Part shown: positions 1-44,298 of the stretch, one piece after another
How positions within the stretch are numbered: position 1 is the stretch's first letter
Layout of the letters: the number at the start of each line of letters is the position of its first letter
NCBI GenBank assembly: GCA_017465845.1
Contig: JAFTVH010000025.1
Coordinates: 1-44,298 of the forward strand
Length of the DNA: 44,298 nucleotides
Source: Lachnospiraceae bacterium
Lineage (GTDB): Bacteria; Bacillota; Clostridia; Lachnospirales; Lachnospiraceae
Direction: 5' to 3'
Translations under genes and position numbers: made by a program
The notes under the pieces: model-generated
What the model saw: the letters and a program-made list of their open reading frames with translations, nothing else
Told to the model about the DNA's origin: nothing
Databases searched by the model: none

Positions 1-285
1 GCATTTGATTTCACCCGACAAGCTAACGACAGACCGAAGGTCTGGAGTTTGCGGCCGCCAGGCCGTCTTGTCGGAAGGAAATCAAGCGCGCCGTCAGGCG
101 CATTTGATTTCACCCGACAAGCTAACGAGAAAATCCGGTTGCGAAGCAACCCAGGCCGTGCTTCAGCACGGCCGATAGAGCGCGAAGCGCGTGATTTTCG
201 AGTTTCCGCGACTCCCCAGCCGCACCCCATTTTGCGCAGCAAATGAGCTGACTTAAGTCAGCTGGTCGGAACGCTAGTTCTGACC
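1..285. repeat. Dense array of short stem-loops with a 29-bp direct repeat
   Basis: Almost the whole stretch folds into short helices. A 29-bp sequence at 1-29 recurs exactly at 100-128, a 99-bp period. In copy 1 an outer stem pairs 5-12 with 78-85 and 15-22 with 67-74, enclosing hairpins 30-44 (CAGACC/GGTCTG, GAA loop) and 53-64. Hairpin 88-101 follows. After copy 2, GAAAATC 129-135 pairs with 193-199 around hairpins 137-151 (GAA loop), 154-173 (8 bp) and 180-190 (GAA loop). Then come 228-245, a perfect 18-bp palindrome at 246-263, and 264-285. No convincing ORF lies here. It may be a palindromic intergenic repeat family or a structured RNA/leader upstream of the DUF1653 gene. The left edge is cut by the window. 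Confidence 0.75.
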
Positions 286-400
286 GGTGCGGCGTCCCCT
301 CGCCGAATGTAACACTTGCTGTTTCCCAGGTTTATGCCCATTATTACAGCCTTGTATCACATTCGCCCCCTCTCTCAAAAAGAAAGGAGCCCCCAAAAGA

Positions 401-982
401 ATGGCATTAATACCCAAACCCCAGGAAATCTACAGACACTTTAAAGGAAACCTATACCAAATAGTAACAATAGCCGAGCACTCCGAAACCGGAGAACCCC
501 TTGTAATATACCAGGCCCTCTACGGTGACTATCGTATCTACGCCCGTCCGCTCGCCATGTTCCTCTCCAAAGTGGACCGCACCAAATACCCTGACAGCAG
601 TCAGGAATACCGTTTCGAGCGCCAGGACACTGACCAGTTAACCCGCAGCACCGGTCATTCGGTTCAGGAATACACATTAGCCAAAGGACCCACATCGGTT
701 CAGGAGCCCACACCGGTATCTCACCCTGTCACGACCGAAATAGAAGCCAGCGAAGAACTCACCATCGACCCCATGGTCCTGGAATTCCTCGACGCCGATT
801 CCTACGAGCAGCGTCTGAACATTCTTGCAGGTCTTCATCACCGCATAACCAACGAAATGATTACCACAATGGCCATTGCCTGTGACATCGAGGTGGTTGA
901 CGGTGAGGTGGAGGAGCGTTACGATGCGCTGAGGACCTGTCTGCTGACGTTAGAAAAGTATGAATGCAACCGCCTTAGATAA
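401..982 (+). CDS. DUF1653 domain protein
   Basis: This 193-aa protein carries an N-terminal DUF1653 domain at about residues 9-73. The typical motifs are YRHFKGNLY, the TGE...VIYQALYG segment and a final YRF. The family is small, widespread in bacteria and biochemically uncharacterised; many members are stand-alone domains of about 70 aa. Here a low-complexity linker (about 75-125, with the DNA word TCGGTTCAGGA twice) leads to a helical C-terminal region (about 125-193) of unknown role. The start at 401 is chosen because AAAGGAG sits 11 bases upstream and the domain begins directly after it. The frame stays open to a GTG at 287, but that extension runs into the hairpin array and is unlike the family. 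The next gene begins about 64 bases downstream. Confidence 0.85.
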   Translation: MALIPKPQEIYRHFKGNLYQIVTIAEHSETGEPLVIYQALYGDYRIYARPLAMFLSKVDRTKYPDSSQEYRFERQDTDQLTRSTGHSVQEYTLAKGPTSVQEPTPVSHPVTTEIEASEELTIDPMVLEFLDADSYEQRLNILAGLHHRITNEMITTMAIACDIEVVDGEVEERYDALRTCLLTLEKYECNRLR

Positions 983-1045
983 TGCAGTCTCTTTGCGGGA
1001 AAACAGATGCAGAAACGCAGAGTAGAAAGAGAGAGCAAAAAACAG

Positions 1046-2917
1046 ATGAAATACAACCATATCGTTCCGGCTAAATTCCTGGAACGGCCTAACCGTTTCA
1101 TCGCCTACGTGGAAATCGCCGGCAGGAAAGAGACAGTGCATGTGAAAAATACAGGCAGATGCCGGGAATTATTACAACCGGGCGCTTCCGTATATCTGGA
1201 GAAAAGCGACAATCCTGCCCGCAAGACACAATATGATTTGGTAGCTGTACAGAAAGGCGACTTACTCATCAATATGGATTCCCAGGCACCCAACAAAGTG
1301 GTTGAGGAATGGCTGCGTACAGGAGAACTGTTTCCTGATGTGGTGACTGTCAGGCCTGAGACTACATACGGCAATTCCAGATTCGACTTTTACGTAGAGA
1401 CGTCATCGGAACGTATTTTTATAGAAGTAAAAGGTGTCACTCTGGAAGAGGACGGTGTGGTCCGATTCCCGGATGCGCCCTCTGAGCGGGCCGTAAAGCA
1501 GGTGGAAGAATTGGTGCAGGCCCACAGAGACGGTTATCAGGTCTATGTACTGTTCGTGATACAGATGGAAGAGGCCAGATTTTTCACACCCAACAAAGAC
1601 ACCCACCCGGCTTTTGCTCAGGCGCTTATAGAGGCTGCCGGACAAGGCGTAGAGGTATTGGCCTACAGCTGCAGCGTGACGCCTGACAGCCTGCAAATAA
1701 AGAGTCCGGTGCCCGTAAAGCTTGGAGAACCGGAAGCGTTTGTGACAAATAATGAGCCGGAAGGCAGGGAAAACTTTGAAAGAAATTTACATTCTCTTAA
1801 GAGAACCTTAAGGATTGGTGACCTGAAAGAGGTTCCCAATCCGCTTTTGGCGTGGTATGATAATAACAGACGTATTCTCCCCTGGAGGGAAGAGCCCACA
1901 CCCTATCGCGTGTGGGTATCAGAAATCATGTTACAGCAGACCAGGGTGGAAGCTGTAAAACCTTATTTTGAACGATTTATGAAGAGCCTTCCTGACATCG
2001 AAGCTTTGGCAGGTGCCGGGGAAGAAGTGCTTTTAAAGCTTTGGGAAGGTCTTGGTTACTACAACCGGGTACGTAATCTCCAGAAAGCTGCCATTCAGAT
2101 TATGGGAGACTACGGCGGTCATATGCCTGACACATATGAGGAACTTTTGAAGCTGAAAGGAATCGGCAGTTATACAGCGGGAGCAATTGCCTCCATAGCG
2201 TTTAATCGTCCGGTACCGGCAGTGGACGGCAATGTTTTGCGGGTGATTTCGAGAATCAGGACTGATGAGCGGCTAATCACGGATGCTAAAGTGAAAGCAG
2301 CCGTGGAAGAGGACTTAAAGCAGGTAATGCCAACAGACAGACCGGGCGACTTCAATCAGGCCATGATGGAAATCGGTGCCTGTGTCTGTATTCCTAACGG
2401 AGCGCCGCACTGCAGCGAATGCCCGCTGCAGGAAATCTGTAAAGCCCATGCAGAAGGTTGTGAGCAGGATTATCCGAAGAAAGCCGCCAAGAAGCAGCGC
2501 CGGATTGAAGAAAAGACGATTCTGGTCATCCGTGATGAAAATAAAGCAGCCTTAAAGAAACGTCAGGAAAAAGGGCTTTTGGCAGGAATGTACGAGTTTC
2601 CTTCTATGGAAGGATATAAGACGGCGGAGGAAGTGACTGCCTATCTGACAGCCAATGGCATCCGCACTTTGCGTATCCAGCCGTTAGAAGAAGCAAAGTA
2701 TATTTTTACCCACAGAGAATGGCATATGAAAGGCTATATGGTCAGGGTAGATGAACTGGCACCTAAGGAACTTACAGAGGTAACGAAAGAATGGCTGTTC
2801 ATTGAGCCTAAGCAGACCCAGGAGAAATATCCCGTACCTGCTGCCTTTGCAGCCTATACCAGATATCTCAATATCAAATTGGGTAACGAAAAGTATGAAA
2901 ATCCGGAAAGGGGTTAG
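1046..2917 (+). CDS. sfsA-mutY: SfsA-MutY fusion: SfsA nuclease-family domain plus A/G-specific adenine glycosylase
   Basis: One 623-aa open frame holds two usually separate proteins. Residues about 1-227 are SfsA (sugar fermentation stimulation protein, a DNA-binding/nuclease-like family), with the typical RPNRF, HVKNTGR and FIEVKGVTL motifs. A linker of about 35 aa follows, and about 263-605 is MutY, which removes adenine mispaired with 8-oxoguanine. MutY landmarks are LPWR, SEIMLQQT with the catalytic Glu, the helix-hairpin-helix LKGIGSYTAGAIA, VDGNV with the catalytic Asp, and four Cys for a 4Fe-4S cluster (C-x7-C-x2-C-x5-C; x6 is the classical first gap). A C-terminal NUDIX-like 8-oxoG recognition region follows. 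The start at 1046 matches usual SfsA N-termini; an in-frame ATG at 1007 would add 13 residues. No frameshift is visible at the junction. It is probably co-transcribed with the glycosyltransferase, whose start lies 6 bases after its stop. Confidence 0.9.
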   Translation: MKYNHIVPAKFLERPNRFIAYVEIAGRKETVHVKNTGRCRELLQPGASVYLEKSDNPARKTQYDLVAVQKGDLLINMDSQAPNKVVEEWLRTGELFPDVVTVRPETTYGNSRFDFYVETSSERIFIEVKGVTLEEDGVVRFPDAPSERAVKQVEELVQAHRDGYQVYVLFVIQMEEARFFTPNKDTHPAFAQALIEAAGQGVEVLAYSCSVTPDSLQIKSPVPVKLGEPEAFVTNNEPEGRENFERNLHSLKRTLRIGDLKEVPNPLLAWYDNNRRILPWREEPTPYRVWVSEIMLQQTRVEAVKPYFERFMKSLPDIEALAGAGEEVLLKLWEGLGYYNRVRNLQKAAIQIMGDYGGHMPDTYEELLKLKGIGSYTAGAIASIAFNRPVPAVDGNVLRVISRIRTDERLITDAKVKAAVEEDLKQVMPTDRPGDFNQAMMEIGACVCIPNGAPHCSECPLQEICKAHAEGCEQDYPKKAAKKQRRIEEKTILVIRDENKAALKKRQEKGLLAGMYEFPSMEGYKTAEEVTAYLTANGIRTLRIQPLEEAKYIFTHREWHMKGYMVRVDELAPKELTEVTKEWLFIEPKQTQEKYPVPAAFAAYTRYLNIKLGNEKYENPERG

Positions 2918-2923
2918 AAACCA

Positions 2924-3952
2924 ATGAAACTTTTATCAATTGCAGTACCATGTTACAATTCAGAGGCATATATGAGGAAGTGCATCGACTCTCTGCTGGC
3001 AGGCGGAGAGGATGTGGAGATTCTGATCGTGGACGATGGTTCCACGAAAGACAGAACCGCTGAAATCGCCGATGAATACGAGGCACAGTATCCCACGATC
3101 ATCAAAGCTATCCACAAAGAGAACGGCGGACACGGTTCCGCAGTCAATACCGGTATCGCCAATGCAAGCGGTCTTTATTTCAAAGTGGTAGACAGTGATG
3201 ACTGGGTAAAAGAAGATGCGTATATGCAGATTCTTAATACTTTGAGAGAGCTTGCCGGAGGCGACAAGGTGCTGGACATGCTGATCAGCAACTACGTTTA
3301 TGAAAAGGAAGGCGAGAAGCATAAGAAAGTCATTCAATATCATCATACCCTGCCCATAGGAGAGATGTTTACATGGGATGACTGCCGTCATTTCATGAAA
3401 GGTCATTATATCCTGATGCATTCTGTGATTTTCCGCACCAAACTGCTGAAAGATTGTGGAATCAAGCTGCCAGAGCACACCTTTTATGTGGATAACATCT
3501 ATGTATTTGAGCCGCTGCTTCATGTTAAGAACATGTATTACCTTGATGTCAACTTCTACCGCTATTACATAGGCAGACAGGACCAGTCTGTAAACGAAAG
3601 AATCATGATATCCCGGATCGACCAGCAGATTAAGGTCAATAAGATCATGATTGATTATTTTGTGGAACACAAGCTTGAAATGATGAGGAACAAGCGACTT
3701 TATCAGTATATGCGTAATTACCTGGAAATCATCACAACTGTATCATCGGTACTTCTGATTCGTTCCGGCACAGAGGAGCATCTGGAGAAAAAGAAGGAAC
3801 TGTGGCAATATCTGAAAGATAAGGATCACAGCATTTACCGCTGGATGAGAAAGGGACTTCTGGGAAGTGTCATGAATCTGCCGGGCAAAGGCGGCCGGAA
3901 GATTTCTGTGGTAGGTTACCACCTGGCCCAGAGGATATTCAAATTTAATTAG
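2924..3952 (+). CDS. Family 2 glycosyltransferase
   Basis: A 342-aa GT-A fold glycosyltransferase of family GT2. The N-terminus reads SIAVPCYNSEAYMRKCIDSL, then VDDGSTKDRT, the nucleotide-sugar-binding NGGHGSAVNTGI region and VDSDDW, which supplies the metal-binding acidic residues. The C-terminal 150 residues are helical and basic, with no clear transmembrane segment, so the enzyme is probably cytosolic or peripheral. It should transfer a sugar to a cell-surface polymer or lipid acceptor, but neither donor nor acceptor can be read from sequence. Its ribosome site lies inside the end of the preceding gene, so the two are coupled. A bidirectional hairpin follows. Confidence 0.85.
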   Translation: MKLLSIAVPCYNSEAYMRKCIDSLLAGGEDVEILIVDDGSTKDRTAEIADEYEAQYPTIIKAIHKENGGHGSAVNTGIANASGLYFKVVDSDDWVKEDAYMQILNTLRELAGGDKVLDMLISNYVYEKEGEKHKKVIQYHHTLPIGEMFTWDDCRHFMKGHYILMHSVIFRTKLLKDCGIKLPEHTFYVDNIYVFEPLLHVKNMYYLDVNFYRYYIGRQDQSVNERIMISRIDQQIKVNKIMIDYFVEHKLEMMRNKRLYQYMRNYLEIITTVSSVLLIRSGTEEHLEKKKELWQYLKDKDHSIYRWMRKGLLGSVMNLPGKGGRKISVVGYHLAQRIFKFN

Positions 3953-3977
3953 TTTTTTGAGAATTCTCTAAACAAGG

Positions 3978-4019
3978 GCGACAGCACCCACGTGATCGCA
4001 ATCACACAGGTGCTGTCGC
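3978..4019. terminator. Bidirectional terminator-like hairpin
   Basis: An 11-bp perfect stem, GCGACAGCACC at 3978-3988 with its complement at 4009-4019, sits between the converging glycosyltransferase and ymaF genes. Neither side has a good T-tract, so strength is uncertain. Confidence 0.6.
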
Positions 4020-4035
4020 TCTTAAAATTACTAAA

Positions 4036-4398
4036 TTACTTATACTTAAAATCAATCGGACTGTTAATCAATGTTGCTGCCTGAAATTCGTGTACGTGCC
4101 CATCTTCTTCTTCCGTGAAGTCTTTGATGAAGTGAACATGCTTACCATTACCTACTTCAATGGCGCCGCCTGTCTTACCGTAGAATTCATGAAAATGCTC
4201 ATCGGTAAAATCAGTGTGGAATTTCACTTCATGGAAATGATCGTATTTGTCTTTTGTATAGATTGCTTCACCGGTTACTGTGCAGAAACGATGATTATGG
4301 CAATCGTCATCACCTTCATTGAAAATTCTGGTGCTGCCGGTCAATTCGTGAACGTGTTTTTGTTTTTCGCAATCGCAATCGTTTTGGTTGTAATACAT
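4036..4398 (-). CDS. ymaF: YmaF family histidine-rich protein
   Basis: A 120-aa soluble protein matching the YmaF family (named for Bacillus subtilis YmaF), which is functionally uncharacterised. It is built of repeated His-x-His units: HVHELTGST near the N-terminus, then CHNHRF, HFHEVKFH, EHFHEF, KHVHF and HVHEF, spaced roughly every 16-25 residues. The clustered His, Cys and acidic residues suggest metal binding, but that is inference. The Asn/Gln/Cys-rich start MYYNQNDCDCEKQKHVHE resembles spore-coat-like small proteins. A ribosome site GGAGA lies about 10 bases before the ATG. It appears monocistronic. Confidence 0.85.
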   Translation of the reverse strand: MYYNQNDCDCEKQKHVHELTGSTRIFNEGDDDCHNHRFCTVTGEAIYTKDKYDHFHEVKFHTDFTDEHFHEFYGKTGGAIEVGNGKHVHFIKDFTEEEDGHVHEFQAATLINSPIDFKYK

Positions 4399-4495
4399 AA
4401 GGTTTAAATCTCCTTTTTTCTTTTAGTATATGACAAAAAAAGAAGATTTGTGACACATTGGTGATCTATTGCAAAGAGGTGGGAATAAAATCATG

Positions 4496-4538
4496 AAAAA
4501 AGAAGGTCAGGAAGTTTGAATGGCTCCCTGACCTTCTT
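4496..4538 (-). terminator. Rho-independent terminator of the PAP2 gene
   Basis: An 11-bp stem, AGAAGGTCAGG at 4501-4511 with 4527-4537. On the minus strand it is followed by six T residues (complement of 4496-4501), directly after the PAP2 gene's stop. Confidence 0.85.
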
Positions 4539-4542
4539 TGAT

Positions 4543-5232
4543 TCACCCGAGCTGGGGCGCAGATTTCTTCTTTTCTTTTGAAGTCTGCCTGAAAGCAGCA
4601 ACTACATCATAGCGATATACCAGACCGTACATGACGAACCCCATGATAAAAGCCGTCAATACGTCGAACATGGAATGCTGCTTTAAGAACATGGTAGACA
4701 AAATAATGGAAACTGCCAGTACAAAAGAGCCTCTCTGAATCCATTTCCTGTCAGTCAGCTTCTGACACTTCATAATAGCAATATGAGCACCAAGTGAGTT
4801 GTACACGTGGATGCTGGGCCAAAGGTTGGTCGGAGTGTCGGTACGGTAAAGTCCCTCCACCATCCTGGCAAAAATGTTATCCCGTGGCATGGTAAATGGC
4901 CTTAAATGCTGACCATTGGGCCACAGCGTGGATACAATCAGAAAGACAGTCATTCCGGTAAAGAGGAATGCACATGCACGATAATATTCCTTCTTATCAG
5001 TAAACATCAGATATATCACAGTACCGGCTACATACAGGAACCAAAGGTAATACGGAATGATGAATACCTCGCAGAAAGGAATGTAATCATCAACTGCCAT
5101 GTGAATCACATCATAGTGCCTGGTCACTGTCTGCTCCAGGTAAAAGAACCATATCAGATATATAAGCAGATACCCCAAAGCAAGGAATCCATGCTTATAT
5201 TCCGAAACATAAACTTTCAACTTTTTCTTCAT
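4543..5232 (-). CDS. PAP2 superfamily membrane phosphatase
   Basis: A 229-aa polytopic membrane protein with about six hydrophobic helices and PAP2 (type 2 phosphatidic acid phosphatase) motifs: PSIHVYNSLGAH in the middle and KQHSMFDVL near the C-terminus, supplying the catalytic His and Asp. A likely substrate is a lipid phosphate or diphosphate (phosphatidate, undecaprenyl-PP or an inositol-phospholipid-like lipid), with chemistry on the outer face. The start at 5232 is preferred because GGGAG lies 7 bases upstream; an upstream in-frame ATG at 5259 has no ribosome site. The neighbouring gene on the same strand is a diacylglycerol-kinase-like enzyme, a fitting partner in lipid-phosphate cycling, although each seems to have its own promoter. 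Confidence 0.85.
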   Translation of the reverse strand: MKKKLKVYVSEYKHGFLALGYLLIYLIWFFYLEQTVTRHYDVIHMAVDDYIPFCEVFIIPYYLWFLYVAGTVIYLMFTDKKEYYRACAFLFTGMTVFLIVSTLWPNGQHLRPFTMPRDNIFARMVEGLYRTDTPTNLWPSIHVYNSLGAHIAIMKCQKLTDRKWIQRGSFVLAVSIILSTMFLKQHSMFDVLTAFIMGFVMYGLVYRYDVVAAFRQTSKEKKKSAPQLG

Positions 5233-5289
5233 AATCATTCTCCCACTTGAACGATACACATTATTTTCCTACTTTTGTAAACAATGTAT

Positions 5290-5317
5290 AGTATAATCCA
5301 AAATCAGGATTTTGCAA
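5290..5317 (-). promoter_or_regulatory. Promoter of the PAP2 gene
   Basis: On the minus strand TTGCAA (5312-5317) is followed after 16 bases by TATACT (5290-5295), about 60 bases before the chosen start. It is a good vegetative sigma-factor match. Confidence 0.65.
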
Positions 5318-5370
5318 GAGTCTTTTTGAAAGCTTAAACATTCTTAAGAAAATCTTTAGTAACAGTTGCT

Positions 5371-6309
5371 TTAGTATATGATATTCAGTGCATCTTTGTA
5401 GCATTCCACAGTAAATTCGTCGGTTTTCCTTGTGACTTCCCCGTCAGTATGTATCCATAGTGGCTGGGATACAGTGATATGAATCCTGGATGCACGGTAA
5501 GGCGTGACTCCTTTGAACATATAGTGTTTTCCTTTAAAAGCAGTAGGCAGCGCAAGCAGGACTACAAGTTTAGGAACATCTCCTACAACGCAGAGATTCA
5601 TAATACCGTCATTATCGTCAGCGTCCGGACAGAACATAAAGCCGCCGCCTTGGAAGCGATGATTCATGCAGGCGGTCAAAAGCAGCTGCTGTATGTGAAT
5701 GGGAGCTTCATCATCCAACTGAATATCACAAGATGCCTTACGTGCAGTAATCAACTGTTTTAAGGCAATACCCAGATAAGTCAGTTTACCGAGACCGATT
5801 TTATTGCAAAATGCTTTAATCTTAGAATGCATGGATTCCTCACAGACAGCTGCATCAAAGCCGATGCCGCAGCTTACCGCAAAACGTCTTGTTTCTCCAT
5901 CAGGATAAGAAATAGTGCTCATATCCATGGTATGAACAGCGCCGGAGTGGAGAATACGGTCAAGGGCTGCCACGGGGTCTTTTGGAATCTTTAAATCTCT
6001 GGCAAGGTCGTTGCTGGAACCGGTGGGGATGTAACCCAGAACGATTTTGGATGGCACAGTGAGTCCCTGCAAAGCTTCGTTGACGGTTCCGTCTCCGCCC
6101 AGGATGATCAGCGTCTGCTGTTCATGACTGAATTCTTTCTCCAGTTTAGTACTGATTTCTTTTGCCAGTCTGGCCACATCTCCTGATTTTTCGGAAAAAT
6201 AAGAGCGATATGCAACCCCTTCTTTGTGTAAAGCCGGCTCAACGATTTCTTTCCACAGCTTCAGTCCTTTGCCGGAACGGGAAGCAGGGTTGATTATAAT
6301 ATGGTACAT
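5371..6309 (-). CDS. Diacylglycerol kinase family (DagK/YegS/LCB5) lipid kinase
   Basis: A 312-aa ATP-dependent lipid kinase. The N-terminal catalytic domain has INPASRSGKG, then GGDGTVNEALQG (nucleotide-binding GGDGT) and the PTGSSNDLAR loop. The C-terminal beta-rich domain ends with WIHTDGE, the conserved C-terminal motif. Length is normal for Gram-positive DgkB/YegS proteins. Members phosphorylate diacylglycerol or related lipids at the inner membrane surface, recycling DAG to phosphatidate; the exact lipid here is unknown. An AGGTG ribosome site precedes the ATG. It lies upstream of, and on the same strand as, the PAP2 phosphatase. Confidence 0.9.
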   Translation of the reverse strand: MYHIIINPASRSGKGLKLWKEIVEPALHKEGVAYRSYFSEKSGDVARLAKEISTKLEKEFSHEQQTLIILGGDGTVNEALQGLTVPSKIVLGYIPTGSSNDLARDLKIPKDPVAALDRILHSGAVHTMDMSTISYPDGETRRFAVSCGIGFDAAVCEESMHSKIKAFCNKIGLGKLTYLGIALKQLITARKASCDIQLDDEAPIHIQQLLLTACMNHRFQGGGFMFCPDADDNDGIMNLCVVGDVPKLVVLLALPTAFKGKHYMFKGVTPYRASRIHITVSQPLWIHTDGEVTRKTDEFTVECYKDALNIIY

Positions 6310-6452
6310 AATGACACCTCGTTCTTTTCTGGTAGAGCCGTAAATTCGACAGAATCAGACTCTTTTGCCCATTGTACCACATTTTTTGAGAATCGCATAT
6401 CCTGTTCTTACAGGAAATTTGCGGAAGCAAAACAAATATTACATATTTTTGC

Positions 6453-6480
6453 TTGCTTTCCTGAAATTCTATGATATAAT
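6453..6480 (+). promoter_or_regulatory. Promoter of glyA
   Basis: TTGCTT (6453-6458), a 16-base gap, then TATAAT (6475-6480), about 70 bases before the glyA start. Confidence 0.65.
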
Positions 6481-6551
6481 CAATTTCAAAGTTTACCGCA
6501 CTAAAGTGCTGGGACTTAAATCAGCTAAAACAAGTAAATAAGGAGGACATT

Positions 6552-7790
6552 ATGTATTCTTTGGATGAAGTAAGAAATGTAGATCCGGAAATCGCTCAGG
6601 CCATCGTAGATGAGCAGGAGAGACAGAACAGCCATATCGAGCTGATCGCGTCTGAAAACTGGGTGAGTAAGGCAGTCATGGCTGCCATGGGAAGCCCCCT
6701 GACCAATAAATATGCAGAAGGATATCCCGGAAAGAGATATTACGGCGGATGCCAGTGCGTAGATGTAGTGGAGAATCTTGCTATTGAAAGAGCAAAAGAG
6801 TTGTTTGGCTGCGATTATGCCAATGTACAGCCGCATTCAGGCGCCCAGGCCAATATGGCGGTGCAGTTTGCCGTATGTAAGCCCGGTGACACCATCATGG
6901 GTATGAACCTGGATCACGGCGGACATCTGACACACGGAAGCCCGGTTAATATGTCCGGAAAATACTTCCACATTGTACCTTACGGTGTCAATGACGAAGG
7001 TTTTATTGATTATGATAAACTGCGTGAAATCGCACTGGAAGCTAAGCCTAAGATGATCATTGCAGGTGCTTCCGCTTATGCCCGCACCATCGACTTTAAG
7101 AAATTCCGCGAAGTAGCAGATGAAGTAGGAGCAGTACTTATGGTAGATATGGCTCACATCGCCGGACTGGTGGCAGCAGGTCTTCATCCAAGCCCCATTC
7201 CTTATGCCGATGTAGTGACCACCACCACCCACAAGACCCTTCGCGGTCCCAGAGGCGGTCTGATCCTCTGCAACAAAGAAGCAGCGGAGAAGTATAACTT
7301 CAACAAAGCTATCTTCCCAGGCATACAGGGCGGTCCTCTGATGCATGTCATTGCAGCCAAAGCAGTCTGCTTCAAGGAAGCATTGAGCGATGACTTCAAG
7401 ACCTATCAGCAGGGCATCGTAGACAACGCGCAGGCTCTCTGCAAAGGCCTGATTTCGAGAGGCATCAAGATCGTATCCGGCGGTACCGACAACCACCTGA
7501 TGCTGGTAGACCTGACCAATTTCAGCCTTACCGGTAAAAATGTGGAGAAGCTTTTAGATGCTGCCCACATTACCTGTAATAAGAACACTATACCCAACGA
7601 TCCTCAGTCTCCTTTCGTGACAAGCGGTATCCGTCTCGGAACGCCTGCTGTTACCTCCAGAGGCATGAACACTGAGGACATGGACCAGATTGCAGAAGCC
7701 ATCGCCCTTGTCATCAAAGGCGGCGAAGAGGCAATTCCTCAGGCAAGAGCAATTGTTCAGAAGCTTACGGATAAGTATCCGCTGATTTAG
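6552..7790 (+). CDS. glyA: Serine hydroxymethyltransferase
   Basis: A 412-aa pyridoxal-phosphate enzyme that converts serine plus tetrahydrofolate to glycine plus 5,10-methylene-tetrahydrofolate, the main entry to one-carbon metabolism, in the cytosol. Signature segments are [11 protein letters not shown] at the N-terminus, [16 protein letters not shown], the PHSGAQAN loop, [13 protein letters not shown], and [14 protein letters not shown], where Lys binds the cofactor. Length is typical and every motif is intact. AAGGAGG lies 6 bases upstream of the ATG. It has its own promoter and appears monocistronic; directly downstream is only a decayed transporter. Confidence 0.97.
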
Positions 7791-7825
7791 CCGAATCAAG
7801 TAAGTCCCCCCGCTTATTTGTTGAA

Positions 7826-8776
7826 TTGTCCCGAAGCATGACATTGGCTTCATCAGGAGAGGATCGGGTGGATACCCGTTGGGGGAAAAGAACACCTTTT
7901 ATCATTGCGGGAACATTAAGTCAGGGAAATGCGATCATAAACGTTATGGGTGCTTTAGGGGCAATGTTTTCTCTGATTATGATACAGGTTCTCGTAGAAC
8001 ATGAAGAAACACCCGATTATACGCTGCTTTTCACAAGTGTTGCAGTATTGATGCTTGCAGGACTTATTATTCTGGTATGTACAATAAAAGAAAAGAAACT
8101 GGCTAAGGAAATCGCAGAAGCGTATCCGGATGATATGTCATAGGAAGAAACGCAGATGCAGGGAACGCTTTCACCGGCGGTGCGAAAAAGTCTGATATTT
8201 GCCCTTATGACGCTGTTTTTCTATTATATGGCCTATAATGGTGTGACCACAGCGTTTTCAAGATATGCGCAGGAGGTCTGGGGGCTTACCGGCGGAGATT
8301 TTGCGTTGGCTCTGATGGTTGTTGCGGTGACCGCCTTTGTCAGTTACATACCACTAGGCGTTCTTGCGGCAAAGATCGGCAGGAAAAAGACGATCGGAAT
8401 GGGTCTTGTGATGATGCTGGTGTCCTTCATTGTGATTACTTTTTTCTCGAAGTATCACGGATACATAAATCTTTGGTTTATTATTGTCGGCATCGGCGGT
8501 TCTGCTGTGGGAGTGAATATTTTCCCTGTAATTGTTGATATGTGTTCGAATCGTGAGCTTGGGAAATACACAGGCTTATATTATACTTTTTCCATGGCGG
8601 CACAGATCATTACGCCCATTGCATCAGGCTTTTTGCTTGAGCACGTGTCCTACCGCACATTGTTTCCGTATGCTGCAGTGTTCACGTCACTGGGAATCGT
8701 AACATTGCTTAAGGTTAATCATGGAGATTCCAGACCGGAGCGGAGAGAGAATATATTACAATATTTGGATAATTAG
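7826..8776 (+). pseudogene. MFS sugar transporter pseudogene (SLC45/GPH-like), truncated and interrupted
   Basis: The remaining protein resembles a 12-helix MFS sugar transporter, but the gene is broken three ways. First, the N-terminal helices are gone: the sequence starts in the loop before DRVDTRWGKRTPFI. Second, that loop is joined after only a few residues to SQGNAIINVMGALGA, which in intact relatives lies well downstream, so an internal in-frame deletion is likely. Third, an in-frame TAG at 8141-8143 ends the first part, and the frame continues unshifted through MQGTLSPAVRKSLIF to the C-terminal half (ending 8776). The C-terminal half keeps six hydrophobic helices. No ribosome site fits the apparent start. 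A separately translated C-terminal half from 8156 is possible but unlikely to transport. Confidence 0.8.
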
Positions 8777-8812
8777 AAAATTCTGCTTCCGAGCTGCAAC
8801 TCGTGCCAAAGA

Positions 8813-8850
8813 AAAGAGCGATGACGGGCTAAATTCCGCCATCGCTCTTT
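8813..8850 (-). terminator. Terminator between MFS pseudogene and HAD gene
   Basis: An 11-bp stem, AAAGAGCGATG (8813-8823) with 8840-8850. On the minus strand it is followed by TTCTTTGG, giving a T-rich tail for the HAD gene; it may also act on the plus strand. Confidence 0.75.
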
Positions 8851-8871
8851 CCGGCATTTATAGTGATGTTA

Positions 8872-9579
8872 TTATAGTTCCCGAATAAAAGCAAGCAGGT
8901 CATCAAAATCCCCATGAGGATACACAGAAATATCCTTGTCCTCCTTATTAATCAGACAATCGGTAAGCAGAAACACACTCATCCCCAATTCCCCGGTGAT
9001 CATGTCCTCTGAAACATCATTCCCCACCATCAGACACTCTTCCGGTTCCAGCCCCAGCATCTTCAAAATATCACTATAATAATCAAGATTCGGCTTACAA
9101 TGACAGGAATTATCATAAGTAGTATAAAACTCAAAGTCCTCCGGCACAAGCCCGGCCCAGCTAATCCTCTGTGCGGTAGCTTCCTTCGGAAACAACGGAT
9201 TCGTAGCCAACCCCACTCGAAGCCCTTTCTCTTTAGCAACCTTCACAACTTCCGCCGCCTTCGGTGTATACCCGCAGACCTCTCTCACCCCTCTAAACTC
9301 GTCCCTGTAAAACGCATCAAACAAAGGAATATCCTCATACACCTTCTCCCCCATAATCCCCGCAAACGTCTTCCAAAACACCGCTTCATTTGTCGCAGCC
9401 CCATCATTCTTCACCATAGCCCTGGTTCCCATCCAGATAGCATTCACCAGCTTCTCCCCATCATACCCAAATGGAATCAGCTTCTTCGCTAACAACCCAA
9501 AATAACTCTTCGTAAACACATCCTGATCCATCGGCAGCAAAGTCCCATCCAAATCAAACAACACACACTTTAAACTCAT
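8872..9579 (-). CDS. HAD superfamily hydrolase
   Basis: A 235-aa haloacid-dehalogenase-fold phosphatase, probably cytosolic. Motif I is FDLDGTLLP with the nucleophilic Asp near residue 9; motif II is the Thr of GLATNP; motif III lies in CHCKPNLDYY; motif IV is MVGNDVSEDM. A helical cap is inserted between motifs I and II. The substrate is unknown: such enzymes dephosphorylate sugar phosphates, nucleotides or similar small molecules. AAAGGATG precedes the start. Its codon use is markedly richer in C-ending codons (long CCC/TCC-rich antisense) than its neighbours. It is monocistronic, with a terminator hairpin behind it. Confidence 0.88.
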   Translation of the reverse strand: MSLKCVLFDLDGTLLPMDQDVFTKSYFGLLAKKLIPFGYDGEKLVNAIWMGTRAMVKNDGAATNEAVFWKTFAGIMGEKVYEDIPLFDAFYRDEFRGVREVCGYTPKAAEVVKVAKEKGLRVGLATNPLFPKEATAQRISWAGLVPEDFEFYTTYDNSCHCKPNLDYYSDILKMLGLEPEECLMVGNDVSEDMITGELGMSVFLLTDCLINKEDKDISVYPHGDFDDLLAFIREL

Positions 9580-9654
9580 AAGCCTTCATCCTTTCCAGTC
9601 TTAAATATTACCATTTTCTAACAGCTCTTACATCATAACATAAATTATCATTTT

Positions 9655-9685
9655 GTGACAAGCAACATCTGCTTCATCGTATAAT
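9655..9685 (+). promoter_or_regulatory. Possible upstream promoter of the pheB-hom operon
   Basis: GTGACA (9655-9660) and TATAAT (9680-9685) are near consensus, but the 19-base gap is long. If active, the transcript would carry the two leader hairpins at 9698-9740 and 9750-9772. Confidence 0.4.
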
Positions 9686-9697
9686 ACGTTCAGAGAC

Positions 9698-9772
9698 ATT
9701 TTGGACATATACACGCTTTTGGCGTTGTTATGCCCAAAATTGATTTACCGAACAGTAACAGCTGAACTGTTC
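9698..9772 (+). other. Two leader stem-loops upstream of pheB
   Basis: ATTTTGG at 9698-9704 pairs with 9734-9740, with further pairs inside (CGC/GCG). Next, GAACAGT at 9750-9756 pairs with ACTGTTC at 9766-9772. No T-tract follows, so these are not simple terminators. No T-box signature and no threonine-rich leader peptide were seen. Confidence 0.5.
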
Positions 9773-9799
9773 CCCGCAAAAATAAATTTCATTCCCCTC

Positions 9800-9828
9800 T
9801 TGCAATCCCTCACCGAGTGTGCTAAAAT
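9800..9828 (+). promoter_or_regulatory. Promoter of the pheB-hom-apgM-lysC operon
   Basis: TTGCAA (9800-9805), 17 bases, TAAAAT (9823-9828). A 7-bp inverted repeat, TTGTGTA/TACACAA (9868-9874 and 9878-9884), lies in the transcribed leader and could be an operator. The rest of 9580-9927 holds only the hairpins and the possible second promoter. Confidence 0.6.
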
Positions 9829-9927
9829 ATCCCTCATCGGCAAACAAGTGTCCGTGATGGAAGAACATTGTGTAAAATACACAAACAAATCGGACAATAA
9901 TTCAAAAAAGGAAGCAGGATATACTAT

Positions 9928-10371
9928 ATGGGAGAATCAGCCAAGTATTATGTAGTCCGGCGTAAGGCTGTGCCGGAGGTCCTTTTGAAGGTGGTAGAGG
10001 TGAAACGGCTTCTGGAATCGGAGAGAGTAACAACGGTTCAGGAGGCAGTAGATATCGTAGGTATCAGCCGCAGTTCCTTCTATAAGTATAAAGACGATAT
10101 TTTTCAGTTCCACGATAATGCACCGGGTACGACCATTACTCTGACATTTGACATGGACGATGAACCAGGACTTTTATCGGATGTCCTGAAAACAATTGCG
10201 GAATATCAGGCGAATATCCTGACGATTCACCAGAGTATTCCGATTAACGGAATTGCATCCTTAAGCCTGAGTGTCCAGATTCTGCAGAACACCGGAGACA
10301 TCTCCAAGATGATCGAGCAGATGGAAGACCAGAAAGGTGTACATCACGTCAAGATATTGGCAAAAGAATAA
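9928..10371 (+). CDS. pheB: UPF0735 ACT domain protein (PheB)
   Basis: A 147-aa protein of the PheB/UPF0735 family. Residues about 1-65 contain a helix-turn-helix-like part (VQEAVDIVGISRSSFYKYKDD). Residues about 70-145 form an ACT domain (TITLTFDMDDEPGLLSDVLKTIAEY), a small-molecule and usually amino-acid-binding fold. In Bacillus pheB sits beside pheA. In many Clostridia it heads the hom operon, as here, which suggests amino-acid-responsive regulation, but no molecular role is established. AGGA lies about 9 bases before the ATG. It is the first gene of a four-gene operon. Confidence 0.9.
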   Translation: MGESAKYYVVRRKAVPEVLLKVVEVKRLLESERVTTVQEAVDIVGISRSSFYKYKDDIFQFHDNAPGTTITLTFDMDDEPGLLSDVLKTIAEYQANILTIHQSIPINGIASLSLSVQILQNTGDISKMIEQMEDQKGVHHVKILAKE

Positions 10372-10432
10372 TAACACGTAATCATACCGGACGGCAAGCC
10401 CGAAAATCAGCGAAAGAACGAGGAGAGACATT

Positions 10433-11644
10433 ATGATCAAGGTAGCAGTTTTAGGATACGGCACTGTAGGAAGCGGTGTAGTAGAAGTCATCGAGAAGAA
10501 TAAGGAACTGATCAATAAGAGATCCGCAGCAGAGCTGGAAGTAAAGTACATATTGGATCTGCGTGATTTCCCGGGAGATCCTTACGAAAGCAAATTAGTC
10601 CATGATGTAAATATCATCATGGAAGATGAGGAAATATCTATCGTATGTGAGACCATGGGAGGTGTTGGAGCAGCTTACAAGTTTACCAAAATGGCTTTGG
10701 AGAGCGGTAAGAGCGTATGTACCTCTAATAAGGAACTGGTAGCGAAATACGGTCCCGAACTGCTTCAGATTGCAAAAGCACACAGCTGCAACTATTTGTT
10801 CGAAGCCAGTGTAGGCGGCGGTATCCCTATTATCCGTCCCATAAATACCGCGCTGACAGCAGAAAAGATAGAAGCCATTACCGGTATCTTAAACGGTACC
10901 ACCAACTACATCTTAAGCAAGATGGAAAAAGAAGGTGCAGATTTCGAAGACGTGCTGAAGGAAGCTCAGGAAAAAGGCTATGCAGAGCGTAACCCTGAGG
11001 CAGATGTGGAAGGTCATGATGCCTGTCGTAAGATTGCCATCCTTTCCTCTCTGATGTTAGGAAAGACAGTAGATTCCGAGAAGATTTATACAGAAGGAAT
11101 TACCAAGATTACCGCAGCTGATTTTGTATATGCCAAAGCTATGGGACGTTCCATCAAGCTGTTTGGTATGAGCCGCAATACAGAGAATGAGACATGGGCG
11201 ATGGTATCACCCTTTATGATCAGTAATGAGAATCCTCTTTATATGGTAAGCGGCGTATTTAATGCAATCTGCGTAAGAGGCAACATGCTGGGCGACTCCA
11301 TGTATTATGGAAGAGGTGCAGGAAAGCTTCCTACTGCCAGTGCAGTAGTTGGTGACGTAGTGGACTGTGCAAGAAATCAGGGTAAGACGCTTCCCTGCCT
11401 CTGGGATGCAGAAGAAGCGGTGCTTTCCGATATCGGTGAAGTAGAGAGAAGCTTCTTTATAAGAGTAAAAGCTGACGCTCTTGATGATGTGAAAGCTGCT
11501 TTCCCCGGTGGAGAGGTAATTGCAGTAGATGGCAGAGCTGAGGATAAGGGCTATGTGACAGTAGCACTGAAGGAGAAAGAATTTGCGGCAAAATGTGAAG
11601 CTTTGGGTGATGCTGTTCTGAACAGAATCCGCATGGGTGAGTAA
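10433..11644 (+). CDS. hom: Homoserine dehydrogenase
   Basis: A 403-aa NAD(P)H-dependent enzyme reducing aspartate semialdehyde to homoserine, the branch to threonine and methionine. A Rossmann GYGTVGSG loop opens the protein. The ETMGG and CTSNKELVA segments and the catalytic-domain motif ILNGTTNYIL are present. The region around EGHDACRKIAILSSL, with the acidic/Lys catalytic residues, is intact. The C-terminal 60 residues form a short ACT-like domain, so threonine feedback is plausible. AGGAGA lies 7 bases upstream of the ATG. It is the second gene in the operon, followed by a proposed homoserine kinase. Confidence 0.95.
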   Translation: MIKVAVLGYGTVGSGVVEVIEKNKELINKRSAAELEVKYILDLRDFPGDPYESKLVHDVNIIMEDEEISIVCETMGGVGAAYKFTKMALESGKSVCTSNKELVAKYGPELLQIAKAHSCNYLFEASVGGGIPIIRPINTALTAEKIEAITGILNGTTNYILSKMEKEGADFEDVLKEAQEKGYAERNPEADVEGHDACRKIAILSSLMLGKTVDSEKIYTEGITKITAADFVYAKAMGRSIKLFGMSRNTENETWAMVSPFMISNENPLYMVSGVFNAICVRGNMLGDSMYYGRGAGKLPTASAVVGDVVDCARNQGKTLPCLWDAEEAVLSDIGEVERSFFIRVKADALDDVKAAFPGGEVIAVDGRAEDKGYVTVALKEKEFAAKCEALGDAVLNRIRMGE

Positions 11645-11688
11645 TCAGATTCTGATCATCAATTATAATATAAAGGCAGGAAAAGAAA

Positions 11689-12897
11689 ATGAAATATATC
11701 GTAGTGCTGGGAGACGGCATGGCTGATGAGCCAATTGAAGCGCTGGGAGGAAAGACACCTCTTGCTTATGCAAAAACTCCTAATATGGACCGCCTGAGTA
11801 AGCTGTCCGAAATCGGCATGGTGCACACTATTCCGGATGGCATGAAGCCCGGTTCTGATACCGCTAATCTGTCCGTTTTGGGATATGACCCGGTAAAATA
11901 TTATTCCGGACGTTCTCCTCTGGAAGCGCTGAGCATCGGCGTTCCTATGCTAGATACAGACATTGCTCTGCGTTGTAATATTGTAACGATTTCCGAAGAT
12001 GATGTGCCTTTTGAAGAGAAGACCATCATTGATCACAGCTCCTCCGAAATCAGTACTGAGGACTGTGGTATTTTGCTGAAAGAAGTGGCAAAGGAACTTG
12101 CAAATGAGACCTACCAGTTCTATGTAGGTACCAGTTACCGCCACTGTCTTATCTGGAATCATGGACAGGTGGTAGATCTGACACAGCCCCATGATGTGCT
12201 GGGACAGGTAATCGGCAAGTATTTGCCTCAGGATGAAGCGCTTCGCAGAATGATGAAGAGAAGCTACGAGATTCTGGTAAATCATCCCATCAACATCGAG
12301 CGTAAGAAACAGGGATTGAATCCCGCTAACTGCTGCTGGTTCTGGGGAGCAGGTACCAAGCCTATGCTTTCCTCTTTTGAAGAGAAGACCGGCAAAAAGG
12401 GCATGATGGTATCAGCCGTAGATTTATTAAAAGGTATTGCTGTCGGTGCAGGAATGGGCGTAGCTCTGGTGGAAGGCGCCAATGGCGGACTCCATACCAA
12501 CTATGCAGGTAAAGTAGAAGCAGCTGTGAAGTCCGTGACTCAGGACGGTTATGATTTCGCTTATATTCATGTGGAAGCTCCTGATGAAATGGGACATCAG
12601 GGAAGCGTAGAGCGTAAGGTACAGGCGGTGGAATACCTGGATACTCAGGTGATTGGACCTGTAGTAGAGAACATGGAGGCGGCAGGAGAAGATTTCAGAT
12701 TGCTGGTACTTCCGGATCACCCTACCCCCATCCGTGTCAGAACCCACACTTCAGACGAGGTACCATACATGTTGTACGACAGTACAGCTCACCGGAATCA
12801 TACCTGGGATTATACAGAAGCTGACGGACGTGCCAGCGGTAACCGTGTGGCAGTAGGCCATAAGTTGATTGATTATTTTCTTCAGATAAAAGAATAA
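11689..12897 (+). CDS. apgM: Phosphoglycerate-mutase-like enzyme, proposed homoserine kinase
   Basis: A 402-aa member of the cofactor-independent (archaeal-type) phosphoglycerate mutase family in the alkaline-phosphatase superfamily. The N-terminal VVLGDGMADEP supplies a metal-binding Asp; GSDTANLSVLGYDP holds the active-site Ser; the C-terminal HVEAPDEMGHQG and LPDHPTP segments carry further metal ligands. A subfamily of this type, found between hom and aspartate kinase genes, is annotated as a proposed homoserine kinase (TIGR02535). The order hom-apgM-lysC here, with no classical GHMP-type thrB in the window, fits that role. A genuine glycolytic mutase activity cannot be excluded from sequence. 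A GGCAGGAAAAG ribosome site precedes the ATG. Confidence 0.85.
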   Translation: MKYIVVLGDGMADEPIEALGGKTPLAYAKTPNMDRLSKLSEIGMVHTIPDGMKPGSDTANLSVLGYDPVKYYSGRSPLEALSIGVPMLDTDIALRCNIVTISEDDVPFEEKTIIDHSSSEISTEDCGILLKEVAKELANETYQFYVGTSYRHCLIWNHGQVVDLTQPHDVLGQVIGKYLPQDEALRRMMKRSYEILVNHPINIERKKQGLNPANCCWFWGAGTKPMLSSFEEKTGKKGMMVSAVDLLKGIAVGAGMGVALVEGANGGLHTNYAGKVEAAVKSVTQDGYDFAYIHVEAPDEMGHQGSVERKVQAVEYLDTQVIGPVVENMEAAGEDFRLLVLPDHPTPIRVRTHTSDEVPYMLYDSTAHRNHTWDYTEADGRASGNRVAVGHKLIDYFLQIKE

Positions 12898-12917
12898 AAC
12901 TAAGAGGAGTTGAAAAG

Positions 12918-14240
12918 ATGTCTAAAAAAGTAGTGAAGTTTGGTGGAAGTTCCCTTGCAAGCGCAGAGCAGTTTGAAAAGGTGGGAAATATTATCCGTTC
13001 CGATGCAGAGAGAAGATTTGTAGTTCCCTCCGCTCCCGGAAAGAGATTTTCCAACGATACCAAGGTAACAGATATGCTCTATGGCTGCTATGCCCTGGCA
13101 GAAGCAGGAGAGGATTTTAAGAAAGAACTGGATGCAATCAAGGCAAGGTACCAGGAAATCATCGATGGACTGAAACTGGATCTGTCCCTTGATGAAGAAT
13201 TCGCAGTGATCGAAAAGAATTTTCAGGAAAAAGCAGGCAGCAACTATGCAGCTTCCAGAGGTGAATACTTGAACGGTATCATCATGGCCAACTATCTGGG
13301 CTTTGAATTTGTAGATGCAGCGGAAGTAGTATTTTTCTTTGATAACGGGGAATTCAATGCTGAGAAAACCAATAAGATCCTGTCCGCAAGACTGGCAAAA
13401 TGTGAGAATGCAGTTGTTCCCGGTTTCTACGGCGCACTGGATGACGGTACTGTAAAGACTTTCTCAAGAGGCGGTTCCGACATCACCGGTTCCATCGTAG
13501 CAAAGGCTGTGAAAGCTGACGTATATGAGAACTGGACCGATGTATCAGGCTTCTTAATTGCAGACCCCCGCATCATCAAGAACCCTGAAAGCATCGAGAC
13601 CATTACCTACAGAGAGCTTCGTGAGCTGGCTTACATGGGTGCAACCGTCCTTCATGAGGACGCTATCTTCCCGGTTCGCCAGGAAGGCATTCCTATCAAC
13701 ATCCGCAACACCAATGCTCCCGAAGATGAAGGTACCTGGATTGTAGGAAGCACCTGCCAGAAGTCTAAATATGTCATTACCGGTATCGCCGGAAAGAAAG
13801 GCTTCTGCTCCATCAACATTGAAAAAGACATGATGAACTCCGAGATCGGTTTTGGAAGAAAAGTTCTTCAGGCATTTGAAGAGAACGGCATCTCCTTCGA
13901 GCATGTTCCTTCGGGCATTGACACACTGACTGTATTTGTACATCAGGACGAGTTCATGCACAAGGAACAGAAGGTAGTAGCCGGCATTCACAGACTGGCT
14001 GATCCTGATATGATCGATATCGAGTCCGACCTGGCACTGATTGCAGTTGTAGGCCGCGGTATGAAGTCTACCAGAGGTACTGCAGGCAGAATTTTCTCTG
14101 CACTGGCTCACAGCAATATCAACGTCAAGATGATCGATCAGGGATCTTCTGAGCTGAATATCATCATTGGTGTGGCAAATGAAGACTTTGAGACGGCGAT
14201 TAAAGCTATTTATGATATCTTTGTGGTGACGAAGCTGTAA
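12918..14240 (+). CDS. lysC: Aspartate kinase
   Basis: A 440-aa enzyme that phosphorylates aspartate, the first step toward lysine, threonine and methionine. The N-terminus has the kinase motif VVKFGGSSLAS. A long helical insertion carries the substrate region (AASRGEYLNG). FSRGGSDITGSIVA is the nucleotide/Asp-binding motif. The last ~140 residues hold two ACT domains (ITGIAGKKGFCSINIEKDMM and LIAVVGRGMKSTRGTAGRIF), the usual feedback site for lysine or threonine. AGGAG lies 9 bases before the ATG. It is the last gene of the operon and is followed by a hairpin terminator. Confidence 0.95.
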   Translation: MSKKVVKFGGSSLASAEQFEKVGNIIRSDAERRFVVPSAPGKRFSNDTKVTDMLYGCYALAEAGEDFKKELDAIKARYQEIIDGLKLDLSLDEEFAVIEKNFQEKAGSNYAASRGEYLNGIIMANYLGFEFVDAAEVVFFFDNGEFNAEKTNKILSARLAKCENAVVPGFYGALDDGTVKTFSRGGSDITGSIVAKAVKADVYENWTDVSGFLIADPRIIKNPESIETITYRELRELAYMGATVLHEDAIFPVRQEGIPINIRNTNAPEDEGTWIVGSTCQKSKYVITGIAGKKGFCSINIEKDMMNSEIGFGRKVLQAFEENGISFEHVPSGIDTLTVFVHQDEFMHKEQKVVAGIHRLADPDMIDIESDLALIAVVGRGMKSTRGTAGRIFSALAHSNINVKMIDQGSSELNIIIGVANEDFETAIKAIYDIFVVTKL

Positions 14241-14267
14241 GGATATTTTAAAAATCATAGTAAAAAG

Positions 14268-14308
14268 CAGGAGGGCTATCAATGTGATATGCCCTCCTGA
14301 CTTTTATT
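14268..14308. terminator. Terminator shared by lysC (plus) and the AraC gene (minus)
   Basis: The stem CAGGAGGGC (14268-14276) pairs with 14291-14299, extended by TATCA/TGATA, then ACTTTTAT on the plus strand. It overlaps the last codons of the minus-strand AraC gene. A near-copy lies at 25394-25435. Confidence 0.85.
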
Positions 14309-15136
14309 AGATAGGCGAAATACATGCTGTGCATATTCACTGGGTGTAACACCGGTTTTCTTCTTGAAGATTCTTGAAAAATACGCAGGATCATCATATC
14401 CTAACCGCACAGCAATTTCAGAAACCGTCATGTCTCCGCTTCGAAGTAAAGCCTTTGCTTGGCGTACAATATTCTGCATTCTATACTCGCTGGGACTGAT
14501 TCCGGAATACTGCTTGAACAGGCGCCGGAAACAGGATTCATTAACATGACACATTTTTGCAATTTCCTCTATAGAGAGTTTGTGAGAAGTGTCATTTTCC
14601 AAATAGAGTATTCCTTTTGCAATATGCATATATGACTTGGAGTAAATTATCTCGTGATGATAGTAGCGGCTTATCTCATAAAGTATTGAATAGACCTTTG
14701 ACTTCATCAAACTGTGAGAGTAGAATGGTGAGATAAAAATGCTCGCCAGCTCATCAAAAATATCAGGGCAGTTCTGAATGTAGATATTTTTTACCAGAGA
14801 GACTTGCTCTGTGGCAGAAAAAGCATATCCATCATTGTCTATCAGTTCAAATTCCAGCAGCTGTGCATGGACAGAAGACTCCTTACAGTTATGAAAGTTT
14901 GCGGTATACTGGGAGCCTTGTGGAAGATACACCAATGATCCCTGTTTTGCATAAAGTTGTTTATCCTCACCAATGTCATATGTGACAGAACAGTTCCGAC
15001 AGTAGAACAGGGCACTTGTTTTCCTGGGAACTGACATACGGAAGGATTGGCGATTTCTCCAGTTCTGATTCATTGCAAACAGTTGTTTTGCTGTATAATC
15101 CATTTGATACATGTCACGAAAGCTTATTATTTTCAT
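14279..15136 (-). CDS. AraC family transcriptional regulator of glycan cluster 1
   Basis: A 285-aa cytosolic regulator. Residues about 1-130 form a cupin-like sensor domain (YLPQGSQYTANF is typical). Residues about 180-275 form the paired AraC helix-turn-helix domain, with LSIEEIAKMCHVNESCFRRLFKQYSGISPSEY and the second helix pair MTVSEIAVRLGYDDPAYFSRIFKKKTGVTPSEY. The start at 15136 is preferred because AGGAG lies 8 bases upstream; an in-frame ATG at 15196 has no ribosome site. It is divergent from the ThuA-to-PHP operon and most likely activates it in response to a sugar, through the tandem repeat at 15286-15319. Confidence 0.92.
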   Translation of the reverse strand: MKIISFRDMYQMDYTAKQLFAMNQNWRNRQSFRMSVPRKTSALFYCRNCSVTYDIGEDKQLYAKQGSLVYLPQGSQYTANFHNCKESSVHAQLLEFELIDNDGYAFSATEQVSLVKNIYIQNCPDIFDELASIFISPFYSHSLMKSKVYSILYEISRYYHHEIIYSKSYMHIAKGILYLENDTSHKLSIEEIAKMCHVNESCFRRLFKQYSGISPSEYRMQNIVRQAKALLRSGDMTVSEIAVRLGYDDPAYFSRIFKKKTGVTPSEYAQHVFRLSNKSQEGISH

Positions 15137-15285
15137 GTATTTTCTCCTGGTGTATATATGATCATTACGATTGTTGAAAGAGTGCCTCAATTTCAAAATA
15201 TTGGAAAACGCAAATTTCGGAAACTAATATAAAATATTATAGCATATCCCTTTTATTACAGCAATTGTTAAAAATATAATTAAAT

Positions 15286-15319
15286 GAGCGATTAGTCCTT
15301 TTTTGAGAGCGATATGTCC
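15286..15319 (+). promoter_or_regulatory. Tandem direct repeat, probable AraC operator
   Basis: GAGCGATTAGTCC (15286-15298) is repeated as GAGCGATATGTCC (15307-15319), 11 of 13 identical, with starts 21 bp apart (two helical turns). The second copy ends one base before the -35 box, as AraC-type activators require. Confidence 0.65.
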
Positions 15320-15320
15320 A

Positions 15321-15353
15321 TTGTAGTATATACCATAGTAGTGATATACTACA
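15321..15353 (+). promoter_or_regulatory. Promoter of glycan cluster 1, with overlapping inverted repeat
   Basis: TTGTAG (15321-15326), 18 bases, TATACT (15345-15350). The -35 box is weak, as expected of an activator-dependent promoter. A 10-bp inverted repeat TGTAGTATAT/ATATACTACA (15322-15331 and 15344-15353) overlaps both boxes and could bind a second factor. Confidence 0.55.
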
Positions 15354-15377
15354 GCTATCAAAAAAAGGAGGATTGAG

Positions 15378-16184
15378 ATGAGTAAGATAAAAGTTACAGT
15401 ATGGAATGAATTTATTCATGAGAAAAGTGGCGAAGTTGCAGAAATATATCCGGATGGTATCCATGGTGCTATTGCACAGATGTTAGGTAAATACGATGAA
15501 TTTGAGATCAGGACGGCTACATTGGATATGGAGGAGCATGGACTGAGTCAAGAACTCCTGGATGATACAGATGTATTAATTTGGTGGGGACACATAGGCC
15601 ATCATATTGTTACGGATGAAGAAACACAGAGAGTTGTGCAGAGAGTGTGGGATGGAATGGGGCTGATTGTTTTACATTCAGGTCACTTGTCCAAGCCTTT
15701 TGTAAAGCTGATGGGGACTGTCTGTAGAAGCAAGTGGCGTGAAAACGATGAAAAAGAAAGGATTTGGGTTATTGAGCCGGGACATCCGATTGCAGCAAAT
15801 CTGCCGGAGTATATTGAACTGGAGAAGGAAGAGACCTATGGAGAACGATTTGAAATACCGACACCTGATGAACTGGTGTTTATCAGCTGGTTCTCTGGCG
15901 GAGAAGTGTTTAGAAGTGGATGCTGTTACAAACGTGGATTGGGAAAAATATTTTACTTCCGTCCCGGTCATGAAGCTTTTCCTACATTCTACAGAGAGGA
16001 TATTACGCTGGTGTTGAAAAATGCGGTAAACTGGGCAAAACCATCTAATGGTCCAAAACCTACTTTGGGACATTGTGATCCAATTGAAAAGGTGGCAGAT
16101 AAGTTTGAGGGACTGGATGACAGTATTAGAAAACACGAAAATCTTCATGAGCTGATAGATAAAAAGCAGGAGGAGTTGATTTGA
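15378..16184 (+). CDS. ThuA domain protein
   Basis: A 268-aa protein of the ThuA-like family (class I glutamine-amidotransferase-like fold without the usual catalytic triad), named after the trehalose-utilisation locus of Sinorhizobium. Visible signatures are VTVWNEFIHEK at the start, DVLIWWGHIGHH, GLIVLHSGH, the EPGHPIA segment and GLGKIFYFRPGHE near the end. ThuA proteins are repeatedly found beside Gfo/Idh/MocA oxidoreductases, and ThuAB has been linked to sugar-to-3-keto-sugar metabolism; the next gene is such a partner. AAGGAGG lies 6 bases upstream. It is the first gene of the cluster 1 operon and its stop overlaps the next start (TGATG). Confidence 0.88.
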   Translation: MSKIKVTVWNEFIHEKSGEVAEIYPDGIHGAIAQMLGKYDEFEIRTATLDMEEHGLSQELLDDTDVLIWWGHIGHHIVTDEETQRVVQRVWDGMGLIVLHSGHLSKPFVKLMGTVCRSKWRENDEKERIWVIEPGHPIAANLPEYIELEKEETYGERFEIPTPDELVFISWFSGGEVFRSGCCYKRGLGKIFYFRPGHEAFPTFYREDITLVLKNAVNWAKPSNGPKPTLGHCDPIEKVADKFEGLDDSIRKHENLHELIDKKQEELI

Positions 16185-17248
16185 TGAAGAGTTACGTAAA
16201 TGTAGGCATCATTGGTGTGGGCGGCAATGCAAGGCTGGCACATGTCAATGCGCTTAAGAATGTAAAAGAGGCGAATATAGTTGCTATATGTGATATTAAT
16301 GAAGAGATTCTGAATATCGTAGGTGATGAATTGGGTATCCCACAGGAAAAAAGATACATAAATTATGAGGATCTGATTTGCGATACAGATGTGGAAGCTG
16401 TGGAGGTGTGTACCCCTAATTATCTCCATGTGCCCATGGCAGTGGCTGCTCTGAAGGCGGGTAAGCATGTAAATGTGGAAAAGCCTGTGTCTACAGATTA
16501 TGCGTCAACAGCTCCGCTGCAAGAGGTGTTGTCGGAGATAGATCCTGAAAAACAGGTAGCTATGACATGCTTTTCCTATCGCTTCTCTTCAGCAGTCAGA
16601 TATGCAAAATGGATTCTTGATAAAGGAATGCTGGGAGACATAGTGAATGTAAAGGTAGAGTACCTGAAAGATAGTGCCTTTATGAAAGGAAGAAAGTTGG
16701 AGTGGCGTTTTATCAAGGAGCTTGGAGGTACGGGCGTATTGGGTGACCTTGGTGCTCATCTGGTGGATATGACTCGGTTGCTTGTGGGGGAATTTACGTC
16801 TGTCGCAGCACACACTGAGATTATTGTGAAAGAACGTATGAAAATGGATGGCAGTGGCATGGGAAAAGTGGAAACAGATGATTTCTGTAGCTTTATTGCA
16901 CGCATGGATAATGGAGCAGTAGCGGATTTCACGATTTCAAGGTGCGCAATCGGAGAGCATAATACTATTCGTTATGATATTTATGGAACAAAGGGATTGC
17001 TTTCTTTTGACCTAAATCATTGGGATAGTCTGAAAGTTTGTGTAGGTGAGATTGATGTGAATGCTAAGGGGATGCATACGGTAACGGCGCCGGCAGAATT
17101 CAAAGCACTTCAGGAACAGACTTTTATTGATGCGATTCTTGGAAAGAAGAATGAGCATTTTCCAAGCTTGTACGATGCGATTGAATGTCAGAAGATATTG
17201 AGCGCAATACAGGAAGCAGATGAGAAGAAGATTTGGGTTGCGATTTGA
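16184..17248 (+). CDS. Gfo/Idh/MocA family oxidoreductase
   Basis: A 354-aa NAD(P)-dependent sugar oxidoreductase. The N-terminal Rossmann domain begins GIIGVGGNARLAHV. DINEE follows the second beta strand, and VEKPVSTD is the family's conserved EKP motif with the catalytic Lys. The C-terminal alpha/beta domain carries LGDLGAHLVDMTRLLVG with the typical His. Members oxidise or reduce pyranoses or inositols, often at C3. The start is the ATG at 16184 (AGGAGG ten bases upstream) that overlaps the ThuA stop, showing translational coupling. The ThuA pairing suggests a keto-sugar step in processing the imported sugar. The exact substrate is unknown. Confidence 0.92.
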   Translation: MKSYVNVGIIGVGGNARLAHVNALKNVKEANIVAICDINEEILNIVGDELGIPQEKRYINYEDLICDTDVEAVEVCTPNYLHVPMAVAALKAGKHVNVEKPVSTDYASTAPLQEVLSEIDPEKQVAMTCFSYRFSSAVRYAKWILDKGMLGDIVNVKVEYLKDSAFMKGRKLEWRFIKELGGTGVLGDLGAHLVDMTRLLVGEFTSVAAHTEIIVKERMKMDGSGMGKVETDDFCSFIARMDNGAVADFTISRCAIGEHNTIRYDIYGTKGLLSFDLNHWDSLKVCVGEIDVNAKGMHTVTAPAEFKALQEQTFIDAILGKKNEHFPSLYDAIECQKILSAIQEADEKKIWVAI

Positions 17249-17303
17249 TAACGGTCCCGGATGACTATCGGAACAGAAGTAAGGTTGACAGAGGAGGATA
17301 AAT

Positions 17304-18245
17304 GTGAAACCGAAAACAAAATTAGGACGGCGCAGTGAGTTGGCTAATAACCTCTGGCGACACAGGGGGTTGGTTCCCTTTGTGATCCCGGGATTGATTC
17401 TTGTTATTATGTTTGAATACATACCTATGTATGGCCAGATACTGGCGTTTAAACGCTTTGATTTCAGATTAGGAATTACTGATAGTCCTTGGGTGGGATT
17501 GGATAATTTTAAGTTTTTATTCCAGAATTCGACAATTGCCTGGCGTATGATTCGTAATACAGTGGGATATTATTTCTTGTTTACGGCTGTAGGGTTGGTA
17601 TGTAATATAACCCTTGCGATTGCATTATATGAATGTGTCAGCCGCCGTTTTGTCAAGGTCAGTCAGACAATTATGATTATGCCTACATTCATTTCCTATA
17701 TTGCGGTAGCTATGATTTTAAGAGGTCTAATTGGGGGAAATGGATTGATTACGAATCTGATTGAATTTGTGACCGGGGAAAATATCATGTTCTACACGCA
17801 AGCAAAATATTGGCCGTTAATATTGACGTTAGTAAATGTGTGGAAAGGTACAGGATATGGCTCGATACTTTATTTGGCGTACCTGACTGGTATGGATCAA
17901 GAACTCTTTGAGGCAGCAGCAATAGACGGTGCAACAAAATGGCAGAGGATTAAGTATATTACAATACCATTGCTGTCTAATATTGTAGCAATCAGGTTAC
18001 TGATGGGGCTGGGAGGTATTATGAACTCTAATACAGGTTTATTCTATCAGGTAACAGGCAATATTGGTTTGTTGTATTCGACAACTCAAACAATAGATGC
18101 GTATGTACTAAATGCTATGATGAATAGTAGTAATTTCGGTGCTACAGCAGCTGTTACCTTGTTTCAGAATGCTATAGGTACCTTTATGCTGATAGTAGTG
18201 AATCTGGTTGTCAAGAAGATATCACCGGAACATTCAATATTCTGA
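17304..18245 (+). CDS. ABC sugar transporter permease (LplB type)
   Basis: A 313-aa inner-membrane permease with six predicted helices. The first segment, LVPFVIPGLILVIMFEYIPMYG, and the EAA loop AAAIDGATKWQRIKYITIPLL, which contacts the ATPase, identify it. It belongs to the LplB branch of CUT1 importers, usually taking oligosaccharides with large lipoprotein binding proteins. The start is a GTG with GAGGAGG about 7 bases upstream. It pairs with the following permease; no ATP-binding subunit is encoded nearby, so a shared MsmK-like ATPase elsewhere is likely. Confidence 0.93.
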   Translation: MKPKTKLGRRSELANNLWRHRGLVPFVIPGLILVIMFEYIPMYGQILAFKRFDFRLGITDSPWVGLDNFKFLFQNSTIAWRMIRNTVGYYFLFTAVGLVCNITLAIALYECVSRRFVKVSQTIMIMPTFISYIAVAMILRGLIGGNGLITNLIEFVTGENIMFYTQAKYWPLILTLVNVWKGTGYGSILYLAYLTGMDQELFEAAAIDGATKWQRIKYITIPLLSNIVAIRLLMGLGGIMNSNTGLFYQVTGNIGLLYSTTQTIDAYVLNAMMNSSNFGATAAVTLFQNAIGTFMLIVVNLVVKKISPEHSIF

Positions 18246-18264
18246 CAGTTGGGAGAACGTAAGT

Positions 18265-19164
18265 ATGAGTACAGAAAATAAAAAGATTAATATAAATCAG
18301 GTTATATTAATGATTGCTTTATCGATTTTTACACTTGTCTGCGTATTGCCGGTTTTATTGGTGGTGATAGTATCTTTTTCAACGGAAGCGAGTATTACGG
18401 AAAAAGGATTCAGTTTCTTTCCTACAGGATGGACACTTGACGGTTATAAATATCTGCTTACGTTTAAGGATTCTTTGATAACCGGTTATATGGTTACCAT
18501 TTTTGAGACGGTTTTTGGAACATTGCTTTCATTGCTGGTGACGAGTATGTATTCTTTTGCACTTGCCCGGCGCAGTTGGAGAGCAAGAGGTTTTTTGACG
18601 GGAATTTTGATTACTTGTATGTTATTTAACGGCGGTGCAGTGGCAACTTACATAATTAACACGAATGTATATCAGTTTAGAAATAATTTACTGGTACTTA
18701 TCATACCGGGAGGATTGAGTGTTGGGAATGTTATAATCATGAGAACTTTCATTAACTCCAACATACCGGAAGCTTTGATTGATGCTGCTAAGATTGATGG
18801 TGCTTCAGAGGGATATCTGTATTGGAGGGTGACAATACCTCTGATGAAGCCTTGTCTTGCGTCCATTGGTTTTATGGGAGCAGTGGGGCACTGGAATCAA
18901 TGGTATACGTCAATGTTATATTTTGACGATCCGAAATTGACATCGCTGCAGTTGCTTTTAGTTCGCATTGAAAAGGATTTGGAATATCTAAAGTCAAATC
19001 TGGCAACGTTGACAGCTGAAGAATCGCAAATGCTTCTTGAGATGCCAAGCGATTCAGTACGAATGGCTATCCTGTTGGCAACATTGGGACCTATGCTTGT
19101 AATATATCCTTTTTTCCAAAAATATTTCACAAAGGGTATGACCATGGGAGCCGTGAAAGGTTGA
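18265..19164 (+). CDS. ABC sugar transporter permease (YtcP type)
   Basis: A 299-aa inner-membrane permease, the second half of the CUT1 importer. Hydrophobic helices begin at VILMIALSIFTLVCVLPVLL. The EAA motif reads DAAKIDGASEGYLYWRVTIPL. The C-terminus FFQKYFTKGMTMGAVKG is the family hallmark. The start at 18265 is chosen over upstream in-frame codons because GGGAG lies about 9 bases before it and the gene then begins 19 bases after the previous stop. It forms the membrane channel with the product at 17304-18245. Confidence 0.93.
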   Translation: MSTENKKININQVILMIALSIFTLVCVLPVLLVVIVSFSTEASITEKGFSFFPTGWTLDGYKYLLTFKDSLITGYMVTIFETVFGTLLSLLVTSMYSFALARRSWRARGFLTGILITCMLFNGGAVATYIINTNVYQFRNNLLVLIIPGGLSVGNVIIMRTFINSNIPEALIDAAKIDGASEGYLYWRVTIPLMKPCLASIGFMGAVGHWNQWYTSMLYFDDPKLTSLQLLLVRIEKDLEYLKSNLATLTAEESQMLLEMPSDSVRMAILLATLGPMLVIYPFFQKYFTKGMTMGAVKG

Positions 19165-19246
19165 TTGCGCCATGAAAGCGCGCACAGTCTGATGTATATA
19201 ACTCTTAAAGGGTTTATATAAATATTAAATGTAGGAGGTTTTCATT

Positions 19247-20776
19247 ATGAAAATGAAAAACGTATTGGGAGTACTGCTTTCTGTAGTTATGATCACAGGT
19301 TTATTGACTGGTTGTGGTGATTCGCAGACAGTTGAGAGTACTTCACAGGAACAGAAGAGTAGTTCCCAGGTAGAAACACAGAGTAGCGCTTCATCGGAAG
19401 AAGTGCAGGATGAAGTAAAGGAACCGGCACACATCGTAGTTGCTATGTATAACCCGGCAGTGCTCCCTTTGAATGACCAGATGGAAGAATATATCAACAA
19501 TCTGGATTGTATGAAGGAAGCGAATCTGACAGTAGATATCATCAGTTTTACTTACAATGATTACTATCAGAAGATTGAATTGGGATTGGCTGCAGGAGAT
19601 CAATACGATCTGGTTTATGCACCACAAACGTATTATACATTGTATTCATCAAATGGTGTACTTGCTGATATCTCTGAATTGTTGACTACAAAGTATACTA
19701 CTTTGTATGATATGATTCCTGATGTATTCTGGAATGGTCTGACAATAGACGGCAAAATCTATGGTGTGCCTACATTGAAAGAATATGCTGCACAGTGGGG
19801 AATCATTGTGTCAAATAAGCTGTTGGAAGATACCGGAATCAAAGCAGAGGATATTACAGATTGGAAGAGCGCATATGATCTTTTAGTTGCAGCAGGTGCT
19901 AATGGACGTAATGGTTTGCATTTAAACTCTACCAGCGATTATTCTCAGTTGTTCATGTATGACAAATATGTGTCAATTTCAGGTGCTGCGGCAGTGGAAA
20001 TTGGTAACGAATCAGCTGGTGTTGTAAATAAATTTGAATCAGACTACTACAAGGAAATGGTTTATTATCAACGTGAGCTTTACGAAGCCGGTGCAATACA
20101 TCCGGAAGTAATGGAAAACGTTACTTTTGACCAGGAAACAGAGAAATTATATGGTGCACGTCCTATTTCCTATACTCCATTCGCAGAAGCAGGTATTCTG
20201 AATGGTGAAGCTACTTATATTCCTATGACGAGCATAAGAACGGATACATCTGTTACAAGAGGTTCTATATGGGGTGTAACCAATAGATGTGAGAATAAGG
20301 ACGCAGCAGTTGCATTTTTGGAACTTTGGAACACGGTTCCTGAGATTAAGAATACATTTGCCTATGGGCTGGAAGGTATTTCTTATAATTTGGTCGATGG
20401 AAAGGTTAAGCGTACGGATGATTACAGGAACTGGTGGAGAGCACAGAATTGGCAGACGGGAAATATGTTCATTTCTTATTTAGAAACATCTGAGCCTGAC
20501 GGCAAGTATGAAGCATATGAGGAATGGTGTGCACAGACAACAGCTTCAGCTATTCTCGGTTTTAGCTTTGATGCAACTAATGTTAGTGCACAAGTTGCTG
20601 CCTGCAATGCAGTAATCAAGGAGTATTCACCTGCTCTGTTCATAGGTGTCATTGAAAAGGATCAAATCGAGAGTTATCTGGCTACCTTCAATGAACAGTT
20701 ATACGCATCAGGACTTCAGGATATCATTGATGAAATGAATGCACAGTTGGATGTTTGGTTTGCAAATCAAAAATAA
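19247..20776 (+). CDS. Extracellular sugar-binding lipoprotein of the cluster 1 importer
   Basis: A 509-aa solute-binding protein. The N-terminus is a lipoprotein signal: basic MKMK, hydrophobic core, and lipobox LLTGC with the lipidated Cys at residue 23, followed by a Ser/Gln/Glu-rich linker (about 25-60). The mature part is the large type that goes with LplB/YtcP permeases. It should capture the oligosaccharide outside the membrane. AGGAGG lies 8 bases upstream of the ATG. A hairpin directly behind it may lower expression of the enzymes downstream relative to this abundant protein. Confidence 0.93.
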   Translation: MKMKNVLGVLLSVVMITGLLTGCGDSQTVESTSQEQKSSSQVETQSSASSEEVQDEVKEPAHIVVAMYNPAVLPLNDQMEEYINNLDCMKEANLTVDIISFTYNDYYQKIELGLAAGDQYDLVYAPQTYYTLYSSNGVLADISELLTTKYTTLYDMIPDVFWNGLTIDGKIYGVPTLKEYAAQWGIIVSNKLLEDTGIKAEDITDWKSAYDLLVAAGANGRNGLHLNSTSDYSQLFMYDKYVSISGAAAVEIGNESAGVVNKFESDYYKEMVYYQRELYEAGAIHPEVMENVTFDQETEKLYGARPISYTPFAEAGILNGEATYIPMTSIRTDTSVTRGSIWGVTNRCENKDAAVAFLELWNTVPEIKNTFAYGLEGISYNLVDGKVKRTDDYRNWWRAQNWQTGNMFISYLETSEPDGKYEAYEEWCAQTTASAILGFSFDATNVSAQVAACNAVIKEYSPALFIGVIEKDQIESYLATFNEQLYASGLQDIIDEMNAQLDVWFANQK

Positions 20777-20808
20777 TATTATATAATAGTGAAGCAGTGT
20801 GTTTAGTA

Positions 20809-20852
20809 GAAGTGTCGTCGGAAAACTGAAAATGGTTGGAAGACGGCACTTC
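20809..20852 (+). terminator. Intra-operon hairpin after the cluster 1 binding protein
   Basis: GAAGTGTCGTC (20809-20819) pairs with GACGGCACTTC (20842-20852), 11 bp with one G-T pair, followed by CTTAATAATTTC. Without a real T-tract it is probably a weak attenuator or 3' stabiliser. Confidence 0.5.
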
Positions 20853-20880
20853 CTTAATAATTTCTGACTGGAGGAAAGAC

Positions 20881-21951
20881 ATGAGACACAATCAATTGGA
20901 ATTCTTTAATGCAGCAGAGGTGGAGGAAAGTCGCTGCGGTGTAAGAATGTATCGTTTTCCACGTGCTGTATGTGACGCAATGGGAGCAACACTTAAAGAC
21001 GGTGAAAATAAATTCGGACGTTATGTATCACAGACGACCACAGGGTGTGAAATCCGTTTTGTGACGGATGGCGATAGGGCACGTATTGCATTGACTTCTC
21101 TGGATTATAACGGCTATGTGCAGGTATTCTGTGGGGACTTTGCTTACTATGAAGGATATACCTACCAGTTCCCGGTACAAAGGGATCGGGTAACCATAAT
21201 CGAACTGAAGCGTCCGAAACTTTTGGATACAATGAATCCTGCTCTGCAACAGGTTTCTTTCGCCCCACAGGTCTGGAGGATTATGAGTGGGATTAATATG
21301 ACGCTTGCCATGGTAGATTTCGAAGGCTTTGGTTTCAATGTCAGACCTCCCAAACCGGAAGAAGTACCTGCGAAGACATTACTCTGCTATGGTACATCGT
21401 TGACATTTGGTGCCTGTGCCAATGCTCATGGGATTGCATATGTGCAGCTTTTGGGAAGGCTCCTGGGCTGTAATATAATGAATAAGGCTATGGGCGGCTC
21501 ATGTATGAATGAACCAGGTGTGGCAGATTACTTTGCATCAGGTCAGGAACATTTTAATAGTGTTTTACTGGAGAATGGCGTTAATATGAGTGGCAGTGGA
21601 GATCTTTATCGAGAGAGGACATCATATCTGCTGAAAAAGCTGACGAAAGCATATCCTAATATGCCAATATACTGTGTGACTGCTTATCCTAATCAATTCA
21701 ATATAGTTGGTGATTGTCCGGTTCCATGTCTGAAAGATACAAATAATCCGGAAGCACGCTATCAGAATGACAGGATCATACGGGAAATAGTAAAGGAATA
21801 TCCATCCTGTAAGTTGATAGAGGGAGCAGAAATGATGGATCATTCTACGGATCTGACCATAGATGGTATACATCTATCCGATTATGGTCATATACGAGTA
21901 GCACAAAATCTGGCAAAGCGTATTGAGCTATCTGAGATATATCATGAATAG
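20881..21951 (+). CDS. SGNH/GDSL hydrolase with N-terminal beta domain
   Basis: A 356-aa cytosolic hydrolase (no signal peptide). Residues about 1-155 are a beta-rich accessory domain; about 160-350 is the SGNH catalytic domain. The nucleophile block is LCYGTSLTFGA, with Ser near 173. NKAMGGSCM provides the Gly block. DGIHLSDYGH near 328-337 gives the catalytic Asp and His. Such enzymes are often carbohydrate acetyl-esterases, so removal of an acyl group from the imported glycan is plausible but inferred. The start at 20881 is set by GGAGG 7 bases upstream. It lies between the binding protein and the GH95 enzyme in the same operon. Confidence 0.85.
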   Translation: MRHNQLEFFNAAEVEESRCGVRMYRFPRAVCDAMGATLKDGENKFGRYVSQTTTGCEIRFVTDGDRARIALTSLDYNGYVQVFCGDFAYYEGYTYQFPVQRDRVTIIELKRPKLLDTMNPALQQVSFAPQVWRIMSGINMTLAMVDFEGFGFNVRPPKPEEVPAKTLLCYGTSLTFGACANAHGIAYVQLLGRLLGCNIMNKAMGGSCMNEPGVADYFASGQEHFNSVLLENGVNMSGSGDLYRERTSYLLKKLTKAYPNMPIYCVTAYPNQFNIVGDCPVPCLKDTNNPEARYQNDRIIREIVKEYPSCKLIEGAEMMDHSTDLTIDGIHLSDYGHIRVAQNLAKRIELSEIYHE

Positions 21952-22025
21952 GGTAAAATGATTTCAGTACGCACATATACTTACGGCTGCTGTTAGATTC
22001 AGAACTAAGTGGAAGGCAGGTATAT

Positions 22026-24191
22026 ATGGAAAAATCAGATCAACCGATGAAATTGTGGTATCGTCAGCCCGCGACTGAATGGGAAGAAACCCTTCCCATA
22101 GGAAACGGTAGTCTGGGAGCCATGATCTGGGGCGGTGTAGAGCATGAAATACTGGGGCTTAATGAGGAAAGCATCTGGTCCGGATACTATAAAGATAAGA
22201 ATAACCCTGAAGCTTATACATATCTGGAACGTGTCAGGGAACTTATTTTTGCGGGAAAGTGTCTTGAGGCTGATAGACTGATTTATGAGAAGATGATGGG
22301 AGAGTTCAATGAGTCGTATTTGCCATTGGGTAATCTTTCTGTGAAATTTGTTCATGAGCAGCCGTGCAGTGAATACTTCAGAGAATTGAACCTTGAGGAT
22401 GGTATTGTGAAGGTAGGTTATGACTGTGATGGATATCATTTTGAGAGGGAATACTTTGCAAGTTATCCGGCAAAAGCGATCATTGTCAGGATTAGGGTAG
22501 GAAAGCCGATATTGGACATGGAAGTTTCTATGAATTCGCTTCTCAAGTATCAGTGTGTGGCCGGGGAAGATGGTCTGGTATTTTATGGGAAATGTCCGGA
22601 GCACATAGATCCGTCTTATATGCCGACCAGACCGGAATCTGTTATCTGGGGAAGCAGAGGAACGGAAGTACGAACTGATATCAAAGTGCTGTCCTGTGAC
22701 GGTAATGTTGCTTCTCAGGGAGACAGGCTGGTGATCAATCAAGCCAGGGAATGTGTGCTGATGATTTCTTCGGTAAGAGATGCATATGTTTCGCAAGAAG
22801 CAACTTATGAGGATTTACTGAAGGAGCATATCAGGGATTACCAAAAAATTTATAATAAAGTGGAACTCTATCTGGGAGAGCAGAAGAATCTGCCAACAGA
22901 TGAAAGATTAGCTGCTCTAAAGGCAGGGGAGGAAGATAATGGGCTTTATGCTTTATATTTCCAGTATGGCAGATATCTGTTGATTGCATCCTCCAGGGAA
23001 GGCAGTCTGCCACCGAACCTGCAGGGCATTTGGAGTTGGGAACTCCGAGCCCCCTGGAGCGGCAATTATACAGTTAATATCAATACTCAGATGAACTATT
23101 GGCTGGCACAGAGCTGTAATCTTCAGGAATGTATGGAACCGTATTTCAGGTTCATGGAACGTATTTGTGAGGAAGGTAAGAAGACAGCAGATATCCATTA
23201 CGGCTGCAGAGGTTTTGTCTTACATCACAATGCTGATTACTGGTGCAATACGAATCCTGTAGGATTATTGCCCGGACAGAAAGGCAGCAGTGGTGAATTT
23301 GTGCAAAGTGCATTCTGGCCCATGGGTGGTGCATGGATGACATTAGAACTTTATAAAGCGTATGAATACTGCCTGGACAAGGAATATTTGAAAGATGTTG
23401 CATACCCAATCACCAGAGAAGCTGTACTGTTCCTTGTAGATTGGCTGGTAGAATATAAGGGAGAATATGTGACATGTCCTTCTATTTCACCGGAGAATTC
23501 TTATGTGGATGCAGACGGAAAACGGGTACGCTCCACAATGAGTTCAGCTATGGACATTGCGATTGTGGCGGAAGTATTTGATAATTACATTCACATGTGC
23601 GAGGTTCTTGGAGTAAAGGATGAACTGCTTGCAGATGTGAAAGAAAAGCGAGATCGACTTAGTCCTTTTAAGATAGGAAGTTATGGCCAGTTACTAGAAT
23701 GGTATGAGGAATATGAAGAATGGGAGCCGGGACACCGCCATTTGTCACATTTGTGTGGACTATTCCCGGGAGAGCTTTTTGCAGGGAATAAGGAACTGAT
23801 TGAAGCCAGTCGTGTTTCACTGATGCATCGCCTGGAGAATGGCGGAGGTCATACCGGATGGAGCTGTGCATGGATTATCAACCTGTTTACAGCACTGAAG
23901 GATGGAGAGAGTGCTTATGAATACTTAAAGACCCTGCTGACCCGGTCTACATATCCGAATCTTTGGGATGCGCACCCGCCATTCCAGATAGATGGTAATT
24001 TCGGAGGAACTGCAGCCATTGCGAATATGCTGGTGCAGGACAGAGGGGGAAAGGTAGAGATACTTCCCGCACTGCCTAAGCAGTTTGAGAGTGGTTACGT
24101 GAAAGGGCTGTGCATCAAGGGAAAAAAGGCTGTAGATATTACCTGGAGTAAAGCGGGAGAGGAAAAAAAGTATCGGATTTATGAAAACTGA
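22026..24191 (+). CDS. GH95 family glycoside hydrolase (alpha-L-fucosidase-like)
   Basis: A 721-aa enzyme of glycoside hydrolase family 95. The N-terminal beta domain starts with [20 protein letters not shown] and the (alpha/alpha)6 barrel follows. Counterparts of the Bifidobacterium AfcA catalytic set are visible: the Asn pair in NINTQMNYW (about 351/353), a Glu in SPENSY (about 490) and an Asp in [12 protein letters not shown] (about 656). Known activities are 1,2-alpha-L-fucosidase and alpha-L-galactosidase. There is no signal peptide, so it acts inside the cell on imported oligosaccharide. It lacks the extra domains of secreted fucosidases, hence the shorter length. No fucose-catabolism genes (fucI, fucK, fucA) accompany it. 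Confidence 0.9.
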
Positions 24192-24214
24192 TTGATATAG
24201 TTAGGAGGAGTGGT

Positions 24215-25210
24215 ATGAAAAAATATTTATTGCCTCAGAATGGGAAATTTTACCGGGCAAATCTCCATGCCCACACGAATATGTCAGATGGAGAGGCTTC
24301 GCCGGAGCTGGTCAAGGAGGTGTATAAGGGGATGGGATATTCTATTGTAGCTTATACTGACCACGATATTTTGCTGGATCGCTCTCAGTTGAGCGATAAA
24401 GAGTTTCTTGCACTGAACGGCTACGAGATGGAGATCAACGGAAAAGGCACACCGGACTGGTCAAACATGGAGACTTGTCATATCTGTCTGATCGCGCTGG
24501 AGCCGGATAATCTGAAACAGGTCTGCTGGCACCGAAGTGACTATTTATATGCTCATGCCGTGGAGTACAGAGATCAGATACAGTTTTATGAGGATGAGCC
24601 GGATTACATCAGAGAATATACCGGCGAGTGCATCAGCGATATGATGAAGCGTGGCCGGGAGCATGGTTTCTTTGTTACATACAATCATCCCACTTGTTCC
24701 CTGGAGAATTACACCCATTACATAAACTACCACCATATGCATGCAATGGAAATGTATAACGGAGCGGAGGAGTACAATCCCCGAGTGTATGACGATATGC
24801 TTCGGGCAGGAAAGCGGATTTACTGTATCGGTGGGGATGACAATCACAATCGGCCCCTTCCGGACGGTGGCTGCGGTGGTTCATGGACCATGATCAAGGC
24901 AGAGAAGCTGGATTACCGCACCATTACTCAGGCATTGCTGGATGGGCATTTTTATGCGACTCAGGGACCGGAGATCCGTGAACTCTGGATAGAGGGGGAT
25001 GAGCTACATGTGGTTACCTCCGATGTGGAAAAGATTCAGTTTATTCCATCAAATCGGAGAGCAAAGCGATTCTGTGCGGAGGAGGGGAAGTGTCTCAATT
25101 CAGCGGTGTATAAGATGTATCCGGACAGTGAATATGTGCGGATCACTCTGGTGGATCACCGGGGAAGAACTGCCAGCTCAAACGCATATTTTAGGGATGA
25201 GCTGTTTTAA
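24215..25210 (+). CDS. PHP domain metal-dependent phosphoesterase-like protein
   Basis: A 331-aa protein with the PHP metal-binding motifs in order: LHAHTNMSDGE (residues about 17-27), AYTDHDILL (about 47), a central YNHPTCS and GGDDNHNRP (about 210). These give the His/Asp set for a trinuclear metal site. The last ~90 residues form a small beta domain often seen in PHP proteins of sugar clusters. Related proteins hydrolyse phosphoesters; what this one cleaves is unknown. AGGAGG lies before the ATG. It is the last intact gene of the cluster 1 operon, followed by a decayed oxidoreductase gene. Confidence 0.85.
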   Translation: MKKYLLPQNGKFYRANLHAHTNMSDGEASPELVKEVYKGMGYSIVAYTDHDILLDRSQLSDKEFLALNGYEMEINGKGTPDWSNMETCHICLIALEPDNLKQVCWHRSDYLYAHAVEYRDQIQFYEDEPDYIREYTGECISDMMKRGREHGFFVTYNHPTCSLENYTHYINYHHMHAMEMYNGAEEYNPRVYDDMLRAGKRIYCIGGDDNHNRPLPDGGCGGSWTMIKAEKLDYRTITQALLDGHFYATQGPEIRELWIEGDELHVVTSDVEKIQFIPSNRRAKRFCAEEGKCLNSAVYKMYPDSEYVRITLVDHRGRTASSNAYFRDELF

Positions 25211-25395
25211 ATTAATAGAAGTGATAAAGGGCAGGGCTGCGTTGGAGGAACGGGATGCAGTGTGTCTGAATACCTGAGCGGTGATGAGTAATGAGCAGAA
25301 GGCATCCAATATGCTGTTACAGAAGTCATGCCACGACATTGATATCCTTCAGTGGCTGATTGGTAAATATAGTTTACTCATAAAGATGAGTTAGC
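25202..25395 (+). pseudogene. Remnant of a Gfo/Idh/MocA oxidoreductase
   Basis: One frame, broken by TGA at 25275-25277 and TAG at 25393-25395, encodes FKLIEVIKGRAALEE and then MLLQKSCHDIDILQWLIGK (25311-25367). The second segment is the conserved helix of Gfo/Idh/MocA enzymes around their catalytic His (xKSCHDxDxLxWLxG). The rest of the gene is gone. The remnant begins within the last codons of the PHP gene, in another frame. The first segment is only a suggestive match. Confidence 0.7.
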
Positions 25396-25435
25396 AGGAG
25401 GGTTGTCCAATGTGATATGTCCTCCTGCTATTTTA
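25394..25435 (+). terminator. Terminator closing glycan cluster 1
   Basis: GCAGGAGG (25394-25401) pairs with CCTCCTGC (25421-25428), followed by TATTTTAC. The loop contains CAATGTGATATG, identical to the loop of the terminator at 14268-14308. Confidence 0.8.
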
Positions 25436-25564
25436 CCTGATTCTGCATGGTAGGTATACTGGTGCTGATTACGATAGAAAATATGTATTTTTATATGAAA
25501 TAGACAGATAAATGTAGAATTAAAACAAAATAAGATAAAAATATAAAAAATATTAGAAAATATA

Positions 25565-25592
25565 TTGACAAATACAAAGTTTGTGGTATAAT
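25565..25592 (+). promoter_or_regulatory. Consensus promoter of the orphan RNA
   Basis: A perfect TTGACA (25565-25570), 16 bases, and a perfect TATAAT (25587-25592), with an extended TG before the -10. A ~60-base A/T tract upstream resembles an UP element. It is the best promoter in the window. Confidence 0.9.
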
Positions 25593-25598
25593 TAAATC

Positions 25599-26002
25599 AA
25601 CAAAAGAAAACAAGACCAAAACAAAAAACATTCACTAAGAAAAAGTGAAAATATCAAAGAAAGCGAGGTACGGTCCACCTAAATACTTAATTTAAAACCA
25701 AACCCCAGAATCTAATTATAAGATATCAGAATTCAGAAGATATGAAAAGATGACAGGTGGGTGCTGGAAGTCTTAAAAAGGTGATAAAAGTACTAAGTAA
25801 GGCTACCAATTCTCAGATTCCATCCAGAAAAGGAAGAACTACTTAATATGGGTTACCTTTAAAGTATAAGAAGAATTCAAAATATCAAGTAAAAAGGTTC
25901 AGGCAATATTCTTCTAGAAGAAAGAAAGTGAGGAACAGACCATTGAATAATGAAGTCTGAAAGAGCGTATCGAAAGAAATGTTAGTCGATACGCTCTTTA
26001 TC
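25599..26002 (+). ncRNA. Candidate ~400-nt structured non-coding RNA, class unknown
   Basis: From the consensus promoter to a terminator-like stem there is no ORF of meaningful length in any frame, and short ATG frames stop within a few codons. The RNA is A-rich with GC-containing helices: 25631-25636 with 25644-25649; 25675-25680 with 25755-25760 (extendable by G-T pairs); TAAGTA with TACTTA around 25793/25842; 25869-25876 with 25908-25915; and a bulged hairpin 25936-25959 just before the terminator. It does not show the signature sequences I know for tmRNA, RNase P RNA, 6S RNA or SRP RNA. Its length, strong promoter and isolation between clusters suggest an independently transcribed, abundant RNA. 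The exact ends are estimates. Confidence 0.6.
25960..25999 (+). terminator. Terminator of the orphan RNA
   Basis: A 13-bp perfect stem, A25960-G25972 with C25987-T25999 (core AAGAGCGTATCG), 14-base loop, then ATCATT. The stem is strong and the T-tract short. Confidence 0.7.
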
Positions 26003-26003
26003 A

Positions 26004-26032
26004 TTGCACAGAATTGAAATCTCTGTTATCAT
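26004..26032 (+). promoter_or_regulatory. Promoter of the GH3 gene
   Basis: TTGCAC (26004-26009), 17 bases, TATCAT (26027-26032), about 65 bases before the GH3 start and directly after the RNA terminator. Confidence 0.55.
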
Positions 26033-26097
26033 GTATCATATAGTGAAAACCGCAAACCAATCGCGCAGGACAATCAACGTATAAGGAGTTTACATAG

Positions 26098-27414
26098 ATG
26101 AACAACAGAGAGAGACAGGATATTGACAGAAGAGAAATCAGAAGGAAGAGACGTCACCGCAATCAGGTGATTGCTTATATTGTATTGTTCCTTTTTATGA
26201 CCTTTTTGGCAGCAGGTATCGTGTTGGGAGTGAAGATGTATACAGAACGCCAGAAACAGAGTGATACTCAGACAAATCAGTCACAGGTAGAAGAACTTTT
26301 CCAATCAGAAGAGCCGTTGGTGATCGTGGAACAATCCACAGAAGTGACAGAACCTGAGCTGACACCGGAAGAGAAGCTGGATGAAATCGTGGATGCCGCC
26401 ATTGAAGTTATGCCACTGGAAGACAAGGTAGCAGGACTTTTCATGGTCAGACCGGAATCCATCACCGGTGTGTCTACTGCAGTAAAAGCAGGCGATGGTA
26501 CCAGAGAAGCTCTGGCGAAGCATGCGGTGGGCGGTATCGTTTATTTTGCCAAGAATATCCAGTCTGCGGAGCAGTTGAAGGAAATGATCAGCAATACAAG
26601 ATCCTATTCAAAGTATCCGCTGTTCATCGGTATAGATGAAGAAGGAGGCAGTGTCAGCAGACTGGCAGACAAGAGCCTTGTGGATAGGGTGGATTCTGCG
26701 CAGGCGATAAGTCAGACGCTGGATGCTTCCAATGCGTATCAGGCAGGAACTACAATCGGTACGTACATGGCTGAGTATGGATTTGACCTGGATTTTGCAC
26801 CGGTTGCAGATTTGACCAATATCAGTAAAAGTATTATGACAAAGCGGTCCTTCGGCTCAGATGCTGCTTCAGCGATTCCTTTTGTAACATCCATGATGCA
26901 GGGGCTTGAGGAACAGGGGATAACGGCTTGTGTAAAGCATTTTCCGGGAATCGGCAGTACCGTTCAGGATACTCACGATGGACTGGCGGTAAGCAACAGA
27001 ACGGCAGAGGAGTTTCGGGCAGAGGAATTTACTGTATTTAAGGCAGCAATCGATGAGGGAGCTAATATGATCATGGTAGGGCATATGGCAGCACCTTCCC
27101 TGGTAGGAGACAATACCCCAAGTTCTATGTCCTCAGTCATCGTTACAGATATTCTCAGGGAGGAACTGGGATTCGAAGGTGTTATTATTACGGATGCCAT
27201 GGATATGTCGGCAATATCTGAGTACTATGAGTCCGACCATGCAGCTATTATGGCGTTGAAAGCTGGTTGTGATATGATTTTGATGCCGGATGATTATCAG
27301 GTGGCATATAGTGGAGTGCTTCAGGCCGTGAAAGATGGTGTGATTTCAGAAGAGAGAGTCAACGATTCACTGCGAAGGATATATAGGATTAAGTTGGCGG
27401 ATAAAGTGGAGTAA
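26098..27414 (+). CDS. Membrane-anchored GH3 beta-N-acetylhexosaminidase (NagZ-like)
   Basis: A 438-aa single-domain GH3 enzyme. A strongly basic N-terminus (RREIRRKRRHRNQ) precedes one transmembrane helix at about 24-46, then an acidic Glu/Thr-rich linker to about 95, so the catalytic domain is outside the membrane. Landmarks are GIDEEGGSVSRL, KHFPGIGS (280-287), the general acid/base DTH dyad (291-293) and the nucleophile Asp in ITDAMDM (about 366). NagZ-type enzymes release N-acetylglucosamine from peptidoglycan fragments or other glycans. AAGGAG lies 9 bases upstream. The gene has its own promoter and a strong terminator, so it is separate from both glycan clusters. Confidence 0.9.
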   Translation: MNNRERQDIDRREIRRKRRHRNQVIAYIVLFLFMTFLAAGIVLGVKMYTERQKQSDTQTNQSQVEELFQSEEPLVIVEQSTEVTEPELTPEEKLDEIVDAAIEVMPLEDKVAGLFMVRPESITGVSTAVKAGDGTREALAKHAVGGIVYFAKNIQSAEQLKEMISNTRSYSKYPLFIGIDEEGGSVSRLADKSLVDRVDSAQAISQTLDASNAYQAGTTIGTYMAEYGFDLDFAPVADLTNISKSIMTKRSFGSDAASAIPFVTSMMQGLEEQGITACVKHFPGIGSTVQDTHDGLAVSNRTAEEFRAEEFTVFKAAIDEGANMIMVGHMAAPSLVGDNTPSSMSSVIVTDILREELGFEGVIITDAMDMSAISEYYESDHAAIMALKAGCDMILMPDDYQVAYSGVLQAVKDGVISEERVNDSLRRIYRIKLADKVE

Positions 27415-27438
27415 CAAGCCGGTGGTAGGAAGCGAAGT

Positions 27439-27479
27439 CGAGGACAGTATAAGGCTGCCCTCGTTTTTTTTTTTTTTTT
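27439..27479 (+). terminator. Strong terminator of the GH3 gene
   Basis: CGAGG (27439-27443) and CAG pair with CTG and CCTCG, with one A-C mismatch, followed by a 16-base T-run (27464-27479). Confidence 0.9.
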
Positions 27480-27530
27480 GTGCAACTTATATAAATGGAA
27501 TTGTATAGTATTCACAAAGAAAAAGTTAAG

Positions 27531-27606
27531 ATTTTTTGCAAAGTGAGCAAAATGACGAAATTGGCAAAAAATTCTACTTGATTGTACATTTACAACAGAA
27601 TAAAAT
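27531..27606 (+). promoter_or_regulatory. Regulon element copy A plus promoter of the regulator gene
   Basis: The 50-bp element spans 27531-27580. ATTTTTTGC (27531-27539) and GCAAAAAAT (27564-27572) form an exact 9-bp inverted repeat with centres 33 bp apart. The element ends in CTTG, whose TTG opens the -35 box TTGATT (27578-27583). TAAAAT follows after 17 bases (27601-27606). Matching copies lie at 29568 and 39025. Confidence 0.8.
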
Positions 27607-27659
27607 TATCTTATATAGAAAGTAACTGCAATATACATATGGATGAGGGAGTGGGTCAT

Positions 27660-29504
27660 ATGAAGAAACGTAAATATTTATATCGTCTTGCAACAATCAT
27701 GATATTGGCATTGGTGGTGCCGGTTATTTTGTTCTTCAATTTCTTTTGGAAGAAATCATTTCATGAGATGGAAGAGACGAATGAAGTGTTTTACGAAAAG
27801 AGACTGGAAGCATATATATCTTTGTATGACCAAAAGATTAAGGAATTGGCTACTTTTACGGCAGCTATCAGCGCCGATAGCAAGAAGCCCGGGAACGGTC
27901 TGTGGATTGGAGCAGAAGGACTTAAAGAAAATTATTTTCAGTATTATATGGTTACAAAGGAGTTGGAAGAAAAATATACAAGATATGATGTCAGCGAGTG
28001 GGGAGTTTATATTTATGACTTAAAAAAATTTATTCAGCCCGGTGCTACGATGTCTTTTGAATCTTTTATTGACAGATATGCAAGTACAGAGGAAGATAAA
28101 GAACAACTTGAGGAGTTTCTTTCTGTGAATAATTATTCAAATACTAAAATTATATACAATACTACAAATTTTTTGGGGAATTATGATGGAAATTTGCTTG
28201 TAGGTATTTGCACCAGGATAGGGGCAAACAATGATAGTGCACTTATTTATTTTCGCTTATCAACTACGGATATAGAGGATTCATTGGCAATTATCGATAA
28301 CCAGGGTATAGAGTATTATCTGCTCGATAAATCTGAGAACAGGATATTACTGGCATGGGGAGATACCGTAGGTGAAAACGCAGAAGCAGTATTAAATAAT
28401 GAAGTTTGGCGAGAAGCTGCGGGAGTAAAGCAAAAGGTAATGTATCAGAAAGAAAGTGCATATACCCATTTAAACCTGATTGCTTATGTTTCTGAGGATT
28501 CTATACAGGGCAATATTATGGATTATGCCCATGATATGAGAACGCTTTTAACTTTTACCATAATTCTATTATTGTTAATATGTCTGGCGGCATTATATGT
28601 AGCTTATAAACCGATACAGGAATTGACCAGCGAATTGGATTATTCCGAAGGCGGCGAGTTTGAATTGATTCGCAATGTATTGTATGACCGGCATATTAGA
28701 ATCGAAGAGCAGGAAATGCTTATAATGGATTTGTTACTGAATCACTTGATTTATGGGGTTCCTATTTCGGAAAAGCGTTTGAAACGTCTTGGTCTGGAAG
28801 AAGCGATGCATTACTATTGCGTTTTTCTTTTAGACGGTTATGTTTTGGTGAGCAGTGAATCGGAAAAAATTATCAAGGATATTGAGCAGACATTTCAGTC
28901 ACGTTTGTTTGTGACAGACTGGCAGGGAGAGGAACGCAGTATTTTAATTTTATTTACGCGAGATTCCGATATAGCTGCTGTCGGCGAATATTTATCACGA
29001 TGGTTAGAGGAATGTTATATTTCGGATTGTGCCTTGTATAGTGGCAAAGTGGTGGAGAAGCTGGATGATATTCGATTAAGCCTCCGCTCCTGCTTTGAAC
29101 AGATAAAAAAGAAAAATGTGAAAGAACAAAAGGAAAAGGACGATATTAATATACAGACCCCAAAAGAAAAACAGAATGTTAAGATGAAGGAAGAAATTTT
29201 AGCATATCTGGAGCTGAATTACAGAGATGCTAATTTGAGTCAGGTACAGGTAGCAGATCATTTTAGAATTTCTAATTATACGCTCAGCAGATTGTTTAAA
29301 AATCAGGTGGGTGTAGGTTTTGCGGAGTATTTGGTTAGCAAACGCTTGGAATGTGCCAAGGAATTACTGCTGACAACGTCTTATTCAGTACAGGAAATAT
29401 CTGTCATGGCCGGTTTTTCCAGCGTAAATTATTTCTCGAGAACATTTAAAATATATGTAGGCATGTCGCCTTCTGCTTTCAGAGTGGTTGAGAAGAATTT
29501 GTAA
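27660..29504 (+). CDS. Membrane-bound AraC-type regulator (YesN-like sensor) of glycan cluster 2
   Basis: A 614-aa protein that joins sensing and DNA binding. A transmembrane helix at about 10-30 and another at about 296-318 flank an extracytoplasmic sensor domain of about 265 residues. A cytoplasmic linker follows, and an AraC helix-turn-helix domain occupies about 508-610 (VADHFRISNYTLSRLFKNQ and VQEISVMAGFSSVNYFSRTF). This architecture is common in Firmicutes sugar clusters, where the external domain senses an oligosaccharide or its binding protein. The start at 27660 is chosen for the GAGGGAG about 10 bases upstream; the frame stays open to an ATG at 27582. Its own promoter carries element A, so autoregulation is likely. 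Confidence 0.9.
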   Translation: MKKRKYLYRLATIMILALVVPVILFFNFFWKKSFHEMEETNEVFYEKRLEAYISLYDQKIKELATFTAAISADSKKPGNGLWIGAEGLKENYFQYYMVTKELEEKYTRYDVSEWGVYIYDLKKFIQPGATMSFESFIDRYASTEEDKEQLEEFLSVNNYSNTKIIYNTTNFLGNYDGNLLVGICTRIGANNDSALIYFRLSTTDIEDSLAIIDNQGIEYYLLDKSENRILLAWGDTVGENAEAVLNNEVWREAAGVKQKVMYQKESAYTHLNLIAYVSEDSIQGNIMDYAHDMRTLLTFTIILLLLICLAALYVAYKPIQELTSELDYSEGGEFELIRNVLYDRHIRIEEQEMLIMDLLLNHLIYGVPISEKRLKRLGLEEAMHYYCVFLLDGYVLVSSESEKIIKDIEQTFQSRLFVTDWQGEERSILILFTRDSDIAAVGEYLSRWLEECYISDCALYSGKVVEKLDDIRLSLRSCFEQIKKKNVKEQKEKDDINIQTPKEKQNVKMKEEILAYLELNYRDANLSQVQVADHFRISNYTLSRLFKNQVGVGFAEYLVSKRLECAKELLLTTSYSVQEISVMAGFSSVNYFSRTFKIYVGMSPSAFRVVEKNL

Positions 29505-29508
29505 TAAA

Positions 29509-29564
29509 GAAACTCCGGGGTTCACTTTAAATTCAGAGTGTCCCCGGGGTTTCTTTATTGTTTT
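29509..29564 (+). terminator. Terminator of the cluster 2 regulator gene
   Basis: GAAACTCCGGGG (29509-29520) pairs with CCCCGGGGTTTC (29542-29553), 12 bp with one T-G pair, then TTTATTGTTTT. Confidence 0.85.
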
Positions 29565-29567
29565 ACG

Positions 29568-29643
29568 ATTTTTTGCAAAGGGACCAATTTACTGAGTGAT
29601 GCAAAAATTTATTCTTGTTCCGCAATGAAATGAATGATAGCTT
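29568..29643 (+). promoter_or_regulatory. Regulon element copy B plus promoter of the uronate operon
   Basis: The element occupies 29568-29617, aligned without gaps to copies A and C. The left half is ATTTTTTGC (29568-29576) and the right half GCAAAAATT (29601-29609). It ends at the -35 TTGTTC (29615-29620). A poor -10, TAGCTT (29638-29643), lies 17 bases on, as expected if activation is required. Confidence 0.75.
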
Positions 29644-29654
29644 GACAGTATGAG

Positions 29655-29683
29655 GTGGCTTTTATTACACATATAAAAGCCAC
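29655..29683 (+). other. 11-bp stem-loop in the uxaC leader
   Basis: GTGGCTTTTAT (29655-29665) pairs exactly with ATAAAAGCCAC (29673-29683), 7-base loop, just downstream of the promoter and 24 bases before the uxaC start. It could be an operator palindrome or an mRNA 5' stabiliser. Confidence 0.6.
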
Positions 29684-29707
29684 GATGTTTATAAACAGGA
29701 GAATACT

Positions 29708-31081
29708 ATGAATGCAGAATATTTATTGTCGAGTGAATATGCAAAGAAGCTATACCATCAGTACGCAGCTCACCTTCCCATTATTGACTATCATAACCAT
29801 TTGTCTGTAGCGGATATTGTTGCCGACAGGAAGTTTGAAAATATCACGCAGCTTTGGATTCGTGTTGACCCATACAAACACAGGGCTATGAGAATTCTGG
29901 GTATTCCGGAAAAATACATTACCGGGGATGCGTCTGATTATGAGAAGTTTGAAAAATGGTATGGGTGTCTTCCCAGGCTTGCCGGTAACGCACTGTTTGA
30001 TTGGTCTGTTATGGAGTTTGACAAGGTGTTAGGCATGGACCTTTACCCTTTTAAGAAAAGTGCAGCGCAGGTGTGGGGAGAAGCAAATGAGAAGCTGAAG
30101 GAGCTTTCTGCAAAAAAAATTCTGGAAAAGTTTGACATAGAGTACTGTGCTCCTTGTGCTTCCCTTGTGGAGGATTTATCACTGTTTGACAGGTCAAAAG
30201 GTATCTGTCCTTCTCTGAGAGGGGATGACATTGTGGGAGTAAATTTAAGCTTTGTAAAGAAGCTGGAGCAGCTGACAGGCATGACAATAAAAAGTCTGGA
30301 GTCGTTTGAAGAAGCCATCTGGAAACGTCTGGAAGACTTTGCAGAGGTGGGTTGTAAGTATTCTGACCACGCGCTGGACGATGGTTTTGGGTATGCTTTG
30401 GATGATGGAAGAAATGATAAAAGATTTCAGGCAGTACTTCGTGGCGAGGCATTGTCGGAAGAGGACAAGTTATGCCTCACTTCCGGAATTTTGAAAACCC
30501 TCGCAGGGTTCTATGCAAAGATTGGCTTTACCATGCAGTTACATATAGGTGCCAAAAGAGGCACCAGTACCCGCCTTCGTGAATTGACTGGTCCTACAGG
30601 TGGTTATGCAGCCATAGGAAACTGTGTCAATGTGAAAGCGTTAACGGATATACTGGATGATATCGAAAAGCAGGAGTATGGACTTCCGAAAATACTGCTC
30701 TTTACGCTGAATCCTGCTGATAATGCGGTCATGAGCATCCTTTCCGGCTCCTACAGTAAGGACGGAGTAGAAGCAGTGGTCAGCCAGGGACCTGCCTGGT
30801 GGTGGTGTGATCACTATCAGGGCATGATGGAGATGTTAGATCATCTTTCTGTATTCGGAGTGATGTCCACGTTTGTAGGCATGACCACGGATTCCAGAAG
30901 CCTTCTTTCTTTTGTGAGACATGACTATTTCAGACGCGTCCTTTGTCAGTGGATGGGAGAAAAGGTACAGAAGGGCGTGCTTCCTGACAATTTTGATATT
31001 TTATCAGATATCGTAAAAAGAATGTGTTATACCAACGCATTAAAAACCATAAAGGGAGGAAATTTAAATGCATTTCAATGA
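29708..31081 (+). CDS. uxaC: Glucuronate isomerase
   Basis: A 457-aa metal-dependent uronate isomerase of the amidohydrolase superfamily, converting D-glucuronate to D-fructuronate (or galacturonate to tagaturonate) in the cytosol. DYHNHLS near residue 28 gives the metal-binding HxH. MQLHIGAKRGTST and the TTDSRSLLSFVRHDYFRR block near the C-terminus are family signatures. Length is as expected (about 460-470). AGGAG lies 9 bases upstream. It is the first gene of the cluster 2 catabolic operon, behind element B, and its end overlaps the next gene by 14 bases. Confidence 0.95.
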   Translation: MNAEYLLSSEYAKKLYHQYAAHLPIIDYHNHLSVADIVADRKFENITQLWIRVDPYKHRAMRILGIPEKYITGDASDYEKFEKWYGCLPRLAGNALFDWSVMEFDKVLGMDLYPFKKSAAQVWGEANEKLKELSAKKILEKFDIEYCAPCASLVEDLSLFDRSKGICPSLRGDDIVGVNLSFVKKLEQLTGMTIKSLESFEEAIWKRLEDFAEVGCKYSDHALDDGFGYALDDGRNDKRFQAVLRGEALSEEDKLCLTSGILKTLAGFYAKIGFTMQLHIGAKRGTSTRLRELTGPTGGYAAIGNCVNVKALTDILDDIEKQEYGLPKILLFTLNPADNAVMSILSGSYSKDGVEAVVSQGPAWWWCDHYQGMMEMLDHLSVFGVMSTFVGMTTDSRSLLSFVRHDYFRRVLCQWMGEKVQKGVLPDNFDILSDIVKRMCYTNALKTIKGGNLNAFQ

Positions 31082-31982
31082 CAGAAAGGATATTATTGAA
31101 CTTACGCCTCTGTGGAAAGGAGAGCGCTTTGCGGATGGCAGGCCGAAGGTACCGGACAAGTATCTGGATGCCCTTAAGGGTATGACTCTGGAAGAGGTGT
31201 GGAAGCCTATTTTCGTGCTCGGTTATGAAAACCAGTTTGTTGGCGGTGGTTTGGCACCATTACACACACTTCATGACGACGGCAGAAAGCTGATCGGACG
31301 TGCTGTTACCTGTAGCTTTTGCCCTACACGTCCGGACCTCCATGAGGTGATGTTTACCAAAGGAGCAGAAGAAGGCAGAAAGGGTAACTACAATCAGTGG
31401 GTAATTGATAGTCTGGTAGAACGAGATGTAGTTGTTGTGGATATGTATGACAAAATCTACAAGGGTACGTTCCTTGGCGGTAACCTGACTACTGCGATTA
31501 AGACCAGGACTAAAAACGGCGGTGCCGTTGTATGGGGCGGTATCAGAGATGTGGAGCAGATGAAGCAGGTGCCGGATGTGCAGGTGTATTACAGAGGTAT
31601 TGACCCGACTCCAATCAGAGATTTTGTCATGACCGGATTTAATACCGTGACCAATTTCGGTGGTTCGGTATGTCTGCCGGGTGATGTGGTGTTCGGTGCC
31701 GGTGGTGGCGTACTGTTTATTCCAAGCCATCTGGTTGCAGACGTAGTGGAAGGCGCAGCAAAGACCCACGTAAAGGATGATTTCGGCTTTGAGATGATTG
31801 GTCAGAATAAGTTTACAACAGCCCAGATTGACAGAAATACCTGGACCGTGGAAATGCTGGATATGCTGATGGAGTGGATTCAGACAGATGATAGAGGCAT
31901 TCCGTATCGTGACCTTGACTGGTCTAAGGAATATGACTTGGCTATCAACGGTGATCCTAACGATACACAGACAGCATTGTAA
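31068..31982 (+). CDS. RraA family protein (HMG-aldolase-like)
   Basis: A 304-aa protein of the RraA / 4-hydroxy-4-methyl-2-oxoglutarate aldolase family, often mislabelled as demethylmenaquinone methyltransferase. The core motif LGGNLTTAIKTRTKNGG...GGIRDVEQM contains the Gly and the Arg-Asp pair that bind pyruvate/metal in the aldolases; PGDVVFGAGGGVLFIP follows. It is longer than minimal RraA proteins (about 160-230 aa), with extra N- and C-terminal segments. In this uronate operon it may act as a retro-aldolase or decarboxylase on a 2-keto sugar acid, but that is inference. GGGAGG precedes the ATG, which lies within the end of uxaC. Confidence 0.85.
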   Translation: MHFNDRKDIIELTPLWKGERFADGRPKVPDKYLDALKGMTLEEVWKPIFVLGYENQFVGGGLAPLHTLHDDGRKLIGRAVTCSFCPTRPDLHEVMFTKGAEEGRKGNYNQWVIDSLVERDVVVVDMYDKIYKGTFLGGNLTTAIKTRTKNGGAVVWGGIRDVEQMKQVPDVQVYYRGIDPTPIRDFVMTGFNTVTNFGGSVCLPGDVVFGAGGGVLFIPSHLVADVVEGAAKTHVKDDFGFEMIGQNKFTTAQIDRNTWTVEMLDMLMEWIQTDDRGIPYRDLDWSKEYDLAINGDPNDTQTAL

Positions 31983-31999
31983 AAGAAAAGGAGATTTAA

Positions 32000-32848
32000 A
32001 TGGATACATATTTTAATGACAAAGTAGCAGTAGTGACAGGAGCCGGAGGCGTCATCTGTTCTCAGGTTTCCAAGGAATTGGCTGGTCTGGGTATGACCGT
32101 AGTACTGGTAGGGCTGACTCTTGAGAAGCTTCAGAAGGTAGAAAAAGAAATCAAGGAAGCAGGCGGTAAGTGCAAGGTATATGCCTGTGACGTAACAGAT
32201 GAAGCGAGAGTAAATGTTCTGGCGGAAACAGTAGTGGCAGAGTTTGGCAAGGTTGATTATCTGGTAAACGGTGCCGGCGGCAACAGCTCTAAGGCTACAA
32301 CAAATATTCCGAAATTTGACCCTGGAGAGCTTGCAGAGGACCGCCCGGAAGATTTACGAGGTCTTTACAACGTGGATATGAAAGCCTTTGAAGATGTGAT
32401 CAGACTCAACACGATGGGCACCGTATATCCAATGTTAGCTTTTGCCAAGTATATGGTAAAGGAAGGACATGGCAGCATTGTAAACTTTGCATCCATGAAT
32501 ACCTACTGTCCACTGACCAGAAACTTTGCATATGCCATGAGTAAAGCTGCTGTAGCAAACTTTACCAAAGCGTTTGCAGCATATTTTGGCGAAACAGGTA
32601 TCAGAATCAATGCTGTGGCTCCGGGCTTTATCGTGAATGCTCGTACCAAGGGAATTCTCGGTACCGTAGAAGAAGGGCTTACTGAGAGAGGAAGAAAAGT
32701 GATTGATCATACTCCTCAGGGTAAGTTTGGTGAAGCACAGGATATGTTTGGCTGTATTCAGTTTTTACTGGATGAAAGAGCATCTGCATTCGTTACCGGT
32801 GTTACTATCCCCGTAGACGGCGGTTTCCTTACCCTCAGTGGTGTATAA
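32000..32848 (+). CDS. uxuB: SDR oxidoreductase, probable D-mannonate oxidoreductase (UxuB type)
   Basis: A 282-aa short-chain dehydrogenase. The cofactor loop VTGAGGVICSQVSKELA has Cys where many SDRs have Gly, as is usual in SDR-type mannonate oxidoreductases. VNGAGGNSS and the catalytic YAMSK (Tyr/Lys), with its Ser upstream in NFASMN, are intact; VDGGF closes the fold. The likely reaction is reduction of D-fructuronate to D-mannonate with NADH. Position between uxaC and uxuA fits this. A KduD-like 2-keto-3-deoxygluconate dehydrogenase is the main alternative, but the length favours UxuB. AAAGGAG lies 7 bases upstream of the ATG. Confidence 0.85.
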   Translation: MDTYFNDKVAVVTGAGGVICSQVSKELAGLGMTVVLVGLTLEKLQKVEKEIKEAGGKCKVYACDVTDEARVNVLAETVVAEFGKVDYLVNGAGGNSSKATTNIPKFDPGELAEDRPEDLRGLYNVDMKAFEDVIRLNTMGTVYPMLAFAKYMVKEGHGSIVNFASMNTYCPLTRNFAYAMSKAAVANFTKAFAAYFGETGIRINAVAPGFIVNARTKGILGTVEEGLTERGRKVIDHTPQGKFGEAQDMFGCIQFLLDERASAFVTGVTIPVDGGFLTLSGV

Positions 32849-32862
32849 GCAGGAGGTCATTT

Positions 32863-33801
32863 ATGCTTTTAACTGATTATTTCAGATATCCCAAGGACAG
32901 CACCTGGGATATCGCAAGACAATGCGGTGTGGAGCACGGTGTCATTCGACTTCCGGAAGATGGGGCGTTCGAGTTAACGAACGCTTCCCATTGGCAGAAA
33001 GTTTATGATGATTTTATAAACTTCGGTATCAAGCCGGTGATTATAGAGCCGATGCCAAACGAGCTTCATGACCATATTAAAGCCGGAGATGAAAAGCGTG
33101 ACGAGTCCATTGAAAAGGTTATCAAGATGTTCCCTATTATGGACCGGTTGGATATTCGCTGCATTTGCTTTAACTGGATGGCACATATTGGCTGGTATAG
33201 AAACGTACTGGATATTCCTGAAAGAGGCGGTGCAAAGGTAACCGGATTTAACATGGCTGATTTTGTGGCACCGGATGATTGCATCACCGAGAAGGAACTT
33301 TGGGACAATTATGAGTACTTCCTTAAGGCAGTTATTCCGTATGCGGAGAAGTATGGTATCAATCTGGCACTTCATCCGGACGACCCGCCAATGAAGCTTG
33401 GAAATGTGTCCAGAATCATGACAAGCTACAAGAATATTGACAAGGCTATCAACGGAATTGTACCCAGCAAAAATCTGGGTGTGACCATGTGCCAGGCAAC
33501 CTACCATATCATGGGTGAGGACCTTTACAAGGTAATTCCGGCATTGGCAGAGAAAATTTTCTTTGTACATTTCAGAAATACAACCGGCACAATGGAAAAC
33601 TTCCGTGAGACCTTCCATGACAATGGGGAAATTCGCATGGCGGATATCATGAAGCTGTATAAAAAGTGCGGTGTGAATGTACCGGTGCGAGTAGACCATG
33701 TACCGACCATGTTGGGCGAGGATACTGTAAATCATGGATATGATGCGCTGGGCAGATTCCTTGCAATCGGTTATTTAAAGGGTATTATTGAGACCATGTA
33801 A
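32863..33801 (+). CDS. uxuA: Mannonate dehydratase (UxuA-like, short form)
   Basis: A 312-aa TIM-barrel enzyme matching mannonate dehydratase, which dehydrates D-mannonate to 2-keto-3-deoxy-D-gluconate. Signatures are NLALHPDDPP, the YHIMGEDLYKVIPALAEKI region, FVHFRN, FHDNGEI and the C-terminal PVRVDHVPTM, which together hold the metal ligands. It is shorter than classical UxuA (about 360-394 aa), lacking part of the N-terminal and inserted segments, so it may be a divergent subfamily. GCAGGAGG lies about 8 bases upstream. It follows the uxuB-type gene after 14 bases. Confidence 0.88.
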   Translation: MLLTDYFRYPKDSTWDIARQCGVEHGVIRLPEDGAFELTNASHWQKVYDDFINFGIKPVIIEPMPNELHDHIKAGDEKRDESIEKVIKMFPIMDRLDIRCICFNWMAHIGWYRNVLDIPERGGAKVTGFNMADFVAPDDCITEKELWDNYEYFLKAVIPYAEKYGINLALHPDDPPMKLGNVSRIMTSYKNIDKAINGIVPSKNLGVTMCQATYHIMGEDLYKVIPALAEKIFFVHFRNTTGTMENFRETFHDNGEIRMADIMKLYKKCGVNVPVRVDHVPTMLGEDTVNHGYDALGRFLAIGYLKGIIETM

Positions 33802-33820
33802 CAGAAAGGAGACATTAGAA

Positions 33821-35332
33821 ATGCTTAACATTTATACGAATAAAAAGCAAAAGGACCTGGTCCATTTCTGGGACGGTATCGTGTTCCATCCTACGGATGC
33901 TATCGAGGATGACTGGGGACAGCGTATTTTAAATCGTATCAGTGATGATAAGGCTGTGAAGATGGTACGAATCTACACCATGATGGAAGATATTGTAACC
34001 TTGGATGAGCAAGGCAGGATGCAGTATGATTTTGAATTGAATGATTTCAGACTGGATTATCTTGTCTCCAAGGGTTTTGATATTATGCTTACTTATGCTT
34101 TTTTACCGCCATGGCTTACTGTAGATGCCAACAAAACCAGTTCTGTTTCCAAGAATAAAACCCGTTATAAAGGGAAGATGATTGTTGCATCTTATGCAAA
34201 GGATTACAGCAAGTGGGAAGAAATATGCCGTAAATATACGGAGCATATCGTGGCCCGCTACGGAGAAGAGGTTGTTTCTAAATGGAGACTTCAGTGCTAC
34301 AATGAGCCGAATTTAGACTTTTTCTTTATGGCAGGAGAGCCGGATTCAAAAAGGCGCTGTGAAGAATATTGCAAAATCTACGATGGTTTTGAAGCCGGCG
34401 TAACATCTGTAAGTAAAAAGATGCAGATTGGTGGTCCTGCCCTGGCAGAACCGGAAGAGTACGGTCCGTTTTTAGAGCAGTTCTTACAGCATGTGAAAGC
34501 AAATAACAGAAAAATGGATTTTGTAAGCTTCCATACCTATGGTACATCACCGGATTTTCTAAATAGCGGTGACAAACCGTTGAATATCCGTAATTCTTTA
34601 AAATCCATAGATATTGCAGTTGGAGTTTGCAGAGAACAGGGCTTCTCGCACCTGCCTCTGATATGTGATGAATGGGGAGCGGCTTCCCATGGTTTTTATA
34701 ATATTGATGAGTGTCCTGCATTCCTGTTCCGTGAAAATGAGCTGTATTCTGTATATTTTACCAAGATGATTACCATGTATGATGAAATGGAAATACCTCT
34801 GGAAAAGCTGATGATCTGTCTGTCAGGACAGCACGAAATGGTAACAGATTTTTCAGGTTTTCGCAATTTCTTCACCCTGAATTTTTACCCGAAGCCGATT
34901 TACAACGCGCATATACTTGCCCGTAAATTAGGAAGCAGAAAGCTTTATTTTGATGGGGAATACACAGAGCACTTATCTGTAATGCCTACGAATCATGACG
35001 ATGGACATATGAGTATTCTGTTAGGATATGCAGATGACCGCTTTGAACAGGAACTGGATGATTATACGGTTTCTATGGATATGAAGGGGCTTGAAAAGAG
35101 TTATGATGTAAAGATGTATATCATTGACAAGAACCATGCCAATGCATACAAAAAATACTGTGATTTGGGAAAACCGGACAATCCAACAAAGGAGCAGAAA
35201 CAGCAGATCAGGGAATTCGCATGCCTGGAACCAATAAAGTTGGGCAAAGTTTCTCCGGAAAAGACGCAGATCACATTTGCTATGACTAATAATGCGACCG
35301 TACTTATAGAATTGTTCCCATGTGCAGAATAA
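33821..35332 (+). CDS. GH39-like glycoside hydrolase
   Basis: A 503-aa clan GH-A (alpha/beta)8-barrel enzyme resembling family 39 (beta-xylosidase, alpha-L-iduronidase). CYNEPNLDFFF carries the acid/base Glu (NEP motif), and LICDEWGAASHG the probable nucleophile Glu. The aromatic AFLPPWL near the first strands is also typical. The C-terminal part is a beta domain ending in VLIELFPCA. There is no signal peptide, so the substrate is imported. The uronate-pathway neighbours favour a uronic-acid-linked substrate over plain xylan. The start at 33821 follows AAAGGAG; an earlier in-frame ATG at 33788 overlaps uxuA. Confidence 0.75.
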   Translation: MLNIYTNKKQKDLVHFWDGIVFHPTDAIEDDWGQRILNRISDDKAVKMVRIYTMMEDIVTLDEQGRMQYDFELNDFRLDYLVSKGFDIMLTYAFLPPWLTVDANKTSSVSKNKTRYKGKMIVASYAKDYSKWEEICRKYTEHIVARYGEEVVSKWRLQCYNEPNLDFFFMAGEPDSKRRCEEYCKIYDGFEAGVTSVSKKMQIGGPALAEPEEYGPFLEQFLQHVKANNRKMDFVSFHTYGTSPDFLNSGDKPLNIRNSLKSIDIAVGVCREQGFSHLPLICDEWGAASHGFYNIDECPAFLFRENELYSVYFTKMITMYDEMEIPLEKLMICLSGQHEMVTDFSGFRNFFTLNFYPKPIYNAHILARKLGSRKLYFDGEYTEHLSVMPTNHDDGHMSILLGYADDRFEQELDDYTVSMDMKGLEKSYDVKMYIIDKNHANAYKKYCDLGKPDNPTKEQKQQIREFACLEPIKLGKVSPEKTQITFAMTNNATVLIELFPCAE

Positions 35333-35345
35333 GGAGTGGAATAAC

Positions 35346-36128
35346 ATGAATGTTTTTATTTTGACGGATCTGGAAGGCATTAGCGGTATCAATGATATCA
35401 CATATATGGAGAGGGGGAGCGAAAAGTATGCTTTGGCGTGCCGATTCCTTTCCGAGAGCATAGACCTTGCGGTAAAAACCTGTTTTGACTGTGGTGCAGA
35501 ACATGTGTATTACCTGGATGGACACGGCGGTGGGGGAAATGTTTTGGAGCATTTGATCGATACCCGTGCCGTAAAATGTGATATTACAGGCTGGCAGCAG
35601 CTTCTTAGTGAAGGCAAAATTGACTGCCAGATTGAACTGGGGGCTCACGCCCGTGCAGGTACGGTACTTGGTTTCCTGGATCATACCACCAATTCCAGAA
35701 AATACTTTTGTCACAAGGTAAATGGTATGGAAATGAGTGAATTATCCATGCATGCTTTGGTTTGTTCCGCTTATGATGTGCCGATTGTTGCCTGTATAGG
35801 AGATGAAACAGCCTGCATACAGGCAAAGGAATATATTCCTGATATTTATACAGGAGCAGTAAAGAAAGCTTTGTGCAGAAATCAGGCAGTGGAATGTGAA
35901 AATGCAGACAAAATACTGACAGAAACTGTTAAAAATGCACTGGATAATTACAAAAATGTATCTCTCTATAAGGTAAAGGAGCCTGCGGAAATAGAGCTGA
36001 CTTTCTATCGTACTGACATGTGTGAGGAAGCTTATTCAGAGTGCGGCAAAGAGGTAGAGCGCATCGGAGCGCGTACGCTCAGAAGAAAAGTGGACAAAAT
36101 CACCAGATATGAGGAACTGAGATTTTAA
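35346..36128 (+). CDS. M55 family D-aminopeptidase-like protein (DppA type)
   Basis: A 260-aa zinc peptidase of family M55. TDLEGISG at the N-terminus gives the Asp and Glu ligands; YYLDGHGGGGN, GAHARAGT and CIGDETA supply the other conserved His and Glu residues, matching the Bacillus D-aminopeptidase DppA. That enzyme cleaves D-Ala dipeptides, as released from peptidoglycan. Its place between two glycoside hydrolases in a uronate operon is unusual and hints at a glycan substituted with an amino acid, or at a repurposed amidase. AAGGAG lies 10 bases before the chosen ATG. It has no signal peptide. Confidence 0.88.
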   Translation: MNVFILTDLEGISGINDITYMERGSEKYALACRFLSESIDLAVKTCFDCGAEHVYYLDGHGGGGNVLEHLIDTRAVKCDITGWQQLLSEGKIDCQIELGAHARAGTVLGFLDHTTNSRKYFCHKVNGMEMSELSMHALVCSAYDVPIVACIGDETACIQAKEYIPDIYTGAVKKALCRNQAVECENADKILTETVKNALDNYKNVSLYKVKEPAEIELTFYRTDMCEEAYSECGKEVERIGARTLRRKVDKITRYEELRF

Positions 36129-36164
36129 AGACAACATGACAGGAGTAAATGGAGGAAAAGGCAG

Positions 36165-37751
36165 ATGAAAGTATCAGATTTATCACTGAAAGAGAAAATA
36201 CTGCAGACAATAGTTGTTAGAGTGGATAAAGAGAATTTCATATCAGACCGGGTAGGAGCAGCATTTTTCTTTGGGGAAATTATTACAGAAGCAGACGAAA
36301 TGGGATTAGACCAGGCCAGAAGCACACTGGCACAATATATTGATAACGCCGGGATTCCTATTCTGATTACTTCTGACTTTGAAAACGGGTGCGGCAGTAT
36401 GCTCAAAGGTCTGACGCCTTTACCGTATCTTATGAGTCTTGGGGCAACAGACAGCGAAGAGATTGCATACAACTATGGTAAGGCAACAGCACTGGAAGCC
36501 CGCTCTGTAGGAGCAAACTGGACATTTTCTCCGGTATGTGATTTGAGCCTTAACAAGCGTAATCCTCTAGTCAATGTTCGTTCTATCGGAGATGATCCGG
36601 AGCATGCAGCAAGGCTTTTGAAGCAGGTGATACGCGGCATGCAGGAAAACGGTCTGGCAGCCTGTGCCAAGCATTTCCCGGGAGACGGACTGGATTATCG
36701 TGACCAGCATATTGTGACTACGAATAATGACTTAAGCTTTGAAGAATGGAAGAAATTATCAGGTAAGGTATTTCAGGAGCTGATTGATGACGGAGTATAT
36801 TCTATCATGGCAGGCCACATTACCCTTCCGGATTATCAAAAAGAAGTTTTTTCTAACGGTATGAAGCTTCCGGCAACCCTGTCCCATGAGCTGCTGACAA
36901 ATCTGTTAAAGAAGGAAATGGGTTTTGAAGGTGTCATCGTATCAGATGCGCTCAGTATGGGCGGCATTATGGGTTGGTATCCGACCAGACGAAGAGCACA
37001 TATAGAATGCTTTAAGGCAGGCTGCGATATGATGCTCTGGCCGAATAAGGATTACGTAAATGATATGATACAAGCTGTGGAAAACGGCTATATATCTATG
37101 GAGAGACTGGATGATGCAGTAAGCAGAATCCTGAACATGAAGGAAAAGCTTGGATTGTTTGAAAAGGATAATCATGCCGTCAAACTTGAGAAAGAGGATC
37201 TGGAGTTTATAAGAAAAGCACAGCAGGAAACAGCGGAGCACTCTGTCACATTGATACGCGATAAAGGTAATCTTTTCCCATTGTCTCCTGAGAAGTATCC
37301 AAAGATAGCAGTTGTGCCGATTACACATCATGAGCCGGCTTTTGCAGAGGCGGAGCTTCTGTGTGAAGAACTTCGTGAAAAAGGCTTCGAGGTAAACTAT
37401 TGCAAAGATGGACTGACAATAAGTACACATGGAGAAAAACTGGATGCACTGGAGAAGAATATCGATGCCCATGATTTAATAATCTATGCATTGTTCTCCA
37501 GACCGTTCAGACCGATAGGTTTTCTGGATTTCATGGGGCCGGAAGCTACCAAGGTTATGCATAGTTTGAAATATGGAACGGAGAAATCTGTTGTGGTATC
37601 CTTTGGTTCTCCTTATTTTGGCAATCAGTATTTTGAAAGAGCGGTTACCTATGTAAATGCTTACTCTATGCTTTCACCCAGTGTAAAGGCGTTTGTAAAA
37701 GCCGCTGTTGGAGAAATTGAATTTAGTGAGTATAGTCCCGTGAAGTTGTAA
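36165..37751 (+). CDS. Intracellular GH3 glycoside hydrolase with C-terminal domain
   Basis: A 528-aa GH3 enzyme without signal peptide. The N-terminal TIM barrel (about 1-340) has the KHFPGDG block (169-175), a D-x-H pair (Asp180, His182) of the type used as acid/base by GH3 N-acetylglucosaminidases, and the nucleophile Asp in VSDALSMGG (about 261). The C-terminal alpha/beta domain (about 360-520) is kept, unlike in NagZ. The D-x-H dyad points to a beta-N-acetylhexosaminidase or phosphorylase-type activity on imported oligosaccharides, beside uronate enzymes. AGGAGGAAAAGG precedes the ATG. The nearest paralogue is the anchored GH3 at 26098-27414. Confidence 0.88.
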   Translation: MKVSDLSLKEKILQTIVVRVDKENFISDRVGAAFFFGEIITEADEMGLDQARSTLAQYIDNAGIPILITSDFENGCGSMLKGLTPLPYLMSLGATDSEEIAYNYGKATALEARSVGANWTFSPVCDLSLNKRNPLVNVRSIGDDPEHAARLLKQVIRGMQENGLAACAKHFPGDGLDYRDQHIVTTNNDLSFEEWKKLSGKVFQELIDDGVYSIMAGHITLPDYQKEVFSNGMKLPATLSHELLTNLLKKEMGFEGVIVSDALSMGGIMGWYPTRRRAHIECFKAGCDMMLWPNKDYVNDMIQAVENGYISMERLDDAVSRILNMKEKLGLFEKDNHAVKLEKEDLEFIRKAQQETAEHSVTLIRDKGNLFPLSPEKYPKIAVVPITHHEPAFAEAELLCEELREKGFEVNYCKDGLTISTHGEKLDALEKNIDAHDLIIYALFSRPFRPIGFLDFMGPEATKVMHSLKYGTEKSVVVSFGSPYFGNQYFERAVTYVNAYSMLSPSVKAFVKAAVGEIEFSEYSPVKL

Positions 37752-37784
37752 TGCAAAATATGAATAGTAAAGGATGGAACTAAA

Positions 37785-38984
37785 ATGTACGATATTAAGC
37801 TTACCAATTATGTGCCGGAGCCAAAGCCGGCAACGACAGACCGAATTATAGCTGCGCATTATTATGCAGCATGGAAAAAAGGTTCTGCAGGTATACATAA
37901 TGGATTTGAGGATCTTCATGATTTTCCGGAGCGCACTCCGCTTATGGGATATTATGATGAAGAGAATCCTGCTGTATGTGACTGGGAAATTAAGTGGGCA
38001 GTGGAGCATGGAATAAATTGCTTTATTCATTGCTGGTACAGAAAACTGGATAATATGGGAAAACCGGTGACGGTAAATGATTTGCGTTGTGGTCACGGTC
38101 TGCACGAGGCGCTCTTTCATGCAAGATATCAAAAATATATGAAGTTTGCAATCATGTTCGAAAATTCACCTCGTTGGGGGACTACCGATGCAGAGGATGT
38201 TTTAGATCATCTTATGCCTTTCTGGACAGAAAACTACTTTAAGAGAGACAACTATCTGAAAATAGATAACAAACCGGTTTTGTTTATATATTTCCAAAAC
38301 CGCCTGTCCGAGGTGTTCCCAAATCCGGAGGATCAAAAAAAGATGTTTGACTCCTGTCGTGAATATGCCGTAAAGCAGGGATTTGATGGTATGATTTTCG
38401 GATTGTGTAATAGCAGCACGGAGCGGGAAATGTATGAAGAAAGCATTGCCAGAGGATACGACTTTAGATTCGGATATAGCTCCGGTTACCGTCCGGAAGC
38501 AGATTATCCGGCAGAGGAGGATGTGGTCAAAGGACAGAGTGACCGTTTTAAAGAATATCTGAAAAATGACCCGATGAGGCATATCGGAACAGCATCCTGT
38601 TTTAGAGACTCTACACCACGTTCTACTGAGCATTGGATCAATATGGGGTATCATTTCCACGAAGAAAAGAGATGGCACTTAAGCCCGGAGAACTATCGTT
38701 TGGTGCTTCGGAATATGAAAGCAACGGCAGACAAATTACCGGATGGTGCATGGGCAAAACGTATTTTCATGCTTGACAATTGGAACGAGTGGGATGAAGG
38801 ACATTATATTGCTCCGAATCATGAATTTGGATTTAAGTATCTGCAGGCTGTTCGGGAAGAATTTACAGAATGTGATAATCTGCCGGATTATCGAACACCT
38901 CAGGACCTGGGACTTGATGGCTATAATACAAGTTGGGAAGTTCCCAAGTTTAAGGAAATTTGCGAGAAGAAGTTTAACTTGTAG
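37785..38984 (+). CDS. WbsX/GH99-like domain protein
   Basis: A 399-aa soluble protein of the WbsX family (GH99-like TIM barrel). Signatures are the opening IIAAHYYAAWKKG, NCFIHCWYRK, KPVLFIYF and the C-terminal NWNEWDEGHYIAPN, the conserved WNEW-EG motif. WbsX domains are best known from O-antigen and capsule biosynthesis loci, where they were called glycosyltransferases, but the fold is related to endo-mannosidase family GH99. In this catabolic operon a hydrolytic role is more plausible; no activity is established. AAAGGATGG precedes the ATG. It is the last gene of the uxaC operon. Confidence 0.82.
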   Translation: MYDIKLTNYVPEPKPATTDRIIAAHYYAAWKKGSAGIHNGFEDLHDFPERTPLMGYYDEENPAVCDWEIKWAVEHGINCFIHCWYRKLDNMGKPVTVNDLRCGHGLHEALFHARYQKYMKFAIMFENSPRWGTTDAEDVLDHLMPFWTENYFKRDNYLKIDNKPVLFIYFQNRLSEVFPNPEDQKKMFDSCREYAVKQGFDGMIFGLCNSSTEREMYEESIARGYDFRFGYSSGYRPEADYPAEEDVVKGQSDRFKEYLKNDPMRHIGTASCFRDSTPRSTEHWINMGYHFHEEKRWHLSPENYRLVLRNMKATADKLPDGAWAKRIFMLDNWNEWDEGHYIAPNHEFGFKYLQAVREEFTECDNLPDYRTPQDLGLDGYNTSWEVPKFKEICEKKFNL

Positions 38985-39024
38985 GGTTAGAAGGTATGGT
39001 GAAAAAGCTGAAAACGCATTTGCA

Positions 39025-39100
39025 ATTTTTTGCAAAAAGGTTATTTTGACGAAGCGTGCAAAAAATCTTTCTTGTTGAGCTGTGAAATATGTGCTAATTT
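39025..39100 (+). promoter_or_regulatory. Regulon element copy C plus promoter of the cluster 2 transport operon
   Basis: The element spans 39025-39074. ATTTTTTGC (39025-39033) and GCAAAAAAT (39058-39066) are an exact inverted repeat with the same 33-bp centre distance as copies A and B. It ends in CTTG at the -35 TTGTTG (39072-39077). The -10 TAATTT (39095-39100), with an extended TGC, lies 17 bases on. Confidence 0.8.
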
Positions 39101-39146
39101 CACTATACAAAGTATTGTTAAATGTTCGAAAGGAGACGGACAGAGG

Positions 39147-40082
39147 ATGAACAAGAAAAAAATGAATACCAAAAAACAAGGTGCAACTCTGAAGTCACGT
39201 ATGTGGAAGAGTCGGTATTTTTATTTGATGCTATTGCCGGCAGTGGCTTATGTATTGATTTTTAATTATGCTCCTATGTATGGTTTGCAGATAGCATTTA
39301 AAAATTATAAGGTTTCTTTGGGTATGTGGAACAGTCCTTGGATTGGCTTTAGAAATTTTACGGATTTCTTTAACAGTTATTCCTTTCCGCAGTTAATGAA
39401 AAATACATTTATTCTTTCATTGTATCAGATACTGGTAGGGTTCCCTATACCGATTATTGTTGCACTTATTTTAAATGAATTAAAGGGTGGCTTTAAAAAG
39501 GCAACACAGACTATCCTGTATGCCCCGCACTTTATTTCTACCGTTGTATTAGTAGGTATTATTACTACTATGTTTTCCCCTTCTCAGGGTGTGGTGAATA
39601 CTCTGTTGGATGCTATAGGAATGGAACGCATCTATTTTATGGGAGAGGCAAAATATTTCAGACATATGTATGTATGGAGCGGTGTCTGGCAAGGTATGGG
39701 ATGGAGCGCTATTGTTTATCTGGCAGCACTTGCCGGTGTAGACCCGGCTCTTCATGAGGCTGCTGATATCGACGGAGCAACCAGGATGCAGAAAATCATA
39801 CATATCAACCTTCCGACGATTATGCCAACCATCATTATTATGTTAATACTTAGAATGGGCCAGATTGCAACGGTAGGTTATGAAAAAGTTTATTTGATGC
39901 AGAACGATTTGAATGTTTCCACGGCAGAAGTAATATCTACATATGTATATAAGAGGGGTCTCATTAATTTAAACTATAGCTTTTCTACGGCAATGGGTTT
40001 ATTCAATAATGTAATAAACGTAACTATGCTGTTAATTGCTAATAAGGTTTCTAAAAAAGTTAGTGGCTCCGGTCTTTTCTAA
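39147..40082 (+). CDS. ABC sugar transporter permease (LplB type), cluster 2
   Basis: A 311-aa inner-membrane permease with six helices after a basic N-terminus. YLMLLPAVAYVLIFNYAPMYG and the EAA loop HEAADIDGATRMQKIIHINLP identify an LplB-type CUT1 permease, paralogous to the cluster 1 protein at 17304. The start at 39147 is preferred, with AAAGGAG about 12 bases upstream; the frame is open further upstream but would run through element C and the promoter. It is the first gene of the transport unit and pairs with the next permease. Confidence 0.93.
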   Translation: MNKKKMNTKKQGATLKSRMWKSRYFYLMLLPAVAYVLIFNYAPMYGLQIAFKNYKVSLGMWNSPWIGFRNFTDFFNSYSFPQLMKNTFILSLYQILVGFPIPIIVALILNELKGGFKKATQTILYAPHFISTVVLVGIITTMFSPSQGVVNTLLDAIGMERIYFMGEAKYFRHMYVWSGVWQGMGWSAIVYLAALAGVDPALHEAADIDGATRMQKIIHINLPTIMPTIIIMLILRMGQIATVGYEKVYLMQNDLNVSTAEVISTYVYKRGLINLNYSFSTAMGLFNNVINVTMLLIANKVSKKVSGSGLF

Positions 40083-40104
40083 AAGGTATGAAAGGATGTA
40101 AAAA

Positions 40105-40980
40105 ATGAAGAAAAAGAAAATTACATTATTTGATATTATTGTACATATTATTTCCGGATTTTTGTTGCTGATTGTTTTGTATCCTTTAATTGTGGTTTTG
40201 TCCAGTTCTATTAGTGATCCTGCTTTAGTAGCTACAGGACAGGTTGTATTTCTTCCCAAGGGAATTAACTTTGAAGGGTATAAGGCGGTATTCAGTGATA
40301 AGGAAATCTTAATTGGTTATGCAAATACTATTTTTTATACGGTGTTTGGTACCCTCATTAACCTGTTTGTTACGGTTCCGGCAGGTTATGCACTAACCAA
40401 AAAAAATGTTCCGGGACGTAATTTTATCATGACTTTGTTTATGATTACGATGTATTTCCATGGTGGATTGATTCCGACGTTCCTTTTGGTCAATTCTCTG
40501 GGATTATATAACACTCGTTGGGTATTGTTGATTATGGGAGCATTCAGTACCTACAACTGTATTATCTGTCGTTCTTTCTTTGCTGCAATGCCGCAGGAAC
40601 TGGAGGAAGCAGCGGAGATTGACGGTTGTAATCCGTTAAGAACTTTTGTACAGATTGTACTTCCGCTTTCAAAGGCTTTAATGGGAGTTATGGTTTTGTA
40701 TTTTGGTGTAGCACATTGGAACTCCTATTTCAACGCCATGATTTATATCAAGGAAGATCATATGCAGCCACTCCAGGTATTTTTGAGAAGAATATTAATT
40801 TTGGCGCAGTCAGCCATGAATATGGAAGAGGGCGGTGAATTTGCTCAGGCAATGGCTGACAGAGAAGCTCTGATCCGTTATGCAGTTATCGTGGTATCTT
40901 CCTTACCGCTTCTGATAGTTTATCCGTTCCTGCAGAAGTATTTTGACAAGGGTGTTTTAATCGGTTCCGTGAAAGGTTGA
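40105..40980 (+). CDS. ABC sugar transporter permease (YtcP type), cluster 2
   Basis: A 291-aa inner-membrane permease. Helix 1 is IVHIISGFLLLIVLYPLIVVL. The EAA motif EEAAEIDGCNPLRTFVQIVLP is present, and the C-terminus FLQKYFDKGVLIGSVKG is the family hallmark. It forms the import channel with the product at 39147-40082. AAAGGATG precedes the ATG. As in cluster 1, there is no ATPase gene nearby, so energy probably comes from a shared ATPase encoded elsewhere. Confidence 0.93.
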   Translation: MKKKKITLFDIIVHIISGFLLLIVLYPLIVVLSSSISDPALVATGQVVFLPKGINFEGYKAVFSDKEILIGYANTIFYTVFGTLINLFVTVPAGYALTKKNVPGRNFIMTLFMITMYFHGGLIPTFLLVNSLGLYNTRWVLLIMGAFSTYNCIICRSFFAAMPQELEEAAEIDGCNPLRTFVQIVLPLSKALMGVMVLYFGVAHWNSYFNAMIYIKEDHMQPLQVFLRRILILAQSAMNMEEGGEFAQAMADREALIRYAVIVVSSLPLLIVYPFLQKYFDKGVLIGSVKG

Positions 40981-41059
40981 TTGGGGCAAGAGTTAAGCCC
41001 GTCTTTACGGCGGTTAACATTAAATTAAGGGCCACCAAAGTGGCAGAAAGGATGGTTTT

Positions 41060-42721
41060 ATGAAAAAGAAACTAGTATCAATTGTATTGGCAGCTTCTAT
41101 GATGCTGTCAGTATGTGCATGTGGCAATGATGCTGCAAATGCAAGCAGTACATCTGAATCACAGGTTGCTTCCGCATCTACTGAGGAGGTTACCGCTGAG
41201 ACATCCGTTGAGCCTGAGGTATATGTTCCGACATATCCAATCGTGGACGAGCCTATTACGATCAAGGGTCTTGTAGTCGGTCAGAACACAACCTTTATGG
41301 AAGACAGAATCGTATGGCAAAAGGTCAGCGAAGTTACCGGTATTACCATTGAATGGGAAGTAATCGACAAAGAAGCACTGGGTACCTATCTTGCCGGTGG
41401 TGACTGGCCTGATTTGTTCCACTATCAATTGGATGCAGCTACTGTAAATGATTATGGTATCACAGGTGGAAGATTTGTAAACTACATGGATTATCTGGAT
41501 ATTATGCCTAACCTGGCAAAAGCTTATGAGGATTATCCAATGGCATTAGCAGCTTCCACTCAGTTAAACGGTGAAGTGTATAACCTCTTTAAAGTAAACG
41601 GTGCGCTTGCAACAGCTGTTCAGTGCAGACCTCATGTAAGACTTGATGTTTTGGAAGGTGCAGGCATTACAGAACTTCCTAAGACTGTGGATGAATTCTA
41701 TGATCAGTTAGTAACCTTAAAGGCTCACTACGGTACGCCGAGCTTTATTCTCGGAACAGAATATGAAAGTGACTGGGCTCCAATGCTTTATGCAGCGTTC
41801 GGTACCTTGACACAGATGGATTTTGCGGATGATGGTACAGGAAAACTTGTATTTGCACGTACTGAAGAGCAGATGAAGCGTTATTATGAGTTCTTAAATA
41901 AGCTGTACGAAGAAGAACTGATGAACCGTGAGTGGTTAACACTGGATAACACTGCAAAGAATCAGCTGGCTCAGTCCGGAACCTATGCTTATATTACCAG
42001 AGCTGCTGCTCAGAAATTAGGCGAGGCAGATTTAAAGGATGGTAATTGGGATTACATTGGTACTTGTGCTCCTTTAACAAGTGAATACGACAGTACACAG
42101 GAAATTTTAGGTTATGTGGACTATGACTCTAAAGCCGGTATGTATATCAATGCAGAAAGTGAATATGTGGAAGAAATCTGCAAGATGCTTGATATTGCAT
42201 ATGCAACAGAAGAAGTGGTAGAAGGTACCGGTTTGTGTGGTCAGTCCTTCATGTATGGTATGGAAGGTGTTGATTGGGAAATCAATGCTGACGGCACATA
42301 TTCCCAGATGTTCCCTGATACCTATAAGTCCTTCTCCGAATATCAGCTTGGTGCTCTTATTTGGATCAACTTCGGTCGTGCGGATCAGTTCGGCAGTGCA
42401 GTTACCGCTACTCCCGGTAATGCACAGGCAAGAGCAAAGGGCTTTGTAGAAAACGTTCTTCCTTACCAGTCTGACATTGTTGTTAAGAAGTCTCTTCTGA
42501 AGTTTACAGAGGATGAGCAGTATGTGCTGGATAACAAGCTTGGTGAAATCGAATCTTACTACAAACAGATGGAAGCTGAATTTATTACCGGTGCATCTGA
42601 CATTGAGACTAAGTGGAATGAATATGTAGCTACAATCGAAAAAATGGGCGTTGCCGATGTATTGGCAGTATACCAGGCTGCATATGACAGATGGAATGCC
42701 GCAATGAGTGTTCTGGAATAA
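41060..42721 (+). CDS. Extracellular sugar-binding lipoprotein of the cluster 2 importer
   Basis: A 553-aa solute-binding protein. The lipoprotein signal runs MKKK, hydrophobic core, then LSVCACGN; the lipidated Cys is residue 19 or 21. A Ser/Ala/Glu/Thr-rich linker to about residue 50 precedes the mature domain, of the large oligosaccharide-binding type. It should deliver uronate-containing oligosaccharides to the two permeases. AAAGGATG precedes the ATG. A long terminator-like hairpin follows, so this and the permease genes can be expressed in excess over the GH88 gene. Confidence 0.93.
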   Translation: MKKKLVSIVLAASMMLSVCACGNDAANASSTSESQVASASTEEVTAETSVEPEVYVPTYPIVDEPITIKGLVVGQNTTFMEDRIVWQKVSEVTGITIEWEVIDKEALGTYLAGGDWPDLFHYQLDAATVNDYGITGGRFVNYMDYLDIMPNLAKAYEDYPMALAASTQLNGEVYNLFKVNGALATAVQCRPHVRLDVLEGAGITELPKTVDEFYDQLVTLKAHYGTPSFILGTEYESDWAPMLYAAFGTLTQMDFADDGTGKLVFARTEEQMKRYYEFLNKLYEEELMNREWLTLDNTAKNQLAQSGTYAYITRAAAQKLGEADLKDGNWDYIGTCAPLTSEYDSTQEILGYVDYDSKAGMYINAESEYVEEICKMLDIAYATEEVVEGTGLCGQSFMYGMEGVDWEINADGTYSQMFPDTYKSFSEYQLGALIWINFGRADQFGSAVTATPGNAQARAKGFVENVLPYQSDIVVKKSLLKFTEDEQYVLDNKLGEIESYYKQMEAEFITGASDIETKWNEYVATIEKMGVADVLAVYQAAYDRWNAAMSVLE

Positions 42722-42735
42722 AATAATTACAAGAG

Positions 42736-42794
42736 CCTGCAGATTACTGCTGTCAGAGTCAGTTGACTAAGCAGGTACTGCAGGTTTTTGTTTT
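42736..42794 (+). terminator. Terminator or attenuator between the cluster 2 binding-protein and GH88 genes
   Basis: CCTGCAG (42736-42742) pairs with CTGCAGG (42778-42784), with further inner pairs (GTCA/TGAC), followed by TTTTTGTTTT. It looks like a full rho-independent terminator, yet no promoter is visible between it and GH88. Confidence 0.8.
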
Positions 42795-42810
42795 CACTCG
42801 ACGAGGTGAC

Positions 42811-43953
42811 ATGGAGATGTATATTTTAGATGAGGAAGAAAGAAAATGGACAGACGAAACCTGGAAGAGACTGGATCAGAAACTGAAAGAAACTGCATTG
42901 CGTTCCCGCGGGAAATTCCCTTTCTGGTCTACAGATGGTATGCATGATGATAGGAAGGAAACAAATATCAATTGCTGGACGAATGGGTTTTGGCCGGGTC
43001 TTATGTGGCTGATGTACATCGGTACGGGAAATGAGGTGTACAGACAAACAGCGGAGAGGGGAGAAGTGCTGCTGGATGCAGCACTGGCCAGACCGGAGAA
43101 AATCAGTCATGATGTAGGCTTTATCTGGATGTTAGCCTCAAGACCCGGGTTAGAGCTGACCGGTAACCATCAGTCCTGGCAGCGTCTTAAGATCGCAGCC
43201 AGCTATCTGATGGGGCGTTTTAATCCGGAAGGGGGATATGTGCGTGCCTGGGACTGGGGAAAAGACAACATGGAAAAAGTAGGTTGGACTATCATTGATA
43301 CCATGATGAATCTGCCGCTTTTGTATTGGGCAAGCGAGGACTGCGCAGATCCAAGGTATAAATTTGCCGCCATGAAGCATGCAGACATGGCTATGAGAGA
43401 TCACATCAGACCGGATGGCAGCGTATATCATATCGTAATTCATGACCCGGTTACGGGAGAAGCATTAGAGAAGCGTGGGCTTCAGGGATATGGGGCTGAA
43501 TCTTCCTGGTCCAGAGGCCAGTCCTGGGCAATCTATGGTTTTACTCTGGGATATTTACATACCGGCAAGCAGGAATATCTTGAGACAGCCAAAAAGGTTG
43601 CGCACTACTTCATTGCAGCGACCTGTGAGGACTGGCTGCCAAAGAGCGATTTCCGTGCACCGGATGAACCGGTATACTTTGATTCCAGTGCAGGTCTTTG
43701 CGCGGCATGCGGAATGCTGGAGCTTGCAAAAATCGTGCCGGAATATGAGAAGCGCCTGTATGTGCATGCGGCCATGAAGCTTCTCATGACTATTGAAAAG
43801 AACTTTGCAGACTGGTCAGTGGATACGGACTATATTATCGGTAATTCTTCCGGGTGGTATTCCAAGGAGCAGAATGTAAATATCATATATGCAGATTATT
43901 TCTTTGCGGAGGCTGTATATAAGTTAAAAGAGTTCAAACCGTTATTTTGGTAA
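42811..43953 (+). CDS. GH88 unsaturated glucuronyl hydrolase
   Basis: A 380-aa intracellular (alpha/alpha)6-barrel enzyme of family GH88. It removes the 4,5-unsaturated uronate left at the non-reducing end of oligosaccharides after polysaccharide-lyase action. HDVGFIWM and WTIIDTMMNLPLLYWAS hold the two catalytic Asp residues known from Bacillus UGL; ESSWSRGQSWAIYGF is another family block. There is no signal peptide. The start at 42811 follows GAGGTG by 6 bases; an ATG at 42817 is an alternative. It sits behind a terminator after the transporter genes, so its level may depend on read-through. It suggests the diet of this cluster is lyase-cleaved glycosaminoglycan or a similar uronate glycan. 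Confidence 0.9.
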   Translation: MEMYILDEEERKWTDETWKRLDQKLKETALRSRGKFPFWSTDGMHDDRKETNINCWTNGFWPGLMWLMYIGTGNEVYRQTAERGEVLLDAALARPEKISHDVGFIWMLASRPGLELTGNHQSWQRLKIAASYLMGRFNPEGGYVRAWDWGKDNMEKVGWTIIDTMMNLPLLYWASEDCADPRYKFAAMKHADMAMRDHIRPDGSVYHIVIHDPVTGEALEKRGLQGYGAESSWSRGQSWAIYGFTLGYLHTGKQEYLETAKKVAHYFIAATCEDWLPKSDFRAPDEPVYFDSSAGLCAACGMLELAKIVPEYEKRLYVHAAMKLLMTIEKNFADWSVDTDYIIGNSSGWYSKEQNVNIIYADYFFAEAVYKLKEFKPLFW

Positions 43954-43996
43954 AAGATAAGTGAAGCCCAGTAAAATTAAAGGCTTCCGCATGTAA

Positions 43997-44020
43997 AATG
44001 CCTCGCAAAAGCGAGGCATT
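43997..44020 (-). terminator. Terminator of the tRNA cluster
   Basis: AATGCCTCGC (43997-44006) pairs with GCGAGGCATT (44011-44020), AAAA loop. On the minus strand it lies just after tRNA-Gly and ends in TTTTAC. Confidence 0.8.
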
Positions 44021-44025
44021 AAAAA

Positions 44026-44097
<72 letters not shown>

Positions 44098-44150
44098 ATA
44101 TTTCAAAAGTATAAAATGAAAGAAGTATTAGTGAATGCATTTACTCACTA

Positions 44151-44221
44151 AGCGGGTGATGGGAATCGAACCCACGTATCCAGCTTGGAAGGCTGGTGTT
44201 CTACCATTGAACTACACCCGC
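44151..44221 (-). tRNA. tRNA-Gly (anticodon UCC)
   Basis: On the minus strand the acceptor GCGGGTG/CACCCGC, anticodon stem CCAGC/GCTGG with loop CTTCCAA, and T-arm GTTCGAT are complete. CCA is not encoded. Confidence 0.95.
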
Positions 44222-44257
44222 ATGTGAACAAAACTTTCAATAAATGGAAACTTTTAA

Positions 44258-44298
44258 TGCCCAGAACCGGAATCGAACCAGTGACACGAGGAGTTTCA
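44258..44298 (-). tRNA. Partial tRNA, probably tRNA-Phe (GAA)
   Basis: Only the 3' part is in the window: acceptor strand TCTGGGC with discriminator A, T-arm ACTGG/CCGGT with loop TTCGATT, and a CGTGTC variable region. TGAAAC at the edge fits an anticodon loop with GAA. Confidence 0.75.

Follow-up and report, generated by a model that had tools for sequence, protein, structure and literature searches.

Paired inverted half-sites as candidate activator sites of a membrane-bound AraC-type regulator at a uronate and transport locus of a Lachnospiraceae bacterium

The window analyzed here, a 44,298-nucleotide stretch of a Lachnospiraceae genome, contains a gene for a membrane-bound AraC-type regulator, a uronate operon of tightly spaced genes and a transport operon, and each of these three units is preceded by one copy of a common DNA element. 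The relevant features are the following:

27523..27580, + strand: element A, 5' of the regulator gene (left half-site 27523-27539; spacer 27540-27563, 24 bp)
27564-27580, + strand: right half-site of element A, GCAAAAAATTCTACTTG
27578..27606, + strand: candidate regulator promoter (-35 TTGATT, 27578-27583; 17-bp spacer; -10 TAAAAT, 27601-27606)
27660..29504, + strand: membrane-bound AraC-type regulator, 614 aa (from domain matches and a structure model)
29505..29557, + strand: strong hairpin 3' of the regulator gene (-32.6 kcal/mol, z -8.1)
29560..29617, + strand: element B, 5' of the uronate operon (left half-site 29560-29576; spacer 29577-29600, 24 bp)
29601-29617, + strand: right half-site of element B, GCAAAAATTTATTCTTG
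29615..29643, + strand: candidate uronate-operon promoter (-35 TTGTTC, 17-bp spacer, weak -10 TAGCTT)
29708..38984, + strand: uronate operon (UxaC, RraA-like, SDR, UxuA, GH39, M55 peptidase, GH3, WbsX-like)
39017..39074, + strand: element C, 5' of the transport operon (left half-site 39017-39033; spacer 39034-39057, 24 bp)
39058-39074, + strand: right half-site of element C, GCAAAAAATCTTTCTTG
39072..39100, + strand: candidate transport-operon promoter (-35 TTGTTG, 17-bp spacer, weak -10 TAATTT)
39147..43953, + strand: transport operon (two ABC permeases, DUF3502 solute-binding lipoprotein, weak GH88 match)

The hairpin is probably the end of the regulator transcript, in which case element B would start a new transcription unit. 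The regulator is predicted to consist of a membrane helix, a dCache-like outer domain, a second membrane helix, an inner alpha/beta domain and an AraC DNA-binding domain at about residues 510-610; in the predicted structure, helices 5-74 and 282-324 flank the dCache-like domain, and a Pfam search of the protein returned no sensor-domain match. Its C-terminal two-HTH domain matches HTH_18 (78.3 bits, cut-off 33.6) and HTH_AraC (57.5 bits, cut-off 26.6), which assigns the protein, as judged from sequence, to the AraC/XylS family. The NCBIfam RhaS and RhaR models match the DNA-binding part only.

A sequence-only reading of the window had proposed a 50-bp element at 27531-27580, 29568-29617 and 39025-39074. 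The gapless full-length alignment of these blocks was reproduced (the second and third are each 70% identical to the first), as were the features common to all three copies, namely ATTTTTTGCAA at the left, GCAAAAA 26 bases past the first GC and a terminal CTTG, and the perfect 9-bp inverted repeat of copies A and C with 33 bp between centres; the right arm of copy B, said to carry two changes, has one only (GCAAAAATT versus GCAAAAAAT). The block is too short on the left. The real unit spans about 58 bp and consists of two inverted 17-bp half-sites with a 24-bp spacer in the window copies, the full left half-site starting at 27523, 29560 and 39017 and the downstream one ending with the TTG of a -35 box; the exact length of 17 bp was set by analogy, conservation backing about 14 bp plus the TTG. 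The inner GCAA of the half-sites is kept and the outer part is variable. Invariance of this GCAA across right half-sites parallels that of the first DNA-reading helix of the regulators, in which S538, Y540, T541, L542, R544 and F546 are the same in 10 proteins. The proposed promoters, TTG with a hexamer 17 bases past the -35 hexamer, are present in all copies, and only A has a good -10: as raw counts, the matches are 5/6 for A and 3/6 each for B and C.

The elements are very likely landing sites of the adjoining membrane-bound regulator, and their earlier interpretation as candidate activator sites is supported. Each would be the site of a dimer of the regulator at 27660-29504, which probably activates its own gene as well as the uronate and transport operons.

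In the window, a pattern search detected no further inverted pair, as previously claimed. In the 4.19-Mb genome, which is 85% complete so that more copies may be missing from the counts, the strict pattern ATTTTTTGCAA-N20..24-GCAAAAA-N3..12-TTG matched the three window copies only (reversed-pattern control, 0) and looser patterns gave four matches (control, 0); in these searches, therefore, the motif is not scattered at random positions genome-wide. A search with 10-15 bp spacing gave zero matches in the same genome, and nine other AraC-type rows listed there, from 13 matches in total, are on contigs that gave no element match. The fourth match lies on another contig, C193, 5' of a gene for a paralogous regulator 57% identical to that of the window. 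It is thus a tentative possibility that this paralog, or a second one on contig C36 (37% identical), binds the sites mainly or also, in a cross-talking shared regulon. The C193 element is closely similar, and the first DNA-reading helix is near-identical in the three regulators; against this, each regulator gene adjoins its own element, the C193 spacer measures 23 bp and one C36 element has different half-sites (GCAAGAATTTACAC). The transport operon of the C193 paralog lacks a standard element (matrix p 0.055).

Lack of conservation in relatives had been named as a refutation; the motif is kept in relatives that retain the regulator. A matrix trained solely on the six window half-sites (400 shuffles, p floor 0.0025) was applied to 18 further regions at regulator relatives. 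It detected an inverted pair at p <=0.0075 in 13 of them, the 13 including the near-duplicate pairs G148a/G1218 and G127/G445; two of the remaining five contain such an element on the opposite strand and three fail. The controls, 11 intergenic stretches of which three were scanned on both strands, gave p >=0.22 in all 14 scans. Of 16 regions outside the window, 8 have the short pattern GCAAAA-N8-TTG, versus 0.13 expected from shuffles. Most of the relatives' regions were inspected by eye before the tests, and sites were chosen partly by TTG distance; in G1216, fetched after the pattern had been fixed, both promoters, of the regulator and of a permease, carry the pattern with a 24-bp spacer. 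The Ruthenibacterium locus (61% GC) has one strict inverted pair with a 13-bp spacer 5' of a GH31 gene, and 0 of 200 shuffled versions of the locus had such a pair. Overall, at least one site is present at 11 of the 13 regulator loci examined. The neighbouring genes in relatives encode a permease, GH88 and the regulator, and the sites lie at transporter, glycosidase and regulator genes. No inverted pair is present at G148b, whose regulator shares 27% identity with that of the window (p ~0.07), or, by pattern scan, at G1218:C32 (27% identical to the G148a regulator). For G1218:C32 and L054 the scan used the pattern alone. The related-locus scan yielded at least 18 loci, with four full-length relatives among the matches listed, three of which are records already included as G148, G026 and G519; in the remaining 14 listed loci the match was confined to the DNA-binding domain, and the analysis covered the full-length relatives. 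In the genome searches the best few candidates per genome were scored and most groups were sampled, and the permease evidence comes from queries with the G127 permease and the second permease of the window.

The distance from GC to TTG is 14 bp in all 16 listed sites, with TTT in both C36 sites, although this distance partly guided site choice; the C193 transport promoter, outside the 16, breaks the rule with 10 bp. The kept distance to the -35 box fits an activator. A repressor covering the -35 box, suggested by the overlap of the downstream half-site with its first three bases, is improbable: a kept -35 phase and a weak -10, as in B and C, are typical of activator-dependent promoters. The activator RhaS also overlaps the -35 box at rhaBAD, by 4 bp of its half-site (PMC9429829).

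Most sites have 22-24 bp between their half-sites, whereas three distant lineages have about 13 bp, shorter by one helical turn. At the C36 regulator's own promoter the spacing is 29 bp, about half a turn out of phase; for G510_9007 the left arm was positioned by eye, at 24, the matrices favouring 16 or 21, and G148a and G1218 score equally or better at a spacing of 12 or 11. On the tree, two well-supported pairs have the 13-bp spacing, which is also that of Ruthenibacterium, and six other rows have 22-24 bp; the nine-row clade lacks inner resolution.

Head-to-tail binding to GCAAA direct repeats, a mode predicted in PMC3870299 for the AraC-type rhamnose regulators of Bacillales, whose RhaR motifs have a 21-bp period, would be an alternative to the inverted dimer site, and a distinctly unlikely one. 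The window copies do carry GCAAA in the same orientation on both sides, A and C also have an inner GCAAAA-N8-TTG, and of 21 regulator-locus regions 15 contain a direct pair at p <=0.05, versus 1 of 14 control scans. The direct spacings, however, are scattered from 12 to 29, and the inverted pair has the better score in 19 of the 21 regions and at 14 of the 16 sites, the exceptions being C36_reg and G519_9073 in the region scan and G510_9007 and G519_9073 in the site scan; the left arm of G519_9073 (CAAAATTTTG) is self-palindromic, so both orientations score. In relatives whose left arms end in GC, the next bases are ACA, ATT, GTT, TTC, TGT, AAT, AGC or AGA, never AAA, and the T-run is kept. 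With scattered spacing and lower scores, the 21-bp direct-repeat reading is disfavoured, though possible at single sites.

Chance likeness of AT-rich promoter DNA, in which T- and A-runs are common, is rejected in view of the rarity of the element (4 found in this genome, all at relevant promoters, versus ~0.26 expected, an estimate at 3.1 Mb per genome), the matrix p-values, the shuffles and the phase kept in relatives. Across 137 further genomes of this genus, the short pattern matches 26 times away from regulator loci, versus 3 for the reversed control, and inverted repeats of such shape are thus also enriched for other reasons; none of the 26 lies within ~1.5 kb of a detectable regulator relative, and 21 lie inside mechanical reading frames of at least 60 aa, as do two true sites inside a spurious frame.

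For the activator dimer, we infer binding by the regulator at 27660-29504, activation, autoregulation and an inducer. The two DNA-binding domains of the dimer would occupy the inverted 17-bp half-sites, 24 bp apart, and the downstream domain may lie over the upstream end of the -35 box, from where it could contact sigma and bring in RNA polymerase, the class II mode of activation known from rhaBAD and rhaSR. On sensing of a sugar-acid compound by the outer dCache-like domain, the regulator would turn on its own gene together with the uronate/glycosidase and ABC transport operons.

AraC-type control is a known kind of regulation, of which the window is a further example. E. coli RhaS and RhaR are soluble, and the rhaBAD half-sites have a 16-bp spacer. 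In common with RhaS at rhaBAD and RhaR at rhaSR, the window system combines an AraC-family DNA-binding domain with two inverted 17-bp half-sites, the downstream one over the -35 box; it differs in half-site sequence, in the predicted membrane anchor and outer sensor, and in the spacer, which is 24, 23, 22 or 13 bp here (Ruthenibacterium, 13; one site, 29) rather than 16-17. RhaR has two 17-bp halves with a 17-bp spacer, and comparative genomics of Bacillales assigns rhamnose genes to AraC-family RhaR and rhamnogalacturonan genes to RhgR (PMC3870299). The closest solved DNA-binding domains, 3lsg (Fusobacterium) and 6swi (Geobacillus), belong to YesN-type response regulators/AraT; these entries are named two-component response regulators, whereas here sensor and DNA-binding domain share one chain. 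In gut Lachnospiraceae, AraC-type regulators adjoin sugar transporters, and the gpPUL of Roseburia/E. rectale combine an AraC-type gene with an ABC transporter and glycosidases as the window does; the part of this source available names no binding site for them (PMC5320581). Our literature search, with limited coverage of subscription journals, found no published description of the motif or of a site for such regulators.

The site is readable from sequence alone and defines a candidate three-operon regulon. The rule it offers, inverted halves, a kept -35 contact and a spacer stepping by one turn, is testable in cultured relatives. Conceivably, though this is tentative, a small family of membrane-anchored AraC regulators of Lachnospiraceae and kin has a near-frozen -35 distance and a half-site spacing that steps by one turn (24 to 13 bp), with a flexible membrane tether and same-face binding; the third 13-bp lineage, Ruthenibacterium, slightly raised our estimate of the turn-stepping reading. 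Of the two sigma-contact acids of RhaS, D241 and D250, the D241 position is acidic in 9 of 11 regulators and the D250 position in 0 of 11.

The element that precedes the regulator gene (copy A), the uronate operon (B) and the transport operon (C) is real and conserved, and is a putative activator-type site of the membrane-anchored AraC regulator (27660..29504), perhaps not of this one alone. Its rarity, conservation and geometry are shown by the sequence analysis. The sequence-only reading, which had proposed three 50-bp blocks as the activator site of this protein, was accurate about their positions and gap-free alignment, and a motif search of the same genome (4.19 Mb in 201 contigs, 85% complete) returned exactly three matches to its pattern and none to the control. 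The shorter TTTTGC-N22..25-GCAAAA-N8-TTG has four matches in this genome (control, 0); the fourth is located on contig C193, upstream of a regulator gene 57% identical to that of the window. A pattern with a variable right half returned the identical four sites. An extra direct-orientation GCAAAA-N8-TTG lies within copies A and C (27547-27563 and 39032-39048), at different offsets, and is absent from copy B; it is probably a chance occurrence. At the contig end, positions 1-29 and 100-128 form an exact 29-base direct repeat.

Reading of the promoter regions of regulator loci yielded 16 sites (14 without near-duplicates). The right half-site contains GCAA in all 16 and GCAAAA in 13, and 8 bases after its core the TTG that starts the -35 box is found, replaced by TTT in both sites of contig C36, which encodes another paralog and carries the fullest half-site, GCAAAAATTTACAC. 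Left half-sites are the inverted right-half sequence, with the T-run-G best kept and an additional conserved T close to the outer end. The halves are spaced by 24 bp in eight sites (one placed by eye), 23 in two, 22 in one, 13 in four (for G148a and G1218 among these, 12 gives the higher score) and 29 in one. For the -10 box, the best hexamer in the 16-18-base range agrees with TATAAT at four or more of its six positions in 10/16 sites, at three in five and at two in one; these counts, which carry no computed chance level, give no more than moderate support.

A matrix built from the six window half-sites was scanned against 21 regions at regulator loci and in 14 control scans (11 other intergenic stretches), with 400 shuffles each. 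In 13 of the 18 regions outside the three training regions, the best inverted pair had p 0.0025 to 0.0075, at spacings of 24 (four), 23 (two), 22, 21 and 29 (one each), 13 (two), and 12 and 11 (one each). At G127 and G445, the regulator-side region shows the same element from the opposite strand, and three regions fail: the C193 transport promoter (p 0.055) and both sides of G148b (p ~0.07). All control scans gave p >= 0.22. Head-to-tail pairing of the half-sites, scored against 200 shuffles, is the alternative arrangement; direct pairs reached p <= 0.05 in 15/21 regulator-locus regions and 1/14 control scans because GCAAAA is common in those regions, but their spacings are scattered from 12 to 29 and they score below the inverted pair in 19/21 regions. 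The inverted arrangement is found at least once at 11 of 13 regulator loci, with no site at G148b and G1218:C32. Genome G1216, obtained only after the search pattern was fixed although it did enter the half-site anatomy matrix, has the pattern, with spacer 24, in its regulator promoter and again in its permease promoter. The transport promoter of the C193 paralog (L034, 10547-10756) breaks the layout rule, with GCAAAATGACTTG, a TTG shifted 4 bp closer and a T-run in common with a likely terminator. At L081 2552-2568 and L128 6583-6599, GCAAAACAAAAAAGTTG lies on the strand pointing away from a distant regulator and the usual left arm is absent; it is maybe a variant site. Dyads within some relatives' spacers (L078 3874-3920, L127 4243-4289; GGGCATAATTGCCC, AGGAGCC..GGCTCCT) possibly belong to a second regulator.

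Few genomes carry the regulator: with a cut-off of E 1e-50, relatives were detected in 4/138 genus and 4/397 sampled family genomes, own genome counted in both. At E 1e-35, among 392 genomes sampled from the order and 391 from the class, the own genome alone had them. The own genome has three paralogs (window, C193, C36), and searches around G127 and G148 added G1218 and G1216. The short pattern has 28 matches in the 137 other genus genomes, two at regulator relatives (G026, G519) and 26 elsewhere, 21 of them within mechanical reading frames; no detectable regulator relative was found near these 26. The rate of the 26 predicts ~0.26 matches in a genome of this size, by our estimate assuming ~3.1 Mb per genome, and a reversed control pattern gave 3 matches over 138 genomes.

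The uronate operon encodes UxaC, RraA-like, SDR, UxuA, GH39 (nearest solved chains, beta-xylosidases), M55, GH3 and WbsX-like proteins; the transport operon consists of genes for two permeases and a DUF3502 lipoprotein and of one with a weak match to GH88. Both G510 and G519 have one element upstream of a strong GH88 gene leading into the regulator gene and a second upstream of the permease. The targets therefore look like genes with which oligosaccharides containing uronate are taken up and broken down. A strong hairpin closes the regulator gene ahead of element B; another, GTGGCTTTTATTACACATATAAAAGCCAC (29655-29683), lies downstream of promoter B in the predicted uronate-operon leader, where it may act on attenuation or on the stability of the transcript. 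In the structure model of the regulator (mean pLDDT 81.3, pTM 0.49, 10-row alignment) there is an AraC-type domain, best matched by YesN 3lsg, and a pair of long helices, interpreted as membrane-spanning, flanks a dCache-like domain with Foldseek matches to Tlp3, DctB and KinD (E 2e-4 to 6e-4).

This type of control is ordinary in principle; the sequence, spacing and regulator type are new as far as our searches go. The RhaS site has a 16-bp spacer, which fits the K-12 sequence. The inverted layout resembles the two inverted 17-bp halves of the RhaR site (PMC3870299). The downstream half-site reaches the -35 box like that of RhaS, which overlaps it by 4 bp, with D241 and D250 contacting sigma (PMC9429829). 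An acid is kept at the D241 position in 9/11 regulators and at D250 in 0/11, so sigma contact is plausible, no more. The first HTH reading helix and the inner GCAA are largely invariant, and variation among relatives falls in the second HTH and in the outer box, which is consistent with HTH1 on the inner part and HTH2 at the -35 box. In three distant lineages the spacing has changed by ~11 bp, close to a full turn of the helix, which suggests that rotational phase matters; the C36 spacing of 29 is a misfit to this rule.

The Ruthenibacterium relative (L054; regulator 35% identical, 61% GC) has a TTTTGC-N13-GCAAAATTGTGCACTTG pair by pattern search at 15278-15313, ~5 kb from the regulator gene and ~80 bases upstream of a minus-strand GH31 gene; a strict pair occurred in 0/200 shuffles of the locus. 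A second right half-site is located at 4757-4773.
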